Shown one piece after another: positions 1 to 64,000 of a stretch of 64,000 nucleotides of DNA. The notes under the pieces were generated by a model, which was not told the origin of the DNA, did not search any database, and saw only the letters and a list, made by a program, of their open reading frames with translations. The translations under genes and the position numbers were made by a program. Numbering within the stretch: the stretch's first letter is position 1; every line of letters starts with the position of its first letter. This DNA comes from Kordiimonadales bacterium IMCC3096 (GTDB lineage: Bacteria; Pseudomonadota; Alphaproteobacteria; Minwuiales; Minwuiaceae), in assembly GCA_016865035.1 (NCBI GenBank), contig CP018227.1, forward strand, positions 1,334,001 through 1,398,000, written 5' to 3'.

Positions 1-892
1 AAACGGGTTGCAGGAACCGCTGGTCCTCCCCCACCAGCATGCGGGCGATGTGGGGGGCCACCAGCCCCACGAAACCGATGGTACCGACGAAGGCCACCGC
101 CCCGGCAGTCAGCAGGGCGACAACGGCGAAGACACGGATACGCAGGCGACGGACATCCACCCCGATGGCCGCGGCACGGTCATCCCCCATGCGCAGGGCC
201 GTAAGCCGCCACATGTCGGGGATCAGCAGGGCGGCACCGGCGGCAACCACCAGTGCGGCGATGGGTACATTGGTCCAGTTGGCCTTGGTCATCGATCCGA
301 ACAGCCAGAACACGATCTGCTGCAACACCTCCGGCGATGCCATGTACTGGGCCATGGACTGCAACGACTGGAACAGGAACATGGTGGCGATCCCGGCCAG
401 CACCATGACTTCCGCGCTCAACCCCCGCATGCGGGAGAAACCGTAAACCAGCACCGCCGCGACCAGGCAGGCGAACAGGGCCGCGACCGGGATCGACAGG
501 GCGGGGAACACGGGCAGCGAGAACCCGGTGAGGATCGCCGCCGCGGCCCCGAAGCCCGCCGCCGACGAGAAGCCGAGCGTAAAGGGGCTGGCCAGCGGGT
601 TGCCCAGGATGGTCTGCATGTGCGACCCGGCCAGGCCCAGCGCCGCACCGACCAGCAACGCCATGCAGGTCATGGGCAGACGGATGGCGTGGATGATGGC
701 AACGGAAACCCGGTCGGCATCGCCGGGCCGGAACAGCGCCGACACGACCTCGCCGACATCCAGCATGGCCGGTCCGGTCAGAATATCGGCAATGATCGTC
801 AGGCCCAGCACCAGCGTGGATGCGGCCAGCACGACCAGCCGCCGTGCGGTCAGGCCCTGATAGCTGGCGGGCGAAAAGGTATCGTTGGTCAT
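1..892 (-). CDS. FecCD-family iron-siderophore/heme ABC transporter permease (partial, C-terminus off the left edge)
   Basis: Inner-membrane permease of a type II (BtuC/FecCD) ABC importer moving ferric siderophore, heme or cobalamin from the periplasm. Reading the minus strand from the ATG at 890-892 gives about 297 residues of hydrophobic helices. Family hallmarks are a GxxxGxxLAGSHMQTILGNPLASPFTLG-type segment (here near residues 75-100) and a late segment reading G-F-V-G-L-V-A-P-H-I-A-R, typical of the loop contacting the ATPase. The reading frame is open to position 1, so about 30-40 residues are missing. The binding-protein gene ends about 75 bp upstream on the same strand, so the two form one uptake operon. 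The substrate cannot be decided from sequence. Confidence 0.88.
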   Translation of the reverse strand, partial: MTNDTFSPASYQGLTARRLVVLAASTLVLGLTIIADILTGPAMLDVGEVVSALFRPGDADRVSVAIIHAIRLPMTCMALLVGAALGLAGSHMQTILGNPLASPFTLGFSSAAGFGAAAAILTGFSLPVFPALSIPVAALFACLVAAVLVYGFSRMRGLSAEVMVLAGIATMFLFQSLQSMAQYMASPEVLQQIVFWLFGSMTKANWTNVPIAALVVAAGAALLIPDMWRLTALRMGDDRAAAIGVDVRRLRIRVFAVVALLTAGAVAFVGTIGFVGLVAPHIARMLVGEDQRFLQPV

Positions 893-968
893 GGTGTCAC
901 CCCTGCGGATCAGGCGAAAGGGTGCATGCGCGGTGGTCCTGACCACCGGCGCATGCGCCCGTTTCAGG

Positions 969-2093
969 TCAGGGCAGTTTCGTCATGTAACTGCCCCTGG
1001 CAGGGATCGGCAGATAGGTGTCGAAGAAGCTGTCCAGCGTTGCCTGCGGATCCAGATCGGCAAAGGCATCCGGATACAGCACCTTCCCGATGTACTGCAG
1101 GTAGGCATGGTCATACAGCGTCCGCGCACCACCATGGTAAAGCGCGTGAACCTGGCCATTCCTGACGGCCTTGAGGTCCTGCCAGCCCGGACGATCCAGA
1201 TACGGCCGCAGCCGCGCATGGGTCGCGTGGGCGTCGATGCCCGGTCCCATGACCACGGCCTGATCCCGACCGATCCAGCCGGACCCGGCAACAAGGATCA
1301 CGTCCGGGTCCTGTGCCAGCACGAATTCGGCGCTCAGCGGGCTCCACTTCGCGACCTGTCCGTCAGCAATGTTACGCCCCCCGGCTAGGTCGATCATGGC
1401 CCCCCACATGTGTCCGGCATAGGTATTGCCAAGCTCGTCCGGTCCCCGGTTGCCAAGCTCCACATAGACTTTCGGCGCGGATGTGGTGACCCCGGCGACA
1501 CGGGCGCGCACATCCGCGACGGCGGCGGCATAGGCATCGGCCAGCGCCTTCGCACGATCATGCTGCCCCAGCACGGCACCCAGCAGCAGGGTGGACGCGA
1601 CATGCCGCTCCACGGTCTGCGCGTTGTAGTCCGCAACGACAACGGGGATGCCTGCATCCTCCAGACGGTTCACCACGTCGCCGAGGGCATTGAACTGCCA
1701 CTCCGCCAGGACAGCGACGTCAGGGCGGGCGGCCAGCGCCTTCTCGACGGAGAAGGTACCCGCATCGACCTCGCCGACATCGATCAGCTGTTCCAGCCGG
1801 GGATCGACGGCGGTATAGGCCTTCCATTGCAGGTTCCGCCAGCCTTCCCAGGCATCGCGGGAGATTGCAGCGACCCGGCCATAGGCATCCGGGCCGCCAA
1901 CGGCATAGAAGTCCTCGAAATAGAACCCGAGCAGGATGCGCTCGGCCCTGACGGGGATCGTCACCTGGCGATCCAGCACATCGGTCACGGTCTTCGTTTC
2001 GGCATTGTCGGGACTGGCGGCGAGAATTGCGGGCGCAGCCACGGTGAAGGCAAGCGCCATGGCGGCGCCGGCGAACATACGTCGGTTCATCAT
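969..2093 (-). CDS. Periplasmic iron-siderophore/heme ABC transporter substrate-binding protein
   Basis: Periplasmic binding protein of the FepB/BtuF (helical-backbone) class that delivers an iron chelate to the permease encoded just downstream. The 374-residue product starts M-M-N-R-R-M-F-A-G, followed by a hydrophobic, alanine-rich signal peptide ending near A-I-L-A-A-S. Then comes the family pattern: a T-D-V-L-D-R-Q-V-T-I-P-V opening, an RILLGF-Y strand, a V-D-V-G-E-V-type central region, and a C-terminal domain with D-P-D-V-I-L-V. The reading frame stays open far upstream, but that part overlaps the neighbouring small gene and lacks a signal peptide, so the start at 2093 is chosen. The cognate ATPase is not in the window and presumably lies to the left. 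Confidence 0.88.
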   Translation of the reverse strand: MMNRRMFAGAAMALAFTVAAPAILAASPDNAETKTVTDVLDRQVTIPVRAERILLGFYFEDFYAVGGPDAYGRVAAISRDAWEGWRNLQWKAYTAVDPRLEQLIDVGEVDAGTFSVEKALAARPDVAVLAEWQFNALGDVVNRLEDAGIPVVVADYNAQTVERHVASTLLLGAVLGQHDRAKALADAYAAAVADVRARVAGVTTSAPKVYVELGNRGPDELGNTYAGHMWGAMIDLAGGRNIADGQVAKWSPLSAEFVLAQDPDVILVAGSGWIGRDQAVVMGPGIDAHATHARLRPYLDRPGWQDLKAVRNGQVHALYHGGARTLYDHAYLQYIGKVLYPDAFADLDPQATLDSFFDTYLPIPARGSYMTKLP

Positions 2094-2143
2094 CGGTTTT
2101 CTCTCTGTACATGCATGCAGAGGTGCCGTCAGGCACCGTCGGT

Positions 2144-2569
2144 TCAGCTTTGATGCAGGGCCAGAAGAGGGGGCGCGCGGGACGAAAATCCGATGCCGTG
2201 CGGGCGCGCAATGCATGCGGGCTGCCGGGCGGGCGCCATGATGATACCGGTGACGGTCAGAACGACGTCGGTCGCGACACGCTCCGGCGCAGGCAGAACA
2301 GACGCGCCGAAACCGTGGCACCATTCGCAGCCTGAACCACCGGACTCCGACTTTTCCCGCGCCGTGCCATCTGAAAGGTCGATCACCTTCAGACCTGACG
2401 GCGTACAGATCACCAGTTCCTGAACCCCGGCGGCGATCAGGCTGCGGAACTTCGCCTGGTCCAGACTGCCGCCCACGGTCACGGGTGCCGCGGCAACTGC
2501 CCACGTCATCAGGAACTGGACGATGATCCAGGCGACGAGCGGGGCCAGGGCTGGAATTTTCTTGCGCAC
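2144..2569 (-). CDS. Small secreted DUF2946-like protein of an iron/metal uptake operon
   Basis: A 141-residue protein with an N-terminal hydrophobic segment (about residues 8-28) that acts as signal peptide or anchor. It then has an I-C-T-P-S-G-L motif and a central G-C-E-W-C-H-G-F segment. The layout (short, one hydrophobic N-terminus, a conserved I-C-T-x-x-G stretch, then a C-x-x-C pair) is that of DUF2946 proteins, which commonly sit in copper or TonB/iron uptake operons. The C-E-W-C-H string formally matches a c-type haem site, but no other cytochrome c feature is present. The gene lies 50 bp upstream of the binding-protein gene on the same strand and is probably the first gene of the operon. 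Function unknown. Confidence 0.6.
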   Translation of the reverse strand: MRKKIPALAPLVAWIIVQFLMTWAVAAAPVTVGGSLDQAKFRSLIAAGVQELVICTPSGLKVIDLSDGTAREKSESGGSGCEWCHGFGASVLPAPERVATDVVLTVTGIIMAPARQPACIARPHGIGFSSRAPPLLALHQS

Positions 2570-2630
2570 TAGGTGATCTGGTCCGGGGCAAGGAGGGTGC
2601 AGGAATGGTCAGGCTGCACAGTCAAGTACC

Positions 2631-2650
2631 TGCAACGCAATCGCAATCAG
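2631..2650 (-). promoter_or_regulatory. Candidate iron-responsive (Fur-like) operator upstream of the uptake operon
   Basis: Upstream of the uptake operon, the minus strand carries a TGATTGCGATTGCGTTGCA stretch with three near-direct G-C-A-A-Y-C/G-A-T-T-G-C repeats. A TTGACT (2620-2625) lies just downstream and could be a -35 element, but no convincing -10 follows. Position and repeat structure fit an alphaproteobacterial Fur-type site. The match is loose and this is inference. Confidence 0.2.
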
Positions 2651-2717
2651 CGCCGTGCGACGATCAGAACCAGAACGCGTGGTATCAGGGTCGTGCATGT
2701 GCGGGGCCACGCCGCCC

Positions 2718-4001
2718 TCAGCCGAACATGTCCCGCGTGATCGACGCGTACCAGCCTTCTGCAAACCGGGCTTCGTGCGCCCGAACAGCAGCTCCCCCAT
2801 CCATGGGGCTGAGACCGCCGGAGCCGTCGATGCCGATGATGCCGTCCTGGGTCGAGCGGTAGACCTTGGCGACGGAGATGCCGTAATCCGGGGCCACGAG
2901 ACTGTAACAGGTATTGGCAAAGGAGCCGGAGACCGGCGCCTCGCCGGCCAGCACCCTGACGATGTTCGCTGCCGCCACCTTGCCCTGACTGTTTGCGGAG
3001 AAACCTGACTTCGGCATCTGTCCGGCAATCGCGGCATCGCCGATGACATGAATGTCCGGTGCCATCTCCGACGCGAATGTCGTCGGATCGACCGGACACC
3101 AGCCGTCGGCATTGGCCAGTCCGGCATCGCGGGCAATGGCCCCCGCCCACTGGGGCGGGATGATGTTGATCACGCCGCCGGAATGTCGCGTGCCGAACGC
3201 CGTCTCCACCCATCGCCCGGACGCGCTCACGTTGACGATGCGCCCGTCGTCGCGGGCCGGGACATGTTCGATCATGCCGGGATAGAGACCAGACCAGGCC
3301 TGCATGAACAGGCCCTGTTTCGAGAATCCGTCCTTCGCGTCGAGGATCAGAACCTTCGACTTCGGCCGGTTCTGCTGCAGCCAGTGCGCAATCAGGCTCG
3401 CCCGTTCATAGGGCCCTGGCGGGCAACGGAAGGGATTGGCGGGCGGCGCAATGATCACGGTCTCGCCATCGACCATGGCTTCCAGTTGCCGGCGCAGCAG
3501 CACGGTCTGCGGTCCCGCCTTCCAGGCATGGGGCATCACCTCCGATGCGGCCTCATCGTAGCCTGACAGGGCGTTCCAGCGCATGTCGACACCGGGGGAC
3601 AGCACCGCCTTCTCGAAACCGATCCCGCTGCCGTCGGCAAGCCGCACGGTCCGGGTCTCCACATCCAGCGCCAGGGCCCGCTGGTGCACGACCTCCACCC
3701 CGAACCTGTCCGACAGCCGGTCGTAGGTATGCGCAATATCGGAAATCTGCCGCAGACCGCCCAGAACGAGGTTGCTGAACGGACAGGTGTGGAAGGTGCG
3801 GTTCTGCTCCACAAGCACGACAGACAGCCCCGGCGCGAACTGTTTCAGATAACGGGCTGCAGTTGCCCCGCCGAACCCGCCGCCGACGACAACGACATCC
3901 ACCTTGCGGGCCGCGCGTGCCGGGCCTGCACCGAGTACGGTGGCTGCGGCCACACCAACCGCAAGGCGACCGATATCACGACGGGAAAGAACCGGAGACA
4001 T
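2718..4001 (-). CDS. fccB: Flavocytochrome c sulfide dehydrogenase, FAD subunit (FccB/SoxF type)
   Basis: Periplasmic flavoprotein that oxidises sulfide and passes electrons to its cytochrome c partner. The 427-residue product opens with a twin-arginine signal (S-R-R-D-I-G-R, residues 6-12). A Rossmann motif V-V-V-V-G-G-G-F-G-G follows at 36-45. C73 lies in H-T-C-P-F-S-N, where FccB proteins bind FAD covalently. C193 (F-R-C-P-P-G-P-Y-E-R) and C302 (W-C-P-V-D-P) match the redox-active disulfide of the family. The C-terminal region D-I-H-V-I-G-D-A is the second FAD-binding segment. The start at 4001 comes one base after the stop of the cytochrome gene, so translation is tightly coupled. The pair lies about 56 kb from the sox cluster. 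Confidence 0.93.
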   Translation of the reverse strand: MSPVLSRRDIGRLAVGVAAATVLGAGPARAARKVDVVVVGGGFGGATAARYLKQFAPGLSVVLVEQNRTFHTCPFSNLVLGGLRQISDIAHTYDRLSDRFGVEVVHQRALALDVETRTVRLADGSGIGFEKAVLSPGVDMRWNALSGYDEAASEVMPHAWKAGPQTVLLRRQLEAMVDGETVIIAPPANPFRCPPGPYERASLIAHWLQQNRPKSKVLILDAKDGFSKQGLFMQAWSGLYPGMIEHVPARDDGRIVNVSASGRWVETAFGTRHSGGVINIIPPQWAGAIARDAGLANADGWCPVDPTTFASEMAPDIHVIGDAAIAGQMPKSGFSANSQGKVAAANIVRVLAGEAPVSGSFANTCYSLVAPDYGISVAKVYRSTQDGIIGIDGSGGLSPMDGGAAVRAHEARFAEGWYASITRDMFG

Positions 4002-4002
4002 G

Positions 4003-4302
4003 CTATCTCCCCTTCCCGAACTGGCCGGACAGTTGTGCGATCTCCGCATCCGAATAGCCTTTGGCGATTCGGTCCATGACCGTCGCAGGGCGTGTTCCGG
4101 ACCGGAACGCCCGAAGCGCCGCGACGATCTCGGACGGTGTGAGCCGGTCGATGGCAGGAATGCTGCCCGGACTCGCACCGCCGGGGCCATGGCAGGCAGC
4201 GCAGGAAAGCGCCAGAACGGCGGCCTCGGTCACATCCCCGGCGGCAGCCGGACCAGACACGAAAACCGTCAGGCAAACCGCCACCGCGATGTTCCGGATC
4301 AT
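4003..4302 (-). CDS. fccA: Periplasmic monohaem cytochrome c, sulfide dehydrogenase subunit (FccA/SoxE type)
   Basis: Electron-accepting subunit for the adjacent FccB. The 99-residue precursor has a signal peptide (residues 1-21, ending A-A-A-G), one haem c site C-A-A-C-H at 34-38, a G-G-A-S-P-G-S-I-P-A loop typical of class I cytochrome c, and M76 as the probable distal ligand. It is shorter than the dihaem FccA of Allochromatium and has only one C-x-x-C-H, so it resembles the small SoxE-type or Thermochromatium-like subunits. It is first in a two-gene operon. The AT-rich stretch upstream (4303-4430) is shared with the divergent gene. Confidence 0.88.
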   Translation of the reverse strand: MIRNIAVAVCLTVFVSGPAAAGDVTEAAVLALSCAACHGPGGASPGSIPAIDRLTPSEIVAALRAFRSGTRPATVMDRIAKGYSDAEIAQLSGQFGKGR

Positions 4303-4380
4303 GCGTCCCCCTCCTGTTTTCTCTCAGCCTAGCACGCCAGCAGGCGGGATCCTGCCTTCAACTCCGCTTGAATTTTATGT

Positions 4381-4411
4381 CAGTATATATGACTATATCA
4401 GTAATATTGAC
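4381..4411 (+). promoter_or_regulatory. Tandem operator-like repeat CAGTA-n4-TGAC in the fccA / NTF2-like divergent region
   Basis: Two 13-bp direct repeats of form C-A-G-T-A-n4-T-G-A-C occur at 4381-4393 and 4399-4411, offset by 18 bp. They lie in the only AT-rich stretch of this intergenic region, between the sulfide dehydrogenase operon (minus) and the small plus-strand gene. The next element is a strong GGGGAGGAG ribosome binding site at 4419-4427. A shared regulator site for both genes is plausible, but the binding protein is unknown. Confidence 0.4.
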
Positions 4412-4430
4412 TCATATTGGGGAGGAGATC

Positions 4431-4787
4431 ATGGAATTTTCGTGCGCCCAGGACCGGGCAATGACCTGGATCGAGGCCTGGAACAGTCACGATCTGGAGG
4501 CCATTCTGGCGCTCTATGCCGAGGATGCGAGCATGGCCTCACCCTATATTCAGGATCTGGGTATCGATCCGACCGGCGTCCTCACCGGCAAGACGGCGCT
4601 GCGCGGCTACTGGGCCCGGGCGCTGCAGCGAAAGCCCAATCTGCACTTCCGTCGACAAGGGACCTTTGCCGGGGCTGACAGCCTTGTGGTGACCTACTTC
4701 AATGAGGCCGATCGGCTGGTGGCGGAGTTCCTCCGCTATGGAACCGACGGTTTGATCGTTCAGGGAGCTGCCCAGCACAGCCGCTGA
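4431..4787 (+). CDS. SnoaL/NTF2-like fold protein
   Basis: A 118-residue soluble protein. An opening W-I-E-A-W-N-S-H-D-L-E-A-I-L-A-L-Y-A-E-D and a G-K-T-A-L-R-G-Y-W-A-R-A-L segment identify the NTF2-like/SnoaL cone fold. The ATG at 4431 is chosen because a GGGGAGGAG ribosome binding site ends four bases before it; the longer reading frame from 4368 would add only low-complexity residues from the operator region. Members include polyketide cyclases, ketosteroid-isomerase-like enzymes and ligand-binding proteins. Residues here do not tell which. It is divergent from the sulfide dehydrogenase operon, so the two may be co-regulated. Confidence 0.75.
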   Translation: MEFSCAQDRAMTWIEAWNSHDLEAILALYAEDASMASPYIQDLGIDPTGVLTGKTALRGYWARALQRKPNLHFRRQGTFAGADSLVVTYFNEADRLVAEFLRYGTDGLIVQGAAQHSR

Positions 4788-4821
4788 ATGGTGAACGGCG
4801 GGATACGTTCAGGGCCGGTGC

Positions 4822-6285
4822 TCAGCGCGCCTCCGGCAGGCGCAGGACGATGGACAATCCACCTTCGGGATTGCGCTCCGCCACCGCCGTTCCGCCAAGG
4901 GCCTCGACATTCCGGCGGGTCAGCCACAGGCCGAGACCGTCGTGCCCATCGTCGGCCCCGCCTGTATCGCGGATCGTGACATGGCGGAGGAAGATGAACT
5001 CCAGCCGGTCCTCCGGCACACCCGGCCCGTTGTCGGAGATCCGGGCTTCCACCATGCCTTCCCCGACGGGTCGGATCGTGATCGTGATCTCGCCGTCCTG
5101 ACCCAGCAGGCCAAGGGCATTCTCCAACGGGTTCTCGATGGCGATGGTGAGCAGATCCCTGTTCCCCACGACCGTCGTGCGGCCTTCACTCCGGACACTG
5201 ATCGTCGCCCCCGATTCCTCCGCGACCTCCGCGAAGCCATCGACAATGCGCCCGATCAGGTCGGCGAGGTCCAGACGTGTCTTGTCCGGCGAGATCAGTG
5301 CGGCAGTCGCCTCCTCACTGCGGCGAATGGCACCGATAAGGCTGTCGAGGCGCTCCACGGCACGGTCGATCCGTTCGATGGACTGGTGGGGTGCGGCCTT
5401 CACATCCGGCAGTGCCCGCCGGAGCGGCTCCAGGGCCTGTGCAATGACGCCGACAGGGGTCTTGAGGGCGTGTGCATTCTCTTCAGCCGAAGTCCGCAAC
5501 TGATCGGCGGAACGACGCAGGCTGCCCACCATGTCATCGAAACTGCGGGCAACCCCATCCAGTTCCGGCAGTCGGTTGAGGTCACGGAAACTGGACTGGC
5601 GGCCACCTCCCCGCCGCATCACACCCGCCAGGTCGGCAAATCGCTGCAGGTTGCGCCGTACCGACAGGAACAGGCCAAAGACTGCAACGACCATCAACAG
5701 GTAGATCCCGGCGCTGACCAGCATTTCCGGGCTCTGCCAGTAGGGCACTTCCGCAGGCGATCCCAGACGCGCAACTTCCGCCTTCGTGGTCACCACAACC
5801 CAGCAACCGGCCGCATTGCTGACGGGTGTCACCGATGTGATGGCCCGGCGGCTGCCGGAGACCGTTTCGTATACGGAACCGGTGCGCCCCGCCCAGGCGC
5901 AGTTGTCCTGCAGAATGGAAAGCGCACCAGTCGCCAGCAAGCGCTGCTTCTCGCTGTCGAAGGCATTCTCGGAAATCGTCGGCCAGGCCCCGACAAAGAA
6001 GAATCCACCGCTGTCACCCGCGGGCCGGAACAGCACCCGGATGCCATTGCCGCTGCTGTCGAACCGGGCAAGCACTTCCTGCAGCTCCGGCAGGCGCGTG
6101 GGATCAAGTGATGAGAGAATGCCGCTGGCGATCAGCGCGCCCTGCTCCGCCACCGCCTGACGCAGCAGACTGCGTCGCTCACTGTCCGCCTGCTGCAGTT
6201 GCAGGTAGATGATCGCAGGCACGATGGCGAGAATCGCGGACAGAATGACGAGGCGCATCCAGAGGGAACGCAGGAAGCGGGACAT
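4822..6285 (-). CDS. Membrane sensor histidine kinase of an envelope two-component system
   Basis: A 487-residue kinase. TM1 is at about residues 9-30 and a periplasmic sensor domain of about 150 residues follows. TM2 is at about 187-209, then a HAMP linker. The dimerisation box is E-N-A-H-A-L-K-T-P with phospho-acceptor H272. The catalytic domain has an N-box (I-E-N-P-L-E-N-A-L), D-N-G-P-G-V-P and G-L-G-L-W-L-T. The H-box has A-L-K-T-P rather than the usual E-L-R-T-P, as in the PhoQ/ChvG-like subgroup. It is encoded 17 bp after the response regulator on the same strand, so the two are partners. The stimulus is unknown. Confidence 0.92.
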   Translation of the reverse strand: MSRFLRSLWMRLVILSAILAIVPAIIYLQLQQADSERRSLLRQAVAEQGALIASGILSSLDPTRLPELQEVLARFDSSGNGIRVLFRPAGDSGGFFFVGAWPTISENAFDSEKQRLLATGALSILQDNCAWAGRTGSVYETVSGSRRAITSVTPVSNAAGCWVVVTTKAEVARLGSPAEVPYWQSPEMLVSAGIYLLMVVAVFGLFLSVRRNLQRFADLAGVMRRGGGRQSSFRDLNRLPELDGVARSFDDMVGSLRRSADQLRTSAEENAHALKTPVGVIAQALEPLRRALPDVKAAPHQSIERIDRAVERLDSLIGAIRRSEEATAALISPDKTRLDLADLIGRIVDGFAEVAEESGATISVRSEGRTTVVGNRDLLTIAIENPLENALGLLGQDGEITITIRPVGEGMVEARISDNGPGVPEDRLEFIFLRHVTIRDTGGADDGHDGLGLWLTRRNVEALGGTAVAERNPEGGLSIVLRLPEAR

Positions 6286-6302
6286 CAGCCTACCTGATCC
6301 GA

Positions 6303-7049
6303 TCAGGCATCGCGTGCCTTGCGCCAGCGGTAGCCGAATCCGGGATAGTTTTCGATCTCGGCAAACTCCGGATCGATAGTCTCGAACTTGCGACGGATAC
6401 GCTTGATGATGCTGCGGACATTCGTGCGGAAACCGTCGTCGCCGGACCCCGCGTGAAAGCCCTCGCCACGTACCAGATCGTAGATCTCCCGATAACGCAT
6501 GTTGCGGCCCGCATTCTCCGCCAGGTGACGCACCACGGCAAATTCGGAGATTGTCAGGTCGACCTCATGCTCCTTCCAGAGCGTGCGGGCGGAATCCGTG
6601 TCCAGCAGCAGGTCGCCAGCCCGATGTTCCGCCGATGCTGCGTCGCTGTTTCCAGCCGCCCCGCGCGTGCCGCCAAGAATCAGTTCGATCCGCCATTTCA
6701 GAATGGAAAAGCTGCGGGATTTCTCGATGAAATCGACCGCGCCACCGATCAGTGCCGCCTCCTCGTAGATCTGATCGCTCAGGACGGTCAGGAAAATGAC
6801 AGGCAATTCGATCCCGTCCGCCCGAATCTGCTTCAGGACCTCGATGCCGTTCATCCGTGGCATCTTCCAGTCGAGCAGGATGAGGCCTGGCGCGCCGCCG
6901 GCCTCCAGCGCCGCGATCACATCAGGCCCATCCGGGAATTCCTGAACGCTGAAGCCAGCGTCCTCGAGGTTCTGAGCCACCGATTCCCGGAACAGGTCGT
7001 CGTCATCAACCAGGAAAATACGAGGCTGCGGCTGCTCACCCATCAGCAA
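6303..7049 (-). CDS. OmpR-family response regulator
   Basis: DNA-binding partner of the sensor kinase encoded next. The receiver domain (residues 9-125) shows the acidic pocket D15-D16-D17 and phospho-acceptor D60 in L-I-L-L-D-W-K-M-P-R-M-N-G. A winged-helix output domain follows, with D-L-T-I-S-E-F-A-V-V-R-H-L-A and a C-terminal Y-P-G-F-G-Y-R-W. The pattern I-F-L-V-D-D-D-D-L-F-R-E-S resembles alphaproteobacterial ChvI, though the name is not certain. An alternative start is the ATG two codons in (7043). The gene overlaps the end of the upstream lipoprotein gene by 8-14 bp, so three genes probably form one operon. Confidence 0.92.
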   Translation of the reverse strand: MLMGEQPQPRIFLVDDDDLFRESVAQNLEDAGFSVQEFPDGPDVIAALEAGGAPGLILLDWKMPRMNGIEVLKQIRADGIELPVIFLTVLSDQIYEEAALIGGAVDFIEKSRSFSILKWRIELILGGTRGAAGNSDAASAEHRAGDLLLDTDSARTLWKEHEVDLTISEFAVVRHLAENAGRNMRYREIYDLVRGEGFHAGSGDDGFRTNVRSIIKRIRRKFETIDPEFAEIENYPGFGYRWRKARDA

Positions 7050-7593
7050 CTTTCTCCGCTATCGGATCGGGACACCGTTCATCCCTTCCGACCGTTGTAT
7101 CGACCTCCAGTCCCGCCGTCTCGAACGTCAGGGCCTTCAGCAGCTGGTTGTTCACGTCACGGAACAGGAACAGCGCCAGTGTGCAGCCGGAGAACCGGTA
7201 TTCCCAGATCGTGGCAGGTGATTGTATCCGCACTTCGGATGGGGAGCCCATCTGGCGCAGCAACTCGTCGGCATTCAGGCCCACGAGCTCGCCAAAAGGT
7301 GGTTTCTCCCTCAGTTCCCCGCCGACAGGCGCTTCGGCATCGCGACTCGCCCGGGTAGAAGGCCCCGGCTCGACCACACCGGCCCTGGCGACGGGACGCC
7401 GCGGGGGCAGAGGCGGCACCTGCTGCTCCCCCGGCGCCAGCACCGCAAGACCGGGCGACGGCTCGGTCTGCGGACTCGCTGCACCACCCGCCAGGGACCG
7501 CTGAGCGCCCCCGGCCTGTGGCGGCGGTAACTGCTCGCAGGCAGCCAGAATAACAACAAGCGTCAGAGCTGCTGCGGACCCGAGCCAATTCAT
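7036..7593 (-). CDS. Proline-rich lipoprotein upstream of the two-component system
   Basis: A 185-residue protein. Its N-terminal hydrophobic segment ends in V-I-L-A-A-C-E-Q, a lipobox placing the acylated cysteine near residue 19. A proline/alanine-rich linker of about 75 residues follows. The C-terminal domain contains L-V-G-L-N-A-D-E-L-L-R-Q-M-G-S-P-S and a W-E-Y-R-F-S-G-C-T-L-A-L-F-L-F strand, a small fold resembling BamE/SmpA-type envelope lipoproteins. The start at 7593 is preferred because it puts the lipobox at the right distance. Being first in the operon and overlapping the response regulator, it may sense or report envelope state to the kinase (inference). Confidence 0.75.
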   Translation of the reverse strand: MNWLGSAAALTLVVILAACEQLPPPQAGGAQRSLAGGAASPQTEPSPGLAVLAPGEQQVPPLPPRRPVARAGVVEPGPSTRASRDAEAPVGGELREKPPFGELVGLNADELLRQMGSPSEVRIQSPATIWEYRFSGCTLALFLFRDVNNQLLKALTFETAGLEVDTTVGRDERCPDPIAEKVADG

Positions 7594-7754
7594 CCGGGCC
7601 AATCCCCCTACCGATAGTGGAGCTTCATGGTACCCCGTTACGATCTGCAGGGGAATTCCGATGCTTATCACGTTATTCGCCGGATCGATAAGGTGTCCAC
7701 TGTCAGAGGACGGCAGCGATCACCGCACCACGGTCGCGACAGAACTGACAGACT

Positions 7755-8171
7755 TCATTGGCGTGACAACGCGCCCGCCTCAAGGATTCTGCCAAAACGT
7801 AAGCCTGCCCGACCGAAATCGATCAGGCTGCCAATGGTCCGGGATCGTGCGCGCTGATCGGCAATCGAATCCTCCAGCGATGCGGCCCCACGGGCAAGAC
7901 CGCTGCTGCGTCGGACCGCACGCCGTGCCGCCATCGCCTGGCGCATGAGCGAACCGCTGGATGCGGCAACTCCCCGAGCCCCACCCTGAACATTCTGACG
8001 TGCCAAGGTCCGGGCAAGTTGCTCCTGTCCCTCGCGATCGCTTCGGGCAAGGTCAAGGCGGGTGCGGGCACGGGATACCCGGCGCGTGGCCGATGCCGCC
8101 GATGCCTGCTGCGCGCTCGAAAGGGCAGAAAGCCCCAGGGTCGCTATTCCTGCGGAAACTGGATCAGCCAT
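7755..8171 (-). CDS. Small alanine/arginine-rich phage virion-type protein
   Basis: A 138-residue protein. After a short hydrophobic opening (P-V-S-A-G-I-A-T-L-G-L-S-A-L), the rest is almost entirely Ala, Arg, Ser and Gln in helix-forming patterns. No enzyme motif is visible. Its start overlaps the stop of the tail tubular B gene by one base (T-A-A-T-G), so it is translationally coupled to a phage structural gene. It occupies the place of the T7 internal core proteins, such as gp14, which is also a small Ala/Arg-rich protein. Assignment is by position and composition only. Confidence 0.5.
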   Translation of the reverse strand: MADPVSAGIATLGLSALSSAQQASAASATRRVSRARTRLDLARSDREGQEQLARTLARQNVQGGARGVAASSGSLMRQAMAARRAVRRSSGLARGAASLEDSIADQRARSRTIGSLIDFGRAGLRFGRILEAGALSRQ

Positions 8172-10177
8172 TACTGTGTCACCTCTGCTGTGATGGAGAG
8201 AATACTTGCTGGCTCGGTCGATTTTCCGGTCACGCAGACAGTTGCCCCGACATCGCCGCGACCGCCGTTCCACCCGAGCAGGCGAACAGTCGCCAGTCTG
8301 GCAGCCACCTGGTCGGCGCTGCCGAAGGAAGCGGAACCGAATGTTCGTGGCTCGACATCCCGGCCATTGACCGCGAACCGGCCTGCGCGACCCGTGCGGA
8401 TCGTGGCGCGCACCAGGCGATGCCTGTTGCCGATGAAGGTGCCGTCCGTCAGTTCCGCCTCCAGCGGCATAGTCTCCACCGTCCAGCCGAACGGAAACCC
8501 GACTTCGAGACTGTCGACCGCTTCCGGGGTCGTGACGGCGCCATCGACCACGGTCGCGGCACCAAGATCCACGCCTTCGCTGAACAGGTGCACCTCGCTA
8601 CCGTCCAGTACTTCCAGGCCATTCCATTCCGTCGCCGGCACGACGCCAACCGGCGTAGCGACAACCGAGGAATCCAGACAGGACCCAGGCTCCAGACATT
8701 CGACGAACCAGCGCGTGCTTCCCGACAGTTGCCGGGACACGACAGCATAGACCCGGGCGCCGACGGCACAGATGGCCTTGACGAGACCGCCACCCCCCAG
8801 ACGAAGGCGGGTCCATCCGGCGATGTTCTGAGCGCGACGGGTGTTCAGAACAGCAATCGTACCGTCCGCGTTGGCGAGCATCAGGTGATTGGCACCGTCC
8901 AGCTCCGTACCCTGTCGCGCTGTCATATCGACCGGCGAATCGATCAGGCCACCGGCCAGCAACCCCAGATCCTGCGGCACCAGCACCTGCCGGGCATCGT
9001 CGAACACCAGCTCATTGCAGGTCGCGCGCACCGAGTCGCTGGAGGAACGGATGAACACGACCACGCCATCCAGCTCCACCGGGCGTATCGGCGCTGCGGG
9101 CAGCTCGCTCTGCCGCCTGAAGAAGAAGTTGGCTGGTGTGACCGGCGTCTCGGTACAGGCATAGACGCCGCCAGATGTCATGGCGAGAAAGTCGTTGGAG
9201 ACGAAGAGCTGCTCCACAGCGGCGATCTGGTCATTGTCCAGCGTCAGCTCGACGGCTTCGTCATCCAGAACATCCGCTGTCGTTCCGAAGTCGAAGAAAG
9301 ATCCGGCCCGGGACCCCCAGATGGTCTGCGGGCGGGACCTGTTCTGTCCGAAGTAGAGTCGGCCCTGGAACAGGTTGACTGACCGAGGCCAGCCGCGCAG
9401 GTCCGACCACGCATCCTCCTCGACCGTCCAGAGGCCCGGCTCTGCAGCCGTCGTTTCCTCCGGGGTCTGCACGACCGTACCTTCGACGACCGTAGCGCTG
9501 GTCCTTGCCGTCACCCGGACCAGACCGCCATGGATCCGGACCCAGAACGTCGGTGCCCCTTCCGACAGGTCGACGGACGCGAAGTCGATGTCATCCGTCG
9601 ATGTCACTGTCGCCGTGTCCCCGGAAATGGAGATGGATGCCGTCCCGAGCGTCAGTCCGCGGAAGTTGAAGGTCGGCGTGTTCGTCAGCGGAAGTGCGCC
9701 CAGCACCCAGTCCTCACCCTCACCGTCATGCTGGCGCAGCAACCGTCGGGGCGGGTAATCCGGATGCACCAGGATCATGGTGTCGAGACTCTGCGTCCAT
9801 GAGACATCAGCCAGTTCATCCGAGGTGAAGAACCTGTCCGCGTCATCCGGGACCTCGGGATCGGGGATCAAGGACTGGTTCAGGACACCATCCTCGAAGA
9901 CGTCGATGCGCCGGTGCGAGAAGGCGATCAGATAGGACTTGCCGAGTGCGAAGGTGAAACTCGCCAGACGGATGGTCTCTTCGCCCTCGGGTGGTTCGAT
10001 TTCGGCGACATGACGAAACCCGCCTCGCGTGGTCACACCGCCTTGGGCCATGCCCAGCACATTGGTCAGATCCCGGGCCCCGGCGAAATAGGCCCGGACG
10101 TCGGTACGTGCCTCGACGGCGGGATCCAGCATGCCACTGGTGAAGCTGAACTGCTGCAGGGCTGTACGTCTGGGCAT
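8171..10177 (-). CDS. T7-like tail tubular protein B / tail nozzle protein
   Basis: A 668-residue phage structural protein. It opens Q-F-S-F-T-S-G-M-L-D-P and continues R-T-D-V-R-A-Y-F-A-G-A-R-D-L-T-N, the usual start of podoviral nozzle proteins (T7 gp12 type). Beta-propeller-like repeats follow, with a central R-L-Y-F-G-Q-N-R-S-R-P-Q-T-I-W-G-S segment conserved in the family. It forms the distal part of a short tail. It lies 4 bp after the tail tubular A gene and before the small core-type gene, which is T7 gene order. The frame is intact, with no stop or shift over 2 kb, so the gene is not an obvious decay product. Confidence 0.8.
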   Translation of the reverse strand: MPRRTALQQFSFTSGMLDPAVEARTDVRAYFAGARDLTNVLGMAQGGVTTRGGFRHVAEIEPPEGEETIRLASFTFALGKSYLIAFSHRRIDVFEDGVLNQSLIPDPEVPDDADRFFTSDELADVSWTQSLDTMILVHPDYPPRRLLRQHDGEGEDWVLGALPLTNTPTFNFRGLTLGTASISISGDTATVTSTDDIDFASVDLSEGAPTFWVRIHGGLVRVTARTSATVVEGTVVQTPEETTAAEPGLWTVEEDAWSDLRGWPRSVNLFQGRLYFGQNRSRPQTIWGSRAGSFFDFGTTADVLDDEAVELTLDNDQIAAVEQLFVSNDFLAMTSGGVYACTETPVTPANFFFRRQSELPAAPIRPVELDGVVVFIRSSSDSVRATCNELVFDDARQVLVPQDLGLLAGGLIDSPVDMTARQGTELDGANHLMLANADGTIAVLNTRRAQNIAGWTRLRLGGGGLVKAICAVGARVYAVVSRQLSGSTRWFVECLEPGSCLDSSVVATPVGVVPATEWNGLEVLDGSEVHLFSEGVDLGAATVVDGAVTTPEAVDSLEVGFPFGWTVETMPLEAELTDGTFIGNRHRLVRATIRTGRAGRFAVNGRDVEPRTFGSASFGSADQVAARLATVRLLGWNGGRGDVGATVCVTGKSTEPASILSITAEVTQ

Positions 10178-10181
10178 CGGT

Positions 10182-10757
10182 TCATCCTCTCACGTCGACA
10201 AGCGGGAAACGTTCGATCGTCTGCGGTGTCTGCTGCTGACCGTCGATGGTGCGGGCGCGCGCAAACTCCCGTTCCGCTGCATTCGCCAGCATCTCGGTGC
10301 GGCTGGTGTTCTCGGTCAGCGGCAGACAGAGATCGGCCGCCAGCCGACAGATCAGCGCCTGATCGAAGAAGGCCGGAAAGGCGCTCTCGTCAGGGCGAAA
10401 GATGTAGGTGAGCATCAGGGTCTCGGCGTTGGCATGCAGCCGCCGTTCCTGAATGCGATAGGAAATGCCCCGACCGCGCCCGGACTGGCCATGACCGGCG
10501 GACAGGACCCGCAGGAAATCGCCGGGCAGGCTGAACGCATGATCAAAGTCGGCGCGCGGGGTCTCGTCCAGCCTGGCAAGCCGGACCTGAGCGGTGGCAA
10601 AGGACCAGGGATGGCCCGAAAGCAGGGAATCACGGCAGACCCCATACAGAAGCGAGGCAATCTCGGCCTCGGCGGTATTCTCCTCGAAACTGCTGATCGG
10701 CTGTGCACCGACCTTGAGCAGCGCCCGTGCGCAAAGCTGCACGCTGTTGAGGGCCAT
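10182..10757 (-). CDS. T7-like tail tubular protein A (gatekeeper)
   Basis: A 191-residue protein matching T7 gp11-type tail tubular A, the adaptor ring between portal and nozzle. The start A-L-N-S-V-Q-L-C-A-R-A-L-L-K-V-G-A-Q-P-I, the D-S-L-L-S-G-H-P-W-S-F-A segment and the F-D-H-A-F-S-L-P-G-D-F-L-R-V line are all characteristic. The ATG at 10757 has a good GGGAGG site upstream. It comes after the small head gene and immediately before the nozzle gene. Confidence 0.8.
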   Translation of the reverse strand: MALNSVQLCARALLKVGAQPISSFEENTAEAEIASLLYGVCRDSLLSGHPWSFATAQVRLARLDETPRADFDHAFSLPGDFLRVLSAGHGQSGRGRGISYRIQERRLHANAETLMLTYIFRPDESAFPAFFDQALICRLAADLCLPLTENTSRTEMLANAAEREFARARTIDGQQQTPQTIERFPLVDVRG

Positions 10758-10831
10758 TGGCGGCCTCCCTTGAATGAAGGAAAGAAGGGGTGGGGAACGC
10801 GGCACCGCTCGGCACCACGTCCCCCGACCGG

Positions 10832-11095
10832 TCAGCTGCCGTCGCTGCCGCCCACGGCGGTCAGGTCGGTAACATCGACAGTCTCGCCGGCGTTCTGGTT
10901 AACGATGGCAATGCCATGCCCGTCCGTAGCGCGGACGAAGACCCAGTCATCGACCCGCAGCATGTCGCTGGCGCCGTTGAAATAGCCGGCGGCAACAACA
11001 TCGGCCTTCGCGTCGTCGGTCGTGGCATAGCCCCAGATGGCGAAGCCTGCGCCACCCCCGGCCATGCGTTCGAGATTCTCGATCTTCAGTGCCAT
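10832..11095 (-). CDS. Small phage head-associated protein
   Basis: An 87-residue protein, M-A-L-K-I-E-N-L-E-R-M-A-G-G-G-A-G-F at the start, then T-D-D-A-K-A-D-V-V-A-A-G-Y-F-N and a beta-rich remainder (V-D-D-W-V-F-V-R-A). The T-D-x-A-x-x-V-x-x-A-G-Y-F pattern is common in small proteins encoded directly after phage capsid genes. A capsid decoration or head-completion role is inferred. The ATG at 11095 has a TGGAGTGACC site. It lies 13 bp after the capsid stop. Confidence 0.6.
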   Translation of the reverse strand: MALKIENLERMAGGGAGFAIWGYATTDDAKADVVAAGYFNGASDMLRVDDWVFVRATDGHGIAIVNQNAGETVDVTDLTAVGGSDGS

Positions 11096-11108
11096 GAGGT
11101 CACTCCAA

Positions 11109-11930
11109 TCAGGATTCGGCGCAGGGAATGGTGACGACACCGGCGGCGTCGATCAGGACAGTGCCCTGGCTCATGTAGTTGTTGACGAAATGGGAGGCGT
11201 GATCGCCGTGCCAGGTGATGTCGGACGTGACATCACTGCCGATGGCATGGCCCACGGCCGTCTTGTGGTACCAGTGGCAGAGCCGGTTGCCCGACTCGTC
11301 GGCCGACAGTCCGGTATGCGGGAACCAGAGCGTGCCGAGCCAGGTCTTGGCCTGCGTGTGCTTCCAGGGCAGCTGACCGTCGCCGACATAGTCCGCATTG
11401 GCGAACTCCGGAATATCCAGCAGTTCCGACCACTGCTTCCAGCCGACAACGGCATACCGTTCGCCGTCATCAGGCACATCGGCCTCGCCCAGGATCTCGA
11501 AGGCTTCAAGGATCTTCGCCTTGGTCAGTCCCCCGGCCGTGGTCGGCGTGAGGTTGGTGGACCTGGCCAGTTCCGTGACGATCAGGTCATCGGTCTTGCG
11601 ACCCAGGGCATAGGCGCCCGCATTGACCTGCACCTTCATCTCGTCGGTGCCGGACTTGATCTGGTCCAGCCGGTCAACCCAGTCACCGGCATAGAAGTCC
11701 TTCAGGAAGCATTCCACCGCCTCATGCGAGACATTCATGGTCGGCACCAGACCGTGCCGTGCCTTGACGGATGCCACGCCCTTCCCGACCTTCTGGAAAA
11801 CGGTCGAGGATCCCTTGACGTTGTTCTGCGTGCGCACGGTCTCACGCAGTTTCGTGCCCTGTCGCTGGTAGGCGATATGGACGTTCGTCGCATATTCGCG
11901 ACGAAAGCTTTCGTCGACGCTGTTGCTCAT
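11109..11930 (-). CDS. Phage major capsid protein (podoviral)
   Basis: A 273-residue protein beginning S-N-S-V-D-E-S-F-R-R-E-Y-A-T-N-V-H-I-A-Y-Q. Features include a G-L-V-P-T-M-N-V-S-H segment, a V-G-W-K-Q-W-S-E-L-L-D-I-P-E-F-A-N segment, and a C-terminal D-I-T-W-H-G-D-H-A-S-H-F-V-N-N-Y-M-S-Q-G region. This is the phage capsid family found in podoviruses and prophages of marine alphaproteobacteria; the length is typical. The upstream extension of the frame is not supported. It heads the block capsid, small head protein, tail A, tail B, core protein. No portal or scaffold gene is found upstream; a carotenoid oxygenase follows instead. Confidence 0.75.
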   Translation of the reverse strand: MSNSVDESFRREYATNVHIAYQRQGTKLRETVRTQNNVKGSSTVFQKVGKGVASVKARHGLVPTMNVSHEAVECFLKDFYAGDWVDRLDQIKSGTDEMKVQVNAGAYALGRKTDDLIVTELARSTNLTPTTAGGLTKAKILEAFEILGEADVPDDGERYAVVGWKQWSELLDIPEFANADYVGDGQLPWKHTQAKTWLGTLWFPHTGLSADESGNRLCHWYHKTAVGHAIGSDVTSDITWHGDHASHFVNNYMSQGTVLIDAAGVVTIPCAES

Positions 11931-12198
11931 CTTCAAACTCCGAGAATGTGTGAAATTCGCCGGGTCCGCGTCGGATAGGCCGGTCGATTCCGCTGCCTGC
12001 ACGATGACGGGCAGCCTCTCGCTGTTCCGCTGCCGGGGGTTGGCGATGGCGCCAGTGGGCCGGGGCAGGTACAAGCAGCGATGAATGCGTATTTATACCG
12101 ATATTTACCGAATTACAAGCCGCAAGATTCGCTGCCCGCTTGTCGCATGGCGGGACAGCCGCCAAGATGCCCGTCCTCTCTTCTCAGGAGCCCGCCAG

Positions 12199-13614
12199 AT
12201 GACCAGACCGTTCCCGAAGCACCCGCAACTGTCCGGCAACTATGCCCCGATGCTGATGGAGGGGGAGGCCGGCGATCTGATCGTGCGTGGCGAGCTGCCG
12301 GACGCTCTCAACGGCACCCTGTTTCGCATCGGCCCCAATCCGCAGTACCCCCCGCGCGACCGGAATCATCACTGGTTCGCCGGCGACGGGATGGTGCACG
12401 GCTTCCGGTTCAGGGAGGGGCGTGCCAGCTATCTGAATCGCTGGGTCAGGACTACGAAGTTCCTGGCGGAACGCGCAGCAGGGGAGGCACTGTTCGGCAC
12501 CTTCGGCAATCCCATGACGACCGATCCGTCCGTCGTCGGCCAGGACTCCGGCCTGGCAAACACCAATATCATCCACCATGCCGGAAAGCTGCTGGCGCTG
12601 GAGGAAGCCCATCCGCCTTTCGAGATGGCAGGCGAAGACCTGTCATCGCGCGGCTACCACACCTTCGCGGATCGCCTGACGGGTGGGAAGATGACCGCAC
12701 ATCCGAAGATCGATCCGGAAACCGGCGAAATGCTGTTCTTCGGCTATTCGACAGGTGGCCACTTCACGGACCGGATGACGTTCCACGTGGTGAGTGCGGA
12801 AGGCGAGATCACCCGGGCGGAGTCCTTCACGACCCCCTATTCGGCCATGGTGCATGACTTCATCGTCACCCGGTCGCACGTCGTGTTTCCGGTCCTGCCG
12901 CTGACCGGCAGCCTGGAACGGGCAATGAAGGGACAGTCGCCGTTCGCGTGGGAGCCGGAGAAGCCCGGCTGGCTCGGTGTCCTGCGCCGCGACGCTGGCA
13001 TCGGGACGCTGAAGTGGATCGAGGTTCCGGCCTGCTATGTGTTCCACGTGCTGAATGCGTTCGACGATGGCGACGATATCGTCGCCGATGTCATGAAGTA
13101 CGATGCCGCGCCCCTGTTCCCGCACGCGGACGGCACGCCGGGTGATCCGTCGGCTGCCACGTCCACACTCTGGCGCTGGACCCTGAATGGGCCGGCAGGA
13201 AGCTTTTCCGCACGTCAACTGGATGATCGGCCGGGTGAGTTCCCCCGGGTTGACGACCGGCGCGCCGGACTTGCCCACCGGCACGGATGGATCGCCGCGG
13301 TGGACCAGCGCCGACCGGGAGATCGCGGTGTCTGGACCGAATATGTTCACCTGGACCTGCAGGAGAAGCGCCGGACGATCTGGACAGACGGCGCCGACAC
13401 GCAACTGTCAGAGCCTGTTTTCGTGCCCGCTTCCCCGGATGCCCCTGCCGACGATGGCTGGATTCTCGGCATTGCCTACAGGGCCACCGAGAATCGCAGC
13501 GATGTCCTCGTCTTTGCCGCGACTGACCTGTCGCAGGGGCCGGTTGCGACGGTCGAACTGCCGCATCGTGTGCCGCACGGGTTCCATGGCAACTGGGTCG
13601 ATGCGGCGACCTGA
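12199..13614 (+). CDS. Carotenoid/stilbene cleavage oxygenase
   Basis: Non-haem iron dioxygenase of the CCD/lignostilbene dioxygenase family that cleaves a C=C bond in apocarotenoids or stilbenes. The 471-residue product has the D-A-L-N-G-T-L-F-R-I-G-P-N-P-Q opening and H-H-W-F-A-G-D-G-M-V-H-G. The four iron-ligand histidine regions are T-A-H-P-K-I-D, M-V-H-D-F-I-V-T, Y-V-F-H-V-L-N-A-F and P-H-G-F-H-G-N-W at the C-terminus. The start at 12199 has a TCAGGAG site. It lies on the opposite strand between phage-type genes. No carotenoid biosynthesis genes are nearby, so lignin-derived stilbenes or apocarotenoids are equally possible substrates. Confidence 0.9.
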   Translation: MTRPFPKHPQLSGNYAPMLMEGEAGDLIVRGELPDALNGTLFRIGPNPQYPPRDRNHHWFAGDGMVHGFRFREGRASYLNRWVRTTKFLAERAAGEALFGTFGNPMTTDPSVVGQDSGLANTNIIHHAGKLLALEEAHPPFEMAGEDLSSRGYHTFADRLTGGKMTAHPKIDPETGEMLFFGYSTGGHFTDRMTFHVVSAEGEITRAESFTTPYSAMVHDFIVTRSHVVFPVLPLTGSLERAMKGQSPFAWEPEKPGWLGVLRRDAGIGTLKWIEVPACYVFHVLNAFDDGDDIVADVMKYDAAPLFPHADGTPGDPSAATSTLWRWTLNGPAGSFSARQLDDRPGEFPRVDDRRAGLAHRHGWIAAVDQRRPGDRGVWTEYVHLDLQEKRRTIWTDGADTQLSEPVFVPASPDAPADDGWILGIAYRATENRSDVLVFAATDLSQGPVATVELPHRVPHGFHGNWVDAAT

Positions 13615-13653
13615 GCCTGAGGTCGGCTGAGGCACAGGCTCAGGCCGGTCGCA

Positions 13654-13854
13654 TCAACCGAGCGTCGTGCGCAATTCTCCGGGCTTGCCCAGATCATCGA
13701 CGAAGGCAAGCAAAGCCCGCCGCCCGCTGTTGCGGGAACGGCGGTTGCGCAGGCGCGCCTTGTTCTGCTTTTCCAGCCGCCTGGACTCCTCTTCCTCCCG
13801 GCGCGCCGCATTGTCTGCGGCCGAGGTATCGGCTCCACCACCCAGCATGGCCAT
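13654..13854 (-). CDS. Small charged protein, probably phage-derived
   Basis: A 66-residue protein. A short G-G-G-A-D-T-S-A-A-D segment is followed by a strongly charged helix (R-R-E-E-E-E-S-R-R-L-E-K-Q-N-K-A-R-L-R-N) and an L-L-A-F-V-D-D-L-G end. No known family could be assigned. A GGAGAG site sits before the ATG at 13854, which favours a real gene. It is on the same strand as the phage capsid block but separated from it by the carotenoid oxygenase. Its composition resembles small phage scaffold or head-assembly proteins; this is a guess. Confidence 0.45.
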   Translation of the reverse strand: MAMLGGGADTSAADNAARREEEESRRLEKQNKARLRNRRSRNSGRRALLAFVDDLGKPGELRTTLG

Positions 13855-13916
13855 GTGAGACTCTCCACTTGCTTGATGCGCGCACACGATGTGCACACTT
13901 GCAGATCGGGAGCAGT

Positions 13917-14942
13917 CTAATGCTCGGCCTGAATTGCGTTCCCCTCCGCGTCCGCCAGCGCCAGAAGCCGCCGGACATCCGCTGTTGACCCCCGTGGCGC
14001 GTCCTTCAGGAATTCCGCTTCCTGCCTGAGATCACTCAGCCTTTGCAGCGCCATCCCGCGCGGCAGCATGGCCCGCACTTCGAACGCGCCATCCGGCCAG
14101 AGGCGATAGTCCAGATACCCCAGCATGGGCACCCCCGTGCCGACTCGCAGGCCGGAGCGGTAAGCTGTTGCCGGGGCCCAGACAAACCGCGTCTCTCCGA
14201 TCCTGACATCCAGATACTTGTGCAGGTGACCACTGGCGACAAACCGTACCCGGTGACGCAACAGCAGGGAGAGCAGGCGCGCGCGGGTGCCGGAGGGAGC
14301 GATGATCTCCAGTGGCGTCCCGGCGTCGATCCGGCGCGCAAAGAACATGGGCTTGTGCAGGAACACACCGACCGGTCGCCCACGGCCGGACTGCAATGCC
14401 TCCTCCAGCCAGCGCAACTGGACCGCCTCTTCCGGCAGGCCTGTGCCGAGAAGCTGCGAGTTCAGACCGACAAGCCGCCAGCCCGCCACATCTCGAATCC
14501 AGCGATCCGGCCCGAACCGTTCACGATAGCGGGCAAGCCGCTCCTCGGTGACCGGCTGCGCCATCATCGCGAAACCGGGCTCCTCCCCCACATCATGATT
14601 GCCGGGCAGGGACAGGACCGGCGCACGGAAAAGCCGGTTGGCCGCCACCGCAAGATCCAGATCCAACGGTCGCTCGACGCCATTGATGGTGAGGTCGCCG
14701 GTATGGACGACCAGGTCAGGCGACAGACTGTTGATGCTCGCGACTGCAGCCAGATAGTTGGCAACGAAGAAACCCTGCCTGTCGCTCAGATGCGTGTCCG
14801 AGATCTGGACCAGCCGCAGGGCGGACAGGGGTCGCTGACGATCACGCGGGCTATTCGAACAGATCGAAGATCTCCGCCAGTGCGGTTGTCTGGCTGCCCT
14901 TGGTGGAGCTCGGAACCAGGATCGGTGTCTTGACCCCCGCAT
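13917..14942 (-). CDS. Calcineurin-like metallophosphoesterase (CpdA/Icc type)
   Basis: Cytoplasmic dinuclear-metal phosphodiesterase. The motifs are in order: L-V-Q-I-S-D-T-H-L-S (D-x-H), V-H-T-G-D-L-T (GD), L-P-G-N-H-D-V (GNHD), F-L-H-K-P-M and S-G-H-L-H-K-Y. This class includes cAMP phosphodiesterases and DNA-repair-type esterases. The start is unclear. The ATG at 14942 overlaps the upstream LLM gene by 92 bp and adds about 40 residues unlike the family. No GTG or TTG lies between it and the first motif, so initiation at a CTG near 14829 is possible. It follows the LLM gene directly on the same strand, so the two are probably co-transcribed. Confidence 0.8.
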   Translation of the reverse strand: MRGSRHRSWFRAPPRAARQPHWRRSSICSNSPRDRQRPLSALRLVQISDTHLSDRQGFFVANYLAAVASINSLSPDLVVHTGDLTINGVERPLDLDLAVAANRLFRAPVLSLPGNHDVGEEPGFAMMAQPVTEERLARYRERFGPDRWIRDVAGWRLVGLNSQLLGTGLPEEAVQLRWLEEALQSGRGRPVGVFLHKPMFFARRIDAGTPLEIIAPSGTRARLLSLLLRHRVRFVASGHLHKYLDVRIGETRFVWAPATAYRSGLRVGTGVPMLGYLDYRLWPDGAFEVRAMLPRGMALQRLSDLRQEAEFLKDAPRGSTADVRRLLALADAEGNAIQAEH

Positions 14943-15753
14943 CGCGCCAGCGCTCCAGTCCCTCCAGTATGCGCGACCTGGGCCCGGCCATGGTCACGCT
15001 GTCCAGCCATTCGTTGCTCATCAGGCTCGGGATACGATCGGTTTCACCTGCGTTGATGGCAGCTTCGATGTCCGACATCTCCTGCTCGAAGCCGGCGGCG
15101 GACCAGTACTTGCGGTAGTTGGGAAGCAGAACGTAGCGGGAGAGCGTCTTGCGATGAACCGCGCGACCGGCATCGATATCGTCGTCGATCGCCGTTGGAA
15201 TCATGGCCGCCGTGAAGAAGTCATCGCTCGCAGAAGCGGGGCGCGCCGCCAACTGAGCGGCAACCGTGTCACGCGGACCATTGGCCCAGACCGCGCCATT
15301 CCCGACCTCGACCGCCAGATCGAGCATCCGGTCCCGCAGCGTGGCAAGCACGAGGGGCGGCAACTCCCCGACTTCCTTCTCCGCCGCGCGCATCTCGGCA
15401 ACATAGGCGCGCATGTCCGTCACGGGCTTGCGTGTCCTTGGCACACCGTGCCGGTCCAGCGAGACCTCGTGGCTGATGCCCAGCCCCATGCGAAAGCGCC
15501 CCCTGGAAATCTCATGCAGGAAGGCGGCATTGTCGGCCAGCTGACGCGCCGTCTGGAAGTAGATCGGCTGGATCGAACTGCCCACGACCAGACGCGTCGT
15601 CTCCTGCAGGATGGCCTGGCAGAATGGCAGGCAGGCCGAGACACTGGTGACGAAGACACCGGCGAAATCACGGGCTTCGGTTTCCTTGGCGAACTCGATC
15701 ATCCGGTCACGGCGACCGGGCAAGGCGGCGATGGCAAGAGCTGGCTTCTGCAT
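14851..15753 (-). CDS. LLM-class flavin-dependent oxidoreductase (luciferase-like, F420/FMN)
   Basis: A 300-residue TIM-barrel flavoenzyme of the bacterial-luciferase superfamily. Features are A-L-A-I-A-A-L-P-G-R-R-D, a G-V-F-V-T-S-V-S strand, G-S-S-I-Q-P-I-Y, and the family signature S-R-G-R-F-R-M-G-L-G-I-S-H near residue 95. The ATG at 15753 is preferred over the longer frame because a GGGGAGGA site precedes it. Substrate unknown. It lies upstream of the metallophosphoesterase and divergent from the phage tail fibre gene. Confidence 0.8.
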   Translation of the reverse strand: MQKPALAIAALPGRRDRMIEFAKETEARDFAGVFVTSVSACLPFCQAILQETTRLVVGSSIQPIYFQTARQLADNAAFLHEISRGRFRMGLGISHEVSLDRHGVPRTRKPVTDMRAYVAEMRAAEKEVGELPPLVLATLRDRMLDLAVEVGNGAVWANGPRDTVAAQLAARPASASDDFFTAAMIPTAIDDDIDAGRAVHRKTLSRYVLLPNYRKYWSAAGFEQEMSDIEAAINAGETDRIPSLMSNEWLDSVTMAGPRSRILEGLERWRDAGVKTPILVPSSTKGSQTTALAEIFDLFE

Positions 15754-15967
15754 GATCGAACTGGTCCTCCCCAAGAACACGATCATTCCATCGTAGTTCA
15801 AGGACGGCACCGCAAACAATCACCGGTGTATCGGAGAAAACCGGAACTGCTTTCAGGATTACCGGTAACTGTACCGAAATCGGCTCGCCATGGAGGCAAA
15901 GCGGACAGGCCTCGTGTCAGGGGCGCGACGCGAACCGGGGCCGCAACCTGATCGGAGCAGTGCAAGC

Positions 15968-18511
15968 ATGACCGAACACATCAAGATCAACAGCACCGTG
16001 CCGCGGGCAGAATATGCTGCAGACGGCATGACGACCGCATATCCGGCACCATTTGCCTTCCTGAAGGCGGCCGACCTGAAGGTCTGGATCGGGTCCGCGA
16101 AACAGCAACCCGACACGGACTACACGGTGACAGGTGAAGGCACGACCGCAGGCGGGACCGTCACCTTCACCAGCCCACCGGCGACCGGACAGAGCGTTGT
16201 CATCAGCCGGCAGGCCACCGTCGCGAGAATGTCGGATTTCCTGCCGGGCGGGAGCCTGCGTGCCGACACGCTGAATGACGAACTCGACAGGCTCACCCTT
16301 GCCCTGCAGGAGGCTGAAGCGGCGAGGGAGCGGTCATTGCGTATCGCCGATCATGACGCGGATGCTGCCCCCGGCGCACTGCCGACGCGGGCGCTGCGCG
16401 CGTCGCGCGTGCTTGCTTTCGACGACCAGGGAGACCCGGTCGCGGGTCCCGCCAGCAACATCCTGTCCGATATCGAAGGGGCTGTGAGCAGCGTGACCGA
16501 AGATGCCGCTGCCGCCGCCGCAAGCGCGCTTTCAGCGGCGGGTGACGCGGCCTCCGTTGCCAATGTCGCGGCCCTGGTCCAGAACATTCCAGCCACCCTG
16601 TCAGCCACCGGTGACGGGGAGACTGTCGCCTTCACCCTCTCCCGCGCGCCGGTCGATGACAGGGCGCTGCTGGTCAGCCTGGACGGCATCATTCAGCACG
16701 GGACCGCATTCGCCACCTCAGACAATGTCCTCACCTTCGCATCTGCTCCGCCAGACGGTGTCGCGATCGAGATCCGCGACCTTTCGGCCACGGCGATCAT
16801 CGATGCCGCCGAAGTCTCAGCTCTTGCGGCCATCTCCGACGCCATTCCGACCGTTGCCGCAATCAGTTCGGACGTGTCATCCGTCGCGGCAGCCGAAACC
16901 GCGATCAGTGACGTGGCGACCGACCTGAACGGCGCGAACACCATCGGTGCCGCAGTCGCGGCAGCCAGCGCGGCCGCGGCGTCGGAAACCGGTGCCGCGG
17001 CGAGCGCCACAGCCGCCAGTGCAAGTGCCGTGTCAGCCGCCGCCTCCGAAGCAAATGCGGAAGCTTCCGAATCCGGCGCCGTCAGCGCACAGGCACTGGC
17101 GGAGATCGCGCAGACTGCCGCGGAAGCCGCGAGGGCCGGAGCGGAGGCTGCCGAAACCGGCGCCGGGACTGCGGAGACGAACGCGGCCGTATCAGCCAGT
17201 GCCGCCGCCGCCAGCGCATCAAGCGCTTCCGGCGCCGTGGCCGACGCGATCATCGCTGCCGCGCGCGGAACCTTCCGCAACCGCTTCGACATCCTGCCAT
17301 CGGCGATCCTGGGTTTCGACCTGGGCGAGGTCAGCCAGATCGTGCTGACCCGCGCGACAGCGGGTTTCACCGATACCGACGGAGGCGGGATCGAGAGCAA
17401 AGGCATCGATACGCCCCGTCTGACCCATGATCCGGAGACCGGAGAGCCACTGGGGCTTCTGCTGGAACCCCAGCAGACCAACCACATGATCCACAGTGAT
17501 CTGCAACCCGGCGGGATCGGTGTGACCAACACCGCCGGGAATGCGCTGGCTCCCGATGGAACAATGACGGCGCGGACGATCTTCCAGACCGCCGACAGTG
17601 GCGGCCATGCTGTCGGCAACGCTTTCAACACCACTGGTGTTGTCTCCGGCACCCGATACATCGTTGCCATGGACGTGAAGGAGGTCGGAACAGTCCCGAC
17701 CCAACATGCATTCTACGCCTATGTGGGCCCCTTCGACGGTGCAGCGAGCGACTATTTCGGCTGGCGCTGGGACTTCGCGACGGAAACACTCACGCCTTAC
17801 AAGACCAGTTCATCGACGGTAACGGTCGGGCACCGGAAGTTGGGCGCGGGCTGGTACAGGCTCTGGGCCTCGGTCGTTGCACCAGGCGCTTCCGGCACTT
17901 CCGGTTTCGTTCTGCAGTTCACGGATGGTATCGGCGGCGCCACCAGCTTTGCAGGCGACACGAATGCCGGGATCGCGGTCAAGGGATGCCGCTGCATTCC
18001 CGCCAGCCATGCGGATGCGCTGCCGCCGAGCCAGATCGAGACTGACGGATCACAGGTGACCCGCTCCGCCGATCTGGCAATTGTCGATCTGTCCGCCCAG
18101 ACCGCATTCCGACCGGACGGATTCTCCATACTGGTGGAGGCGGAGATCCTTGACGATGACGGCACCCTGCTCGCCATCGGCAAGACCGCGACACAGGAAG
18201 TTGCGCTCGACCTGCAGGGTGGCGACCTGCACGTCACCAGCAGCAGCGGGCTGAACCTGACCGCCGCGAGCGGGCTTGCGCCCGGTGACCGGATCGTCGC
18301 CACGCTGCGCATGGCGGAGAATGACGTTGCCGTCTCGGTCAATGGGGCAACCGTCGTCACCGAAAGCAGTCACACACTCCACGGCGATGCCAACGAGATG
18401 CGGCTGGGTACCGATCTGTCCGGCACCAGCAACCTGCCGTGCGTGATCCGTCAGGTCGCCATCTTCGGCCCCCTTCCCGACGCAAGACTGGAGGCAATGA
18501 GCAATGGTTGA
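15968..18511 (+). CDS. T7-like phage tail fibre protein
   Basis: An 847-residue protein. Residues 1-110 match the T7 gp17 N-terminal tail-attachment domain: N-S-T-V-P-R-A-E-Y, then Y-P-A-P-F-A-F-L, D-Y-T-V-T-G-E-G-T-T-A-G-G-T-V-T-F and the Q-S-V-V-I-S-R-Q-A-T segment. Next comes a long alanine/serine/glutamate-rich stretch (bases about 16,950-17,250) with heptad-like A-S-A-x-A-A-S spacing, a coiled-coil shaft. The C-terminal half is a beta-rich, receptor-binding-type domain with a laminin/concanavalin-like segment (G-T-R-Y-I-V-A-M-D-V-K and Y-R-L-W-A-S-V). The start at 15968 is chosen for fit to the family. The frame is intact. Confidence 0.82.
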   Translation: MTEHIKINSTVPRAEYAADGMTTAYPAPFAFLKAADLKVWIGSAKQQPDTDYTVTGEGTTAGGTVTFTSPPATGQSVVISRQATVARMSDFLPGGSLRADTLNDELDRLTLALQEAEAARERSLRIADHDADAAPGALPTRALRASRVLAFDDQGDPVAGPASNILSDIEGAVSSVTEDAAAAAASALSAAGDAASVANVAALVQNIPATLSATGDGETVAFTLSRAPVDDRALLVSLDGIIQHGTAFATSDNVLTFASAPPDGVAIEIRDLSATAIIDAAEVSALAAISDAIPTVAAISSDVSSVAAAETAISDVATDLNGANTIGAAVAAASAAAASETGAAASATAASASAVSAAASEANAEASESGAVSAQALAEIAQTAAEAARAGAEAAETGAGTAETNAAVSASAAAASASSASGAVADAIIAAARGTFRNRFDILPSAILGFDLGEVSQIVLTRATAGFTDTDGGGIESKGIDTPRLTHDPETGEPLGLLLEPQQTNHMIHSDLQPGGIGVTNTAGNALAPDGTMTARTIFQTADSGGHAVGNAFNTTGVVSGTRYIVAMDVKEVGTVPTQHAFYAYVGPFDGAASDYFGWRWDFATETLTPYKTSSSTVTVGHRKLGAGWYRLWASVVAPGASGTSGFVLQFTDGIGGATSFAGDTNAGIAVKGCRCIPASHADALPPSQIETDGSQVTRSADLAIVDLSAQTAFRPDGFSILVEAEILDDDGTLLAIGKTATQEVALDLQGGDLHVTSSSGLNLTAASGLAPGDRIVATLRMAENDVAVSVNGATVVTESSHTLHGDANEMRLGTDLSGTSNLPCVIRQVAIFGPLPDARLEAMSNG

Positions 18512-18788
18512 GTTCGTGAACCACTATCTGAAATTCCCGGATGAGGCGACCGCCGCATACGCGCTCGATGGGGCAGGAATTGCCCTGACGCCGACACCGG
18601 ATCAGGACATCGACTTCGTGGGCACCGTCTGGAGCACGGCTGTGCTGGACGACAATGGTGACGTGGTCGTGCCGGCAACCGCCATGACGGGCTGGCACGT
18701 CAACCTACGCCTGCGCAACATGGATCTGCCGACCGCACTGCTGCCCTTCTCTCTGTTCCCGGCAACACCATTCCGGAGGTTTGCATGA
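18504..18788 (+). CDS. Small protein after the tail fibre (phage accessory)
   Basis: A 94-residue protein whose start overlaps the end of the fibre gene by 8 bp and whose end overlaps the next gene by 4 bp, so all three are translationally coupled. The sequence (V-N-H-Y-L-K-F-P-D-E-A-T-A-A-Y-A-L and G-W-H-V-N-L-R-L) has the look of small proteins encoded beside tail fibres in alphaproteobacterial prophages, which may be assembly factors. No catalytic motif. Family not identified. Confidence 0.6.
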   Translation: MVEFVNHYLKFPDEATAAYALDGAGIALTPTPDQDIDFVGTVWSTAVLDDNGDVVVPATAMTGWHVNLRLRNMDLPTALLPFSLFPATPFRRFA

Positions 18789-19471
18789 TGAGTATCACCC
18801 AACCAGGACGAAACATGCTCTCAGGCATTGGCGACGCTGCCGAACGTACTGTTGGAACGGGAGCGACCGAGCTTCCGGCATTCGCGGACCTGCCGGAACC
18901 CGTTCTGGCGAGTCAGGCGGAGGCGGAAGCGGGAACCGAGACTACGAAGATGATGTCGCCACAGCGTGTCGCGCAGGCGGTCGCTGCCCTGGGTGGCGGG
19001 ATCCGGCGTGGCGGGTCCGGCGACACATCCAGCGGCACCAGCGTGACGATCACTGATCTGGCCGGCATCTCCGGGCCGGACATGATCGACATCTGGCTGG
19101 ATGCCGTCAGCGTCTCGGGCAGCGACAGCCTCTTGATCCAGATCGGCGACAGCGGTGGTCTGGCTACCAGCGGCTATGTCTCCGGCAGCGGCACCGCCGC
19201 CACGTCAGGGCAGTTCACCACCAGTACGAGCGGGCTGGTCCTCTACCAGGGCGGCAGCGGCATATGGCGTGGTGTGATCCAGTTGCGCCGCACCACGGGC
19301 AACAGCTGGGTCGCGTCCCATGCCATGCAGGCGTCTGACGGAGGTCTCGTCATCTCCGGCGGAGGCAGCAGAACGCTCTCCGGCGCGATTGACCGTATCC
19401 GTGTCACACCAGCCGGGACAGACACCCTTTCCGGCGGCCTGGTCCAGTTGTTTGTCGGCAGGTCAGCATGA
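18785..19471 (+). CDS. Phage tail fibre/spike-type protein
   Basis: A 228-residue protein. Near residues 45-70 it contains A-S-Q-A-E-A-E-A-G-T-E-T-T-K-M-M-S-P-Q-R, a recurrent linker in phage fibre proteins that normally precedes the distal receptor-binding part. The rest is Gly/Ser/Thr-rich and beta-predicted. It overlaps both neighbours by 4 bp. Together with the long fibre protein it suggests a two-component adsorption apparatus. Receptor unknown. Confidence 0.65.
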   Translation: MMSITQPGRNMLSGIGDAAERTVGTGATELPAFADLPEPVLASQAEAEAGTETTKMMSPQRVAQAVAALGGGIRRGGSGDTSSGTSVTITDLAGISGPDMIDIWLDAVSVSGSDSLLIQIGDSGGLATSGYVSGSGTAATSGQFTTSTSGLVLYQGGSGIWRGVIQLRRTTGNSWVASHAMQASDGGLVISGGGSRTLSGAIDRIRVTPAGTDTLSGGLVQLFVGRSA

Positions 19472-19671
19472 TGAGCGACGTGGAACTGGCAAGGCTGGAC
19501 GTTCGCCTCAACGCCCTCGAACGCAAGCTGGACCGCATCGAGGATGATATCCGCGAAACCCGGGCGATCTTCAACCGGGGCCGGGGTGCCGTCTGGGTCC
19601 TGGGTGTCCTGGGCGTGCTTGTCGGGCTGGGGCTGGGCTGGGCCGAAAAGATCCAGAAGCTGATGCAATGA
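19468..19671 (+). CDS. XhlA/holin-like coiled-coil membrane protein
   Basis: A 67-residue protein. Residues 1-40 form an amphipathic coiled coil (L-A-R-L-D-V-R-L-N-A-L-E-R-K-L-D). One membrane segment follows at about 42-58 (V-W-V-L-G-V-L-G-V-L-V-G-L-G-L-G-W), with a short basic tail. This plan is that of haemolysin XhlA/holin-accessory proteins encoded at the end of phage tail modules. It overlaps the previous gene by 4 bp. No endolysin follows, so a complete lysis cassette is absent. Confidence 0.6.
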   Translation: MMSDVELARLDVRLNALERKLDRIEDDIRETRAIFNRGRGAVWVLGVLGVLVGLGLGWAEKIQKLMQ

Positions 19672-19823
19672 GGATCCCGCCCGTCCGCCCCAACGCCGCG
19701 CCTGTGTCCGGTCTCGACGCTCCACGGCTCCACCAGGCGCCGGGGTGAGCAAGCAAACGGCGGTTGCCTGTCCCGCAACCGATGTCACACTGGCTACATC
19801 GGAAGAGTAGCTGGAGTGAGACC

Positions 19824-21521
19824 ATGGCCGAGTACGACCTGATCATCCGCAATGCCCGGATCCACGATGGACTTGGAAGTGCCGAATGCGTTGGGGACAT
19901 GGCTGTTGACGGGGGTCGGATCGCTGCAATCGGACAGGTATCCGGTACCGGTCGTACGGAAGTGGATGCGGCTGGCCAGGTGCTCATGCCCGGAATCATT
20001 GACATCCACACGCACTACGATGCGCAGCTGACCTGGGACCCGACCGCGTCCCCCTCGCCTGCGCTGGGCGTCACCACGGTCGTGATCGGCAACTGCGGTT
20101 TCGGGATTGCGCCGGCCACACCGGAATCACGCGACACACTGCTCGCCAACCTCTCGGTGGTGGAGGCCATGTCCCTCGACAGCCTTCATGCCGGGGTCGA
20201 TTGGTCGTTCGAGAGCTTTGGCGAGTATCTCGACCTGATCGACCGCAAGCGGCCCTTTCCGAACGTGGCTGCACTGGCCTCCCATTCCGTCATGCGTACC
20301 GTCGTGATGGGTGCGGAAGGGTCGGAAAGGGCAGCGACACCGGACGAGCTGAAACAGATGCAGGATCTGCTTGCTGACGCCATGGCTTCGGGTGCCATCG
20401 GCATCGGCTCCTCGACCTTCGAGAACCATTTCGGTGCCGCAAACAAGCCCGTTCCTTCCCGATTGGCCGAGAACGCGGAATTCCGGGCCTTCGCCGAAAC
20501 GATGGGGCAGGCCGGTGGCGGCATCATGATGGCGACCTGCGGCGACCGCACGGATATCCCCTTCCTCGGCGAACTTTCGGAGATTTCGGGCGGCACGACG
20601 ATCTACGCGCCGATGCTGCATTTCTCCAACCAGCCGGACCGGGCCATCGGCATCGCCCGCGCCTGTGCGGCGGAGCGCGAGAAGGGACGCTCGGTCTATG
20701 CCCAGTGCTCCTGCCAGCCGCTGTCGATGGACTTCACGCTCGCCTCCGCCTATCCGATGCTGACGATCGACGGCTGGCCCGAAAGTGCCCCGGTCGCGGA
20801 TCTGAAACATGCCTTTGCGGACCCCGCGCGCCGCCAGCGCATCCGGGACGCGCTGCAGGTGCCGTCGGGAACCCGCATCTTCAATGGCCACTGGGACCGG
20901 GTCGAGGTCACGATCACGCAGGATCCGGCCAATGCCGCGCTGGAAGGCCGCACGATTGCCGATATCGCGAAGGAACGCGGCGAGGATCCGGTGGACTTCT
21001 TCTTCGACCTCGCCCTCTCCGAGGGACTGGAGACCACCTTCACCGCCAAGCTGCTGAACGTCGAGGAGGACGCGGTGGGCGAACTGCTCGCCATGCCCGG
21101 CAATCTGGTCAGCCTGTCCGATGCCGGTGCGCACCACACGTTCTTCTGCGATGCGGGTTTTGGCATGCATTTCCTTGGCCACTGGGTGCGGGAACTGGGC
21201 GCATTCGATCTGGCGTCGGCCATCGTCAAGCTGACCTCGGAGCCCGCCGGGATCTACGGCCTTGACGGGCGCGGGGTGCTGAAGCCGGGCAATGCCGCCG
21301 ACTTCATCCTGATCGACCCCGACACCGTCAGCATCAGCCGCACCCGGCGACTGAAGGACCTGCCTGCCGGCGGTGAACGGCTGGTGCGTGACGCCCCCGG
21401 TCTGCTGGGGACCTGGGTGAACGGAGTCCAGATCTTCGACGGCAGCGACTATTGCCCCGTCACGGGTCCGGGCGCGGTCCTGCGCCGCCGCTCCACTGAT
21501 CGGCGGCAGGCCGCCGAATAG
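19824..21521 (+). CDS. N-acyl-D-amino-acid deacylase family amidohydrolase
   Basis: Zinc amidohydrolase of the D-aminoacylase/dihydroorotase superfamily, 565 residues. The N-terminal small beta domain opens Y-D-L-I-I-R-N-A-R-I-H-D-G and closes into the barrel at L-M-P-G-I-I-D-I-H-T-H-Y-D-A-Q, which holds the H-x-H metal site. A G-N-C-G-F-G-I-A-P-A segment, a late S-D-A-G-A-H-H-T aspartate motif and a C-terminal G-N-A-A-D-F-I-L-I-D-P match the family. The ATG at 19824 has a TGGAGTGAG site. It hydrolyses N-acyl-D-amino acids or related amides; the natural substrate is not known. It stands 150 bp after the last phage gene and marks the return to chromosomal genes. Confidence 0.88.
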   Translation: MAEYDLIIRNARIHDGLGSAECVGDMAVDGGRIAAIGQVSGTGRTEVDAAGQVLMPGIIDIHTHYDAQLTWDPTASPSPALGVTTVVIGNCGFGIAPATPESRDTLLANLSVVEAMSLDSLHAGVDWSFESFGEYLDLIDRKRPFPNVAALASHSVMRTVVMGAEGSERAATPDELKQMQDLLADAMASGAIGIGSSTFENHFGAANKPVPSRLAENAEFRAFAETMGQAGGGIMMATCGDRTDIPFLGELSEISGGTTIYAPMLHFSNQPDRAIGIARACAAEREKGRSVYAQCSCQPLSMDFTLASAYPMLTIDGWPESAPVADLKHAFADPARRQRIRDALQVPSGTRIFNGHWDRVEVTITQDPANAALEGRTIADIAKERGEDPVDFFFDLALSEGLETTFTAKLLNVEEDAVGELLAMPGNLVSLSDAGAHHTFFCDAGFGMHFLGHWVRELGAFDLASAIVKLTSEPAGIYGLDGRGVLKPGNAADFILIDPDTVSISRTRRLKDLPAGGERLVRDAPGLLGTWVNGVQIFDGSDYCPVTGPGAVLRRRSTDRRQAAE

Positions 21522-21532
21522 GGGCACCGCGC

Positions 21533-22852
21533 ATGGACATTTCCTCCCTCATCGGTGAACTCGGCAGCCGGATCGAGCAGATTGTCGGGACCGATGGCCC
21601 CCTGCTGGACCGCCTGCTGGTCCCCTGGACATTCTATCAGGCCCTGATCCTGCTCGGACTGGTCCTGCTTGCGCATGTCATTTCCCGCATGATCACGCCC
21701 CTGGTCTCCGGCGTTGGCCAGGGAGCGCCTCACCCGCTGACCTCCGTCTTCAGGGCCATGGTCAATCGGCGACGGGCGATCCTGCTGGCGCTGCTGCTCT
21801 GGCTGACCGTCCTGACACTGAGGGAAGTGACCTGGCCCAGCCGGTCATTCTATCTCGCCATATGCGCCAATCTGGTCACCGCCTGGGTGATCATCTCCCT
21901 GCTGACCCGGCTGATCCGCAACCGGTTGCTGGGTCGGACCCTGGCCATCGGCATCTGGGGCGTGGCCGCGCTGAACATCACCGGCATCCTGCCCGTGGTG
22001 CTGGATGCACTCCAGTCGGCGACCTTCGGCATAGGGGACCGGCAGGTCTCCCTGCTGGCCATCGCCAACGGGATGATCATGGCCTTCGTGCTGATCTGGA
22101 TCGCCATCCTTGTCAGCCGGCTGGTGGAGCGTCGCATCTTCTCCACGCCCGATCTTGCCCCGGCGACGCAGGTGCTGCTGTCAAAGCTGTTCCGGATCGC
22201 TGTTCTGACCGGGGCTGTAGTGGTTGCCCTCGATCTCACCGGCATCGATCTGACAGCCCTCGCCGTCTTCTCCGGCGCGGTGGGTCTCGGTCTGGGCTTT
22301 GGCCTGCAGAAGGTCGTGTCCAACCTGATCAGCGGTTTCATCCTTCTGACGGACAAGTCGATCAAGCCCGGTGACGTGATTTCCCTGGGTGAGACATTCG
22401 GCTGGATCAACAAGCTCAATGCCCGCTATGTCTCCGTCATCACCCGCGACGGCAGGGAATTCCTGATCCCGAACGAGGACCTGATCACCAACCAGGTGAT
22501 CAACTGGTCCTACTCCGACAAGAACATCCGCCTGGAGATCAAGTTCGGCGTTTCCTATGACAGCGATCCGCATCTGGTACGGAAGATCGCCGTGGAGGCG
22601 ACGACAGGCGTGGACCGGGTGCTGCCGTCACCCGCACCGGTCTGCCATCTGGTGGAGTTCGGGGATTCATCCATCGACTTCGTGCTGCGCTTCTGGATCA
22701 TCGATCCGGCGGAAGGCGTCGTGAACATCAAGGGCAAGGTGTTCCTCGCCCTCTGGGACACGCTGAAGGAACATGAGGTCAGGATTCCCTATCCCCACCG
22801 CGAAGTCATCCTGCGTGAGCCTTTGAGGGCTGCCAGCCCGCCCGAGACGTGA
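21533..22852 (+). CDS. MscS-family mechanosensitive channel
   Basis: Inner-membrane small-conductance channel, 439 residues, with about five predicted membrane helices before the pore region. The TM3 pore motif is G-L-G-L-G-F-G-L-Q-K-V-V-S-N-L-I-S-G-F, and the cytosolic beta domain follows (K-P-G-D-V-I-S-L, then R-Y-V-S-V-I-T-R-D-G-R-E-F-L-I-P-N). Extra N-terminal helices make it longer than E. coli MscS. It releases solutes on hypo-osmotic shock. It begins 11 bp after the amidohydrolase stop. Confidence 0.9.
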   Translation: MDISSLIGELGSRIEQIVGTDGPLLDRLLVPWTFYQALILLGLVLLAHVISRMITPLVSGVGQGAPHPLTSVFRAMVNRRRAILLALLLWLTVLTLREVTWPSRSFYLAICANLVTAWVIISLLTRLIRNRLLGRTLAIGIWGVAALNITGILPVVLDALQSATFGIGDRQVSLLAIANGMIMAFVLIWIAILVSRLVERRIFSTPDLAPATQVLLSKLFRIAVLTGAVVVALDLTGIDLTALAVFSGAVGLGLGFGLQKVVSNLISGFILLTDKSIKPGDVISLGETFGWINKLNARYVSVITRDGREFLIPNEDLITNQVINWSYSDKNIRLEIKFGVSYDSDPHLVRKIAVEATTGVDRVLPSPAPVCHLVEFGDSSIDFVLRFWIIDPAEGVVNIKGKVFLALWDTLKEHEVRIPYPHREVILREPLRAASPPET

Positions 22853-22903
22853 TAGATCGCTGCCGGACCGAGCGCACGCAAATCGCAGATGGAGAGGCCG
22901 TTC

Positions 22904-23959
22904 ATGGCAACGAAGATCAACGCTGGCAATTTCTTCGAGGACTTCCGCGTCGGGCAGGAACTGCCGCACGCCACGCCACGCACCATCACCACGGGCGACG
23001 TCGCCCTCTATACCGCGCTGTTCGGCGGGCGCTACGCACTGCAGTCCGCCGACACGGTGGCCGAGGCGCTGGGCCTGCCGCGCAGCCCGGTGGACGACTG
23101 GCTGGTATTCCATGTCGTCTTCGGCAAGACGGTCCCCGACGTGTCCCTGAACGCGGTGGCCAATCTGGGCTATGCCCAGGGCCGCTTCCTGAAACCGGTC
23201 TATCCCGGCGATACGCTCTCCGCGCGCTCCACGGTCATCGGCCTGAAGGAGAATTCGAACGGCAAGACCGGCACGGTCTACGTCAATTCCGTCGGCACGA
23301 ACCAGCATGGCGAGACCGTGCTCGACTATTGCCGCTGGGTGATGATCCGCAAGCGTGACGAGAACGCCCCGGCGCCCGACCCCGTGGTTCCGGAACTGCC
23401 GGACCGGGTCGATCCGGCGAGCCTGCAGGCCCCGGCCATCACCCTCTCCGGCCTGGATGACACGCTGGTCGGCGCGCCATGGCGGTTCGAGGACTATGCG
23501 GTGGGGGAGCGCATCGACCATGTGGACGGCGTGACGATCGAGGAAGCCGAGCACATGATGGCGACGCGCCTCTACCAGAACACCGCCAAGGTGCATTTCA
23601 ACCAGCACACGGAAGGCCAGGGCCGTTTCGGGCGGCGGCTGATCTATGGCGGCCACATCATCAGCCTGGCGCGTTCGCTCGGCTTCAATGGTCTGGGATC
23701 CGCCATGTGGGTGGCGGCGATCAACGGCGGCGCGCACACGGCACCGACTTTCGCGGGCGACACGATCTACGCCTGGTCGGAAGTGCTGGAAACGGCTGAA
23801 CTGCCGGGACGGAGCGACCTGGGTGCGCTGCGTCTCAGAACCGTCGCCACCAAGAACCGGTCCTCCGGTGACTTCGCCGACAAGGGTGCGGACGGCAAGC
23901 GCGACGCGGATGTGGTGCTGGATCTGGACACCTGGGTTCTGGTCCCCCGCAGGGGCTGA
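22904..23959 (+). CDS. MaoC-type double hot-dog hydratase, mesaconyl-CoA hydratase-like
   Basis: A 351-residue protein with two hot-dog modules. The first is at about residues 10-155 (R-T-I-T-T-G-D-V-A-L-Y-T-A-L-F-G and Y-P-G-D-T-L). The second is at about 180-340 (F-E-D-Y-A-V-G-E-R-I, then Y-G-G-H-I-I-S-L-A-R-S). Length and layout match mesaconyl-C1-CoA hydratase (beta-methylmalyl-CoA dehydratase) of the ethylmalonyl-CoA pathway. The start at 22904 has a GGAGAGG site at 22891-22897. A CitE-like lyase at 46.5-47.4 kb could act with it. Other (R)-hydratases of CoA thioesters remain possible. Confidence 0.75.
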   Translation: MATKINAGNFFEDFRVGQELPHATPRTITTGDVALYTALFGGRYALQSADTVAEALGLPRSPVDDWLVFHVVFGKTVPDVSLNAVANLGYAQGRFLKPVYPGDTLSARSTVIGLKENSNGKTGTVYVNSVGTNQHGETVLDYCRWVMIRKRDENAPAPDPVVPELPDRVDPASLQAPAITLSGLDDTLVGAPWRFEDYAVGERIDHVDGVTIEEAEHMMATRLYQNTAKVHFNQHTEGQGRFGRRLIYGGHIISLARSLGFNGLGSAMWVAAINGGAHTAPTFAGDTIYAWSEVLETAELPGRSDLGALRLRTVATKNRSSGDFADKGADGKRDADVVLDLDTWVLVPRRG

Positions 23960-23963
23960 TCAC

Positions 23964-24692
23964 ATGACCGATGATCCGGCCTCCATCGCACGCAACCTGA
24001 TCCGCAGCCAGCCAACCGCGACGCTGTCGACCATCGCGGCGGACGGGGGCTGGCCCTATGGCAGTCTTGTGCTGGTCGCGACCGACATGGCTGGACAGCC
24101 GATCCTGCTGATCTCCACCCTGGCGCAGCATACGAAGAACCTCGCCGCCGACGGTCGCGCCTCGCTGCTGTTCGACGGCACGGTCGGGCTGGCCGAGCGC
24201 CTGACCGGCGCGCGGGTCACGGTCCTGGGCCGGGCGGTTCGCTGCGAAGAAGACGCTTCGCTCCGCGCCCGCTTCCTGTCGCGCCATCCGTCAGCCGCGG
24301 GCTACGTCGACTTCGGCGACTTCGCCTTCTGGCGACTGGAAGTGGAACGTGCCCATCAGGTTGCCGGGTTCGGACGGATCAACTGGGTCGAGAAGCCCGA
24401 CCTGCTGCCCGATTTCGGGGATGTCTCGGAACTGCAGGCGGCGGAGGCCGACGTGATCGGCCACATGAACGCGGACCATTCGGACGCCGTTGCGCTCTAC
24501 GCCAATGTCCTCTGCCAGCGCCCCGGCGTCGGCTGGCGGCTGACCGGCATCGATCCGGAAGGGGCCGATCTGGCCCGGCCCGGCGACCACTGCCGCATCA
24601 GCTTCGACAAGCGGATCTCCTCGGCGGAGACGGCGAGGGTCGAACTGGTGCGAAAGGTGAAACGGGCGCGCGCGATGCTCAGTCGCGGATAA
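23964..24692 (+). CDS. HugZ-like pyridoxamine-phosphate-oxidase-fold protein with DUF2470 domain
   Basis: A 242-residue protein. Residues 1-150 form the split-barrel flavin-binding fold (A-T-L-S-T-I-A-A-D-G-G-W-P-Y-G-S-L). Residues 155-240 are the DUF2470 domain (E-A-D-V-I-G-H-M-N-A-D-H-S-D-A-V). This combination is found in haem-utilisation proteins of the HugZ/HutZ type and in general flavoproteins of alphaproteobacteria. It follows the hydratase gene by 4 bp. Its end overlaps the opposite-strand gene by 14 bp (convergent). A haem-degradation role is possible but unproven. Confidence 0.82.
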   Translation: MTDDPASIARNLIRSQPTATLSTIAADGGWPYGSLVLVATDMAGQPILLISTLAQHTKNLAADGRASLLFDGTVGLAERLTGARVTVLGRAVRCEEDASLRARFLSRHPSAAGYVDFGDFAFWRLEVERAHQVAGFGRINWVEKPDLLPDFGDVSELQAAEADVIGHMNADHSDAVALYANVLCQRPGVGWRLTGIDPEGADLARPGDHCRISFDKRISSAETARVELVRKVKRARAMLSRG

Positions 24693-25542
24693 TGCGATAG
24701 CGCACGACGCGGTCGTTGCCCGAGTCCGATATCCAGACCAGATCGCCATGGACCTCCACGCCCTCCGGCGTGGTGAACTGGTTCGGTCCCTTGCCCGGGC
24801 GTCCGGTGCCCAGGGTCAGCAGCAGTTCACCCTCGGCCGAGATGACCTTGACCTGATGGTTGTTCTTGTCTGCGGCGATGACCGTCCCGTCCGGCAACAC
24901 ATCCTGATAACGCACACCATTGAAGGCATAGGCCGTGCCGGACCATTCCTTCAGGATCTCGAGATCCGGTGAGAGCAGCAGCATGCGGTCGTTGCCCGCA
25001 TCGGCCAGCCAGATATTGCCGTCCGGCGTCCATTCCAGATCGTGCGGCGACCGCAGCCCCTTCAGTTCGCCGACCACCACACCCTCCCGATAGACCACCA
25101 CATTGTGCGACCAGGCCCCCGCGACATAGATGCGGCCATCCGGGCCAGCCAGCACACCCTCCGGCCCACGCACCCGCTCCGACAGTTCGCCGACCAGGGT
25201 CCCCCTTGTGCCGTCGAGTTCGTAGATCGTCACCCGGTTGTTGTGCGTATCGGCAACATGCAGCCGCCCGTCGGCATCGAAGTCGACATCATGGGTGCCG
25301 GACTGATGATCGGCACCGAAACTGCCGACCACCGCCAGGCTGGCCGGATCGAGGAATGCCACACGATTGTTTCCCACGTCGGAGACCAGCAGGTACTTCT
25401 GTCCGGCATCCAGTTTCAGGTCATGGGGATTGTCGAGCACCGCCGCGCTCGCCGCCTCGAAACGCAACTCGAAGGCCTGCGCCAGGCCAGGTGCCAGCAG
25501 TAGCGTGAGAGAAAGCGCCGTTGCAGTGATGATGGAACGCAT
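24679..25542 (-). CDS. Secreted NHL-repeat beta-propeller protein
   Basis: A 287-residue protein with a signal peptide (residues 1-23, ending L-A-Q-A). Repeated NHL blades follow: V-S-D-V-G-N-N-R-V-A, V-A-D-T-H-N-N-R-V-T, L-A-D-A-G-N-D-R-M-L and I-S-D-S-G-N-D-R-V-V. The family forms six-bladed propellers used for binding or as lyase scaffolds; no catalytic residues were recognised. Periplasmic or extracellular. It stands just upstream of a secreted histidine phosphatase on the same strand. Confidence 0.82.
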   Translation of the reverse strand: MRSIITATALSLTLLLAPGLAQAFELRFEAASAAVLDNPHDLKLDAGQKYLLVSDVGNNRVAFLDPASLAVVGSFGADHQSGTHDVDFDADGRLHVADTHNNRVTIYELDGTRGTLVGELSERVRGPEGVLAGPDGRIYVAGAWSHNVVVYREGVVVGELKGLRSPHDLEWTPDGNIWLADAGNDRMLLLSPDLEILKEWSGTAYAFNGVRYQDVLPDGTVIAADKNNHQVKVISAEGELLLTLGTGRPGKGPNQFTTPEGVEVHGDLVWISDSGNDRVVRYRIIRD

Positions 25543-25560
25543 AGAGACCTCCCTACCCGG

Positions 25561-26127
25561 TCAGATGGAGCCGAGAACCTCGATTGTTCCATCCTTCGCG
25601 ACGCGCATGAACAGCATTTCACCCGATCGGGTGCTCTGGCCTGTGAGCGCGCGGATGTTGACCTGATGGCTGACCAGGACCAGCGGACCGTCGCCCTCCC
25701 ATTCCGTCAGCCAGGCACGGAGGTCATCTATCTGTGCCTCCTGCCTCTCCCATTCGCGAAAGAAGGAGTTCAGTGCCGGCAGGATCGTGACGTCCCCCAG
25801 GCCCAGCAGTTCGGCGGTTTCGCGACAGCGGCACCAGGCGCTCGAGTAGACCGTTGCCGATGATATTCCGGCGGCGCGGAAGCGCTCCCCGATCCCGCGC
25901 GACTGCGCACGGCCCGCCGCATCCAGATTGCGCTGCGTCGTGCAGTCGGTGACATCGAATTCGGCAGGGTCGCCAACACCCGGTGCCAGTGCGTGACGCA
26001 TGATGATGATGGCCTCGCCCTCGCGCGCGGCCTGCCACAAGGCGGCCTCATCCGCGGCCCGTGCGCCGAGCGGCAGCGTCAGCCCGACCGCGAGCAGAAG
26101 CGCGGCCAGGCGATTGAACATGTTCAT
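25561..26127 (-). CDS. Secreted histidine-phosphatase family protein
   Basis: A 188-residue protein with a signal peptide (residues 1-24, ending A-R-A-A). The phosphoglycerate-mutase-like active site appears as I-I-I-M-R-H-A-L-A-P-G, which contains the catalytic R-H. A downstream S-S-A-W-C-R-C-R-E-T-A-E segment supplies the second arginine, and L-V-L-V-S-H-Q-V-N-I holds the second histidine. It should hydrolyse a periplasmic phosphoester. Its start overlaps the stop of the DUF2783 gene by 4 bp. Confidence 0.82.
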   Translation of the reverse strand: MNMFNRLAALLLAVGLTLPLGARAADEAALWQAAREGEAIIIMRHALAPGVGDPAEFDVTDCTTQRNLDAAGRAQSRGIGERFRAAGISSATVYSSAWCRCRETAELLGLGDVTILPALNSFFREWERQEAQIDDLRAWLTEWEGDGPLVLVSHQVNIRALTGQSTRSGEMLFMRVAKDGTIEVLGSI

Positions 26128-26336
26128 TTCCGGTTCTCCAGACCCTTGCGAGCGGCTTCGATTGCCTCTCTCAATACGGTCCGGTCGCCGATATGGTTTG
26201 CCAGCAGAAGGTTCAGCCGTGCGGAAAAGGCCAGCGCATCGTCGGGCGACAGCCGTTGCACCGCGTCGATCAGTTCCTGATAGAAGCCATCCGGATCGCT
26301 GATGCAGGGCTCATGTTTCAGACTGCTCATCAGCAT
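26124..26336 (-). CDS. DUF2783 protein
   Basis: A 70-residue helical protein with the family pattern D-P-D-G-F-Y-Q-E-L-I-D-A and A-F-S-A-R-L-N-L-L-L-A-N-H-I-G-D. DUF2783 genes characteristically follow FAD-dependent aromatic hydroxylase genes, as here, where its start overlaps the hydroxylase stop (A-T-G-C-T-G-A). Translational coupling suggests an accessory to that enzyme. Function unknown. Confidence 0.78.
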   Translation of the reverse strand: MLMSSLKHEPCISDPDGFYQELIDAVQRLSPDDALAFSARLNLLLANHIGDRTVLREAIEAARKGLENRK

Positions 26337-27934
26337 TCTCCCCTGATCTTCGCCAGCGCCCCGAGGATGGTTGCCGGATCCGGCGTGCGCCAGCAGGCCA
26401 TGACATGCTGGTCCGGGCGGACGAGCACGACGGCGTTGTCCCGAACACCGAAGGCCGCGGCGATGCTGCCGTCGCTGTCGCGGAAATCCTGACCGGCATG
26501 CAACAGCCGCAATCCCAGGGGGGAGTCCACATGGAGTTCCGCGTTCGCCGGACCGAAGCAGAGCAGCGTGAACCCATCCCCCAGAATGTCCGTCAGATGG
26601 CTGACCGCGGCGTTGTCGGGAACCGACAGCGGCAGCGCCGGAACCGGGCTGCCCGGTCGCACGCTGCCCCGCAGTTCGTCGGCACCGTTCAGGCTGCTCT
26701 CCGTCAGGTGGGCCGGAACGGAGAGACGACCGGAATTGACCAGTGTTCGGGCAAAGGGGAAATCGCGGGCGAGATCGAGGACGGCATTGCGATAGACCTC
26801 CGACACGGGGGTCTTCGGGGTAATGAAGTCGGTGGCGCGGGTCGAGTTCAGGATGTTCTCGGCAGCGGCAAAGCGGCGTTCATCGTCGTAGCTGTCGAGC
26901 AGCGCCTGCCCCGCGCGGCCCTGAACCACCAGCGCCAGCTTCCAGCCCAGATTGTCGGCATCCTGCACGCCGCCATTGCCGCCACGGGCCCCGAAGGGAC
27001 TGACCTGATGCGCGGCATCGCCGATGAACAGCACCCGGTCGTGGCGATAGCGTTCGATGGAGCGGCACTGGAAGGTGTAGAGCGATTTCCATTCCAGCTC
27101 GAACGGCGTGTCCGGTCCGATCATGCGGCGGATGCGGGCGAAGACATTCTCGTCGCGCAGTTCCTCGTCGCGATCCACGTTCCAGCCAAGCTGGAAGTCC
27201 AGACGCCAGACATTGTCCGACTGGCGATGCATCAGTGCCGATGCCTCCGGCCCCCATGGCGGATCGAAGTAGAAGCGGCGGATCGCCGGTCCCTCCCGCT
27301 GCATGATGATGTCGGCGATCAGGAAATGGTCCTCGAACACCTGGCCGGAAAAACTCAGCCCCATCTGCCTGCGGATGGTGGAGCGTACTCCGTCCGCCGC
27401 GACCAGCCAGTCACAGGGTTGCGTGTAGATGCCATCCGGCGTTTCCACAGTCAGGCAAACACCCGCCGGAGCGGTCTCCAGACCGGTGACCCGGTGGCAC
27501 CAGCGCAGCTCGATCAGCGGCTGTTGCATCGCCTGCTCGACCAGGAACTGTTCCACATAGTACTGCTGGATATTGATGAAGGCCGGGAACTTGGAGTGCG
27601 GATTCTCCTGCATGTTGAAGGCATAGAGCCGTTCGCCGCGATAGAAGACGTGCCCCTCGTTCCAGGTCACGCCCTTCGCCATCATCGGTGCCGCAACCCC
27701 CAGGCGGTCCCAGATCTCCAGCGTCCGCTTGGCCTGGCAGATGGCCCGGCTGCCATCCGATACGGTGTTGTCCTCGTCCAGCACAACGGACGCCACGCCC
27801 CGTTGCGCCAGGTCCAGCGCCATGGTCAGGCCCACCTGCCCGCCCCCGACGATGACCACCTGCGCCGTTGGCGCGAGACCGTCGGCGAAGGCGGGCGGAT
27901 GGTAGGGATAGACAGGATACTGGTAGGTCGCCAT
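26330..27934 (-). CDS. FAD-dependent aromatic hydroxylase (MhpA/PobA-like class A monooxygenase)
   Basis: A 534-residue class A flavoprotein monooxygenase. The FAD motifs are V-V-I-V-G-G-G-Q-V-G-L near residue 27, D-W-L-V-A-A-D-G-V-R-S (DG motif), and V-L-F-I-G-D-A-A-H-Q-V-S-P-F-G-A-R-G-G-N. A C-terminal thioredoxin-like domain with no obvious redox cysteines is also typical. The closest named class is the 3-(3-hydroxyphenyl)propionate/3-hydroxycinnamate hydroxylase group. It is the last main enzyme of a paaK-paaI-enoyl-CoA hydratase operon, so it probably introduces a hydroxyl into the aromatic acid or a ring-derived intermediate. Substrate undetermined. Confidence 0.88.
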   Translation of the reverse strand: MATYQYPVYPYHPPAFADGLAPTAQVVIVGGGQVGLTMALDLAQRGVASVVLDEDNTVSDGSRAICQAKRTLEIWDRLGVAAPMMAKGVTWNEGHVFYRGERLYAFNMQENPHSKFPAFINIQQYYVEQFLVEQAMQQPLIELRWCHRVTGLETAPAGVCLTVETPDGIYTQPCDWLVAADGVRSTIRRQMGLSFSGQVFEDHFLIADIIMQREGPAIRRFYFDPPWGPEASALMHRQSDNVWRLDFQLGWNVDRDEELRDENVFARIRRMIGPDTPFELEWKSLYTFQCRSIERYRHDRVLFIGDAAHQVSPFGARGGNGGVQDADNLGWKLALVVQGRAGQALLDSYDDERRFAAAENILNSTRATDFITPKTPVSEVYRNAVLDLARDFPFARTLVNSGRLSVPAHLTESSLNGADELRGSVRPGSPVPALPLSVPDNAAVSHLTDILGDGFTLLCFGPANAELHVDSPLGLRLLHAGQDFRDSDGSIAAAFGVRDNAVVLVRPDQHVMACWRTPDPATILGALAKIRGEC

Positions 27935-27952
27935 GGGCCCTGTTCCCTTCCC

Positions 27953-29257
27953 TCAGCCCTTCGGTCGGTTGTCGACGATGCGCTGCGCCTTGCCCATGGA
28001 CCGGGCAACCCCGCCCACGTCCTGCAGGTCGATATGTGCGGACAGGCCGCACATGGTCTTGATGCGGTGCGCCAGATGCTGCGCCGCCGCCTTGCAGGCT
28101 GCACCGTCACCGGCGACATCAGGTTTCGGCTCCACACGGACGGTCAGTTCGTCGAGGTTTCCGGGCCGGTCCACCTGCAACTGGTAGTGCGGGCTGAGCC
28201 GGTCATCCTGCAACAGCAGTTCCTCGATCTGGGTCGGGAACAGGTTCACGCCGCGGATGATGAGCATGTCGTCGGACCGGCCGGTGATCTTCTCGATACG
28301 GCGGTGGCTGCGGGCGGTTCCGGGCAGCAGGCGTGTCAGGTCACGCGTGCGATAGCGCACCATCGGCAGGGCCTGCTTCGTCATCGTGGTGATCACCAGT
28401 TCACCGAACTCCCCGTCCGGCAGCACCTCGCCCGTCTCCGGATTGATGATCTCCGGGTAGAAGTGGTCTTCCCAGATGTGCAGGCCGTCCTTGGTCTCGA
28501 GGCATTCGACCGCAACACCCGGCCCCATGATCTCCGACAGGCCGAAGATATCGACCGCCTGCATTCCGGCACGCCCCTCGATCTCCGTGCGCATCTGTTC
28601 CGTCCAGGGCTCCGCCCCGAAGATCCCGATCTCCAGCGGACTGGCCGCCGGGTCCAGACCCATGCGTTCCATCTCGTCGGCGATGGCCAGCATGTAGCTC
28701 GGCGTCACCATGATGACGCGCGCGCCGAAGTCATGGATCAGCTGGACCTGCTTCTCCGTCTGCCCGCCGGACATGGGCACTACGGAACATCCCAGCCGCT
28801 CCGCCCCGTAATGCGCGCCCAGCCCGCCCGTGAACAGGCCATAGCCATAGGCAACATGAACGATGTCGCCGGGTCGGCCGCCCGCGGCACGGATCGACCG
28901 CGCCATCAGGTCCGCCCAGTTGTCGATGTCGGTCTGGGTATAGCCGACGACCGTCGGCTTGCCCGTCGTGCCGGAGGACGCATGAATGCGCACCACCTGC
29001 TCACGCGGGACTGCGAACATGCCGAACGGATAATTGTCCCGCAGGTCGGTCTTCACGGTGAAGGGGAATTTCGCCAGATCGGAAAGCTGTTTCATGTCGT
29101 CGGGATGCGCGCCCGCCGCATCGAAGGCGCTGCGGAAATGCGGCACGTTCTCCCAGGCATGGCGCAGGGACCACTGCAACTGCCGCAGCTGCAGGGCCGC
29201 CAGTTCGTCGCGGCTGGCGTTCTCGATCGGGTCCGGGTTGGCTCTCGGGTCGGTCAT
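27953..29257 (-). CDS. paaK: Phenylacetate-CoA ligase family (PaaK-like)
   Basis: A 434-residue AMP-forming ligase that activates phenylacetate or another aromatic acid to its CoA thioester. It has the PaaK P-loop I-H-A-S-S-G-T-T-G-K-P-T-V-V-G-Y-T, the Y-G-Y-G-L-F-T-G-G-L-G-A-H-Y-G-A-E core and a hinge D-D-M-L-I-I-R-G-V-N-L-F-P. The start at 29257 gives the usual PaaK length. The window lacks the paaABCDE epoxidase, so another aromatic acid may be the real substrate. Confidence 0.88.
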   Translation of the reverse strand: MTDPRANPDPIENASRDELAALQLRQLQWSLRHAWENVPHFRSAFDAAGAHPDDMKQLSDLAKFPFTVKTDLRDNYPFGMFAVPREQVVRIHASSGTTGKPTVVGYTQTDIDNWADLMARSIRAAGGRPGDIVHVAYGYGLFTGGLGAHYGAERLGCSVVPMSGGQTEKQVQLIHDFGARVIMVTPSYMLAIADEMERMGLDPAASPLEIGIFGAEPWTEQMRTEIEGRAGMQAVDIFGLSEIMGPGVAVECLETKDGLHIWEDHFYPEIINPETGEVLPDGEFGELVITTMTKQALPMVRYRTRDLTRLLPGTARSHRRIEKITGRSDDMLIIRGVNLFPTQIEELLLQDDRLSPHYQLQVDRPGNLDELTVRVEPKPDVAGDGAACKAAAQHLAHRIKTMCGLSAHIDLQDVGGVARSMGKAQRIVDNRPKG

Positions 29258-29276
29258 TGCTTCTCTTCTCTGCAGA

Positions 29277-29735
29277 TCAGTGCGCTGCGGGCGCTTCGGG
29301 AACCAGCGTGCCGCCGATGGTTGCGGAGTTGCCCCGGAAGACGGCGACCTTCTCGTCACGCTGGTTCACGACTGTCACATCGTAGATGCCGCTGCGACGG
29401 CCCCGCGAGATCTCCTCCGCCGTTGCGGTCAGCACGTCACCGGCACGGGTCGGGCGCAGGAAAGTGACCTGCGCCGTCTGCGCGACCGCACTCTGGTTAT
29501 GGGAGTTGCAGGCATAGGCAAATGCCGTGTCGGCAAGGGTGAAGGTCATGCCGCCGTGCCCCATGTCGTGGCCGTTCAGCATCTCGCGGCGCACGACCAT
29601 GCGCAGCACCGACCGGCCCGGTGCTACCGAGACCACGTGAATGCCAAGGCGACGGGCGGCGCGGTCGGACTCCATCATGACCTCCGCCGCCGCCTCGGCC
29701 AGGCGCTGGGCGTCGGGCGGTGCCGTATCCGCCAC
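29277..29735 (-). CDS. paaI: PaaI-type hot-dog thioesterase
   Basis: A 152-residue acyl-CoA thioesterase. The active-site strand and helix read G-H-D-M-G-H-G-G-M-T-F-T-L-A-D-T-A-F-A, matching the HGG-x-x-x-x-L-A-D signature of PaaI. It rescues CoA from dead-end intermediates of aromatic-CoA breakdown. It lies 2 bp after paaG and 19 bp before paaK. Confidence 0.9.
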   Translation of the reverse strand: MADTAPPDAQRLAEAAAEVMMESDRAARRLGIHVVSVAPGRSVLRMVVRREMLNGHDMGHGGMTFTLADTAFAYACNSHNQSAVAQTAQVTFLRPTRAGDVLTATAEEISRGRRSGIYDVTVVNQRDEKVAVFRGNSATIGGTLVPEAPAAH

Positions 29736-29737
29736 GC

Positions 29738-30529
29738 TCAGCGCCCCTTGAAGTCGGCCGGGCGCTTCTCCAGGAAGGCACTGACGCCTTCCGCAAAGTC
29801 CGCCGTACTGCCTGCGTCACGCTGATATTCGCGCTCCCAGTCAAGCTGGGTATCCAGCGTGTGGGTGAAGGCGTTCTGCACCGCATTGCGGATCAGACCC
29901 AGACCACGGGTCGGCCCTTTCGCCAGCTTCTGCAGGACGGCCTCGCCCTCCGCTGCCAGCGCATCGTCATCCACGGCCTTCCAGACCAGACCCCAGTCGG
30001 CGGCCTCGTCGGCGGAGATCTTCTCCCCCAGCAGGGCCATGCCCAGTGCGCGGGCGCGCCCGACCATGCGCGGCAGATACCAGGTCGACCCCGCATCCGG
30101 CACCAGGCCGATGTTGCAGAAGGCCTGCAGGAAGCTGGCGGACCGGGCGGCGATGATGATGTCGCAGGCCATCGCGAGGCTCATGCCCGCACCGGCGCAG
30201 GGGCCGTTCACCAGCGCCACGATCGGCTTCTCCGATGATCGCATGGTCTGGATCATCGGGTTGTAGGCGATCTCCAGCGTCTTCCCGGCGTCGAACTCCG
30301 GATCGCCCGGCTTCGGCCCAGCGGAGGAAAGGTCCGCCCCGGCGCAGAAACCGCGCCCGGCACCGGTAATGGCAATGGCCCGGACGGCGTCGTCCGCGCA
30401 GGCGGCTTCCACCGCCGAAGCGATCTCCAGCGGCATCAGCCCGGTGAAGGCGTTCAGTCGCTCGGGACGGTTGAGCGTGATCCGCGCGACATTGTCCTTC
30501 ACCTCGTAGAGGATGTGCTTGAATTCCAT
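29738..30529 (-). CDS. paaG: Enoyl-CoA hydratase/isomerase, PaaG-like
   Basis: A 263-residue crotonase. Oxyanion-hole segments are A-I-T-G-A-G-R-G-F-C-A-G-A-D-L and A-L-V-N-G-P-C-A-G-A-G-M-S-L-A. A D-A-G-S-T-W-Y-L-P-R segment carries the acid seen in PaaG-type ring-1,2-epoxyphenylacetyl-CoA isomerases. In the phenylacetate pathway PaaG forms the oxepin-CoA. Without paaABCDE here, a beta-oxidation-type role is equally possible. It is 27 bp downstream of a second crotonase gene. Confidence 0.82.
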   Translation of the reverse strand: MEFKHILYEVKDNVARITLNRPERLNAFTGLMPLEIASAVEAACADDAVRAIAITGAGRGFCAGADLSSAGPKPGDPEFDAGKTLEIAYNPMIQTMRSSEKPIVALVNGPCAGAGMSLAMACDIIIAARSASFLQAFCNIGLVPDAGSTWYLPRMVGRARALGMALLGEKISADEAADWGLVWKAVDDDALAAEGEAVLQKLAKGPTRGLGLIRNAVQNAFTHTLDTQLDWEREYQRDAGSTADFAEGVSAFLEKRPADFKGR

Positions 30530-30556
30530 GCTGTGAACTCTCCTGTAGTCGCTGTC

Positions 30557-31360
30557 TCAGCGGCCCCTGAAGGCCGGCTGGCGTTTCTCCATGAAGGCGC
30601 TGACACCTTCTGCAAAGTCGTGGGTGGCGCCGGCGGTGCGCTGCATCTCCCGCTCCTCCGCCAGTTGCTCGTCCAGGGTCGCGGTCTCCGCGTGACGCAG
30701 GGCCTGCTTGATCAGGTGATAGGCGCGGGTCGGCCCCTTCGCCATTCGCGCCGCCAGCTCGCCCGCCCGCGCAAGCAGCCTGTCATCGTAGGTGCATTCC
30801 CAGATCAGCCCCTGGCTGGCCGCATCCGGCGCAGACAGCCGGTCGCCGGACAGGGCCATGCCCAGGCCCCTGGCGCGCCCGCCATGATGCGGAAACAGCC
30901 ATGACCCGCCAAGGTCCGGCACGATGCCGAGGTTGGGACCGAACGTGAGCTGGAAATAGGCCGAACGGGCCGCAACGACGATGTCACAGGCCAGGGCCAG
31001 CGATGCGCCGCCACCTGCCGCCGGACCGTTCACCGCCGCTATGACCGGCTTCGACAGGCCGATGAGCGCGCGCATCATCGGATTGAACTCCGCTTCCATC
31101 ACGCTCGCGACCGCGTCGCCCGGTCGGCCATCACTGCCGGCGATGCGTTTCAGCAGACTGAGGTCGGCACCGGAGCAGAAGCCCCGCCCCGCACCTGTCA
31201 GCACCACGGCGCGAACGTCCCGGTCCCGCTCGGCCTTCTCGAAGGCATGCCAGAGCGCCATGGTCAGACCACGGTCGAGGCCGTTCAGGACCTCCGGTCG
31301 GTTCATCGTCAGCCACGCGACTCCGTTCCGCGTTTCGAAAAGCAAGGGTTCCTGAGCCAT
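30557..31360 (-). CDS. Enoyl-CoA hydratase/isomerase (second crotonase of the aromatic operon)
   Basis: A 267-residue crotonase paralogous to the next gene. Segments are V-L-T-G-A-G-R-G-F-C-S-G-A-D-L-S, A-A-V-N-G-P-A-A-G-G-G-A-S-L-A and I-V-P-D-L-G-G-S-W-L-F-P. The start at 31360 has a GGGAGGAA site nine bases upstream. First gene of the minus-strand aromatic operon. Two related crotonases plus PaaI suggest ring opening followed by beta-oxidation of the chain. Confidence 0.85.
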   Translation of the reverse strand: MAQEPLLFETRNGVAWLTMNRPEVLNGLDRGLTMALWHAFEKAERDRDVRAVVLTGAGRGFCSGADLSLLKRIAGSDGRPGDAVASVMEAEFNPMMRALIGLSKPVIAAVNGPAAGGGASLALACDIVVAARSAYFQLTFGPNLGIVPDLGGSWLFPHHGGRARGLGMALSGDRLSAPDAASQGLIWECTYDDRLLARAGELAARMAKGPTRAYHLIKQALRHAETATLDEQLAEEREMQRTAGATHDFAEGVSAFMEKRQPAFRGR

Positions 31361-31434
31361 CCAAATTCCTCCCTGCCCCGTATATGCCATGCGCGGGGGC
31401 CCTTCGAACAGGGTTCCTGCGTGCGCCTGAACAT

Positions 31435-31450
31435 GTTGAAACCAGTCAAC
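31435..31450. promoter_or_regulatory. Inverted repeat in the paa / ArsR divergent region
   Basis: A 16-bp inverted repeat (GTTGA at 31435-31439, TCAAC at 31446-31450) lies about 10 bp before the ArsR start codon, in the region shared with the minus-strand aromatic operon. The location suits autoregulation. Short arms make chance likely. Confidence 0.25.
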
Positions 31451-31460
31451 ACCGGATCAT

Positions 31461-31772
31461 ATGAACCAAATGGCCCATTCAGCAGACTTCCTGGATCGCA
31501 CTTTCGGTGCCCTCTCGGATCGTACACGGCGTGCCATGCTGCAGCGGCTGGCGCGGGGCGAAGCGACCGTGAGCGAACTGGCAGCGCCCTTTGACATGTC
31601 GATGCCAGCGATCACCAAGCATCTCAACGTCCTGGAACAGGCCGGGCTGATCCAGCGTCAGCGCGATGGCCGCATGAAACGGTGCAGTATCCGCGCCGAG
31701 GGACTGAAACCCGCAGAAGACTGGCTTACAGCCCAGGCGGGGCCCGGAAACGGCAGTCCCGACCGGGCCTGA
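31461..31772 (+). CDS. ArsR/SmtB-family transcriptional regulator
   Basis: A 103-residue winged-helix protein: F-G-A-L-S-D-R-T-R-R-A-M-L-Q-R-L, E-L-A-A-P-F-D-M-S-M-P-A-I-T-K-H-L-N-V-L (recognition helix) and I-Q-R-Q-R-D-G-R-M-K-R-C-S-I. No metal-binding C-x-C is present in the recognition helix, so it senses something other than arsenic or zinc. It is divergent from the crotonase/paa operon and precedes the transporter genes, so it likely controls one or both. An inverted repeat GTTGA-n6-TCAAC (31435-31450) lies in its leader. Confidence 0.85.
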   Translation: MNQMAHSADFLDRTFGALSDRTRRAMLQRLARGEATVSELAAPFDMSMPAITKHLNVLEQAGLIQRQRDGRMKRCSIRAEGLKPAEDWLTAQAGPGNGSPDRA

Positions 31773-31997
31773 AACACGTGCCGGGCGGGATGCGCTCACC
31801 GTGTCCTGAATTATAATGCATCGCATGCCGCATCCATCGACCGGCATGCTGCATGATATTGCACTAAGCCGATCTGACTGCTAGACAGGTCCGTCAATGA
31901 ACAGAAGCGGACAGGAAAGCTGTCGTCGTCTCCGACGAAAGCCGCTAGGCTCCGCCACGACAGGACAGGCGAAAGCAGAAAAGGGAGGCTTCGCAAG

Positions 31998-33167
31998 ATG
32001 CTGAAACGCACGATTACGCTTGCCGCAGGTGCGGCAATGCTGGCCACGACGGCCATGGCCGCGGATCCGGTGAAGATCGGTTTCGTGACCACCTTGTCCA
32101 AGGGTCCGGCGGTGCTGGGGCGCGACATGCGCGACGCAGCCGATCTGGCCATGGAGCACATCGGCGCCAGGATGGGCGGCCGCGATGTGGAGATCATCTA
32201 CAAGGATGACGAGATCAATCCCGGTATCGGCAAGAAGGTCACCGACGAACTGGTGCAGAAGGACCGCGTCGATTTCGTGACCGGCTATATCTGGAGCCAC
32301 GTGCTGCTGGCGTCCTACAAGTCGGTCATCGGCAATGGCCCGATGCTGATTTCCGCCAATGCCGGCCCGTCCCAGATCGCGGGCGAACTCTGCAACGAGG
32401 ATTTCTTCTCGACCTCCTGGCAGAACGACCAGACGCCGGAAGCCATGGGCGAGGTCCTGAACCAGCTCGGCATCAAGTCGATCTATGTCATGGCCCCGAA
32501 CTATGCCGCCGGCAAGAACATGGTCGCGGGCGTGGAGCGGACCTACAAGGGCGAGATCCTGGGCAAGGACTTCACCAAGTGGCCGGACCAGATCGACTTT
32601 TCCGCTGAACTTGCAAAGGCACGCGCGGCCAAGCCCGGCGCGGTCTTCGTGTTCTATCCCGGCGGTGCAGGCGTGCAGTTCCTGAAGCAGTACTCGCAGG
32701 CTGGCCTCAAGGAAACCATTCCGCTGTACACGGTGTTCACCGTTGACGCGATCAGCCTGCCGGTGGTCAAGGACCTGGCCGTGGGCAGCCTGGCCACGCA
32801 GATGTGGTCCCCCGACCTGGACAATGCCGCGAACAAGAAGTTCGTCGATGGCTTCAAGGCCAAGTATGGCCGCTATCCGTCGTTCTATGCCGCCCAGTCC
32901 TACGACGCGATCATGCTGATCAAGGCAGGCGTCGATGCGGTCAATGGCGATACGTCCGACAAGGCCGGCATGCGGGCCGCCATGAAGAAGGCCGACTTCG
33001 GCTCCGTCCGTGGCGCGTTCACCTATGGCAACAACAACTTCCCGATCCAGAACTTCTACCTGCGGGAAGCGATCAAGAATGATGCCGGTGAATACACCGT
33101 GAAGACGGTCAAGACCGTGTTCACCGCGTATCAGGACAGCTACCACAGCAAGTGCCCGATGAACTGA
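31998..33167 (+). CDS. Branched-chain-amino-acid/aromatic-type ABC transporter substrate-binding protein (LivK-like)
   Basis: Periplasmic binding protein of the LivK (type I) class, 389 residues. It has a signal peptide (1-22, ending T-A-M-A) and then V-K-I-G-F-V-T-T-L-S-K-G-P-A-V-L-G at the mature N-terminus. It heads the full LivKHMGF cassette. Members next to paaK-type genes often bind aromatic acids rather than branched-chain amino acids, so uptake of the substrate of the neighbouring CoA ligase is a reasonable inference. Confidence 0.87.
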   Translation: MLKRTITLAAGAAMLATTAMAADPVKIGFVTTLSKGPAVLGRDMRDAADLAMEHIGARMGGRDVEIIYKDDEINPGIGKKVTDELVQKDRVDFVTGYIWSHVLLASYKSVIGNGPMLISANAGPSQIAGELCNEDFFSTSWQNDQTPEAMGEVLNQLGIKSIYVMAPNYAAGKNMVAGVERTYKGEILGKDFTKWPDQIDFSAELAKARAAKPGAVFVFYPGGAGVQFLKQYSQAGLKETIPLYTVFTVDAISLPVVKDLAVGSLATQMWSPDLDNAANKKFVDGFKAKYGRYPSFYAAQSYDAIMLIKAGVDAVNGDTSDKAGMRAAMKKADFGSVRGAFTYGNNNFPIQNFYLREAIKNDAGEYTVKTVKTVFTAYQDSYHSKCPMN

Positions 33168-33245
33168 GGCACTTCACCGTATGCCGGGTTCCGGGGATCA
33201 CATGGTCCCCGGAACCTCGCGTCCGGTAGCCTCTGACGAGACGAC

Positions 33246-34169
33246 ATGAACTGGATCCTTCTGATAGAGCAGACCCTGAACGGCCTGCAACTCGGGTTGC
33301 TGCTGTTCCTGCTTGCCGCCGGGCTGACCCTGGTCTTCGGCATCATGGATCTGGTCAATCTGGCGCACGGCTCGCTCTATATGGTCGGCGCCTATTTCGC
33401 AGCGACATTCACCGCCTGGACCGGCTCCTTCGTCCTTGCGGTGGTGCTCACCCTGCCCGCAACCCTGCTTGTCGGTGCCGTGGTGGAGATCGTCTGCCTT
33501 CGAACCCTCTACGATCGTGATCACCTGGATCAGGTGCTGGCCACCTTCGGCCTGATCCTGTTCTTCAACGAGCTTGTCCGGCTGGTCTGGGGACCGGCAG
33601 GACTGAGCGTGCCCCTGCCCGAGTTCCTCTCCAGTTCGCTGGAACTGGCGCCCGGTCTGATCTACCCGAGCTACCGGCTGGCAATCATCATCGCCTCGCT
33701 GCTGGCCGCCTTCTTCCTCTACTGGCTGGTGGCCCGCACCCGCATCGGCATGCTGATCCGCGCCGGGGCCTCCAACCGGGAAATGGTCGGTGCACTGGGG
33801 GTCAATATCCGGTTCCTCTTCACCATCGTCTTCGGTCTTGGCGCCGCCCTCGCCGGGCTGGCCGGCCTGATGGCCGCGCCGATTTCCACGGTGGAGATCG
33901 GCATGGGCGAGAATGTCCTGATCCTGGCCTTCGTGGTCATCGTCATCGGCGGTATCGGTTCCATCCGCGGTGCCTTCGTCTCCGCCCTGCTGATCGGTCT
34001 GATCGACACGGTGGGCCGCGCCTTCCTGCCCGATGTGATCGGTGGCTTCTTCGACGACGAGTTTGCGGACGCCGCTGCCCCGGCGCTGGCCTCCATGAGT
34101 ATCTACCTGCTGATGGCAGTGATCCTGGCCTTCCGGCCCGAGGGTCTGTTCTCCGCCAGGAACGGCTGA
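33246..34169 (+). CDS. livH: ABC transporter permease, LivH type
   Basis: A 307-residue inner-membrane permease with about eight hydrophobic helices. Signatures are G-L-T-L-V-F-G-I-M-D-L-V-N-L-A-H-G-S near residue 28 and G-A-A-L-A-G-L-A-G-L-M-A-A-P. A late I-V-I-G-G-I-G-S-I-R-G-A-F motif forms the contact with the ATPase. Second gene of the cassette. Confidence 0.92.
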   Translation: MNWILLIEQTLNGLQLGLLLFLLAAGLTLVFGIMDLVNLAHGSLYMVGAYFAATFTAWTGSFVLAVVLTLPATLLVGAVVEIVCLRTLYDRDHLDQVLATFGLILFFNELVRLVWGPAGLSVPLPEFLSSSLELAPGLIYPSYRLAIIIASLLAAFFLYWLVARTRIGMLIRAGASNREMVGALGVNIRFLFTIVFGLGAALAGLAGLMAAPISTVEIGMGENVLILAFVVIVIGGIGSIRGAFVSALLIGLIDTVGRAFLPDVIGGFFDDEFADAAAPALASMSIYLLMAVILAFRPEGLFSARNG

Positions 34170-34173
34170 GCCG

Positions 34174-35187
34174 ATGCAGATGATCCGCGTCGGTTTCATT
34201 GGTCTGGTCATGCTGGCGCTGGCCGTGGTGCCGGTCGTCGCCAATGCCATCGACGAACCCTTCTACGTCTCCCTGTTCACCCGGATGCTGGTGCTGGCCA
34301 TTGCCGCCAGTTCGCTGAACCTGGTGCTGGGCTATGGCGGGATGGTCAGCTTCGGCCATGCGGCCTATCTGGGACTCGGCAGCTACGTGGTGGGTATCGG
34401 GTTCTATCACGCGGCCAACGACGGCATGGACTGGGCGCTCAACGGCTGGCTGCATCTGGCCCTGGCCGTCGTCATTCCGGGAATGGCGGCACTGCTGATC
34501 GGCGCGATCTCCCTGCGTACGCGCGGCGTCTACTTCATCATGATCACGCTCGCCTTCTCGCAGATGCTCTACTATTTCTTCATCGGGCTGGAGCGCTACG
34601 GCGGCGATGACGGGCTCAGTCTCTGGTATCTGAGCGACTTCGGGGACGTCATGGACCTGAACGACGACTCACAGCTCTACTACCTCGCCTACGGGCTGCT
34701 GGTGCTGGTGCTGTTCACCCTCTACCGGCTGGTCAACTCCCGCTTCGGCATGGTCGTGCGCGGCGCGAAGTCCAATGAGCGACGGCTGATGGCCGTGGGC
34801 TTTCCCACCTACCGCTATCGCCTGGTCGCCTTCGGCATTTCCGGTGCGATCTGCGGCGTCGCCGGTTTCCTGATGGCCAACCAGTCGGAGTTCGTCAGCA
34901 CGTCGGAGATGCACTGGGTGCATTCGGGCGACCTGATCGTCATGGTCGTGCTGGGCGGCATGGGCACCCTTTTCGGACCCGTGCTGGGCGCCGTCGGTTT
35001 CCTGATGCTGGAACAGTACCTGCCGGAACTGATGGAGGGCGTCTGCCACATCATCGGCGGCGAGAGCTGCGGTATTGCCGGGGAATACTGGAAGATGGTC
35101 TTTGGTCCCCTGCTGATCCTGATCGTGCTGTTCGCGCGCGGCGGCATCGACGGCCTGCTGCAGGGCAAGGTGGGCCGCAATGTCTGA
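34174..35187 (+). CDS. livM: ABC transporter permease, LivM type
   Basis: A 337-residue permease partner of LivH: A-A-S-S-L-N-L-V-L-G-Y-G-G-M-V-S-F-G-H-A near residues 45-65 and M-V-V-L-G-G-M-G-T-L-F-G-P-V-L-G-A as the ATPase contact. It starts 4 bp after livH stops and overlaps the next gene by 8 bp. Confidence 0.92.
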   Translation: MQMIRVGFIGLVMLALAVVPVVANAIDEPFYVSLFTRMLVLAIAASSLNLVLGYGGMVSFGHAAYLGLGSYVVGIGFYHAANDGMDWALNGWLHLALAVVIPGMAALLIGAISLRTRGVYFIMITLAFSQMLYYFFIGLERYGGDDGLSLWYLSDFGDVMDLNDDSQLYYLAYGLLVLVLFTLYRLVNSRFGMVVRGAKSNERRLMAVGFPTYRYRLVAFGISGAICGVAGFLMANQSEFVSTSEMHWVHSGDLIVMVVLGGMGTLFGPVLGAVGFLMLEQYLPELMEGVCHIIGGESCGIAGEYWKMVFGPLLILIVLFARGGIDGLLQGKVGRNV

Positions 35188-35935
35188 GGCGCTGACCATC
35201 GAGGGGCTGGTGAAACAGTTCGGTGGCCTGACCGCGACCGACCACCTCTCCCTGTCGGTGACCCAGGGCGAAGTCCACGCTGTCATCGGCCCCAACGGGG
35301 CGGGCAAGACCACCCTGATCGGACAGTTGACCGGCGAGATCACGCCAGACGCCGGCACGATAAGGTTTGCCGGGCGGGACGTGACCGGCCTGGCCGTTCA
35401 CCGCCGTTCCATGCTGGGGCTCGCCCGATCGTTCCAGATCACCAATGTGCTGGCCGACTTCACTGCACGGGCCAATGTGGCGCTGGCGGTGCAGGCGCAT
35501 CAGGGCCATTCGTTCCGGTTCTGGCGCAAGGCCGCGACGGACCCGCGACTGATCGGCCCGGCCGAGGAGCATCTGGCGACCGTCGGCCTGGCCGACCGCG
35601 CCGATGTCACCGCCTCCAGCCTCAGCCACGGCGAACAGCGCCAGCTCGAACTCGCCATGGCCCTGGCGACGCGGCCGGCAATGCTGCTGCTGGACGAGCC
35701 GATGGCGGGCATGGGGCCGGAAGACAGCGCCCGCATGGTGGAGATCCTGAAACGCCTGAAGGGTGAACTGACGATCCTGCTGGTGGAGCATGACATGGAC
35801 GCCGTCTTCGCCCTGGCCGACCGCATCACCGTGCTGGTCTATGGCCGCGCCATCGCCACCGGCGCACCGGAGCAGATCCGCAATGACCCGGATGTTCGCG
35901 CCGCCTATCTGGGCGAGGAGACCGGCGATGCTTGA
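35180..35935 (+). CDS. livG: ABC transporter ATP-binding protein, LivG type
   Basis: A 251-residue ATPase. Walker A is G-P-N-G-A-G-K-T-T-L, the signature is L-S-H-G-E-Q-R-Q-L-E-L-A-M, Walker B is M-L-L-L-D-E-P-M-A-G-M, and the H-loop is V-E-H-D-M-D. The Q-loop differs slightly from LivG consensus but all catalytic motifs are present. It overlaps livM and livF by 8 bp each. Confidence 0.93.
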   Translation: MSEALTIEGLVKQFGGLTATDHLSLSVTQGEVHAVIGPNGAGKTTLIGQLTGEITPDAGTIRFAGRDVTGLAVHRRSMLGLARSFQITNVLADFTARANVALAVQAHQGHSFRFWRKAATDPRLIGPAEEHLATVGLADRADVTASSLSHGEQRQLELAMALATRPAMLLLDEPMAGMGPEDSARMVEILKRLKGELTILLVEHDMDAVFALADRITVLVYGRAIATGAPEQIRNDPDVRAAYLGEETGDA

Positions 35936-36629
35936 AGTCGCGGACCTCGAGACCTCCTACGGCCAGAGCCAGGTGCTGTTCGGCATGAACCTGTCCATCG
36001 AAGCGGGCCAGGTGGTGACCCTGATGGGCCGCAACGGCATGGGCAAGACGACCACTGTCCGCTCCATCATGGGCCTGACGAAGGGACATGCCGGATCGAT
36101 CCGGTTCGAGGGGACGGAGATCCGGGGCATGCCGTCCTATCGGGTGGCGAAGATGGGGCTGGGACTGGTGCCGGAGGGACGGCAGATCTTCCCCAACCTT
36201 TCCGTCCGGGAGAATCTGGTCGCCACCGCCGACAACCGCTCCCCCGGCGCGGCACGCTGGACGCTGGAAAGTGTTCTGGCCGCCTTCCCGCGCCTTTCGG
36301 AGCGTGCCGGCAACATGGGCAATCAGCTCTCGGGCGGGGAACAGCAGATGCTGGCGGTCGCCCGGGCACTGATGACCAATCCGCGCCTGCTGATCCTGGA
36401 CGAGGCAACCGAGGGCCTGGCCCCCCTGATACGGCAGGAAATCTGGTCGATACTGGGCAGCCTGAAGGCGGAGGGCCAGGCCATCCTGGTCATCGACAAG
36501 AACGTCGCGGCCCTGAAACGGCTCGCCGACCGGCATTGCTTCATCGAAAAGGGCAGGGTCGCCTGGTCAGGCACGACAGCGGAGCTGAATGCCGCCGCTG
36601 ACATCGAACAGCGCTATCTGGGCGTCTGA
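35928..36629 (+). CDS. livF: ABC transporter ATP-binding protein, LivF type
   Basis: A 233-residue ATPase, second of the pair. Walker A is G-R-N-G-M-G-K-T-T-T, signature L-S-G-G-E-Q-Q-M-L-A-V-A-R-A-L, Walker B L-L-I-L-D-E-A-T-E-G-L-A-P. The H-loop position reads V-I-D-K-N-V, the usual LivF variant with no histidine. Its start lies inside the last codons of livG. Confidence 0.93.
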   Translation: MLEVADLETSYGQSQVLFGMNLSIEAGQVVTLMGRNGMGKTTTVRSIMGLTKGHAGSIRFEGTEIRGMPSYRVAKMGLGLVPEGRQIFPNLSVRENLVATADNRSPGAARWTLESVLAAFPRLSERAGNMGNQLSGGEQQMLAVARALMTNPRLLILDEATEGLAPLIRQEIWSILGSLKAEGQAILVIDKNVAALKRLADRHCFIEKGRVAWSGTTAELNAAADIEQRYLGV

Positions 36630-36723
36630 TCCCGTCTGAACCCAGCGTTCATGATTTCTATACTGAATCCGGACAACACTGCCGCCAAGCAATCCACAAG
36701 AGCGTCGGCGGGGAAAGTCCAGC

Positions 36724-37803
36724 ATGTATGATCTCGACAATGGTGCAGAAGCACGCCGCATCTCTGACGCCGCCATGCAGTTGCTCGAGGCCTACGAGAT
36801 TCCGCCAAACCCCGACTACTTCCGCCTGATGTACGACTATGTCTCCGGTCGCGATCCGGTTGTCACCCGCCAGCTCGGCGATGCCGCAAGCGAGAGCAAC
36901 GCACGGTTCCGCCGTGTCGCCACCGACCTGCTGCTGCATCATTATGGCGAAGGCCGCACCCTGAACCTGCTGTCGGAAACCGGTGGTGCGCTTGGCGAGA
37001 TCGTCAACCGTTCCGTCGGCCAGCTCGCCGATGCCGGCTCGGAGGCCAAGGAATTCAGTTCCGAACTCGGTGGTTTCGCGGATGGCCTCGGTGAGGTCAA
37101 TGCCGAGGTGAGCGTCAGCACCCTGGTCGAACAGATGGTCACATCCACACGTCGGATGCAGGCGAAATGCGCCAAGCTGGAGACGGATCTCACCCAGTCC
37201 AGCAACGAGATCAACAACCTGCGCAACAAGCTCGACGAGACCCGCGCGGAGGCACTGACAGACAAGCTGACGGGCATCTCCAACCGGGCAGGCTTCGACA
37301 AGGCACTGAATACCGCCATCGTCGAGACGCGTGACGAGAATGCGCCCATGACGCTGATCATGTGCGACATCGACAACTTCAAGAAGTTCAATGACAACTA
37401 TGGTCATCAGGTCGGCGATCAGGTCCTGCGCCTGGTGGGCGGAATCCTGCGCAGCACGCTGAAGGGTCAGGACATTCCCTGCCGCTACGGCGGCGAGGAG
37501 TTCGCCATGATACTGCCGCGCACCGATGTTGTCGGCGCGAGCAAGGTTGCGGAAGCCATCCGCGTCATGATCGAACGCAAGCGCATCGTGCGCAAGAGCA
37601 CGGGCGAAGCCATCTCGCGCGTCACCATGTCGTTCGGTATCGCCGAGTATCTGCCCGGCGAAGCGGGCACCGATCTGATCGAACGGGCCGACAATGCGCT
37701 CTACCGCGCCAAGAACGAAGGCCGCAATCGTGTCTGCATCGGGGCGCAGGCAACCGAGAAACCCAAGTCAGGGACCCCCTCCGTGATGGCCGCCGCCGGT
37801 TGA
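36724..37803 (+). CDS. Diguanylate cyclase with GGDEF domain
   Basis: A 359-residue c-di-GMP synthase. The N-terminal 180 residues are helical with a coiled coil near 135-180 and a conserved Y-E-I-P-P-N-P-D-Y-F-R-L-M-Y-D-Y segment of unknown ligand. The C-terminal GGDEF domain begins D-K-L-T-G-I-S-N-R-A-G-F. It has the active-site loop R-Y-G-G-E-E-F (the GGEEF variant, active in general) and R-A-D-N-A-L-Y-R-A-K. No membrane segment, so cytoplasmic. Confidence 0.92.
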   Translation: MYDLDNGAEARRISDAAMQLLEAYEIPPNPDYFRLMYDYVSGRDPVVTRQLGDAASESNARFRRVATDLLLHHYGEGRTLNLLSETGGALGEIVNRSVGQLADAGSEAKEFSSELGGFADGLGEVNAEVSVSTLVEQMVTSTRRMQAKCAKLETDLTQSSNEINNLRNKLDETRAEALTDKLTGISNRAGFDKALNTAIVETRDENAPMTLIMCDIDNFKKFNDNYGHQVGDQVLRLVGGILRSTLKGQDIPCRYGGEEFAMILPRTDVVGASKVAEAIRVMIERKRIVRKSTGEAISRVTMSFGIAEYLPGEAGTDLIERADNALYRAKNEGRNRVCIGAQATEKPKSGTPSVMAAAG

Positions 37804-37884
37804 GCCGCTGAGACAGAAGGCTTTACACGCCAGGCGATAAGCGTCTATTCAGCCCGACGATCATCTCATCGGAGAACGCCACCC

Positions 37885-38325
37885 ATGCCCAAACCCGAAT
37901 GGGGTGCCAAGCACAGTTGCTCAAGCTGTGGCACCAAGTTCTACGACTTCAACAAGACGCCGCTGATCTGCCCCAAGTGCGGAACGGAGAACCAGCCGCT
38001 GGTGGTGTTCAAGCAGCGTCGCCCGACACCGGCTGACCCGCCGAAGAAGCCGACCCCCACGAAACCCGTCAAGGCCGTCAGCGATGACGATGATGATGAC
38101 GACGATCTGGAGGTCGATGACGACGATACCCTGCTCGACGACGACGACGATGACGATGATGTCTCGCTGTCGGTGGACGATGACGAGGATGACGCGCCCG
38201 TGCCCGGCACCCCCGACGTCGACGAGGACGACGACGACGAGCCCGTTGACCTGGGTGACCCGGACATCGATGACGATGACGACGACATGTCCGACGACGA
38301 CGAGGACGACGACGACACGAAGTAG
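37885..38325 (+). CDS. TIGR02300/FYDLN-acid family zinc-ribbon protein with acidic tail
   Basis: A 146-residue alphaproteobacterial protein of unknown function. A zinc ribbon C-S-S-C-G-T-K-F-Y-D-F-N-K (residues 12-24) and C-P-K-C-G occupies the N-terminus. The family name comes from the F-Y-D-L-N motif, here F-Y-D-F-N. Residues from about 70 to the end are almost pure Asp and Glu. It probably binds a basic partner or nucleic-acid-binding protein. It stands alone, with its own hairpin terminator downstream. Confidence 0.9.
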   Translation: MPKPEWGAKHSCSSCGTKFYDFNKTPLICPKCGTENQPLVVFKQRRPTPADPPKKPTPTKPVKAVSDDDDDDDDLEVDDDDTLLDDDDDDDDVSLSVDDDEDDAPVPGTPDVDEDDDDEPVDLGDPDIDDDDDDMSDDDEDDDDTK

Positions 38326-38362
38326 CGTTCCGGTTCGCGACCACGGGAACCATCATGATACC

Positions 38363-38402
38363 GAAGCCGCTGCCCCGGACCCTGGTTCGGCGTGGCGGCT
38401 TC
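38363..38402 (+). terminator. Intrinsic terminator after the acidic zinc-ribbon gene
   Basis: GAAGCCGC at 38363-38370 pairs with GCGGCTTC at 38395-38402 (eight perfect pairs), with further partial pairing of the GC-rich interior. The stem is followed by TTCGTTTC. It lies 38 bp after the stop. Confidence 0.6.
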
Positions 38403-38526
38403 TTCGTTTCCGCCACCCGCGCATGGAAGCGCAACCGATTGACGCCATGGTTTAACTGACTAGAGTTCAGTTAGATCGGTTCCGCCTGCTGCGGAACATC
38501 AGGATGCGATCAGGGGAGCTGGCGGA

Positions 38527-39879
38527 ATGACCGCAATCGAGCAGAGCAGTCCGGCGCGGGCCGGTGAGCACGATCTGGCCCACCTGCCGGGTCACAAGGG
38601 CATGCCGGTGCTCGGTGACACGCTGAAGTTCCTGAAGGACCCCATGGGGCTGCAGCGGCAGAACTACAGCGAGTACGGCACGGTCTACAAGGCCAGGACG
38701 TTCATGCAGTGGAACGTCACCATGCTGGGCCCGGACGCGCTCGAGTTGGTGCTGATGGATCGGGAGAAGAACTTCTCCTCCAAACTCGGCTGGTCGCACA
38801 TGCTGCGCCGCCTCTTCTCGGACGGTCTGATGCTGCGCGACTTCGACGACCACCGGGCGCACCGCCGCATCATGCAGGTGGCGTTCAAGCCGGAGCCGAT
38901 GAAGGATTACCTGCTGCGCATGAATGGCGGTATCGAGGCGCGGCTGGACGAGTGGTCGAAGATGTCGGAGTTCAAGTTCTACCCGGCAATCAAGGAACTG
39001 ACGCTCGATCTCGGTGCCAGCGTGTTCCTGGGCCTGGACATGGGTCCCGAAGCCCGCCGCATCAATCAGGCCTTCGTCGATGAGGTTGCCGCCGCCGTCT
39101 CGGTCGTGCGCCGACCGGTGCCCGGGCTGGCGATGGCCCGGGGGGTCAAGGCACGCAAGTTCCTGAACGAATTCTTCCGCGACCTCATTCCGGTGCGGCG
39201 TGCGGGCAGTGGTGACGACATGTTCACCCAGCTCTGCCAGGCGGAGTCAGAGGACGGGCAGAAACTGTCGGATCAGGAAATCATCGATCACCTGAACTTC
39301 CTGCTGATGGCCGCACACGACACCACGACCAGTTCCCTGACCACCATGTTCTGGGCACTGGCTGCCTTCCCGGAATGGCAGGAACGGATCAGGGCCGAAG
39401 TCGCCGAGATCGGGGGTGCGCACCTGACCTATGACCGCATGGGCGACATGGATTATGCGGAACGGACCTTCAACGAGGCGCTGCGCTGCATGCCGCCCGT
39501 TCCCTTCATTCCGCGCCGGGTGATGCGCGATTTCGAGTTTCAGGGGAAGACCATACCGGCCGGCACCAATGTCAGCGTCAGCCCGGGTTTCGTGCACATG
39601 ATGCCGGAGCTGTGGACGGAACCGGAGAAATTCGATCCCGACCGCTTCTCCGCCAATCGGGCCGAGCACCGCAATCACAAGTTCGCCTGGGCGCCGTTTG
39701 GCGGCGGCGCGCACAAGTGCCTGGGGATGCATTTCGCCTACATGCAGGTCAAGGCGTTCTCCTTCCAGTTCCTGCAGCGGTTCCGGGTCAGTGTCGAACC
39801 GGGGTACGAACCCGAGTGGGCGCGCATCCCGATCCCGAAGCCCCTGGACGGCCTGCCGGTGAAGCTGGAGCAGCTCTGA
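38527..39879 (+). CDS. Cytochrome P450
   Basis: A 450-residue soluble P450. The I-helix oxygen-activation motif is A-A-H-D-T-T-T-S-S, the K-helix is F-N-E-A-L-R (E-x-x-R), and the haem loop is F-G-G-G-A-H-K-C-L-G with C398 as thiolate. No membrane anchor. The haem loop and the H-D-T-T motif resemble CYP families acting on hydrophobic substrates such as sterols, terpenes or fatty acids (CYP51/CYP120-like). No ferredoxin or reductase gene is adjacent. Substrate unknown. A small gap with an AT-rich stretch (38450-38475) precedes it. Confidence 0.93.
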   Translation: MTAIEQSSPARAGEHDLAHLPGHKGMPVLGDTLKFLKDPMGLQRQNYSEYGTVYKARTFMQWNVTMLGPDALELVLMDREKNFSSKLGWSHMLRRLFSDGLMLRDFDDHRAHRRIMQVAFKPEPMKDYLLRMNGGIEARLDEWSKMSEFKFYPAIKELTLDLGASVFLGLDMGPEARRINQAFVDEVAAAVSVVRRPVPGLAMARGVKARKFLNEFFRDLIPVRRAGSGDDMFTQLCQAESEDGQKLSDQEIIDHLNFLLMAAHDTTTSSLTTMFWALAAFPEWQERIRAEVAEIGGAHLTYDRMGDMDYAERTFNEALRCMPPVPFIPRRVMRDFEFQGKTIPAGTNVSVSPGFVHMMPELWTEPEKFDPDRFSANRAEHRNHKFAWAPFGGGAHKCLGMHFAYMQVKAFSFQFLQRFRVSVEPGYEPEWARIPIPKPLDGLPVKLEQL

Positions 39880-39943
39880 GACCGCACGGCTGTCCCTGCT
39901 TTCAAGGTTGCCGCCGGGTGGCGGGAGCCACTACGGTTCAGCC

Positions 39944-40726
39944 ATGAACGACCATGTCATCGACCAGGGCTTCGATGCCTATACCGACAGCGATCACGCC
40001 GTCTGGCGCACCCTGTTCGAGCGTCAGTCGAAGCTGCTGCCCGGTCGCGCGGCACCGGAGTTCGTGGAGGGGCTGAAGGCCCTGGGCGTGGCGGCGGACG
40101 GCATCCCGGACTTCGAGGCGCTTTCCGACATCCTGGAGGCAGCCACCGGCTGGCGCATCGTCGCCGTCGCCGGACTGGTCCCCGATGACGTGTTCTTCCG
40201 CCACCTGGCCAATCGCCGTTTTCCGGTCACCAACTGGATCCGCAAGCCGGAACAGCTCGATTACCTGCAGGAACCGGACGTGTTTCACGACTGCTTCGGA
40301 CATGTGCCGATGCTGTTCAATCCGGTCTTTGCCGACTACATGGCCGCCTATGGTCGGGGCGGCATCAAGGCGCTGAACCTCGGCGCGCTGAAACTGCTGG
40401 CGCGGCTGTACTGGTACACGGTGGAATTCGGCCTGATCCGCACCGATGCGGGCCTGCGCATCTATGGCGCGGGCATTGTCTCCTCCAGGGGGGAAACGAC
40501 CTTCAGTCTGGAGGATGAAACACCGAACCGGCTCGCCTTCGACCTGTTGCGCATCATGCGCACCGACTACATCATCGACCACTATCAGCAGACCTATTTC
40601 GTCATCGACTCCTACGACCAGCTGTTCGATGCCACCCGCCCGGACTTCACGCCCTACTACGCGCAGTTGAAGCCCCTGCCGAGCCTGGACCCCGATCAGG
40701 TTCTGCCCACCGACGAGCGGATCTGA
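39944..40726 (+). CDS. phhA: Phenylalanine 4-monooxygenase
   Basis: Pterin-dependent non-haem iron enzyme converting phenylalanine to tyrosine, 260 residues, the usual bacterial length without a regulatory domain. The 2-His-1-Glu iron site is visible: H115 and H120 in F-H-D-C-F-G-H-V-P-M-L, and E161 in Y-T-V-E-F-G-L-I. The start at 39944 is preferred over the longer frame. The partner carbinolamine dehydratase (PhhB) is not in the window. It lies downstream of the P450 and just upstream of recO. Confidence 0.95.
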   Translation: MNDHVIDQGFDAYTDSDHAVWRTLFERQSKLLPGRAAPEFVEGLKALGVAADGIPDFEALSDILEAATGWRIVAVAGLVPDDVFFRHLANRRFPVTNWIRKPEQLDYLQEPDVFHDCFGHVPMLFNPVFADYMAAYGRGGIKALNLGALKLLARLYWYTVEFGLIRTDAGLRIYGAGIVSSRGETTFSLEDETPNRLAFDLLRIMRTDYIIDHYQQTYFVIDSYDQLFDATRPDFTPYYAQLKPLPSLDPDQVLPTDERI

Positions 40727-40760
40727 CAGATGGGCCAGGTCACCGACCGGCGGTCGCGCC

Positions 40761-41552
40761 ATGGAATGGACTGACGACGGCATCGTGCTGTCGTCACGCC
40801 GTCTGGGCGAAGGCGGCGCGATTGTCAGCCTGCTGACCGAGTCCCAGGGCCGTCACGCCGGTCTGGTGCGCGGTGCGGGATCGAAGCGGCAGCGCGGTGT
40901 GATCATGCTGGGCAATACCGTCCACGCCACCTGGCGGGCCCGGCTGGCCGACCATCTGGGCACCATGCGGCTCGAACCCGCGATCAGTCGCACCAACATG
41001 GTGCTGGACGATCCGGTGCGCCTTGCCGCGCTGGCCAGTGCCGCCATGCTGCTGGAGGGTGGCCTGCCGGAGCGCGAAGCCCACCCGGTACTGTTCCGCG
41101 CCACCACGATCCTGTTCGATGCCATCGCTGCCGGTACGGACGACTGGGTCGAAGCCTACTTCGGCTGGGAAGTCGGGCTGCTGTCGGAGATGGGTTTCGG
41201 GCTGGACCTTTCACGCTGTGCCGGGACCGGTGCCACGGCAGATCTGGGCTATGTCTCACCGAAATCCGCGCGGGCCGTCTCGTTGGTTGCAGGCCAGCCC
41301 TACGCGGAGAAGCTGCTGCCCCTGCCCCGCTTTCTGGTCGGGGGGCGCGGACGCCCGGTGGCGAATCACCCGGCGACTGACTGGGCCGACGCCGCCCAAC
41401 TGACCGGCCACTTCCTCGAACGCCAGGTCTTCCCCCGCGAGGACGGCGGCTTGCCTGCCGCACGCGGGCGATTTGTTGAGTTGCTCTTGCGTCGGACCAC
41501 TACATCTGGTGTGTTGAGCGACAGATTACCGGACTCGCCCGAAGACGCATGA
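40761..41552 (+). CDS. recO: DNA repair protein RecO
   Basis: RecFOR-pathway mediator that loads RecA on gapped DNA, 263 residues. It opens M-E-W-T-D-D-G-I-V-L-S-S-R-R-L-G-E, the RecO N-terminal OB fold, then S-K-R-Q-R-G-V-I-M-L-G-N. A helical C-terminal domain follows, ending F-L-E-R-Q-V-F. The D-W-V-E-A-Y-F-G-W-E-V-G-L-L-S-E-M-G-F-G-L-D segment is diagnostic. It lies 46 bp before parC, an arrangement seen in alphaproteobacteria. Confidence 0.93.
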   Translation: MEWTDDGIVLSSRRLGEGGAIVSLLTESQGRHAGLVRGAGSKRQRGVIMLGNTVHATWRARLADHLGTMRLEPAISRTNMVLDDPVRLAALASAAMLLEGGLPEREAHPVLFRATTILFDAIAAGTDDWVEAYFGWEVGLLSEMGFGLDLSRCAGTGATADLGYVSPKSARAVSLVAGQPYAEKLLPLPRFLVGGRGRPVANHPATDWADAAQLTGHFLERQVFPREDGGLPAARGRFVELLLRRTTTSGVLSDRLPDSPEDA

Positions 41553-41597
41553 CCCCGCGCGTCAGGGCCGGTCCCCCGACAAGGAAACGCCCGCGCC

Positions 41598-43883
41598 ATG
41601 AGTGAACTTTCCCCCCCCGACAAGGAAAACGTCACCCCGGTCCCGCTCAGCGATGCATTGAGCGAGCGTTATCTGGCCTATGCGCTCTCGACCATCGTTT
41701 CGCGATCCCTGCCGGACGTGCGCGACGGGCTGAAACCCGTTCACCGGCGGCTGCTCTACGCCATGCGCCTGCTGCGCCTCGACCCCGATGCCGGTTTCAA
41801 GAAATGCGCCCGCATCGTCGGCGACGTGATGGGCAAGTTTCACCCCCACGGCGACCAGGCGATCTATGACGCGCTGGTGCGGCTGGCGCAGGACTTCGCG
41901 GTGCGTTACCCGCTGGTGGAGGGACAGGGCAACTTCGGCAATGTGGACGGCGATAACGCCGCCGCCATGCGGTACACGGAGGCGCGGCTGACCCGCATTG
42001 CCGAGCGCCTGCTGGAAGGCATCGACGAGGATGCGGTCGATTTCCAGACCACCTATGACGGGGAGGAGAACGAGCCGCTGGTGCTGCCGGCGGCGTTCCC
42101 CAACCTGCTGGCCAATGGGGCGGCGGGGATCGCGGTGGGCATGGCCACCAACATTCCGCCGCACAACGCCACGGAGATCTGCGAGGCCCTGCTGTGGATG
42201 CTGGAGCGCCGCGCCGACATCCCCGCCGACGAGAGCGAGGAAGACCGCCAGAAGCGTGTAAACCGCTGGCACCGCAGCCTGATGTCGCGGATGCCCGGTC
42301 CCGACTTCCCCACCGGCGGCATCATCGTCACCGACCCGGCCACGATCTCCGACGCCTATCTGTCCGGGCGTGGCGGGATCCGCCTGCGGGCGCGCTGGGA
42401 GAAGGAGTCCGCCGGTCACGGCACCTATCAGATCAGGGTGTTCGAACTGCCCTACCAGGTGCAGAAGGGCAAGCTGGTGGAGAAGATCGCCCAGCTGATC
42501 AACGACAAGAAGCTGATGGCGCTGGCCGATGTGCGCGATGAATCCGCCGACGATATCCGCCTGATCCTGGAACCCCGGTCCCGCACCATCGACGCCGACG
42601 CCCTGATGGAGCAGCTGTTCCGCCAGACGGATCTGGAAGTGCGTTTCAACCTGAACATGAACGCCCTCGACGCCAGCCGCACCCCGCGCGTCATGCCGCT
42701 GCACGACATGCTGCAGGGCTGGCTGGACCACCGCCACGTGGTGCTGCAGCGCCGCACCCGGCACCGGCTGGCGAAGATCGCCGACCGGCTGGAGGTGCTG
42801 GGCGGCTATCTCGTCGCCTTCCTGAACCTGGATGAGGTCATCCGCATCATTCGGGAGAACGACCGCCCGAAGGAAATCCTGATGAAACGCTTTACCCTGA
42901 CCGAGCGTCAGGCGCAGGCGATCCTGGACATGCGGCTGCGCCAGTTGCGCAAGCTGGAGGAGATGGAGATCCGCAGCGAGCATGACGCGCTGACGCTGGA
43001 GAAGGCGGAACTGGAAGACCTGCTGGGCGACGAGATGAAGCGCTGGGCGCAGATCGGCGATCAGGTAAGGACGCTGCGCGCCGAACTGAAGAAGCTGCCG
43101 GAGCTGGCACAGCGCCGCACAGGCTTCGGCGACGAGCCGTCGGAGGAACTGGCGCAGGCGGCGGCAGAAGTCCTGATCGAGCGGGAGCCGATCACCGTCA
43201 TCTGCTCGGAGAAGGGCTGGATCCGCGCCGCCAAGGGCCACATCGACCTGACGACGGAGCTGAAATACAAGGACGGCGACCAGGGCCGCTTCAGCTTCCA
43301 TGCCCAGACCACCGACAAGCTGCTGGTCTTTGCCACCGACGGGCGCATCTTCACACTGGGTTGCGACAAGCTGCCGGGCGGGCGCGGTCACGGGGAGCCT
43401 GTCCGCCTGATCATCGACCTGCCGAACGACCAGGAGATCGTGGATCTGCTGGTCCACACACCAGGCGCGAAGCGGCTCATCGCCTCCTCCGCCGGGCGCG
43501 GCTTCGTGGTGGCGGAGGATGACGTGCTGGCCTCCACCCGCAACGGCCGCCAGGTGCTGAACCTCGGCAAGGGCGAGACCGCACAGGCCTTCGTTCCGGT
43601 CACAGGCGACCATGTCGCGGTCATCGGCAGGAACCGGAAGCTGCTGGTCTTTCCCCTGACGGAAATGCCGGAGATGGGGCGCGGCAAGGGCGTCATGCTG
43701 CAGCGCTACAAGGACGGCGGCATGGCCGACGTGAAGACCTTCACCGCCGCGGACGGTCTCACCTGGACCGGCCCGTCAGGCCGCACAGGCCGGGAAGATG
43801 ACTTCTCCGACTGGCTCGCCAAACGCGCCAGCGCCGGCCGCATGGCCCCGCGCGGTTTCAACAAGACGGGCTTGTTCGGGTAA
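41598..43883 (+). CDS. parC: DNA topoisomerase IV subunit A
   Basis: A 761-residue ParC that decatenates daughter chromosomes together with ParE. It has the type IIA entry [22 protein letters not shown], and [16 protein letters not shown] (the quinolone-resistance region with D). The catalytic tyrosine lies in [11 protein letters not shown]. The C-terminal region carries beta-pinwheel blades ([12 protein letters not shown]). Length is normal and the gene intact. Confidence 0.96.
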
Positions 43884-43957
43884 ACGGAGCGAGCTCTTGA
43901 ACAAGGAGCACCAACGCACATTCTTTATGGCTGACTAAATTTTTTTGGAGAAGAGCA

Positions 43958-43987
43958 GCCACGGCGCACTTCTCAATGCACCGTGGC
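43958..43987. repeat. Hairpin at the left edge of the AT-rich island
   Basis: GCCACGGCGC (43958-43967) and GCACCGTGGC (43978-43987) form a ten-pair stem with one G-T wobble and a ten-base loop. It lies between parC (plus, ends 43883) and the AT-rich minus-strand gene. It could terminate either transcript, although no clean T-run follows on either side, or mark the border of the inserted segment. An ATTTTTTT run is at 43939-43946. Confidence 0.4.
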
Positions 43988-44014
43988 CGTATCGTGAATC
44001 ATGATGGTTCGCTC

Positions 44015-44395
44015 TTACTGGTGGCGACTTGGCAACCCGGCCTGCCACCGAACCATATCCCCGATAATCGGGAATATGTCGTTGTGCTTCGCACCAAATC
44101 TGATGAATCCGTTTTGATACGATCCGATATCTCGGTTGGCACTCCCATCATCAATAGGCAGCCAATCTGACAACTCCTGGAGTTTGTATGTCTCGATCTC
44201 ATGTTGATCCAAATCATAGAATCGCCAGACAGGATTCTGATGCGAAAAGTCGATTCTTTCGACAGAATTCATTAATCTGTCGAACAATTCCTCCGCGTTT
44301 TCAGGACGTCGATTACTAAAATTTAAATCATATGTCAATTTTGCAATAGATTTCAGCACAACTGGTTGCGCTGAAACTGTAATTTCTTTCGACAT
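44015..44395 (-). CDS. Hypothetical protein in an AT-rich insertion
   Basis: A 126-residue protein that I do not recognise. Base composition is visibly different from the surroundings (about 42% GC against about 65%), with codons such as AAA, ATT and TTT common. Features: mixed helix-strand, S-N-R-R-P-E-N-A-E-E-L-F-D-R-L, and a C-terminal F-I-R-F-G-A-K-H-N-D-I-F-P-I-I-G-D-M-V-R-W. The first codons overlap the point where the LysR gene loses its family sequence, so the true N-terminus may lie in the missing part and the protein may be a fragment. No transposase or repeat was seen beside it. Confidence 0.5.
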   Translation of the reverse strand: MSKEITVSAQPVVLKSIAKLTYDLNFSNRRPENAEELFDRLMNSVERIDFSHQNPVWRFYDLDQHEIETYKLQELSDWLPIDDGSANRDIGSYQNGFIRFGAKHNDIFPIIGDMVRWQAGLPSRHQ

Positions 44396-44990
44396 GCTGC
44401 TGCGCCAGATAGCGCGGCAAGGTCAGGGGTTCGCGCGTCAGCGGATGCCCCTGCCGTACCACCACCGAGAGCCATTCGCGCCCCAGCCGGGTCCGGTGAA
44501 TGCTGTCCGTCAGCGGCAGCGGCACATCCATGCCGAGGTCGATGCGGCCGGAAGCCAGCTCGCGTTCGATGTCCCGCCGGTCAACGCGGACCACCAGCAG
44601 GTCGATACCGGGTGCGGAGGCCCCGAGCTCCACCATCAGCGGCGGCAGGATCGCGGCCTGCATCGCCTCCCGCATCGCGATGGTGAAACGTTTCGTGGCC
44701 GTTGCCGGGTCAAAGCCGTCCGCGCGGCCCAGCGTTTCCTCCAGCCCCTGCAGGGAGGACCGGACCTGTTCGATGATCCGCCGCGCCAGCGGGGTGGGGG
44801 CCATCGTACGGCCACTGCGTTGGAACAGCGGATCATCGAACATCTCCCGCAGCCTGCCCAGGGCATGGCTCACGGCAGGCTGGGACAGGTTCAGCCGACG
44901 GCTGGCAGCGGTGATGCCGCCCTCCGCATAGATCGCTTCCATGACCACGAAGAGGTTGAGATCGACTCGGGACAAATTCATCTGGTGCAT
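44328..44990 (-). pseudogene. LysR-family regulator truncated by the AT-rich insertion
   Basis: An intact LysR N-terminus: D-L-N-L-F-V-V-M-E-A-I-Y-A-E-G-G-I-T-A-A-S, L-N-L-S-Q-P-A-V-S-H-A-L-G-R-L-R (helix-turn-helix) and most of the effector domain, up to L-P-R-Y-L-A-Q-Q-H-V. At about 44392 the LysR sequence stops. The frame then runs through about 20 residues of AT-rich DNA (ending K-I-D-I) to a stop at 44328. The total is 220 residues against about 300 for the family, so the last 80-100 residues, including half of the effector pocket, are missing and are not found elsewhere in the window. It is divergent from an acyl-CoA dehydrogenase gene. Probably non-functional or constitutive. Confidence 0.8.
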
Positions 44991-45186
44991 CTTTCAGAAT
45001 GCAAACAATGCATTTCACAGATGATACGAACAGGCGCACCCTCCGCGCAACTGGTGAGGCCATCAAGGGATGGCGCTGCCCCGACCCACTCCTCCGCCCG
45101 GCCACCCACGGGATCATTCTGAACGGGTGGCCGGTTGGGGGAGTGGGCCGGGGTAGCAACCGAAAAGCCGAAGAGGAGCGACAGTG

Positions 45187-46392
45187 ATGAACTTCGAACA
45201 TTCGCAGAAGGTGCAGGACCTGCAGGCCCGGCTGCTGGACTTCATGGCAACGCAGGTGGAGCCGAACGAGGCGCGCTACGCTGACGAGGTCGCGGAAGGG
45301 GAGCGCTGGAAGGTCATTCCGGTGATGGAGGAACTGAAGCAGGCCGCGCAGCAGGCGGGCCTGTGGAACCTGTTCCTGCCTGAATCCGGCCATGGCGCGG
45401 GCCTGACCAACCTGGAGTATGCGCCGCTCTGCGAGATCATGGGCCGCATCCACTGGGCACCGGAAGTCTTCAACTGCGCCGCCCCCGACACCGGCAACAT
45501 GGAGACGCTGGAGCGTTATGGCACGGAGGCGCAGCAGCGCCGCTGGATGGACCCGCTGCTGGCGGGCGAGATCCGCTCCTGCTTCGCCATGACGGAGCCT
45601 GCGGTCGCATCCTCTGACGCCACCAACATCGAATGCCGGATCGAACGGCAGGGCGAGAAATACCTCATCAACGGGCGCAAGTGGTGGTCGACCGGCGCGC
45701 TGCATCCGAAGTGCGAGCTGTTCATCGTCATGGGCAAGACCGACCCGGACAACCCGCAGCGCCACCGCCAGCAGTCGATGATCCTGGTGCCCCGCGACAC
45801 CCCCGGCATCCGTATCGTCCGCTGGCTGCCGACCTTCGGCTATGACGACGCGCCGCACGGCCATGCGGAGGTCGCATTCGACAATGTCGAGGTACCGGCG
45901 GAGAACATCCTGCTGGGCGAGGGCCGGGGCTTCGAGATCGCGCAGGGGCGGCTTGGCCCGGGCCGCATCCACCACGCCATGCGCGCCATCGGTCAGGCCG
46001 AGGTGGCACTGGAAAGCATGTGTCGCCGGGTGAAGCAGCGCACTGCCTTCGGCAAGCCTCTGGCGGAGCAGACCGTGACCCTGGAACGGATCGCGGAGGC
46101 CCGCATCGCCATCGATCAGGCCCGCCTGCTGGTGCTGAAGGCCGCCGACCGCATGGACAAGGTGGGCAACAAGGAAGCGGCGGCGGAGATCGCCATGATC
46201 AAGGTCGCGGCCCCCAACATGCTGCAACGCGTGATCGACTTCTCCATCCAGGCCCACGGCGGTGCCGGCATGACCGACGATTTCGGCCACGGCTTCGCCG
46301 CCGCCAACGCCCGCGCCATGCGCATCTTCGACGGCCCCGACGAGGTCCACCGCAACCAGATCGGCCGCATCGAGTTGAAGAAGTATGCGTGA
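45187..46392 (+). CDS. Acyl-CoA dehydrogenase (ACAD10/11-like)
   Basis: A 401-residue flavoprotein. The FAD/substrate loop is [17 protein letters not shown]. The C-terminal helix reads [16 protein letters not shown], and the end reads [13 protein letters not shown]. The pattern and an N-terminus beginning [10 protein letters not shown] resemble the ACAD11 branch, which handles hydroxylated or long-chain acyl-CoAs. The ATG at 45187 has a GAGGAG site eight bases upstream; a GTG lies one codon before. The truncated LysR regulator is divergent from it and may once have controlled it. Confidence 0.9.
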
Positions 46393-46400
46393 AGGGTGAA

Positions 46401-46541
46401 CTAGTCCCTGATCAGGGCGTCATAGTCGCGTCCACCACAGGCAACCGTCACAACCTCTACCGCGTCATCCGTGATGCGGTAGAGGATGACTGCGGTACGC
46501 TCGGACGAAATCATCCTGATCCCTAGAGAAAGATCGTCTCG
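46401..46541 (-). pseudogene. Remnant of a ParE/RelE-type toxin gene
   Basis: In the gap after the acyl-CoA dehydrogenase, the minus strand reads without a stop from the end of the CitE-like gene to 46401. It shows the C-terminal half of a ParE-type toxin: L-S-L-G-I-R-M-I-S-S-E-R-T-A-V-I-L-Y-R-I, then V-E-V-V-T-V-A-C-G-G-R-D-Y-D-A-L. This matches the P-G-L-R-x-x-x-x-G-R-x-x-I-x-Y-R and G-x-R-D-x-x-x-L-F pattern of the family. About 40-45 N-terminal residues are missing and no antitoxin gene is present. The nearest ATG (46514) would give only 37 residues. Confidence 0.6.
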
Positions 46542-46545
46542 CCCC

Positions 46546-47418
46546 TCACCCCATCTCCGCCACAGCCGCCGCCAGGGCGAGCTGCTTCTTGGCCTGTTCG
46601 ACGTGCAGGTTCTCGATCATGCGGCCGTCGACTGTGACGACGCCCTTGCCTTCGCGCTGGGCTTCCTCGAAGCCGGCGACGATGCGGGCGGCCATTTCGA
46701 GCTGGGCTTCGGTGGGGGAGAAGACCTCATTGCAGGGGACAACCTGGCTGGGGTGGATCAGGGTCTTGCCGTCGAAGCCCATTTCCAGACCCTGCTGGCA
46801 GATGTCACGGAACCCGTCCTCGTCCTTGATGTCGTTGTAGACGCCGTCGAGGATCTGGATGCCGTAGGCGCGGGCGGCGAGCATGCAGATGCCCAGCGCG
46901 GTGACCATGGGCAGGCGCATCGGGGTGTGGTGCGCGCCGGTGTCCTTGGCGATGTCGTTGGTGCCCATGACCCAGACGGCGACACGGTCGGAGGCCGCGC
47001 CGATGGACTGGGCGTTGAGGATGCCGATGGGGGTTTCCATCATGCACCAGAGCGCCATGCTGGCCGGGGCACCGGCCTTGTCCATGGCGGCGACCAGACC
47101 CTGCACGGTCTCGGCGTCATTGATCTTCGGCACCAGGATGGCGTCGGCACCGGATTTCGCGATGGCCGCCATGTCGTCGGCGCCCCAGGGAGTGTCGAGG
47201 CCGTTGATGCGGACGATCATCTCCCGCTTGCCATAGCCGCCGGCGGCCAGCGCATCGACGATCTGCTGCCGTGCCGTCGCCTTGGCGTCCGGCGACACCG
47301 CATCCTCCAGATCCAGGATGATGGCATCGGCGGCGATGGTCTTGGCCTTCTCCATCGCGCGGGTGTTGGACCCCGGCATGTAAAGGACACTGCGGCGGGG
47401 GCGGACGGATGCGGCCAT
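46546..47418 (-). CDS. CitE-like CoA lyase (malyl-CoA/beta-methylmalyl-CoA lyase family)
   Basis: A 290-residue TIM-barrel lyase. It opens R-R-S-V-L-Y-M-P-G-S-N-T-R, then A-I-I-L-D-L-E-D-A-V, I-V-R-I-N-G-L-D-T-P-W-G and M-M-E-T-P-I-G-I-L-N. Mg-binding and catalytic acidic residues are in place (E in M-E-T-P, D in L-D-L-E-D). It cleaves a malyl-CoA-type thioester to an acyl-CoA and glyoxylate, or performs the reverse. With the mesaconyl-CoA hydratase-like gene at 22.9-24.0 kb it fits the ethylmalonyl-CoA pathway, though other CitE relatives (citramalyl-CoA lyase) match nearly as well. Confidence 0.85.
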   Translation of the reverse strand: MAASVRPRRSVLYMPGSNTRAMEKAKTIAADAIILDLEDAVSPDAKATARQQIVDALAAGGYGKREMIVRINGLDTPWGADDMAAIAKSGADAILVPKINDAETVQGLVAAMDKAGAPASMALWCMMETPIGILNAQSIGAASDRVAVWVMGTNDIAKDTGAHHTPMRLPMVTALGICMLAARAYGIQILDGVYNDIKDEDGFRDICQQGLEMGFDGKTLIHPSQVVPCNEVFSPTEAQLEMAARIVAGFEEAQREGKGVVTVDGRMIENLHVEQAKKQLALAAAVAEMG

Positions 47419-47475
47419 GTGGTATCTCTCCCTCTTGCCTGCTCGATTGGCAATTCAGTAACTGTCGCGGGACAC

Positions 47476-47481
47476 TATAAT
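47476..47481 (+). promoter_or_regulatory. Probable -10 element of the pdxY promoter
   Basis: A perfect TATAAT stands 34 bp before the pdxY start codon in the 97-bp divergent region between the CitE-like gene and pdxY. No good -35 lies at the right distance (a TTGGCA at 47447-47452 is about 6 bp too far), so it may depend on an activator. Confidence 0.3.
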
Positions 47482-47515
47482 TTCCCCCGGGGCCTGCGCA
47501 ACGAAAGGTGGAGAC

Positions 47516-48367
47516 ATGGCGGTACTTTCCCTGTCCAGCCAGGTGGCGATGGGCCATGTGGGCAACTCGGCGACCGCCTTCGCGCTGCGCCGACTGGGGC
47601 ATGTGGTCTGGGACGTGCCGACCACCGTGCTCAGCTTTCACCCCGGTCACGGCCGCCCGGAGGGCAAGGCGCTGGAGTGCGGATCGGTTTCCGCGATCAT
47701 CCGCGCCGTCATCACCCGCGCCCGACCGGACCTGGTGTTCTCCGGCTATCTCGGCGATCCCACCAACGGCGAGATGCTGGCCCGGCATCTGGACCGCCTG
47801 CGGAACGACGGGGACTGCCGCTATGTGCTGGACCCGGTGATCGGTGACACCCACACGGGCCGCTATGTCTCGCGGGAAGTGGCGTCGACGATCCGGGACT
47901 CGCTGATGCCCCGCGCCGACATCGTGCTGCCGAACAGCTTCGAGCTTGGCGTGCTGGCGGGCATGCCGACCACGACGGAGACGGAGGTGACGGAGGCTGC
48001 GCGGCACCTGCTCTCCCTTGGTCCCGATGCGGTCGTCTGCACCTCGTCCCCCGGTGCGGCGGACCAGGTGCATGTCCTGATCGTGCAGCGGGACTCGCGC
48101 TACCGCATCTCCATGCCCGCGATCCCCGACGCACCGCACGGCACCGGCGACCTGTTCGCAGGCCTGTTCATGGCCCGGATGCTGGATGGCATGCCCCTGC
48201 AGAACGCCGCCGCGCTGGCCGCCGCCGCCGTGCACGCGGTGATCGGCTGGTCCCGCGCGCTGGGAGACAGCGATCTGGCGCTGGTCGCCGCACAGTCATC
48301 CCTGCTGGATCCGCCGCTGGAGGCGGAAATCACGGTACTGCAGGCAGAACCGGAGGCCGCGGCATGA
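47516..48367 (+). CDS. pdxY: Pyridoxal kinase
   Basis: PfkB/ribokinase-fold kinase of the PLP salvage pathway, 283 residues. It has the S-S-Q-V-A-M-G-H-V-G-N-S-A-T opening, D-P-V-I-G-D in the middle and the anion hole A-P-H-G-T-G-D-L-F-A-G-L-F near residue 205. All are typical of PdxY/PdxK rather than ThiD. Its stop overlaps the next gene by 4 bp (ATGA). Confidence 0.9.
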   Translation: MAVLSLSSQVAMGHVGNSATAFALRRLGHVVWDVPTTVLSFHPGHGRPEGKALECGSVSAIIRAVITRARPDLVFSGYLGDPTNGEMLARHLDRLRNDGDCRYVLDPVIGDTHTGRYVSREVASTIRDSLMPRADIVLPNSFELGVLAGMPTTTETEVTEAARHLLSLGPDAVVCTSSPGAADQVHVLIVQRDSRYRISMPAIPDAPHGTGDLFAGLFMARMLDGMPLQNAAALAAAAVHAVIGWSRALGDSDLALVAAQSSLLDPPLEAEITVLQAEPEAAA

Positions 48368-48756
48368 ATATCGGCGAAGCAGCGCGGGCGTCGGGCCTGC
48401 CCACCAAGACCGTGCGCTATTACGCGGAGATCGGGCTGGTCACCCCGTCGGGGCGGCGCAGCAACGGCTATCGCGACTATGGCCAGCAGGAGGTGCAGCA
48501 ACTGCGCTTCGTGCAGCGCACCCGCAGCTTCGGCTTCAGCATCGACGCCTGCCGCGAGCTGCTGGCGCTCTATGCCGACCGGAATCGCGCCAGCGCGGAC
48601 GTGAAGGCCATCGCCCTGGATCATCTGGCCGAGATCGAGCGCAAGATGACGGAACTGCAGTCCCTGCACGACGAACTGACCAATCTGGCCAGCAACTGCC
48701 ACGGCGACCATCGGCCCGACTGCCCGATCCTGGAGGGGCTGGCGGTCAAGGGGTAG
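48364..48756 (+). CDS. cueR: CueR-type copper-responsive MerR regulator
   Basis: A 130-residue MerR protein with H-T-H G-E-A-A-R-A-S-G-L-P-T-K-T-V-R-Y-Y and dimerisation helix. The metal loop is N-C-H-G-D-H-R-P-D-C, placing cysteines at 112 and 120, the same positions as E. coli CueR, which binds Cu(I). Usually it activates copA or cueO, but neither is in the window. Here it is the second gene of an operon with pdxY, which is unusual. Whether it senses Cu(I), Ag(I) or Au(I) cannot be told. Confidence 0.9.
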   Translation: MNIGEAARASGLPTKTVRYYAEIGLVTPSGRRSNGYRDYGQQEVQQLRFVQRTRSFGFSIDACRELLALYADRNRASADVKAIALDHLAEIERKMTELQSLHDELTNLASNCHGDHRPDCPILEGLAVKG

Positions 48757-48804
48757 GTAGGCCGGAAGGCATCGGATAGTGTCTTCAGGGGGAGGAACCG
48801 GAAA

Positions 48805-49671
48805 ATGACCAAGCGACCTGAACTGATCGTCGATCCGGCCTTTGTCGAGGCCGGCCTTGATGCGGGCACGATCCGGGTGATCGACTGCACCGTCACCTTC
48901 GAGACGAAGCCGGTTGGAGCCTCCACGATCCACAGCGGGCGGGAGGGCTGGCTGGCGGGGCACATTCCGGGCGCAGCCTTCCTGCACATGGTAGACGACC
49001 TCTCCGACCCGGAGGGGGCCTACCCCTTCACCATCGCGCCGCAGGCGCAGATCGACCGGGTGCTGTCGGAGATCGGGATCAGCCCTGACGACACGGTGGT
49101 GCTCTACGGTTCCGGCACGGCGGTGGCGGTGACCCGCGCCTGGTGGGTGCTGACCGTCTCCGGCCTCCGCGATGTGCGGATCATGGATGGCGGCTGGCAG
49201 CGCTGGGTCGCGGAAGGGCGGGCCGTCGCCACGGGGGAGGAACAGTTCACCCCCTCCACGTTCCGGGGCACGCGCACCCAGGCTGCCATCGCCGACCGGG
49301 AAACGATACGGCAGGCCATTGCCGACGGTGACACCCAGATCGTCAATGCGCTGTCGCTGGATCAGTTTCGGGGGACGGGCGGCACCCACTATGGCCGCCC
49401 CGGTCGGATCCCGAACAGCCTCAGCGTTCCGGCCACCGATCTGCTGCACCCGCTGACAGGCGATTTCGCGACGCCGGAACAGATGGCGCAACAGCTCGCA
49501 GCGGTCGATCCCTCGAAGCCGGTGATCACCTATTGCGGTGGCGGCATCGCGGCGGCGGCAACGCTGTTTGCCCTGCATGTCGCGGGGCACGACAATCTGC
49601 AGCTCTATGACAATTCGCTGCTGGAGTGGTCGGCACTCCCGGACCTGCCCATGGAAAGCGACAGAACCTGA
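48805..49671 (+). CDS. Rhodanese-type sulfurtransferase (3-mercaptopyruvate/thiosulfate sulfurtransferase)
   Basis: A 288-residue tandem rhodanese. The N-terminal inactive domain ends near residue 145 with the D-G-G-W-Q-R-W-V-A-E-G motif. The C-terminal domain holds catalytic C244 in T-Y-C-G-G-G-I-A-A-A. The C-G-G-G-I loop lies between the C-G-S-G-V of 3-mercaptopyruvate enzymes and the C-R-x-G-x of thiosulfate enzymes. It is followed after 10 bp by a SoxS-like thiol protein, pointing to a role in sulfane-sulfur handling. No signal peptide. Confidence 0.88.
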   Translation: MTKRPELIVDPAFVEAGLDAGTIRVIDCTVTFETKPVGASTIHSGREGWLAGHIPGAAFLHMVDDLSDPEGAYPFTIAPQAQIDRVLSEIGISPDDTVVLYGSGTAVAVTRAWWVLTVSGLRDVRIMDGGWQRWVAEGRAVATGEEQFTPSTFRGTRTQAAIADRETIRQAIADGDTQIVNALSLDQFRGTGGTHYGRPGRIPNSLSVPATDLLHPLTGDFATPEQMAQQLAAVDPSKPVITYCGGGIAAAATLFALHVAGHDNLQLYDNSLLEWSALPDLPMESDRT

Positions 49672-49681
49672 GGGTGCAGCC

Positions 49682-50113
49682 GTGACCCCTTCCAACATCC
49701 CGGCTTCGGTACGCCGCGCGCTGCTGATCGCCCTGCTCTGGCTGTTGCTTCCCCTGGCGGCGCAGGCTGACGGGGCCCGGACCGAACTGGTGATGTTCGA
49801 ACTGGGTACCTGCATCTATTGCGCTGTCTGGAACGATGCCGTCGGGCGCGGCTATGCCGAGACGACCCTGGGCCAGCGTGCGCCGTTGCGCCGGGTGGAC
49901 CTGCGCCACCGGCGGCCCGACGACCTGCGGCATGTCACCGGGGTGCGCATGACACCGACCTTCGTGCTGCTGCACGGCGAGCAGGAGGTCGGGCGCATCC
50001 TCGGCTATGTCGACGGCCCGAATTTCTGGCGGCAGTTGCAGGCCCTGATGTGGCAGGTGCCGGGGCGCCTGGAGGACACATCCCTCAACGTGCCCGCCCG
50101 CGCCACGGAATGA
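49682..50113 (+). CDS. Periplasmic SoxS/thioredoxin-like protein with C-I-Y-C site (second SoxS paralogue)
   Basis: A 143-residue protein starting with GTG at 49682, placed by a GAGGGT site. A signal peptide covers residues 10-29 (L-L-I-A-L-L-W-L-L-L-P-L-A-A-Q-A). The mature part opens T-E-L-V-M-F-E-L-G-T-C-I-Y-C-A-V-W and includes R-V-D-L-R-H, T-P-T-F-V-L-L-H and E-V-G-R-I-L-G-Y. The same framework occurs in SoxS at 60.3 kb, where the site is C-E-W-C. SoxS keeps SoxYZ reduced; this paralogue next to a sulfurtransferase may service another sulfur carrier. Its end overlaps the opposite-strand gene by 29 bp. Confidence 0.82.
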   Translation: MTPSNIPASVRRALLIALLWLLLPLAAQADGARTELVMFELGTCIYCAVWNDAVGRGYAETTLGQRAPLRRVDLRHRRPDDLRHVTGVRMTPTFVLLHGEQEVGRILGYVDGPNFWRQLQALMWQVPGRLEDTSLNVPARATE

Positions 50114-50678
50114 ACGCCGGCACGGCCGCGCGATAACGCCGATAGGCATCGCCATACAGGCTGATCAGCCGCCGCTCCTCGAACCACGTCCCGATCACCA
50201 GATACAGGCTGGCCCACAGGCAGGTGGCCAGCCCGAAGGGATCCGTGGCACCGCCGATCAGCAGCAGGAAAGCACCGCTGTAGAGCGGGTGCCGGACATA
50301 GCGGTGCAGCCCGTCCGTATGCAGCGGCTCCGGCACCGCACCTTCAGGGACCAGCGCCGTTCCGGCAAAGCGCCGAAGGTCGTAATGGCGCAGTGCCAGC
50401 AGGATGAGACCCGCGCCGGCCACCAGTGCCGCGCCCATGCCCGCCTGGATCAGCGGCGGCAGAACGAACGGTTCCGCCTCCGCCCCACCCAGCAGGTATC
50501 GTCCCGCCGCCACAGTGGCCACGAAGTGAAACACCGCGATCAGGTTGTAGGCCAGACGCTCCAGCCGCCCGAACAGGGCGCGGGTCAGCCGCTTGGCGGT
50601 CTCCGACGCCAGCACCGAATGGGCCGCGCCGAAGAGAAGCCAGAGCACCGCATAGATCAGCTGCTCGGAAAGTGTCAT
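50085..50678 (-). CDS. Membrane methyltransferase of the NnrU/ICMT/MddA type
   Basis: A 197-residue integral membrane protein with about five helices. An N-terminal NnrU-like segment W-L-L-F-G-A-A-H-S-V-L-A-S is followed by the SAM-binding region G-L-H-R-Y-V-R-H-P-L-Y-S-G, then E-E-R-R-L-I-S-L-Y-G-D-A-Y-R-R-Y. The R-H-P-x-Y and E-E-R pair define the isoprenylcysteine/phospholipid methyltransferase superfamily. MddA, a methanethiol S-methyltransferase, belongs here and would fit the neighbouring sulfur genes, but the substrate is inference. It is divergent from the lasso locus. Confidence 0.75.
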   Translation of the reverse strand: MTLSEQLIYAVLWLLFGAAHSVLASETAKRLTRALFGRLERLAYNLIAVFHFVATVAAGRYLLGGAEAEPFVLPPLIQAGMGAALVAGAGLILLALRHYDLRRFAGTALVPEGAVPEPLHTDGLHRYVRHPLYSGAFLLLIGGATDPFGLATCLWASLYLVIGTWFEERRLISLYGDAYRRYRAAVPAFIPWRGRAR

Positions 50679-50932
50679 CGCCCGGCGCCCGTCCCCGCAC
50701 GCTGCCCCGGACCGGACACATGGATCTGCCGGTCAGCGGCGGCATTCATGGCCTTCAGGGGCGTACGCCGATGGTTCATGGTGCAAGCCTGTTCGGGTTG
50801 TGAAACGGGCGGCGATTGTCACACCGGTTGGCTGTCAATGTCGACAGCGCCAGCGAATACCGTCATAAGTCGCACCAGAATGACAGGCGCGAACAGCGCT
50901 CTTCTGCACGGAATTGCCGAGGACCTCCACGA

Positions 50933-51202
50933 ATGACTGCACCGACCTATCGCCGGCTTGAAGGATTTGTCTCGACCGACATGGACGGCGAAACCGTGCT
51001 GATGAGTATCGAGCATGGGTCCTATTTCGGCATCGGCGGAACAGGCTCGCTGATCTGGGAACGGCTGGAGCAACCGCAGACCGAGTATGCGCTCGTCGAG
51101 GCCGTTCGCGTCGCCTATGACGTGAGCGAAGAGGATTGTCGCCGCGATGTCGCCGCCTTCCTGGCGACACTGATCGAGAACGGACTGGCGGAAGCGAAGT
51201 AG
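50933..51202 (+). CDS. Lasso peptide B1 protein (PqqD-like RiPP recognition element)
   Basis: An 89-residue RRE protein that binds the precursor leader and hands it to the B2 protease. The winged-helix fold is seen as Y-R-R-L-E-G-F-V-S-T-D-M-D-G-E-T-V-L-M, then S-Y-F-G-I-G-G-T-G-S-L-I-W-E-R-L. A helical C-terminus follows (V-A-Y-D-V-S-E-E-D-C-R-R-D-V-A-A-F). These are conserved B1 features. The start at 50933 has a weak GAGGA site. It is first in the B1-B2-exporter operon; B2 starts 4 bp after its stop. Recognition would be through the Y-x-x-P-x-L leader motif of the precursor at 53.6-53.7 kb. Confidence 0.88.
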   Translation: MTAPTYRRLEGFVSTDMDGETVLMSIEHGSYFGIGGTGSLIWERLEQPQTEYALVEAVRVAYDVSEEDCRRDVAAFLATLIENGLAEAK

Positions 51203-51206
51203 GCCC

Positions 51207-51695
51207 ATGTCGAGGTTGCTGGCGCGCAAATTCCGTTCGATGCGTGACCAGTCGGGCTTCACCCTGTTCTGGCTCTTTCCGACCTGGCTGCTGCTGGGAC
51301 TCTATCGGGCACTGATCCTGACCCTGCCGCTGAAACGCATGGCGCCTTTCTATGGGGAGGATCTGGGGGTCGAGAACTGGATACCCCTGGCGAACCCGGA
51401 CCAGATCAGACGCGCCCGCGATATTCGCAGCACCATCAGCATTGCCGCGAAATACTGCCCCTGGACCGCCAACTGCTATCCGAAAGCGCTTGCGGCACGT
51501 ACTCTCCTGCGCCTCTATCGCATACCGCATGCGATCTACTTCGGCCTCGCGCCGTCGGAGGGACCGCAGGGCATGGACGCGCATGCCTGGGTGATGGCCG
51601 GGCCGGTTCCGGTGAGTGGTGGCACCGGCTTCGGGCGTTATCGTGTGGTGCGCATGTTCGTCGGGCGGATGCCGGCAGGGGACATCCACCAATGA
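51207..51695 (+). CDS. Lasso peptide B2 leader protease (transglutaminase-like)
   Basis: A 162-residue cysteine protease that removes the leader. The Cys-His-Asp triad shows as W-T-A-N-C-Y-P-K-A-L-A-A-R-T-L-L (C91) and M-D-A-H-A-W-V-M-A-G. A hydrophobic helix near residues 20-38 (L-F-W-L-F-P-T-W-L-L-L-G-L-Y) suggests membrane contact, as in other B2 proteins. Split B1/B2 rather than a fused B is the arrangement in kinase-containing lasso loci. It overlaps the exporter gene by 4 bp. Confidence 0.9.
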   Translation: MSRLLARKFRSMRDQSGFTLFWLFPTWLLLGLYRALILTLPLKRMAPFYGEDLGVENWIPLANPDQIRRARDIRSTISIAAKYCPWTANCYPKALAARTLLRLYRIPHAIYFGLAPSEGPQGMDAHAWVMAGPVPVSGGTGFGRYRVVRMFVGRMPAGDIHQ

Positions 51696-53392
51696 TTCAC
51701 CTGCAACGGCTGCTGCGATTGCTGCAGCGCGCACCACGGGGACAGGTCATCGTGCTGGCGCTTCTGCTGCTGGCGGGAAGTCTCACGGAAGGCATTGGTT
51801 TCATACTGCTGGTGCCGCTGCTTTCGTCCCTGACCGGGGGAGAGGCAGAAAATGCCATCGTCCGGCACCTGCTGGATCTGCTCGCGGCATTCGGGATTCC
51901 CCCGACACCTGTCGGTTTCCTCTCTGTCTTCGTCGCGCTCATCGCCGTGCGCAGTGCGCTTCAGTTCGCCAAGGACCGCGCAGGGCTGATGTTGCAGCAC
52001 CAGGTCGTCGATCACCTGCGGGAGGTCTGTATCAGCCGCTTGCTCCGGGCCGACTGGCGCTGGATCACCGAACAGACACGCACCGACCACATGACCCTGG
52101 TGCTGGGGGAAGTGAATCGGGTCGGAAACGGACTCAGCGCCGGCCTGACCTTGCTCACCACCCTTGCCACGGCCCTTGCCTACTTCGCCGCCGCCTTCGT
52201 CTTCTCCCCCGCGATGGCCGGACTGGTGCTGTTCGCGGCGGCCATCGGCTATGTCGCGATGCGACGCATCCGGGCGAGCGCGTTGCGGCTTGGATCGCAG
52301 CAGGTCGATGCGAACCGCGATCTGATGGCCAATGTCCAGCAGTCCTTCGGCGGCCTGAAGCTGACCAAGATCCTGGGCAGCGAGTCACGACACATCGATC
52401 TTCTGGTCCGGACGGTGGCCCGCGTCCGGCGCAACCAGCTCCGGTTCGGGATCGAGACCAGCCTGATGCGGAACCTGCAGCAGGTGATAGGGGCAGCCCT
52501 GCTTGCGCTCTATGTTCTTGTCGGCCTGACCTGGCTGGAACTGCCGCTGGCCGAGTTGCTGGCCCTGACATTCCTGTTTGCCCGCCTGATGCCCCTGCTG
52601 CTCTCCGCGCAGCAGTTCCTGCACCGCTGGCTGAACGCCGAGCCGGCGCTGGAGGCCATCGACCGTTTCGTTGCCGAGAGTGGCGAGCATGCGGAAGCGG
52701 TTGCCGATGACGCCCATGGAGAATGGCCTGTCGTCAACGCTATCGACCTGAAGGATGTGTCCCTGACCTACGCCCGGCGGGACCGTCCGGCCCTGCATGA
52801 AATCAACCTCAGACTGGCCGCGCGAACCACCACCGCGATCACCGGCCCTTCCGGCGCGGGGAAGAGTACTCTCGCGGACATACTGATGGGCCTGATCGTC
52901 CCCGACGAAGGCACCATGACGATCGATGATGTACCTCTGGACGGCACCAGTCGGGTGAATTGGCGGCGAAATGTTGCCTACGTGCCACAGGATACGTTCC
53001 TGTTTCACGACACGATCCGGGCAAACCTGCTGTTCGGAAATCCCGCGGCAACCGAATCGGAACTGCTGGCGGCACTTGCCCAGGCCGCGGCGGATTTCGT
53101 CATGAAATTGCATGACGGCCTGGACACCGTGGTCGGCGACAATGGTGTCAGGCTCTCAGGCGGTGAACGCCAGCGCATCGCGCTCGCACGCGCCTTGCTG
53201 CGGTGCCCCAGCCTGCTGATCCTGGACGAGGCAACGAGTGCGCTGGATGCGGAGAACGAGGCTGCGATCAGTGAAGCGCTGGAAACGCTGCACGGGCAGA
53301 TGACAGTTCTGCTGATCGGGCACCGCACAGAAACCTTGCGGAATGCAGATCAGGTCATCGAATTGAGAGAAGGAAGAATCGCCAGCCCGTAG
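51692..53392 (+). CDS. Lasso peptide ABC exporter (fused membrane-ATPase half transporter)
   Basis: A 566-residue type IV ABC exporter. Six membrane helices occupy about residues 15-325. The ATPase domain has Walker A G-P-S-G-A-G-K-S-T-L, signature V-R-L-S-G-G-E-R-Q-R-I-A, Walker B L-L-I-L-D-E-A-T-S-A-L-D and H-loop L-I-G-H-R-T. It functions as a homodimer and exports the mature peptide, giving immunity (role D of lasso loci). No peptidase C39 domain is present, consistent with leader removal by B2. Last gene of the B1-B2-D operon. Confidence 0.88.
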   Translation: MIHLQRLLRLLQRAPRGQVIVLALLLLAGSLTEGIGFILLVPLLSSLTGGEAENAIVRHLLDLLAAFGIPPTPVGFLSVFVALIAVRSALQFAKDRAGLMLQHQVVDHLREVCISRLLRADWRWITEQTRTDHMTLVLGEVNRVGNGLSAGLTLLTTLATALAYFAAAFVFSPAMAGLVLFAAAIGYVAMRRIRASALRLGSQQVDANRDLMANVQQSFGGLKLTKILGSESRHIDLLVRTVARVRRNQLRFGIETSLMRNLQQVIGAALLALYVLVGLTWLELPLAELLALTFLFARLMPLLLSAQQFLHRWLNAEPALEAIDRFVAESGEHAEAVADDAHGEWPVVNAIDLKDVSLTYARRDRPALHEINLRLAARTTTAITGPSGAGKSTLADILMGLIVPDEGTMTIDDVPLDGTSRVNWRRNVAYVPQDTFLFHDTIRANLLFGNPAATESELLAALAQAAADFVMKLHDGLDTVVGDNGVRLSGGERQRIALARALLRCPSLLILDEATSALDAENEAAISEALETLHGQMTVLLIGHRTETLRNADQVIELREGRIASP

Positions 53393-53495
53393 CGCGCGGC
53401 AGTCAGGCCGGGCCGCACGGAAACCAGACGCTTCAGGCTCTGGCAAAGCTTCTCAGGAACGGGACTTCACCGGCACCGAAAACGAGGGAAAGGCC

Positions 53496-53511
53496 ATTGC
53501 AGCACTGCAAT
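53496..53511. terminator. Bidirectional hairpin between exporter and precursor genes
   Basis: ATTGCA (53496-53501) and TGCAAT (53506-53511) pair around a four-base loop. Flanking GGC/GCC extend the stem with one mismatch. It lies between two convergent genes, the exporter (ends 53392) and the precursor (ends 53557), so it could end both transcripts. No T-run follows, so efficiency is uncertain. Confidence 0.4.
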
Positions 53512-53556
53512 AGCCTGACCCGATCAATGCGTCAGAACCGAACAGGAAGCCGGGCG

Positions 53557-53709
53557 TCAGCTCGACGTGGTGGCACCGTCGTTGGAGGGGGCGATATCGT
53601 TCGCGGTGTCACCCGTGTCCAGAACCCGCAGTACTGGAGCCTCGTAGACCATCTTCTTCATGTGGTCTTCGCCAACGACGCCATCGGTTGAGATTTCATG
53701 CTTTGTCAT
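53557..53709 (-). CDS. Lasso peptide precursor (A peptide)
   Basis: A 50-residue peptide on the opposite strand to its neighbours, identified by its leader: Y22-E-A-P-V-L27, the Y-x-x-P-x-L motif bound by B1, then R-V-L-D-T-G-D-T. With T35 as the conserved penultimate leader residue, the core is N-D-I-A-P-S-N-D-G-A-T-T-S-S (14 residues). Asp44 at core position 8 would be the macrolactam acceptor; starting at A36 instead gives an alanine N-terminus and Asp at position 9. The core is very polar, without aromatic residues, and ends in Ser, the phospho-acceptor position in paeninodin-type peptides. Translation may instead begin at codon 17 (53661), giving 34 residues. The only known-motif candidate in the locus. 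Confidence 0.75.
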   Translation of the reverse strand: MTKHEISTDGVVGEDHMKKMVYEAPVLRVLDTGDTANDIAPSNDGATTSS

Positions 53710-53805
53710 CAGGTGTTTCCACTACGGTAAATCTGGATTCGAACTCTTGCAACGGGCCACGGAACACCAGCCAGTCGGAAAAACTGAAGCGTTCCTGTTC
53801 CTATG

Positions 53806-53834
53806 CTTATCACCGGCAGCCCCGAATGTGTCAA
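53806..53834 (-). promoter_or_regulatory. Sigma70-like promoter of the lasso precursor
   Basis: On the minus strand, TTGACA (53829-53834) is followed after 17 bp by GATAAG (53806-53811). The -35 is a perfect match and the spacing ideal. The predicted transcript starts near 53799, giving a leader of about 90 bases before the precursor ATG at 53709. The precursor would thus be expressed separately from, and probably more strongly than, the enzyme operons. Confidence 0.55.
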
Positions 53835-54167
53835 GCCCCCTCTGCAGCAACCCTTCGCTCGGATTCGAGCCTCTTCTGATCGGCTTCCCCACCCAGGAGC
53901 GGCTTTGCCGGAAGACCGGGAACATCCACTTACCCTGTATCGAATGGTGCCGCTGGCAGACCGCATACCATCATTCAGCGCTTCACGGCGCCGGGTCCTG
54001 TATGGTCTTGCCTTCTTCAACCGCTGGCCGGGACAGCGCTCTCCCGACTTCCCCCAGGCATTCGGGAGTGCTTGACCACGGTGCCGGGCCTTGGTTGAAG
54101 GTAGTCACGACTCCGGACTTCAATTCAGGCATGTTGCCGAGTCCCAACGCGAGATCAGGAAACCGGC
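53835..54167. other. Intergenic stretch upstream of the nucleotidyltransferase
   Basis: With the precursor leader, this completes a 458-bp stretch (53710-54167) without a convincing gene. Short open frames on both strands have no ribosome binding site and no leader motif. A TTGACC near 54072 could belong to a plus-strand promoter for the nucleotidyltransferase. Nothing else was seen. Confidence 0.4.
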
Positions 54168-55412
54168 ATGACCGAACGGGTAGCATCACTGGAGGAACTG
54201 GCCCTCCGACTGATGTGTCGACCGGAATCGATCCCGAAGCATGTCATTGAGGCGATGTCGGGCGAGGATCTGTCACAGGTTCTCGAATGGGCGATGGAAC
54301 ATCGGTTCGCCCCTTGCCTGCACTACAACATGGGCAAGGCCGGACTGCTGCCGCGCCTGCCGGCGGAGATGAGGGATCGCCTCGCCATTGCCTATCAGCG
54401 GGCAACCCTTCGCGGTCTTTCAATGCAACGGGACATGATCCGGACAAGCCGGATCCTGGAGCAGGCAGGTATCGCGCACCTGTTCATGAAGGGAGCCTAT
54501 GTGGCGCAGTTCGCCTATCCGGAACTCGGCCTGCGTCCGCTGCGCGACATCGATGTTCTGGTTCCGCATGCACAGGCGATTGCAGGGTTCGAGGCCCTGC
54601 AGGCGAACGGTCTGGGGCGAAAGCCGGGGCACCCCGGCGATCCTGCCGCGCACCTGGAGGACAGGAAGCATCTTCCGCCCCTGAGAATTCCGGGAGGCGC
54701 GACTGTGGAGGTGCACACCAGAACCATCTCGCCAAGCCAGTTGCTGAGGACCGACTCTGCGCACGGCAACCACGAGACAATGGCCTCGCGCCAGATACGA
54801 CGCGATGTGGCCGGTTGCTCGATCCCGTTCGAAGGAACGGAGGACCTGTTGCTGCATCTCGCGGTCCACGCCGCCATCGATCACCAGTTCAACAACGGGC
54901 CTCTGATCGTGAGCGATATCGGCTGGCTGCTCGAAACCCACGCGATCAGCTGGCCCCGCCTCTGGCAGCTCGCGAGTGCCCAGGGAGCAACGCGTGGCCT
55001 GGCACTGGTACTGCGGCTGGTTGAGCGGGAGTGGCCAGATGCCAGCATCGAGTGGGACGCTGAGACCGCAAGCATCCTGGCACCTCAGGACCCGATCATC
55101 ACCGTTGCTGCGCGCAGCCTGCTGCGGAGCTTCGAAGCGCGCGGCGACGTTGCCCTGCAGGCGGAGCTGGCCGGACAATTGTCCACTGCCGCGCGGCTCC
55201 GCATCCTTCTCCGACGGGCCTTTCCGCGCCGTGCCGACCTCGCGACCGAGGTGCCGGTATCAGCAGCCTCGCCCTGGATAATCTTCTGGTATCCGCTGAA
55301 ATGGTGGCGGCTGCGGCTGCGGCTCGCCGATTTCATGCGCAGCCGTCGCGACCGGCGTGCACGACAGGACGCCGCCCGACTGGGCACACTCACCAGCTGG
55401 CTTCGAGGCTGA
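54168..55412 (+). CDS. Lasso-locus nucleotidyltransferase family protein (NTP_transf_5 type)
   Basis: A 414-residue protein of the family often found beside lasso kinases. The nucleotidyltransferase core reads L-F-M-K-G-A-Y-V-A-Q-F-A-Y, then G-L-R-P-L-R-D-I-D-V-L-V-P, with the D-x-D metal pair around residues 125-127. A helical remainder follows, including H-L-A-V-H-A-A-I-D-H-Q-F. A basic, membrane-like segment near residues 360-380 (W-I-I-F-W-Y-P-L-K-W-W-R-L-R) suggests membrane association. The reaction is unknown; transfer of a nucleotide to the peptide or to a phospho-peptide has been proposed only by analogy. Confidence 0.82.
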   Translation: MTERVASLEELALRLMCRPESIPKHVIEAMSGEDLSQVLEWAMEHRFAPCLHYNMGKAGLLPRLPAEMRDRLAIAYQRATLRGLSMQRDMIRTSRILEQAGIAHLFMKGAYVAQFAYPELGLRPLRDIDVLVPHAQAIAGFEALQANGLGRKPGHPGDPAAHLEDRKHLPPLRIPGGATVEVHTRTISPSQLLRTDSAHGNHETMASRQIRRDVAGCSIPFEGTEDLLLHLAVHAAIDHQFNNGPLIVSDIGWLLETHAISWPRLWQLASAQGATRGLALVLRLVEREWPDASIEWDAETASILAPQDPIITVAARSLLRSFEARGDVALQAELAGQLSTAARLRILLRRAFPRRADLATEVPVSAASPWIIFWYPLKWWRLRLRLADFMRSRRDRRARQDAARLGTLTSWLRG

Positions 55413-55597
55413 AGCGACGACCGGTCGATCGAATGTCCCGGGGGGACTGTACCGGCAGGGCCTGACAGGCTAGGACAGCTACCGGGCGCAGGCGACAACG
55501 GCAGTCAGGCATCTGACACGACCGGCCCACAGGGAACCAGAGCCGACGTCCGGCACCGAGCCGTGACGGTGCAGCACAGGAATGCAGTGGATGAGCC

Positions 55598-56500
55598 ATG
55601 CATCATGACTACCGGGCCTACGGGCTGACCATTTCTTCGGAATTCCCGCTGCCGGAACTCCAGTCCGCAGCCGTCGGTGACGGCAATGCGGATGTCCATG
55701 TCTCCCATGCCCCGATACCGGACAGCGAGTTGAACAGCGGCAGGCAGATCTCGCCTTTCGTCTGGGTGAACGACGACTGTTTCTGGCTGATGGTTCCCGG
55801 CATCGCACGCTACTCGGTCCGGCTGGGGCGGGAGATCCGGATCGCGCCCGAGCCCGGTATCGACGAGGCCTCGGTGCGCGTCTTCCTGCTGGGCTCGGCG
55901 CTCGGCGCCCTGCTCTTCCAGCGCGGATATCTGCTGCTGCATGGCAATGCGATAGAGGTAGATGGCAAGTGCCTTGTCTGTGTCGGTCCTTCCGGTTCGG
56001 GCAAATCGACCCTTGCCACGGCGCTGATGCAACGTGGCCACCGGATCCTGGCGGATGACGTCGTACCGATCGATGCCAATTGTGCAGCCGTGCCGGGATT
56101 CCCCCGCCTGAAGATCTGGCAGGACACGACGCAGAAACTTGGCATTGATGTCACGGGAAAGGTCCGTGTGCGACCGGACCTGAACAAGTTCAGTCTTCCG
56201 ATCACAGAGAGGTTCCAGGACACCCCTCTGCCAGTGCGCTGGATCTACATGCTCGGGAGTTCGAACAGAAGCGGGATCGAGATCGAGCCGATCACCGGAA
56301 TGAACCGCTTCCGGCCCCTGCGGGACAACACGTACCGGCGCCGGTTCATGGAAGGCATGGCCCTGCGGCCGGAACATCTGCAACGCTGTGGAGAACTGGC
56401 CGGCAAGGTGCACATGGCAAAGATCATCCGGCCCAAGGCCGGTTTCGATATCGAGAGCCTGATGGACCATCTGCTTGCAGACGCCCGGGAACACGGCTGA
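55598..56500 (+). CDS. Lasso-locus HPr-kinase-like peptide kinase (PadeK/ThcoK type)
   Basis: A 300-residue kinase. The P-loop is V-G-P-S-G-S-G-K-S-T (residues 129-138) and the metal-binding acidic pair is L-A-D-D-V-V-P (153-154), both typical of HPr kinase-like proteins. The N-terminal half has Y-G-L-T-I-S-S-E-F-P-L-P-E-L, the usual opening of lasso kinases. In the paeninodin system a homologous kinase phosphorylates the C-terminal serine of the precursor, and this precursor ends in Ser-Ser. It lies 1 bp before the sulfotransferase, so both tailoring enzymes are co-expressed. Confidence 0.88.
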   Translation: MHHDYRAYGLTISSEFPLPELQSAAVGDGNADVHVSHAPIPDSELNSGRQISPFVWVNDDCFWLMVPGIARYSVRLGREIRIAPEPGIDEASVRVFLLGSALGALLFQRGYLLLHGNAIEVDGKCLVCVGPSGSGKSTLATALMQRGHRILADDVVPIDANCAAVPGFPRLKIWQDTTQKLGIDVTGKVRVRPDLNKFSLPITERFQDTPLPVRWIYMLGSSNRSGIEIEPITGMNRFRPLRDNTYRRRFMEGMALRPEHLQRCGELAGKVHMAKIIRPKAGFDIESLMDHLLADAREHG

Positions 56501-56501
56501 G

Positions 56502-57356
56502 ATGAGCGGGATTTTCTGGCTGGCATCCTATCCCAAGTCAGGAAACACCTGGCTGCGGACGTTCCTGATGAACTACAGGAGGGACGAAGGACAGCCGTGC
56601 GACATCAACGAACTGAATACCGGCATGATCGCTTCGAGCCGCATATGGGTCGATGATGTCTGCGGCTTCGATACGGCGGATCTGAGGCAGGATGAGATCG
56701 AGAACCTTCGGCCGGAGGTCTATCGCTGGACCAGCACCGAGGCCGAGACAGGCTTCCACAAGATTCATGATGCCTATCGCATCACGGTGTCCGGTCGCCC
56801 GCTTGTCGATGATGTGGCAACCCGCGGGGCGATCTACGTTATCCGCAACCCACTGGATGTCGCCCCCTCCTACGCCAATCACCGTGGTTGCAGCATCGAC
56901 GATGCGATCAGCCATATGGCCAACCCTGACTATGCGCTGGCCCGGTCCGACCGGGCGCTGTCGGATCAGTTGCTGCAGTTCATGGGGACCTGGTCGCACC
57001 ATGTGACCAGCTGGGTCGATGCACCGGACCTGAATCTCCTGACCCTGCGTTACGAGGACATGCATGCAGACCCCGTCGGGACCTTTGGCAAGGTCGTGAG
57101 GTTTCTGGATATGGAGCAGGATGAGGAGCGGCTTGGGCGGGCCATCGCCTTCAGCCAGTTCGAGGTTGTGGCGGCCCAGGAGGCCCAGTCAGGGTTTCGC
57201 GAACGTCCCGCGCGTGCCGAGCGGTTCTTCCGCAAGGGACAGGCCGGTGACTGGCGCACGAGCCTGAACGAAGGCCAGGTGTCACGCATCATCAGGGATC
57301 ATGGCACGGTGATGCAGCGGTTCGGCTATCTCGATCAAACGGGAAAGCCGGTCTGA
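56502..57356 (+). CDS. PAPS-dependent sulfotransferase of the lasso locus
   Basis: A 284-residue cytosolic-type sulfotransferase. The 5'-phosphosulfate loop is S-Y-P-K-S-G-N-T-W-L-R (residues 9-19). The 3'-phosphate motif is R-N-P-L-D-V-A-P-S-Y-A-N-H (115-127). The C-terminal R-K-G-Q-A-G-D-W-R-T-S-L matches the family's R-K-G-x-x-G-D-W region. Acceptors would be hydroxyls; in this locus the Ser/Thr-rich core is the obvious candidate, but a glycan or lipid could also serve. The start directly follows the kinase stop, implying joint action. Confidence 0.9.
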   Translation: MSGIFWLASYPKSGNTWLRTFLMNYRRDEGQPCDINELNTGMIASSRIWVDDVCGFDTADLRQDEIENLRPEVYRWTSTEAETGFHKIHDAYRITVSGRPLVDDVATRGAIYVIRNPLDVAPSYANHRGCSIDDAISHMANPDYALARSDRALSDQLLQFMGTWSHHVTSWVDAPDLNLLTLRYEDMHADPVGTFGKVVRFLDMEQDEERLGRAIAFSQFEVVAAQEAQSGFRERPARAERFFRKGQAGDWRTSLNEGQVSRIIRDHGTVMQRFGYLDQTGKPV

Positions 57357-57368
57357 ACACATTGCGGA

Positions 57369-59267
57369 TCAGATATCGTTGCGTCCGTTGATGAACCGGA
57401 CAAAGCGGGCGGTGGTCAGGCCCCGGCTGAGGGCAAGGTTGAGAGTCCTGTCGTCAGCTTCACTGATGTCGCGATCATCGGCCGGCATGTTTCGCACGGC
57501 TTCCTGGAGCCGGTCGAAATCCAGGTACCTGGAGACCAGTGGATCCGTGGAAAGCCACTCCAGCTCCGAGAGGATGGCGTCCCGCCGAGGACGCACCCGG
57601 CTTGCCCAGTCAGCGGCCTGACGGCCCTTCCGCCGTTCGTCGAGCACCATCGCGGGCACCTTGCCCCGCAGCATCCGACGGGCGAGCCAGCGGCTGCGAC
57701 CCAGGTTCAGGTACTGCTCCGTGGGGATGGCGAAACAGTACTCCAGCAGCGCGCGGTAGCGTGTCGGATCACGACTGGGAATACCGTGCAGCCGATCAAG
57801 CGCATAGGACATGTCCCCGGTTTCGTTTGCCGCATTTCCCGAAGACCTCGTGCGGAAATCAAGTACCGAAGTCACGGGAGAAAAATCCGGATCGAACCCA
57901 AGCTGCCGCGCACGGCTTTCGACAGCCATGTCCCTCGCGAACTCTGCATTGAGCGGTGACCAGGTATCGAACGGCGATTCCTCCAGCTTGCCGAACCGGC
58001 GCCGAATTCGCCGCTGCAGGCCTGCCGGCAGGAATGGCAGGACCGATTCCCGTGCAACGCGCAGCGGCAGCTTGCCGACCGGGCCGCCGTGCCAGAGTTC
58101 CCTGGCCAGACGCACCAGCCGCGCCTGCCGGAGCAGGTCCTGCAGCATGCCGCGGCCATGATAGCTGAAGGTGAGGTTGCCCATGTTGCCGGTCAGGTGA
58201 ACATCGGCACCGGCTTCCCTGGCCGCCGCCCGCACGTCGTGCACCCAGTGCAGGTTCGCGCCGTTGCGCGGCGCGGTCATTGCCGTTTCGAACAGCTCGC
58301 GCTGAAAATGGGAAAGGTCGCGGTCCCCGGAGGTGATCCAGGCCGGACGAAGTTCGGGGTACATCGCTGCCAGCGCCTCGACATGCGGGCGTTCGTTCAC
58401 CATGGCGTCCGGGTTCGGCGGAACCCAACCTGGCTCTGGCACCGATGTGAATGACAACAGGGGCTGCCCCGGTCGCCCGAGCATCGTGTATGCCGCGACA
58501 GCCTGAGAATCCAGTCCCCCCGAGAGACTGACAGCCGGGCGCTCGAAACCCTCCAGCGCTGCTTCCGTCGCCTCCCGAAAGAGGGCATCGGCGGCTTCGA
58601 CATAGTCACTGTCGCGTTTCAGGCGAACCGGCGGAATGTCCTCGATCCGAAAGAAGCAGGTCTCGGTGACGCCGTCCGGCGTGAACCACGCCCGGGTGCC
58701 GCGGGGCAACCTTGTCACCCCCCTGAACCAGGCCCGCCGTTCCTCCCTGTAGTTCAGATAGAGCGTGTCGGCGATCTTCTGCTCGTCCAGTTCCCGCGCG
58801 ATCTCGCCGGTACTGAAGATTGCCTGCACGGCGGTTGTCGCGATCAGCCGATCCCTGTCCCGCCTGAAATAGAGGGCGGGCGACTTGATCGGACTGCGGG
58901 CGATCCGTACACGCTTGCCATGCGCCTCGACCAGGATGGTCGCGTATTCGCCGGTCAGACGCTGATCCACATCCTCCCCCCAGCGGGCATAGCCGGCGGC
59001 ATAGATCGCGTCATCGCCGGGCGCCTCCACACCAAGTTCCGCGCGGCAACGGGCCCGGTTCTCGATGAAGCCGTAGAGCAGCACCACCGAACCATCGGGC
59101 GTCCTGGCCGGTTCCCGACCCGGCCCGGCGTAGCCGTCACAGACCAGTGCACCATTGTGCACCGTCGCACGCGGCAGAACCTCACCGACCCTGAAAGCGG
59201 GCGCGAACGCGGCGGCGCGGGATTGCACCGCATCCGGGTCGTGCCACAGCGCATAAAGGCCGATCAT
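57369..59267 (-). CDS. Lasso cyclase (asparagine-synthetase-like C protein)
   Basis: A 632-residue macrolactam synthetase that adenylates the core Asp/Glu side chain and closes the ring on the new N-terminus. The C-terminal synthetase domain has the PPi loop L-S-G-G-L-D-S-Q-A-V (SGGLDS at 249-254). The N-terminal glutaminase-like domain starts M-I-G-L-Y and lacks the catalytic Cys2, as expected for an enzyme using an amine of the peptide rather than ammonia from glutamine. The start at 59267 has a GGAGAC site. It is convergent with the sulfotransferase gene, 12 bp apart. Confidence 0.9.
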   Translation of the reverse strand: MIGLYALWHDPDAVQSRAAAFAPAFRVGEVLPRATVHNGALVCDGYAGPGREPARTPDGSVVLLYGFIENRARCRAELGVEAPGDDAIYAAGYARWGEDVDQRLTGEYATILVEAHGKRVRIARSPIKSPALYFRRDRDRLIATTAVQAIFSTGEIARELDEQKIADTLYLNYREERRAWFRGVTRLPRGTRAWFTPDGVTETCFFRIEDIPPVRLKRDSDYVEAADALFREATEAALEGFERPAVSLSGGLDSQAVAAYTMLGRPGQPLLSFTSVPEPGWVPPNPDAMVNERPHVEALAAMYPELRPAWITSGDRDLSHFQRELFETAMTAPRNGANLHWVHDVRAAAREAGADVHLTGNMGNLTFSYHGRGMLQDLLRQARLVRLARELWHGGPVGKLPLRVARESVLPFLPAGLQRRIRRRFGKLEESPFDTWSPLNAEFARDMAVESRARQLGFDPDFSPVTSVLDFRTRSSGNAANETGDMSYALDRLHGIPSRDPTRYRALLEYCFAIPTEQYLNLGRSRWLARRMLRGKVPAMVLDERRKGRQAADWASRVRPRRDAILSELEWLSTDPLVSRYLDFDRLQEAVRNMPADDRDISEADDRTLNLALSRGLTTARFVRFINGRNDI

Positions 59268-59415
59268 CAATGTCTCCGTCGCTACCTTTCGCCGGGACGG
59301 CAGCATCACGTCCCGCGGCCGACCGGGAACGCCAGAGACGCTCCCGGACGGCTCAGGCTCTTATGGCGCTTGCGGGTATGCTTCTCAAGCCCGGCGCACG
59401 CGCCAGGATCGCGGA

Positions 59416-59844
59416 CTACTTCGCAAACAGCTTGCCGATATCGGCGAAAGCCTTCATCTCGACGGCGTTGCCGCTGGGATCCTTGAAGAACATGGTTGCC
59501 TGCTCGCCCGGTTCGCCCCTGAAGCGAATGTAGGGATCGATGACGAAGTCGACGCCCGCGCCCTGCAGCTTCTCCGCCACGGCCTTCCACTGGTCCATCG
59601 GCAGGACAACGCCGAAGTGCCGCACCGGCACGCCGTGCCCGTCAACGGCATTGGTCGCCGCTTCCCCGGTCTCGTCCGGCGCCAGATGCGCCACGATCTG
59701 GTGGCCGTAGAAGTTGAAGTCGATCCAGTCATCGGAACTGCGCCCCTCCGGACAGCCGAGCAGGTCACCGTAGAAGCTGCGGGCTGCCGCCAGGTCATGA
59801 ACCGGGAAGGCGAGATGGAACGGGCTGAGGGGCGCTTCGGTCAC
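59416..59844 (-). CDS. VOC-family (glyoxalase/bleomycin-resistance fold) protein
   Basis: A 142-residue protein of two beta-alpha-beta-beta-beta modules. It opens [18 protein letters not shown], and later has R-H-F-G-V-V-L-P and [13 protein letters not shown]. Candidate metal ligands are H (start of module 1), H of R-H-F-G, and E of V-E-M-K. Likely a dioxygenase or lyase-type enzyme; substrate unknown. It sits between the lasso cyclase and the sox regulator, with no sign of belonging to either. Confidence 0.82.
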
Positions 59845-59921
59845 GGACGGTCTCCATCTTTGCGGCGGTCCGGCAGGCTACAGCATGCGGGCGGTTCAGC
59901 GGAAGCCGTACTGCGTGATAC

Positions 59922-60254
59922 CTACCTGGCGCAGAACATCTGGTAGACGATTCCGACAACCGCACGGGCCTCGTCACTGGACAGCGAATAATAGACCATC
60001 TTGCCGTCGCGCCGGGCCTTGACGAGACCTTCCGACCGCAGCCGGGCAAGTTGCTGGGAGACACCGGCCTGGCGCTGTTTCAGCAGCTTCTCCAACTCGC
60101 CGACGGACTTCTCGCCTTCGGCGAGTGTGCACAGAATCACCAGGCGGCTCTCGTGCCCGATGGCCTTCAGGAAGGCAGCGGCCCGGCGGGCATTCTCCAT
60201 CAGAGCATCCGTGTCATCTTCCTGCTTCAGCAGGCTGACAATCGACATTGACAA
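59922..60254 (-). CDS. soxR: SoxR/BigR-type ArsR-family persulfide-sensing repressor
   Basis: A 110-residue winged-helix repressor. The H-T-H region is L-L-K-Q-R-Q-A-G-V-S-Q-Q-L-A-R-L. Two cysteines at C42 (L-C-T-L-A-E-G) and C108 (Q-M-F-C-A-R, near the end) match the redox pair that forms a tri- or tetrasulfide link in BigR/SqrR, releasing DNA when reactive sulfur is present. It represses sox genes in related bacteria. The probable operator is the 16-bp palindrome before soxX. It lies 5 bp downstream of soxS. Confidence 0.9.
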   Translation of the reverse strand: MSMSIVSLLKQEDDTDALMENARRAAAFLKAIGHESRLVILCTLAEGEKSVGELEKLLKQRQAGVSQQLARLRSEGLVKARRDGKMVYYSLSSDEARAVVGIVYQMFCAR

Positions 60255-60259
60255 TCCCT

Positions 60260-60631
60260 TCAGCCTTGTGGCGGCAGTCTCTGCATCAACTGGTCCAGCA
60301 GTCCCCAGAAGAAATCCTCGCCCGGGTAGCCGCGAATGCGTCCGACCTCCTGCCCGTTGTGTATCAGCACGAAGGTAGGGGTGAATCGCGATCCTTCAAT
60401 ATGAGCCAAGTCATCGGGCATGGGATCGTGAATGTCCACGCGGCGGATCGGCGCGCGTTTGCCCTCTGCTGTCAGGGGGTAGATGGGCCCGATCTCACTG
60501 AACCAGGCCGCGCACCATTCGCAGTTCTGCTGCTCGAACATCACGAGCGCAGTCCGTGGTTCACCCGCGTGGGACAGGGGGGCGACCAGCAGACCGGCAA
60601 ACAACACAATTGACGCAAGCAGTGCTTTCAT
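60260..60631 (-). CDS. soxS: SoxS/SoxW periplasmic thioredoxin
   Basis: A 123-residue periplasmic thioredoxin-like protein with a signal peptide (residues 1-22, ending S-H-A). The redox site is E-Q-Q-N-C-E-W-C-A-A-W and the conserved T-P-T-F-V-L-I-H supplies the cis-proline. SoxS receives electrons from SoxV and reactivates SoxYZ. The start at 60631 gives a proper signal peptide; the longer frame does not. First gene of the soxS-soxR operon, divergent from soxV. Confidence 0.88.
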   Translation of the reverse strand: MKALLASIVLFAGLLVAPLSHAGEPRTALVMFEQQNCEWCAAWFSEIGPIYPLTAEGKRAPIRRVDIHDPMPDDLAHIEGSRFTPTFVLIHNGQEVGRIRGYPGEDFFWGLLDQLMQRLPPQG

Positions 60632-60674
60632 GCGCCATACATAGGATAACTGGAATATTTGGGCAAATGGTGTG

Positions 60675-61409
60675 ATGGAATTCGATATCACGATCAGCGG
60701 CGCGCTGCTGGCAGGGCTGCTTTCCTTCCTCTCACCCTGCGTTCTGCCGCTGGTACCACCATACCTCTGCTATCTTGCTGGAATAAGCTTCGAACAGCTC
60801 AGCAGCGGCACCGACACGGTCGACCGCCGCCAGATCATCGCCAAGGCAATCCTCTTCGTGCTCGGCTTTTCCACCGTGTTCGTCGCCCTGGGTGCGACAG
60901 CCAGCACCATCGGCAGCGCCGTATCCGAATATTTCGGCATTCTTGCGATCGTGGCTGGCGTCGTGCTGATCCTCATGGGGGCGCACTTCATGGGAATCTT
61001 CCGCATCGGCCTGTTGTTCCGGGAAGTCCGCTACCATGCCGGCGGCACCAGGGCAGGTTGGCTGGGCGCCTATTTCGTAGGCCTGGCGTTCGCCTTCGGG
61101 TGGACGCCCTGCGTCGGTCCGGTGCTGGCCGGAATCCTGTTCATGGCCGGGGCCGAGGACTCGATGTCACGCGGCGCGCTTCTGCTCGCCGCCTATGCGG
61201 CAGGTATCGGCATCCCCTTCCTGCTGGCGGCGATATTCTCCTCCGCGTTCCTCGGCTTCATGGCCCGGTTCCGAAAGAACCTCGGACTGGTGGAGAAGAT
61301 GATGGGCGGTCTGCTGATCGTCACCGGATTCCTGATCATGACCGGATCGATGAACGAGCTTGGTTTCTGGATGCAGGAAATGTTTCCCGCACTCGGGGGC
61401 GCAGGCTGA
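60675..61409 (+). CDS. soxV: SoxV/CcdA membrane thiol-disulfide transporter
   Basis: A 244-residue inner-membrane protein with six helices. The redox cysteines lie in F-L-S-P-C-V-L-P-L-V (near residue 22) and G-W-T-P-C-V-G-P-V-L, the CcdA signatures. It carries reducing power from cytoplasmic thioredoxin to SoxS. The ATG at 60675 follows a GTG one codon earlier. First gene of the divergent sox operon, 43 bp from soxS. Confidence 0.92.
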   Translation: MEFDITISGALLAGLLSFLSPCVLPLVPPYLCYLAGISFEQLSSGTDTVDRRQIIAKAILFVLGFSTVFVALGATASTIGSAVSEYFGILAIVAGVVLILMGAHFMGIFRIGLLFREVRYHAGGTRAGWLGAYFVGLAFAFGWTPCVGPVLAGILFMAGAEDSMSRGALLLAAYAAGIGIPFLLAAIFSSAFLGFMARFRKNLGLVEKMMGGLLIVTGFLIMTGSMNELGFWMQEMFPALGGAG

Positions 61410-61434
61410 TCCGACGGTTACGGATTGCACATTC

Positions 61435-61450
61435 AAATATTGCAATATTT
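61435..61450. promoter_or_regulatory. Probable SoxR operator upstream of soxX
   Basis: A perfect 16-bp palindrome AAATATTGCAATATTT stands in a local AT-rich stretch 100 bp before soxX and 25 bp after soxV. Similar half-sites (AATATTT, 60653-60659) occur in the soxS-soxV divergent region. ArsR/BigR-type repressors bind AT-rich palindromes of this size, and the soxR gene is adjacent. Binding is not proven. Confidence 0.6.
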
Positions 61451-61549
61451 ATTTTGATTTCATTCCGCCGTTCGCGTATTCCTGAAGACATAAGCAACAA
61501 GAAGCGGAGTGACCGATCCATACGGTTACCCGGGATCAGGGAGGGACAA

Positions 61550-62017
61550 GTGAAAGCATCCGTCTATGTCATTTCGGCGCTTGCAGCCGGCGCGTTCACG
61601 GTTTCGGCCGTGGCCGGTGAGGTCACGGCGCCATCGCAGGTGATGGTGAACGATGAGTTCGCGGTCGAGAAATCACTGACCGGCACACCCGGCGATGTTG
61701 CCGCGGGCCGTGACTGGTTTGCCAACCGCAAGCTGGGCAACTGCCTGGCCTGTCACCAGAACGCGGATCAGGCCTCGGAACCGTTTCACGGTGAAGTCGG
61801 CCCCACCCTGGATGGTGCCGGCGACCGCTGGGAACCGGCCCAGCTGCGCGCGATCATCTCCAACCCGAAGAAGATTTTCGGTGACCAGACGATCATGCCT
61901 GCCTTCTACAGCGACAGGACCGGCACCCGTACGGCCAAGAAGTTCGCGGGCACGACGATCCTGACTGCACAGCAGGTCGAGGACATCATCGCCTATGTCT
62001 CGACCCTCAAGGAATAG
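61550..62017 (+). CDS. soxX: SoxX cytochrome c
   Basis: Monohaem c-type cytochrome subunit of SoxXA, which attaches thiosulfate to SoxYZ. The 155-residue precursor starts with GTG at 61550 behind a GGGAGGG site. Signal peptide residues 1-22 (A-V-A-G). Haem site C65-L-A-C-H69, and M116 in T-I-M-P-A-F-Y as the axial ligand. The open frame extends far upstream through soxV, which is a shadow. Adjacent soxY starts 26 bp later. Confidence 0.93.
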   Translation: MKASVYVISALAAGAFTVSAVAGEVTAPSQVMVNDEFAVEKSLTGTPGDVAAGRDWFANRKLGNCLACHQNADQASEPFHGEVGPTLDGAGDRWEPAQLRAIISNPKKIFGDQTIMPAFYSDRTGTRTAKKFAGTTILTAQQVEDIIAYVSTLKE

Positions 62018-62042
62018 CCACAGCCCGAAGGAGGTTTCAGCC

Positions 62043-62492
62043 ATGAAACTCAATCGCAGAGAAGCGCTGGCATTGGGCGCAGGTGCCCTGTTTGTCACCC
62101 TCACGCCCTTCAGGGGCGGCGCGCTCGCCAACACCACTGATGAGGAAATCAAGGCCTTCACCGGCGGTGCGACAGTCATGGAAGACGATGTCGTTTCACT
62201 GACGGCACCGGAGATCGCGGAGAACGGCAATACCGTGCCGATCGGCGTCAGCATCGACAGCCCGATGACTGCCGACAACTACGTCAAGCGGGTACGCATT
62301 CTGGCTGACGGCAATCCGCGTCCCGCCGTTGCCACCATGCACTTCAGCCCGTTGAGCGGCTCCGCCGAGGCCAACACCCGCATGCGCCTGGCAAAGACAC
62401 AGAACATCATCGCAATCGCCGAGCTGTCCGACGGGACCTATCACATGGCCAAGGCTGCCGTGAAGGTCACCATCGGCGGCTGCGGCGGCTGA
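62043..62492 (+). CDS. soxY: SoxY sulfur carrier protein
   Basis: A 149-residue carrier. It has a twin-arginine signal (K-L-N-R-R-E-A-L-A-L) and ends with the swinging arm T-I-G-G-C-G-G, whose cysteine carries thiosulfate-derived sulfur. Exported folded, with SoxZ, by Tat. The start at 62043 has a strong GGAGG site. It is the substrate of SoxXA, SoxB and SoxCD. Confidence 0.95.
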   Translation: MKLNRREALALGAGALFVTLTPFRGGALANTTDEEIKAFTGGATVMEDDVVSLTAPEIAENGNTVPIGVSIDSPMTADNYVKRVRILADGNPRPAVATMHFSPLSGSAEANTRMRLAKTQNIIAIAELSDGTYHMAKAAVKVTIGGCGG

Positions 62493-62510
62493 TCAGGGGA
62501 GAACCAGGAA

Positions 62511-62837
62511 ATGGCAAAGTCAAAACCCCGCGTGAAGGTTCCGAAGACCGCCACGGTGGGCGAGGTCATCACCATCAAGACCCTGATCTCGCACAAGATG
62601 GAATCCGGCCTGCGCAAGGGCAAGGACGGCAACCTGATCCCGCGGCAGATCATCAACAAGTTCACCGCCGAGTTCGAGGGCCAGCAGATCTTCGCTGTCG
62701 ATATCGATCCGGCGATCTCCGCCAATCCGTTCCTGGAGTTCACCATGAAAGTGCCGGGTCCGGGGGAGTTCACCTTCACCTGGGTGGATGATGACGGCTC
62801 CGTCTACACCACGAAGTCCAAGCTCAAGATCGGCTGA
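62511..62837 (+). CDS. soxZ: SoxZ
   Basis: A 108-residue partner of SoxY with no own signal, co-exported with it. It has the beta-sandwich family sequence: K-V-P-K-T-A-T-V-G-E-V-I-T-I-K-T-L, H-K-M-E-S-G-L-R, and F-T-F-T-W-V-D-D-D-G. It starts 18 bp after soxY. Holds the SoxY arm in the reactive complex. Confidence 0.95.
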   Translation: MAKSKPRVKVPKTATVGEVITIKTLISHKMESGLRKGKDGNLIPRQIINKFTAEFEGQQIFAVDIDPAISANPFLEFTMKVPGPGEFTFTWVDDDGSVYTTKSKLKIG

Positions 62838-62870
62838 AGACCGGTCCGGACTGTTCAGGGAGGAAACAAC

Positions 62871-63695
62871 ATGAAGAAGATCCTGACCGCAGGCGCGGTG
62901 ATTCTGATGGCGACGCTGGCGATGCCGGCGCACGCCGAACTGGATACCGACAAGCTGAAAGGCGTGAAGCCCACGGCCGAAAACCATCCGCTCGAGAAGA
63001 TCATCTCCGGCTATGAGTTCCGCAACAAGGAAACCCAGATGCTGCAGGACGATGATTTCGACAATCCGGCATACATCTGGGTCGATGCGGGTGAGGAACT
63101 CTGGTCGACCGCCGATGGCGCGGCGGGCAAGTCGTGTGCGGACTGCCATGGCGATGCGACCACGAGCATGAAGGGCGTCAAGGCTTCCTACCCGAAGTGG
63201 AACGAGGCCAAGGGCAAGCCGATGACGCTGCAGCAGCAGGTCAATGACTGCCGCACCGAGCGGATGCAGGCCGATGAATGGGGCTGGGAGTCGGACGAGA
63301 TGCTTGGCATGGCCGCCTATGTTGCCAGCCAGTCCCGCGGCATGCCGGTTGCGGTGAAGACCGACGGTCAGATGACCCCCTGGTTCGAGAAGGGCAAGGA
63401 CATCTATTACACCCGTGTCGGTCAGCTCGACATGTCCTGCGCCAACTGTCACGAGGACAATTACGGCAAGAACATCCGCGCCGACATGCTCAGCCAGGGC
63501 CAGATCAACGGCTTTCCGACCTATCGCCTGAAATGGCAGAAGCTCGGCTCCGTGCATCGCCGCTTCAAGGGCTGCATGAAGAACATCCGTGCCAAGCCCT
63601 TTGATGTCGGATCGGACGAGTTCGTGGCGCTGGAGCTCTATGTGGCGTGGCGCGGTCAGAACCTGCCGGTCGAGTCACCCGCGGTCCGTCAGTAG
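62871..63695 (+). CDS. soxA: SoxA dihaem cytochrome c
   Basis: A 274-residue precursor with a signal peptide (1-22, P-A-H-A). Haem sites are C89-A-D-C-H93 and C190-A-N-C-H194. C235 in R-F-K-G-C-M-K-N-I-R is the active-site cysteine that becomes persulfurated. Two haems make this the dihaem SoxA type. It forms SoxXA with the soxX product and starts 33 bp after soxZ. A hairpin follows before soxB. Confidence 0.95.
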   Translation: MKKILTAGAVILMATLAMPAHAELDTDKLKGVKPTAENHPLEKIISGYEFRNKETQMLQDDDFDNPAYIWVDAGEELWSTADGAAGKSCADCHGDATTSMKGVKASYPKWNEAKGKPMTLQQQVNDCRTERMQADEWGWESDEMLGMAAYVASQSRGMPVAVKTDGQMTPWFEKGKDIYYTRVGQLDMSCANCHEDNYGKNIRADMLSQGQINGFPTYRLKWQKLGSVHRRFKGCMKNIRAKPFDVGSDEFVALELYVAWRGQNLPVESPAVRQ

Positions 63696-63741
63696 CCTTC
63701 TTCCCCGCGGTCGGCACAAAGCTGCGCCGACCACCTCTTGA

Positions 63742-63771
63742 GGGCTCCGGATCGAATGCGATTCGGAGCCC
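63742..63771 (+). terminator. Hairpin between soxA and soxB
   Basis: GGGCTCCGGATCG (63742-63754) pairs with CGATTCGGAGCCC (63759-63771), 13 pairs with one G-T wobble and a four-base loop, followed by TTCCTGT. It could terminate partly or stabilise the upstream mRNA so that the carriers are made in excess over SoxB. A second weaker stem (GGTCGGC / GCCGACC) is at 63709-63732. Confidence 0.6.
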
Positions 63772-63807
63772 TTCCTGTCTCAGCCCTCTCGACATCCAGG
63801 TATTGCC

Positions 63808-64000
63808 ATGATCTCACGTCGCGAATTCATCCAGATGGGCATCGCCGCCGGCACCCTGATCGGCGCGGGTTCAAGCTGGACACGCCTTGCCGCACAGCAG
63901 GCGCTGACCCAGGACGACCTGCTGCAGTTCGATCCGCTGGGCAACGTCACGCTGCTGCACATCACCGACTGCCACGCCCAGCTGATGCCCGTCTATTTCC
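63808..64000 (+). CDS. soxB: SoxB thiosulfohydrolase (partial, N-terminus only)
   Basis: The first 64 codons of SoxB. It has a twin-arginine signal (I-S-R-R-E-F-I-Q-M-G) and then the first metallophosphoesterase motif V-T-L-L-H-I-T-D-C-H-A-Q, with D and H of the manganese site. It cleaves sulfate off SoxYZ. The rest lies beyond the right edge; soxCD are not visible. Confidence 0.92.
   Translation, partial: MISRREFIQMGIAAGTLIGAGSSWTRLAAQQALTQDDLLQFDPLGNVTLLHITDCHAQLMPVYF

Follow-up and report, generated by a model that had tools for sequence, protein, structure and literature searches.

As set out in excerpts of two reviews (PMC8498205, PMC9266682), HprK-type kinases of lasso-peptide clusters act on the linear precursor and place a phosphate on its C-terminal Ser, this Ser is extremely conserved in kinase-type clusters, and in pseudomycoidin a nucleotidyltransferase goes on to attach hexoses to the phosphate. 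The same excerpts describe a proteobacterial lasso cluster with an HprK-type kinase in Sphingobium yanoikuyae (SyanA/SyanK), as at the locus analysed here, and a conserved C-terminal Ser in SyanA like that of our precursor, a likeness drawn from the description. Paeninodin (Bacillota, PadeA/PadeK) and pseudomycoidin also combine lasso genes with a kinase; our precursor differs from both in lying on the strand opposite to its exporter and nucleotidyltransferase genes, in a predicted Asn at core position 1 and in a very short tail, and its leader is YxxP where those of paeninodin-like peptides are nearly all WxxP (excerpt of PMC13381572). The Bsf cluster of Bradymonas sediminis, as described in part of PMC10368454, shares the kinase, a YxxPxL leader and an Asp8 acceptor with our predicted precursor, but has Ile at -2, Gly1 and a phosphorylated Ser3 where ours has Thr at -2, Asn1 and Ile3. 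The LPP family, finally, brings together an RRE, HprK, a nucleotidyltransferase, an ABC exporter and a YxxP leader, as does our locus (excerpt of PMC13381572); in that description its clusters hold a signal-peptidase-like protease and no cyclase, whereas ours contains a cyclase-like gene and, among nine neighbour proteins scanned, no protease of that kind.

The window (the whole 64-kb stretch of DNA analysed) contains a cluster of such genes with a 50-codon minus-strand ORF in its midst (Table 1), and on sequence grounds this ORF is very probably the precursor gene of a kinase-type, that is phosphorylated, lasso-peptide cluster. An earlier note, made from the letters alone, had proposed the frame as a lasso precursor; it is present at exactly 53557..53709 with the ATG and the residues given there, and translates as MTKHEISTDGVVGEDHMKKMVYEAPVLRVLDTGDTANDIAPSNDGATTSS, with the leader motif YEAPVL, Tyr at residue 22, Thr at residue 35, Asp-44 and a C-terminal Ser. 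The 13 residues that the note counted from Tyr to Thr were also found, but they do not amount to the expected leader spacing: with a cut after Thr-Ala the Tyr falls at -15, not at the usual -17 (part of PMC10368454). A Trp at -15 is reported for the paeninodin-type PbaA (part of PMC13381572); a spacing of -15 is thus known, yet it is not the textbook value.

Table 1. Features of the putative lasso-peptide cluster in the window
Feature	Position	Strand	Basis or remark
B1 (RRE, PqqD-like)	50933..51202	+	89 aa from ATG at 50933; ORF readable from 50816
B2, leader peptidase, transglutaminase-like	51207..51695	+	NF033537 above cut-off; Cys90 and His126 conserved
D, ABC exporter	51692..53392	+	family-model matches
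A, putative precursor gene	53557..53709	-	ATG, 50 aa and stop; leader/core boundary predicted from Thr at -2
RBS-like stretch	53710..53724	-	upstream of ATG; AG[CT]GGAA in 4/4 species
Promoter-like motif CTTGACA-N17-GATAAG	53806..53835	-	alignment of upstream regions
N, nucleotidyltransferase (PF14907)	54168..55412	+	divergent from precursor
K, HprK-type kinase	55598..56500	+	family-model matches, alignment
Sulfotransferase	56475..57356	+	PF00685
C, asparagine-synthetase-like, putative macrolactam cyclase	57369..59309	-	NF033535

ORFs of this kind are rare by chance. The window has 658 ORFs with a length of 30 aa or more, and the precursor alone among them matched the pattern Y..P.L followed after six to nine residues by T. 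In sixty simulated 64-kb sequences (first-order random), the mean was 0.08 matching ORFs of 30-90 aa (maximum 1), and a random 775-bp gap held an ORF with the motif and the Thr in 0.3% of 3000 trials. A looser scan for [YW]..P.[LIVMF], run on ORFs of 30-150 aa within 49.9-60.7 kb, also picked up two minus-strand frames (52839-53075 and 58955-59254), which were rejected for lacking a Thr at the precursor's spacing. The statement that the cluster holds no other candidate precursor was borne out, both by this motif scan, which yielded none better, and by profile A4 (see below), a joint profile whose rows come in part from Tistrella, which found a single match in the window genome at E<=1 and no second copy. 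The 50-aa peptide had no match to Pfam or NCBIfam models at E<=0.1, and none among plasmid records at E<=10. Two mechanical plus-strand ORFs (53497-53691 and 53660-54250) overlap it in antisense; the second, of 196 aa, spans the precursor start and the region upstream and could mislead a gene caller.

The enzymes around the ORF were assigned with differing firmness: B1, B2 and the cyclase are co-located with the precursor, and B1 and the cyclase score below their narrow curated cut-offs. B1 matches PqqD and lasso chaperone models (NF033536 at 78.2 bits, just under the cut-off of 80), and its best solved-structure matches were 9x90, which is named a lasso PqqD-family chaperone, TbiB1, 9x8z, named just a PqqD family protein, and TfuB1; 9x90 and TbiB1 are lasso RREs. 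A search of B2 against PDB sequences gave no relative at E<=1. The kinase carries the His-Lys-Asp-Asp motif reported for lasso kinases in part of PMC9266682, with His115, Lys136, Asp153 and Asp154 invariant in the three Minwuia sequences aligned. The cyclase matched the lasso cyclase model NF033535 with E 1.6e-39, and its assignment rests on context because its 136 bits lie far under the cut-off of 525 and three other proteins of the window genome outscore it. Thioredoxin-like proteins, recognised by eye, stand on either side of the cluster (49625-50110 on the plus and 60263-60691 on the minus strand) and are 47% identical over 115 aa. Together with the C-terminal Ser, the kinase, nucleotidyltransferase and sulfotransferase genes support placing the precursor among the phosphorylated lasso clusters.

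Conservation in relatives, which had been named as a check on the frame, was examined in seven Minwuia genomes including that of the window (a presumed genus placement), and homologous ORFs were found in three of the six others. The four genomes with a precursor homologue are also those that hold the nucleotidyltransferase and B2 (in one of them B2 is a contig-end fragment below the model cut-off), and the remaining three lack all three genes. A search of 96 genomes recovered the precursor in its own genome and in the three other Minwuia at E<=2.1e-4; five further genomes matched weakly (E 0.195-0.65), one of which (G041) proved to be of the Tistrella type described below. In each of the four Minwuia the precursor ORF occupies the gap from exporter to nucleotidyltransferase and runs antiparallel to the two genes, and this local arrangement is retained even in a species in which the exporter-precursor-nucleotidyltransferase block is inverted relative to kinase, sulfotransferase and cyclase. 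Two of the clusters (G005 and G001) are each split over two contigs; tracing of B1 succeeded for G001 and G004 and not for G005, whose contig stops within B2. Because related species retain the ORF at the same place, we read it as the substrate of the surrounding enzymes.

In an alignment of the four peptides 17 columns do not vary, including Y22, P25, L27, T35, A36, N37 and D44. The leader motif, T35-A36-N37, an Asp at predicted core position 8 or 9 and Ser as the last residue are common to all four. Third codon positions were the most variable in all six species pairs, and pairwise dN/dS ratios were 0.20-0.50, values that are rough because dS reached 0.8-2.0. Identity between pairs was 0.54-0.76 in the ORF and 0.31-0.44 in the downstream flank; upstream, the closest pair stood at 0.65 and the remaining five at 0.32-0.43, compared with 0.29-0.35 in shuffles (five per pair, of the upstream region alone), so that the flanks are not wholly random. 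With these observations, we consider it highly probable that the ORF is the real precursor of the window cluster.

Upstream of the ATG, the pattern CTTG[AC]CA-N17-nAnAAn occurs in all four species at a distance of 43-96 nt, a pattern fitted after viewing the upstream alignment; under a looser, general sigma-70-like rule, the chance of a site was 17-33% per upstream region. A standard sigma-70 scan of the window returned no promoters, and so did not report the motif at 53806..53835. As evidence of a real promoter, this candidate element is suggestive only. Downstream of the ORF, folding is only mildly stable (z -1.70), and the standard scan gave one terminator-like site, the same number as in shuffles.

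Compared with M. thermotolerans, the cluster is a mosaic. Protein identity is 90% for B1, 91% for B2 and 90-95% for the exporter, and 42% for the precursor, 53% for the nucleotidyltransferase and 64% for both kinase and sulfotransferase, as if precursor and modifying enzymes had changed together, since both diverge more than B1, B2 and the exporter. The cyclase is 82-98% identical per 50 residues over its first 300 residues and 50-70% beyond. At the DNA level, identity is 89% over 50748-53355 and drops afterwards, the low-identity stretch (about 53355-58400) reaching from the end of the exporter to the middle of the cyclase gene. One reading is that the genes for the substrate and its tailoring enzymes, with the latter half of the cyclase gene, would have been exchanged as one piece between relatives; differing rates of change may also account for the drop, since in another species the step in the cyclase is no more than weak.

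Gly or another small residue is customary at position 1 of a lasso core, without being a defining feature. If Thr stands at -2, residues 1-36 of the window peptide would be leader and N37-S50, NDIAPSNDGATTSS, the core, with Asp at position 8 and Ser last; we consider it likely that the core begins at this Asn with Asp-8 as acceptor. The predicted cores of the other three Minwuia are NQPVAGTDGVTSAS, NLTAANSDATTVS and NGGPGASPDGVTSS. With the presumed cut after A36, the invariant T35 takes the penultimate leader position in all four, the first core residue is Asn throughout, not Gly or another small residue, and Asp falls at core 8 in three species and at core 9 in one. The tails (GATTSS, GVTSAS, ATTVS and GVTSS) consist solely of G, A, V, T and S, with no bulky plug, and all four end in Ser.

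These features suggest a pathway whose order of steps we infer from the two reviews, as far as their excerpts go (PMC8498205, PMC9266682). B1 would bind the YEAPVL motif of the leader, and the HprK-type kinase would phosphorylate the C-terminal Ser50 on the linear peptide. B2 would then cleave after Thr35-Ala36, and the cyclase would link the amino group of Asn37 (core 1) to Asp44 (core 8), giving an 8-residue ring and a 6-residue tail. The nucleotidyltransferase and the sulfotransferase would decorate the phosphate or side chains, and the ABC protein would export the finished product. Ser50 is probably phosphorylated, judging from the sequence, but the site is not certain because BsfK phosphorylates Ser3 (part of PMC10368454) and the window core has Ile at position 3. 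The kind of cluster is already known; what is unusual is Asn1, the minimal Ser-ended core, the antisense placement and the occurrence of relatives in arrays.

Whether the predicted product is threaded, a true lasso, we judge to be an even call. A serious rival is that the precursor is real and its product an unthreaded branched macrolactam, the tail being too short and too small to be trapped in an 8-residue ring; we regard this as possible, though the lesser prospect. It gains from the absence of bulky residues in the Minwuia tails, from the role of disulfides and/or bulky plugs in stabilising lasso folds (excerpt of PMC8498205) and from the shortness of the cores, whose 13-14 aa are close to the minimum of the known range of 13-33 aa (excerpt of PMC13352647). 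Against it, the enzymes belong to lasso pathways, and the C-terminal Ser, if charged and perhaps glycosylated, could take the role of the stopper.

The boundary of the core can be drawn differently, with a start at Ala36 and a 9-residue ring closed on Asp44 (A1-D9). Ala36 is invariant in 14 of 14 aligned rows and Ala is the more usual first core residue, but the Thr would then fall at -1, contrary to the general Thr(-2) rule (as given in part of PMC10368454), M. thermotolerans would require a 10-residue ring, and at other kinase loci the candidates allow a reading in which Gly or Ala directly follows Thr-x; we consider this boundary unlikely and keep to a core that begins at Asn37. It is more improbable still, to the point of being a distant outsider, that the product is a linear phosphorylated LPP-type peptide made by RRE, HprK, nucleotidyltransferase and exporter with no ring: LPP clusters do hold an RRE, an HprK-like kinase, an NTP transferase, an MsbA-like exporter and a YxxP leader (part of PMC13381572), but the window cluster has B2 and the cyclase-like gene at 57369-59309, a Pfam scan of nine neighbour proteins matched no signal-peptidase family and thus no signal-peptidase-like protease, and LppA, as described, has a 45-aa core phosphorylated on Ser3, where the window core has Ile. 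A chance ORF or untranslated antisense sequence, to which the two overlapping plus-strand ORFs might point, is extremely improbable in the face of the codon-level conservation, synteny and co-occurrence in four species and the low rate of motif-bearing ORFs in random sequences.

The precursor, read as the substrate of a kinase-type lasso pathway, has relatives beyond Minwuia. A profile of the four Minwuia peptides detected related short ORFs in Tistrella, the best case being plasmid pTM1 of Tistrella mobilis KA081020-065, and a search of 385 genomes of the class with profile A4 (E<=0.05, up to 18 candidates scored in each) gave matches in at least 13. Three Tistrella genomes had at least 11, 9 and 12 of them, and one further genome at least 6. 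Like the window precursor, aligned examples from the Tistrella arrays have a [YW]..P.[LF] leader, T-A at -2/-1, Asp at core 8 and a C-terminal Ser; they differ in a WxxP leader, in multiple copies in a row and in their distance from the genome's single detected B2. One B2 was found in each of the three Tistrella genomes, in T. mobilis on pTM2 with the arrays on pTM1, and HprK-like and cyclase-like genes stand next to each other elsewhere in the genomes. Tandem or scattered W..P.[LF] genes lie in NC_017957.2 462000-480000 (L061, at 4963-6299, 10061-10291 and 14125-14274 of that stretch), further short precursor-like genes of this pattern lie at 1257-3292 of a second Tistrella locus (L027), and SGNH/MBOAT and CoA-transferase genes are among their neighbours. 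The claim that such a frame is too short for gene calling did not hold, in that the NCBI gene table lists five (129-165 bp) of seven similar ORFs in the pTM1 stretch (L061) and calls them hypothetical proteins; the other two are absent from it.

Collecting ORFs by the leader motif alone gave 54 distinct sequences, 40 of which pass profile A4. Taken with the first possible Thr, these 40 have an acid at core 8 in 29 and at core 9 in 6 cases (35/40), end in Ser in 36 and have cores of 13-15 residues in 35, counts that describe the group and are not an independent test, because the D and S columns are part of A4 and Tistrella paralogs make up many of the rows. Their first core residues are N (7), G (6), I (6), V (4), A (4), T (3), E (3), F (3), S (2), L (1) and P (1). 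Among the 26 passing ORFs outside the A4 rows, an acid occupies one of these two positions in 21 and Ser is the last residue in 22; for the 14 that fail the profile, both figures are 3.

Outside Minwuia, four of nine kinase loci have similar candidates (in Thiodictyon, Citromicrobium, Azospirillum and a betaproteobacterial MAG), and at one of the four there is another candidate, in which the acid is missing; the pattern gave no convincing candidate at the other five (L033, L034, L035, L039, L040), some of which are short contigs. A match in Azospirillum lipoferum was rejected, as the open frame around it is very long and no precursor is visible there, and weak matches in long frames (for example L006, L007, L023 and L025) were judged to be chance. 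A plasmid of Thalassobaculum (NZ_CP139716.1 44544-69425, L063) carries two PqqD-like genes, a kinase, an asparagine-synthetase-related gene and a sulfotransferase, as well as B2, an ABC protein and a nucleotidyltransferase; its candidate precursor has no acid at core 7-9. Another alphaproteobacterial genome (G102; loci L074, L085, L089, L093 and L097) gave six weak matches to the precursor profile, of which YRRPVLTELDVEETATGVQNGPTENISYIS is near the Citromicrobium candidate. Titles and abstract openings of the Minwuia literature, to which our search was limited, make no mention of lasso peptides, which is weak evidence of novelty.

The precursor fills a cluster that has enzymes but otherwise no substrate, and makes the exact masses of its products predictable: the calculated [M+H]+ is 1331.571 for the ring-closed core N37-S50, 1411.537 with one phosphate, 1491.504 with two and 1573.590 with a phosphate and a hexose, whereas a core starting at Ala36 would give 1402.608. 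If Asn1 and a modified Ser as the sole hold on the tail are true, the peptide would put to the test both the assumption of a small first residue and the need for bulky plugs, and the variant is unusual enough to merit specialist testing. On a speculative view, which we hold to be rather improbable, the Minwuia peptide would belong to an undescribed alphaproteobacterial group of minimal phospho-lasso peptides. The cores of this group would be mostly 13-15 residues long with nearly any residue at position 1, an Asp-8 ring and a plug-free tail, a (poly)phosphate or phospho-sugar on the C-terminal Ser would be the stopper that replaces a bulky side chain, and in Tistrella one B2 would serve many precursor genes spread over other replicons. 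The existence of such related ORFs beyond Minwuia suggests that machinery of the kinase type may serve many dispersed short precursors, which mining by cluster would miss.
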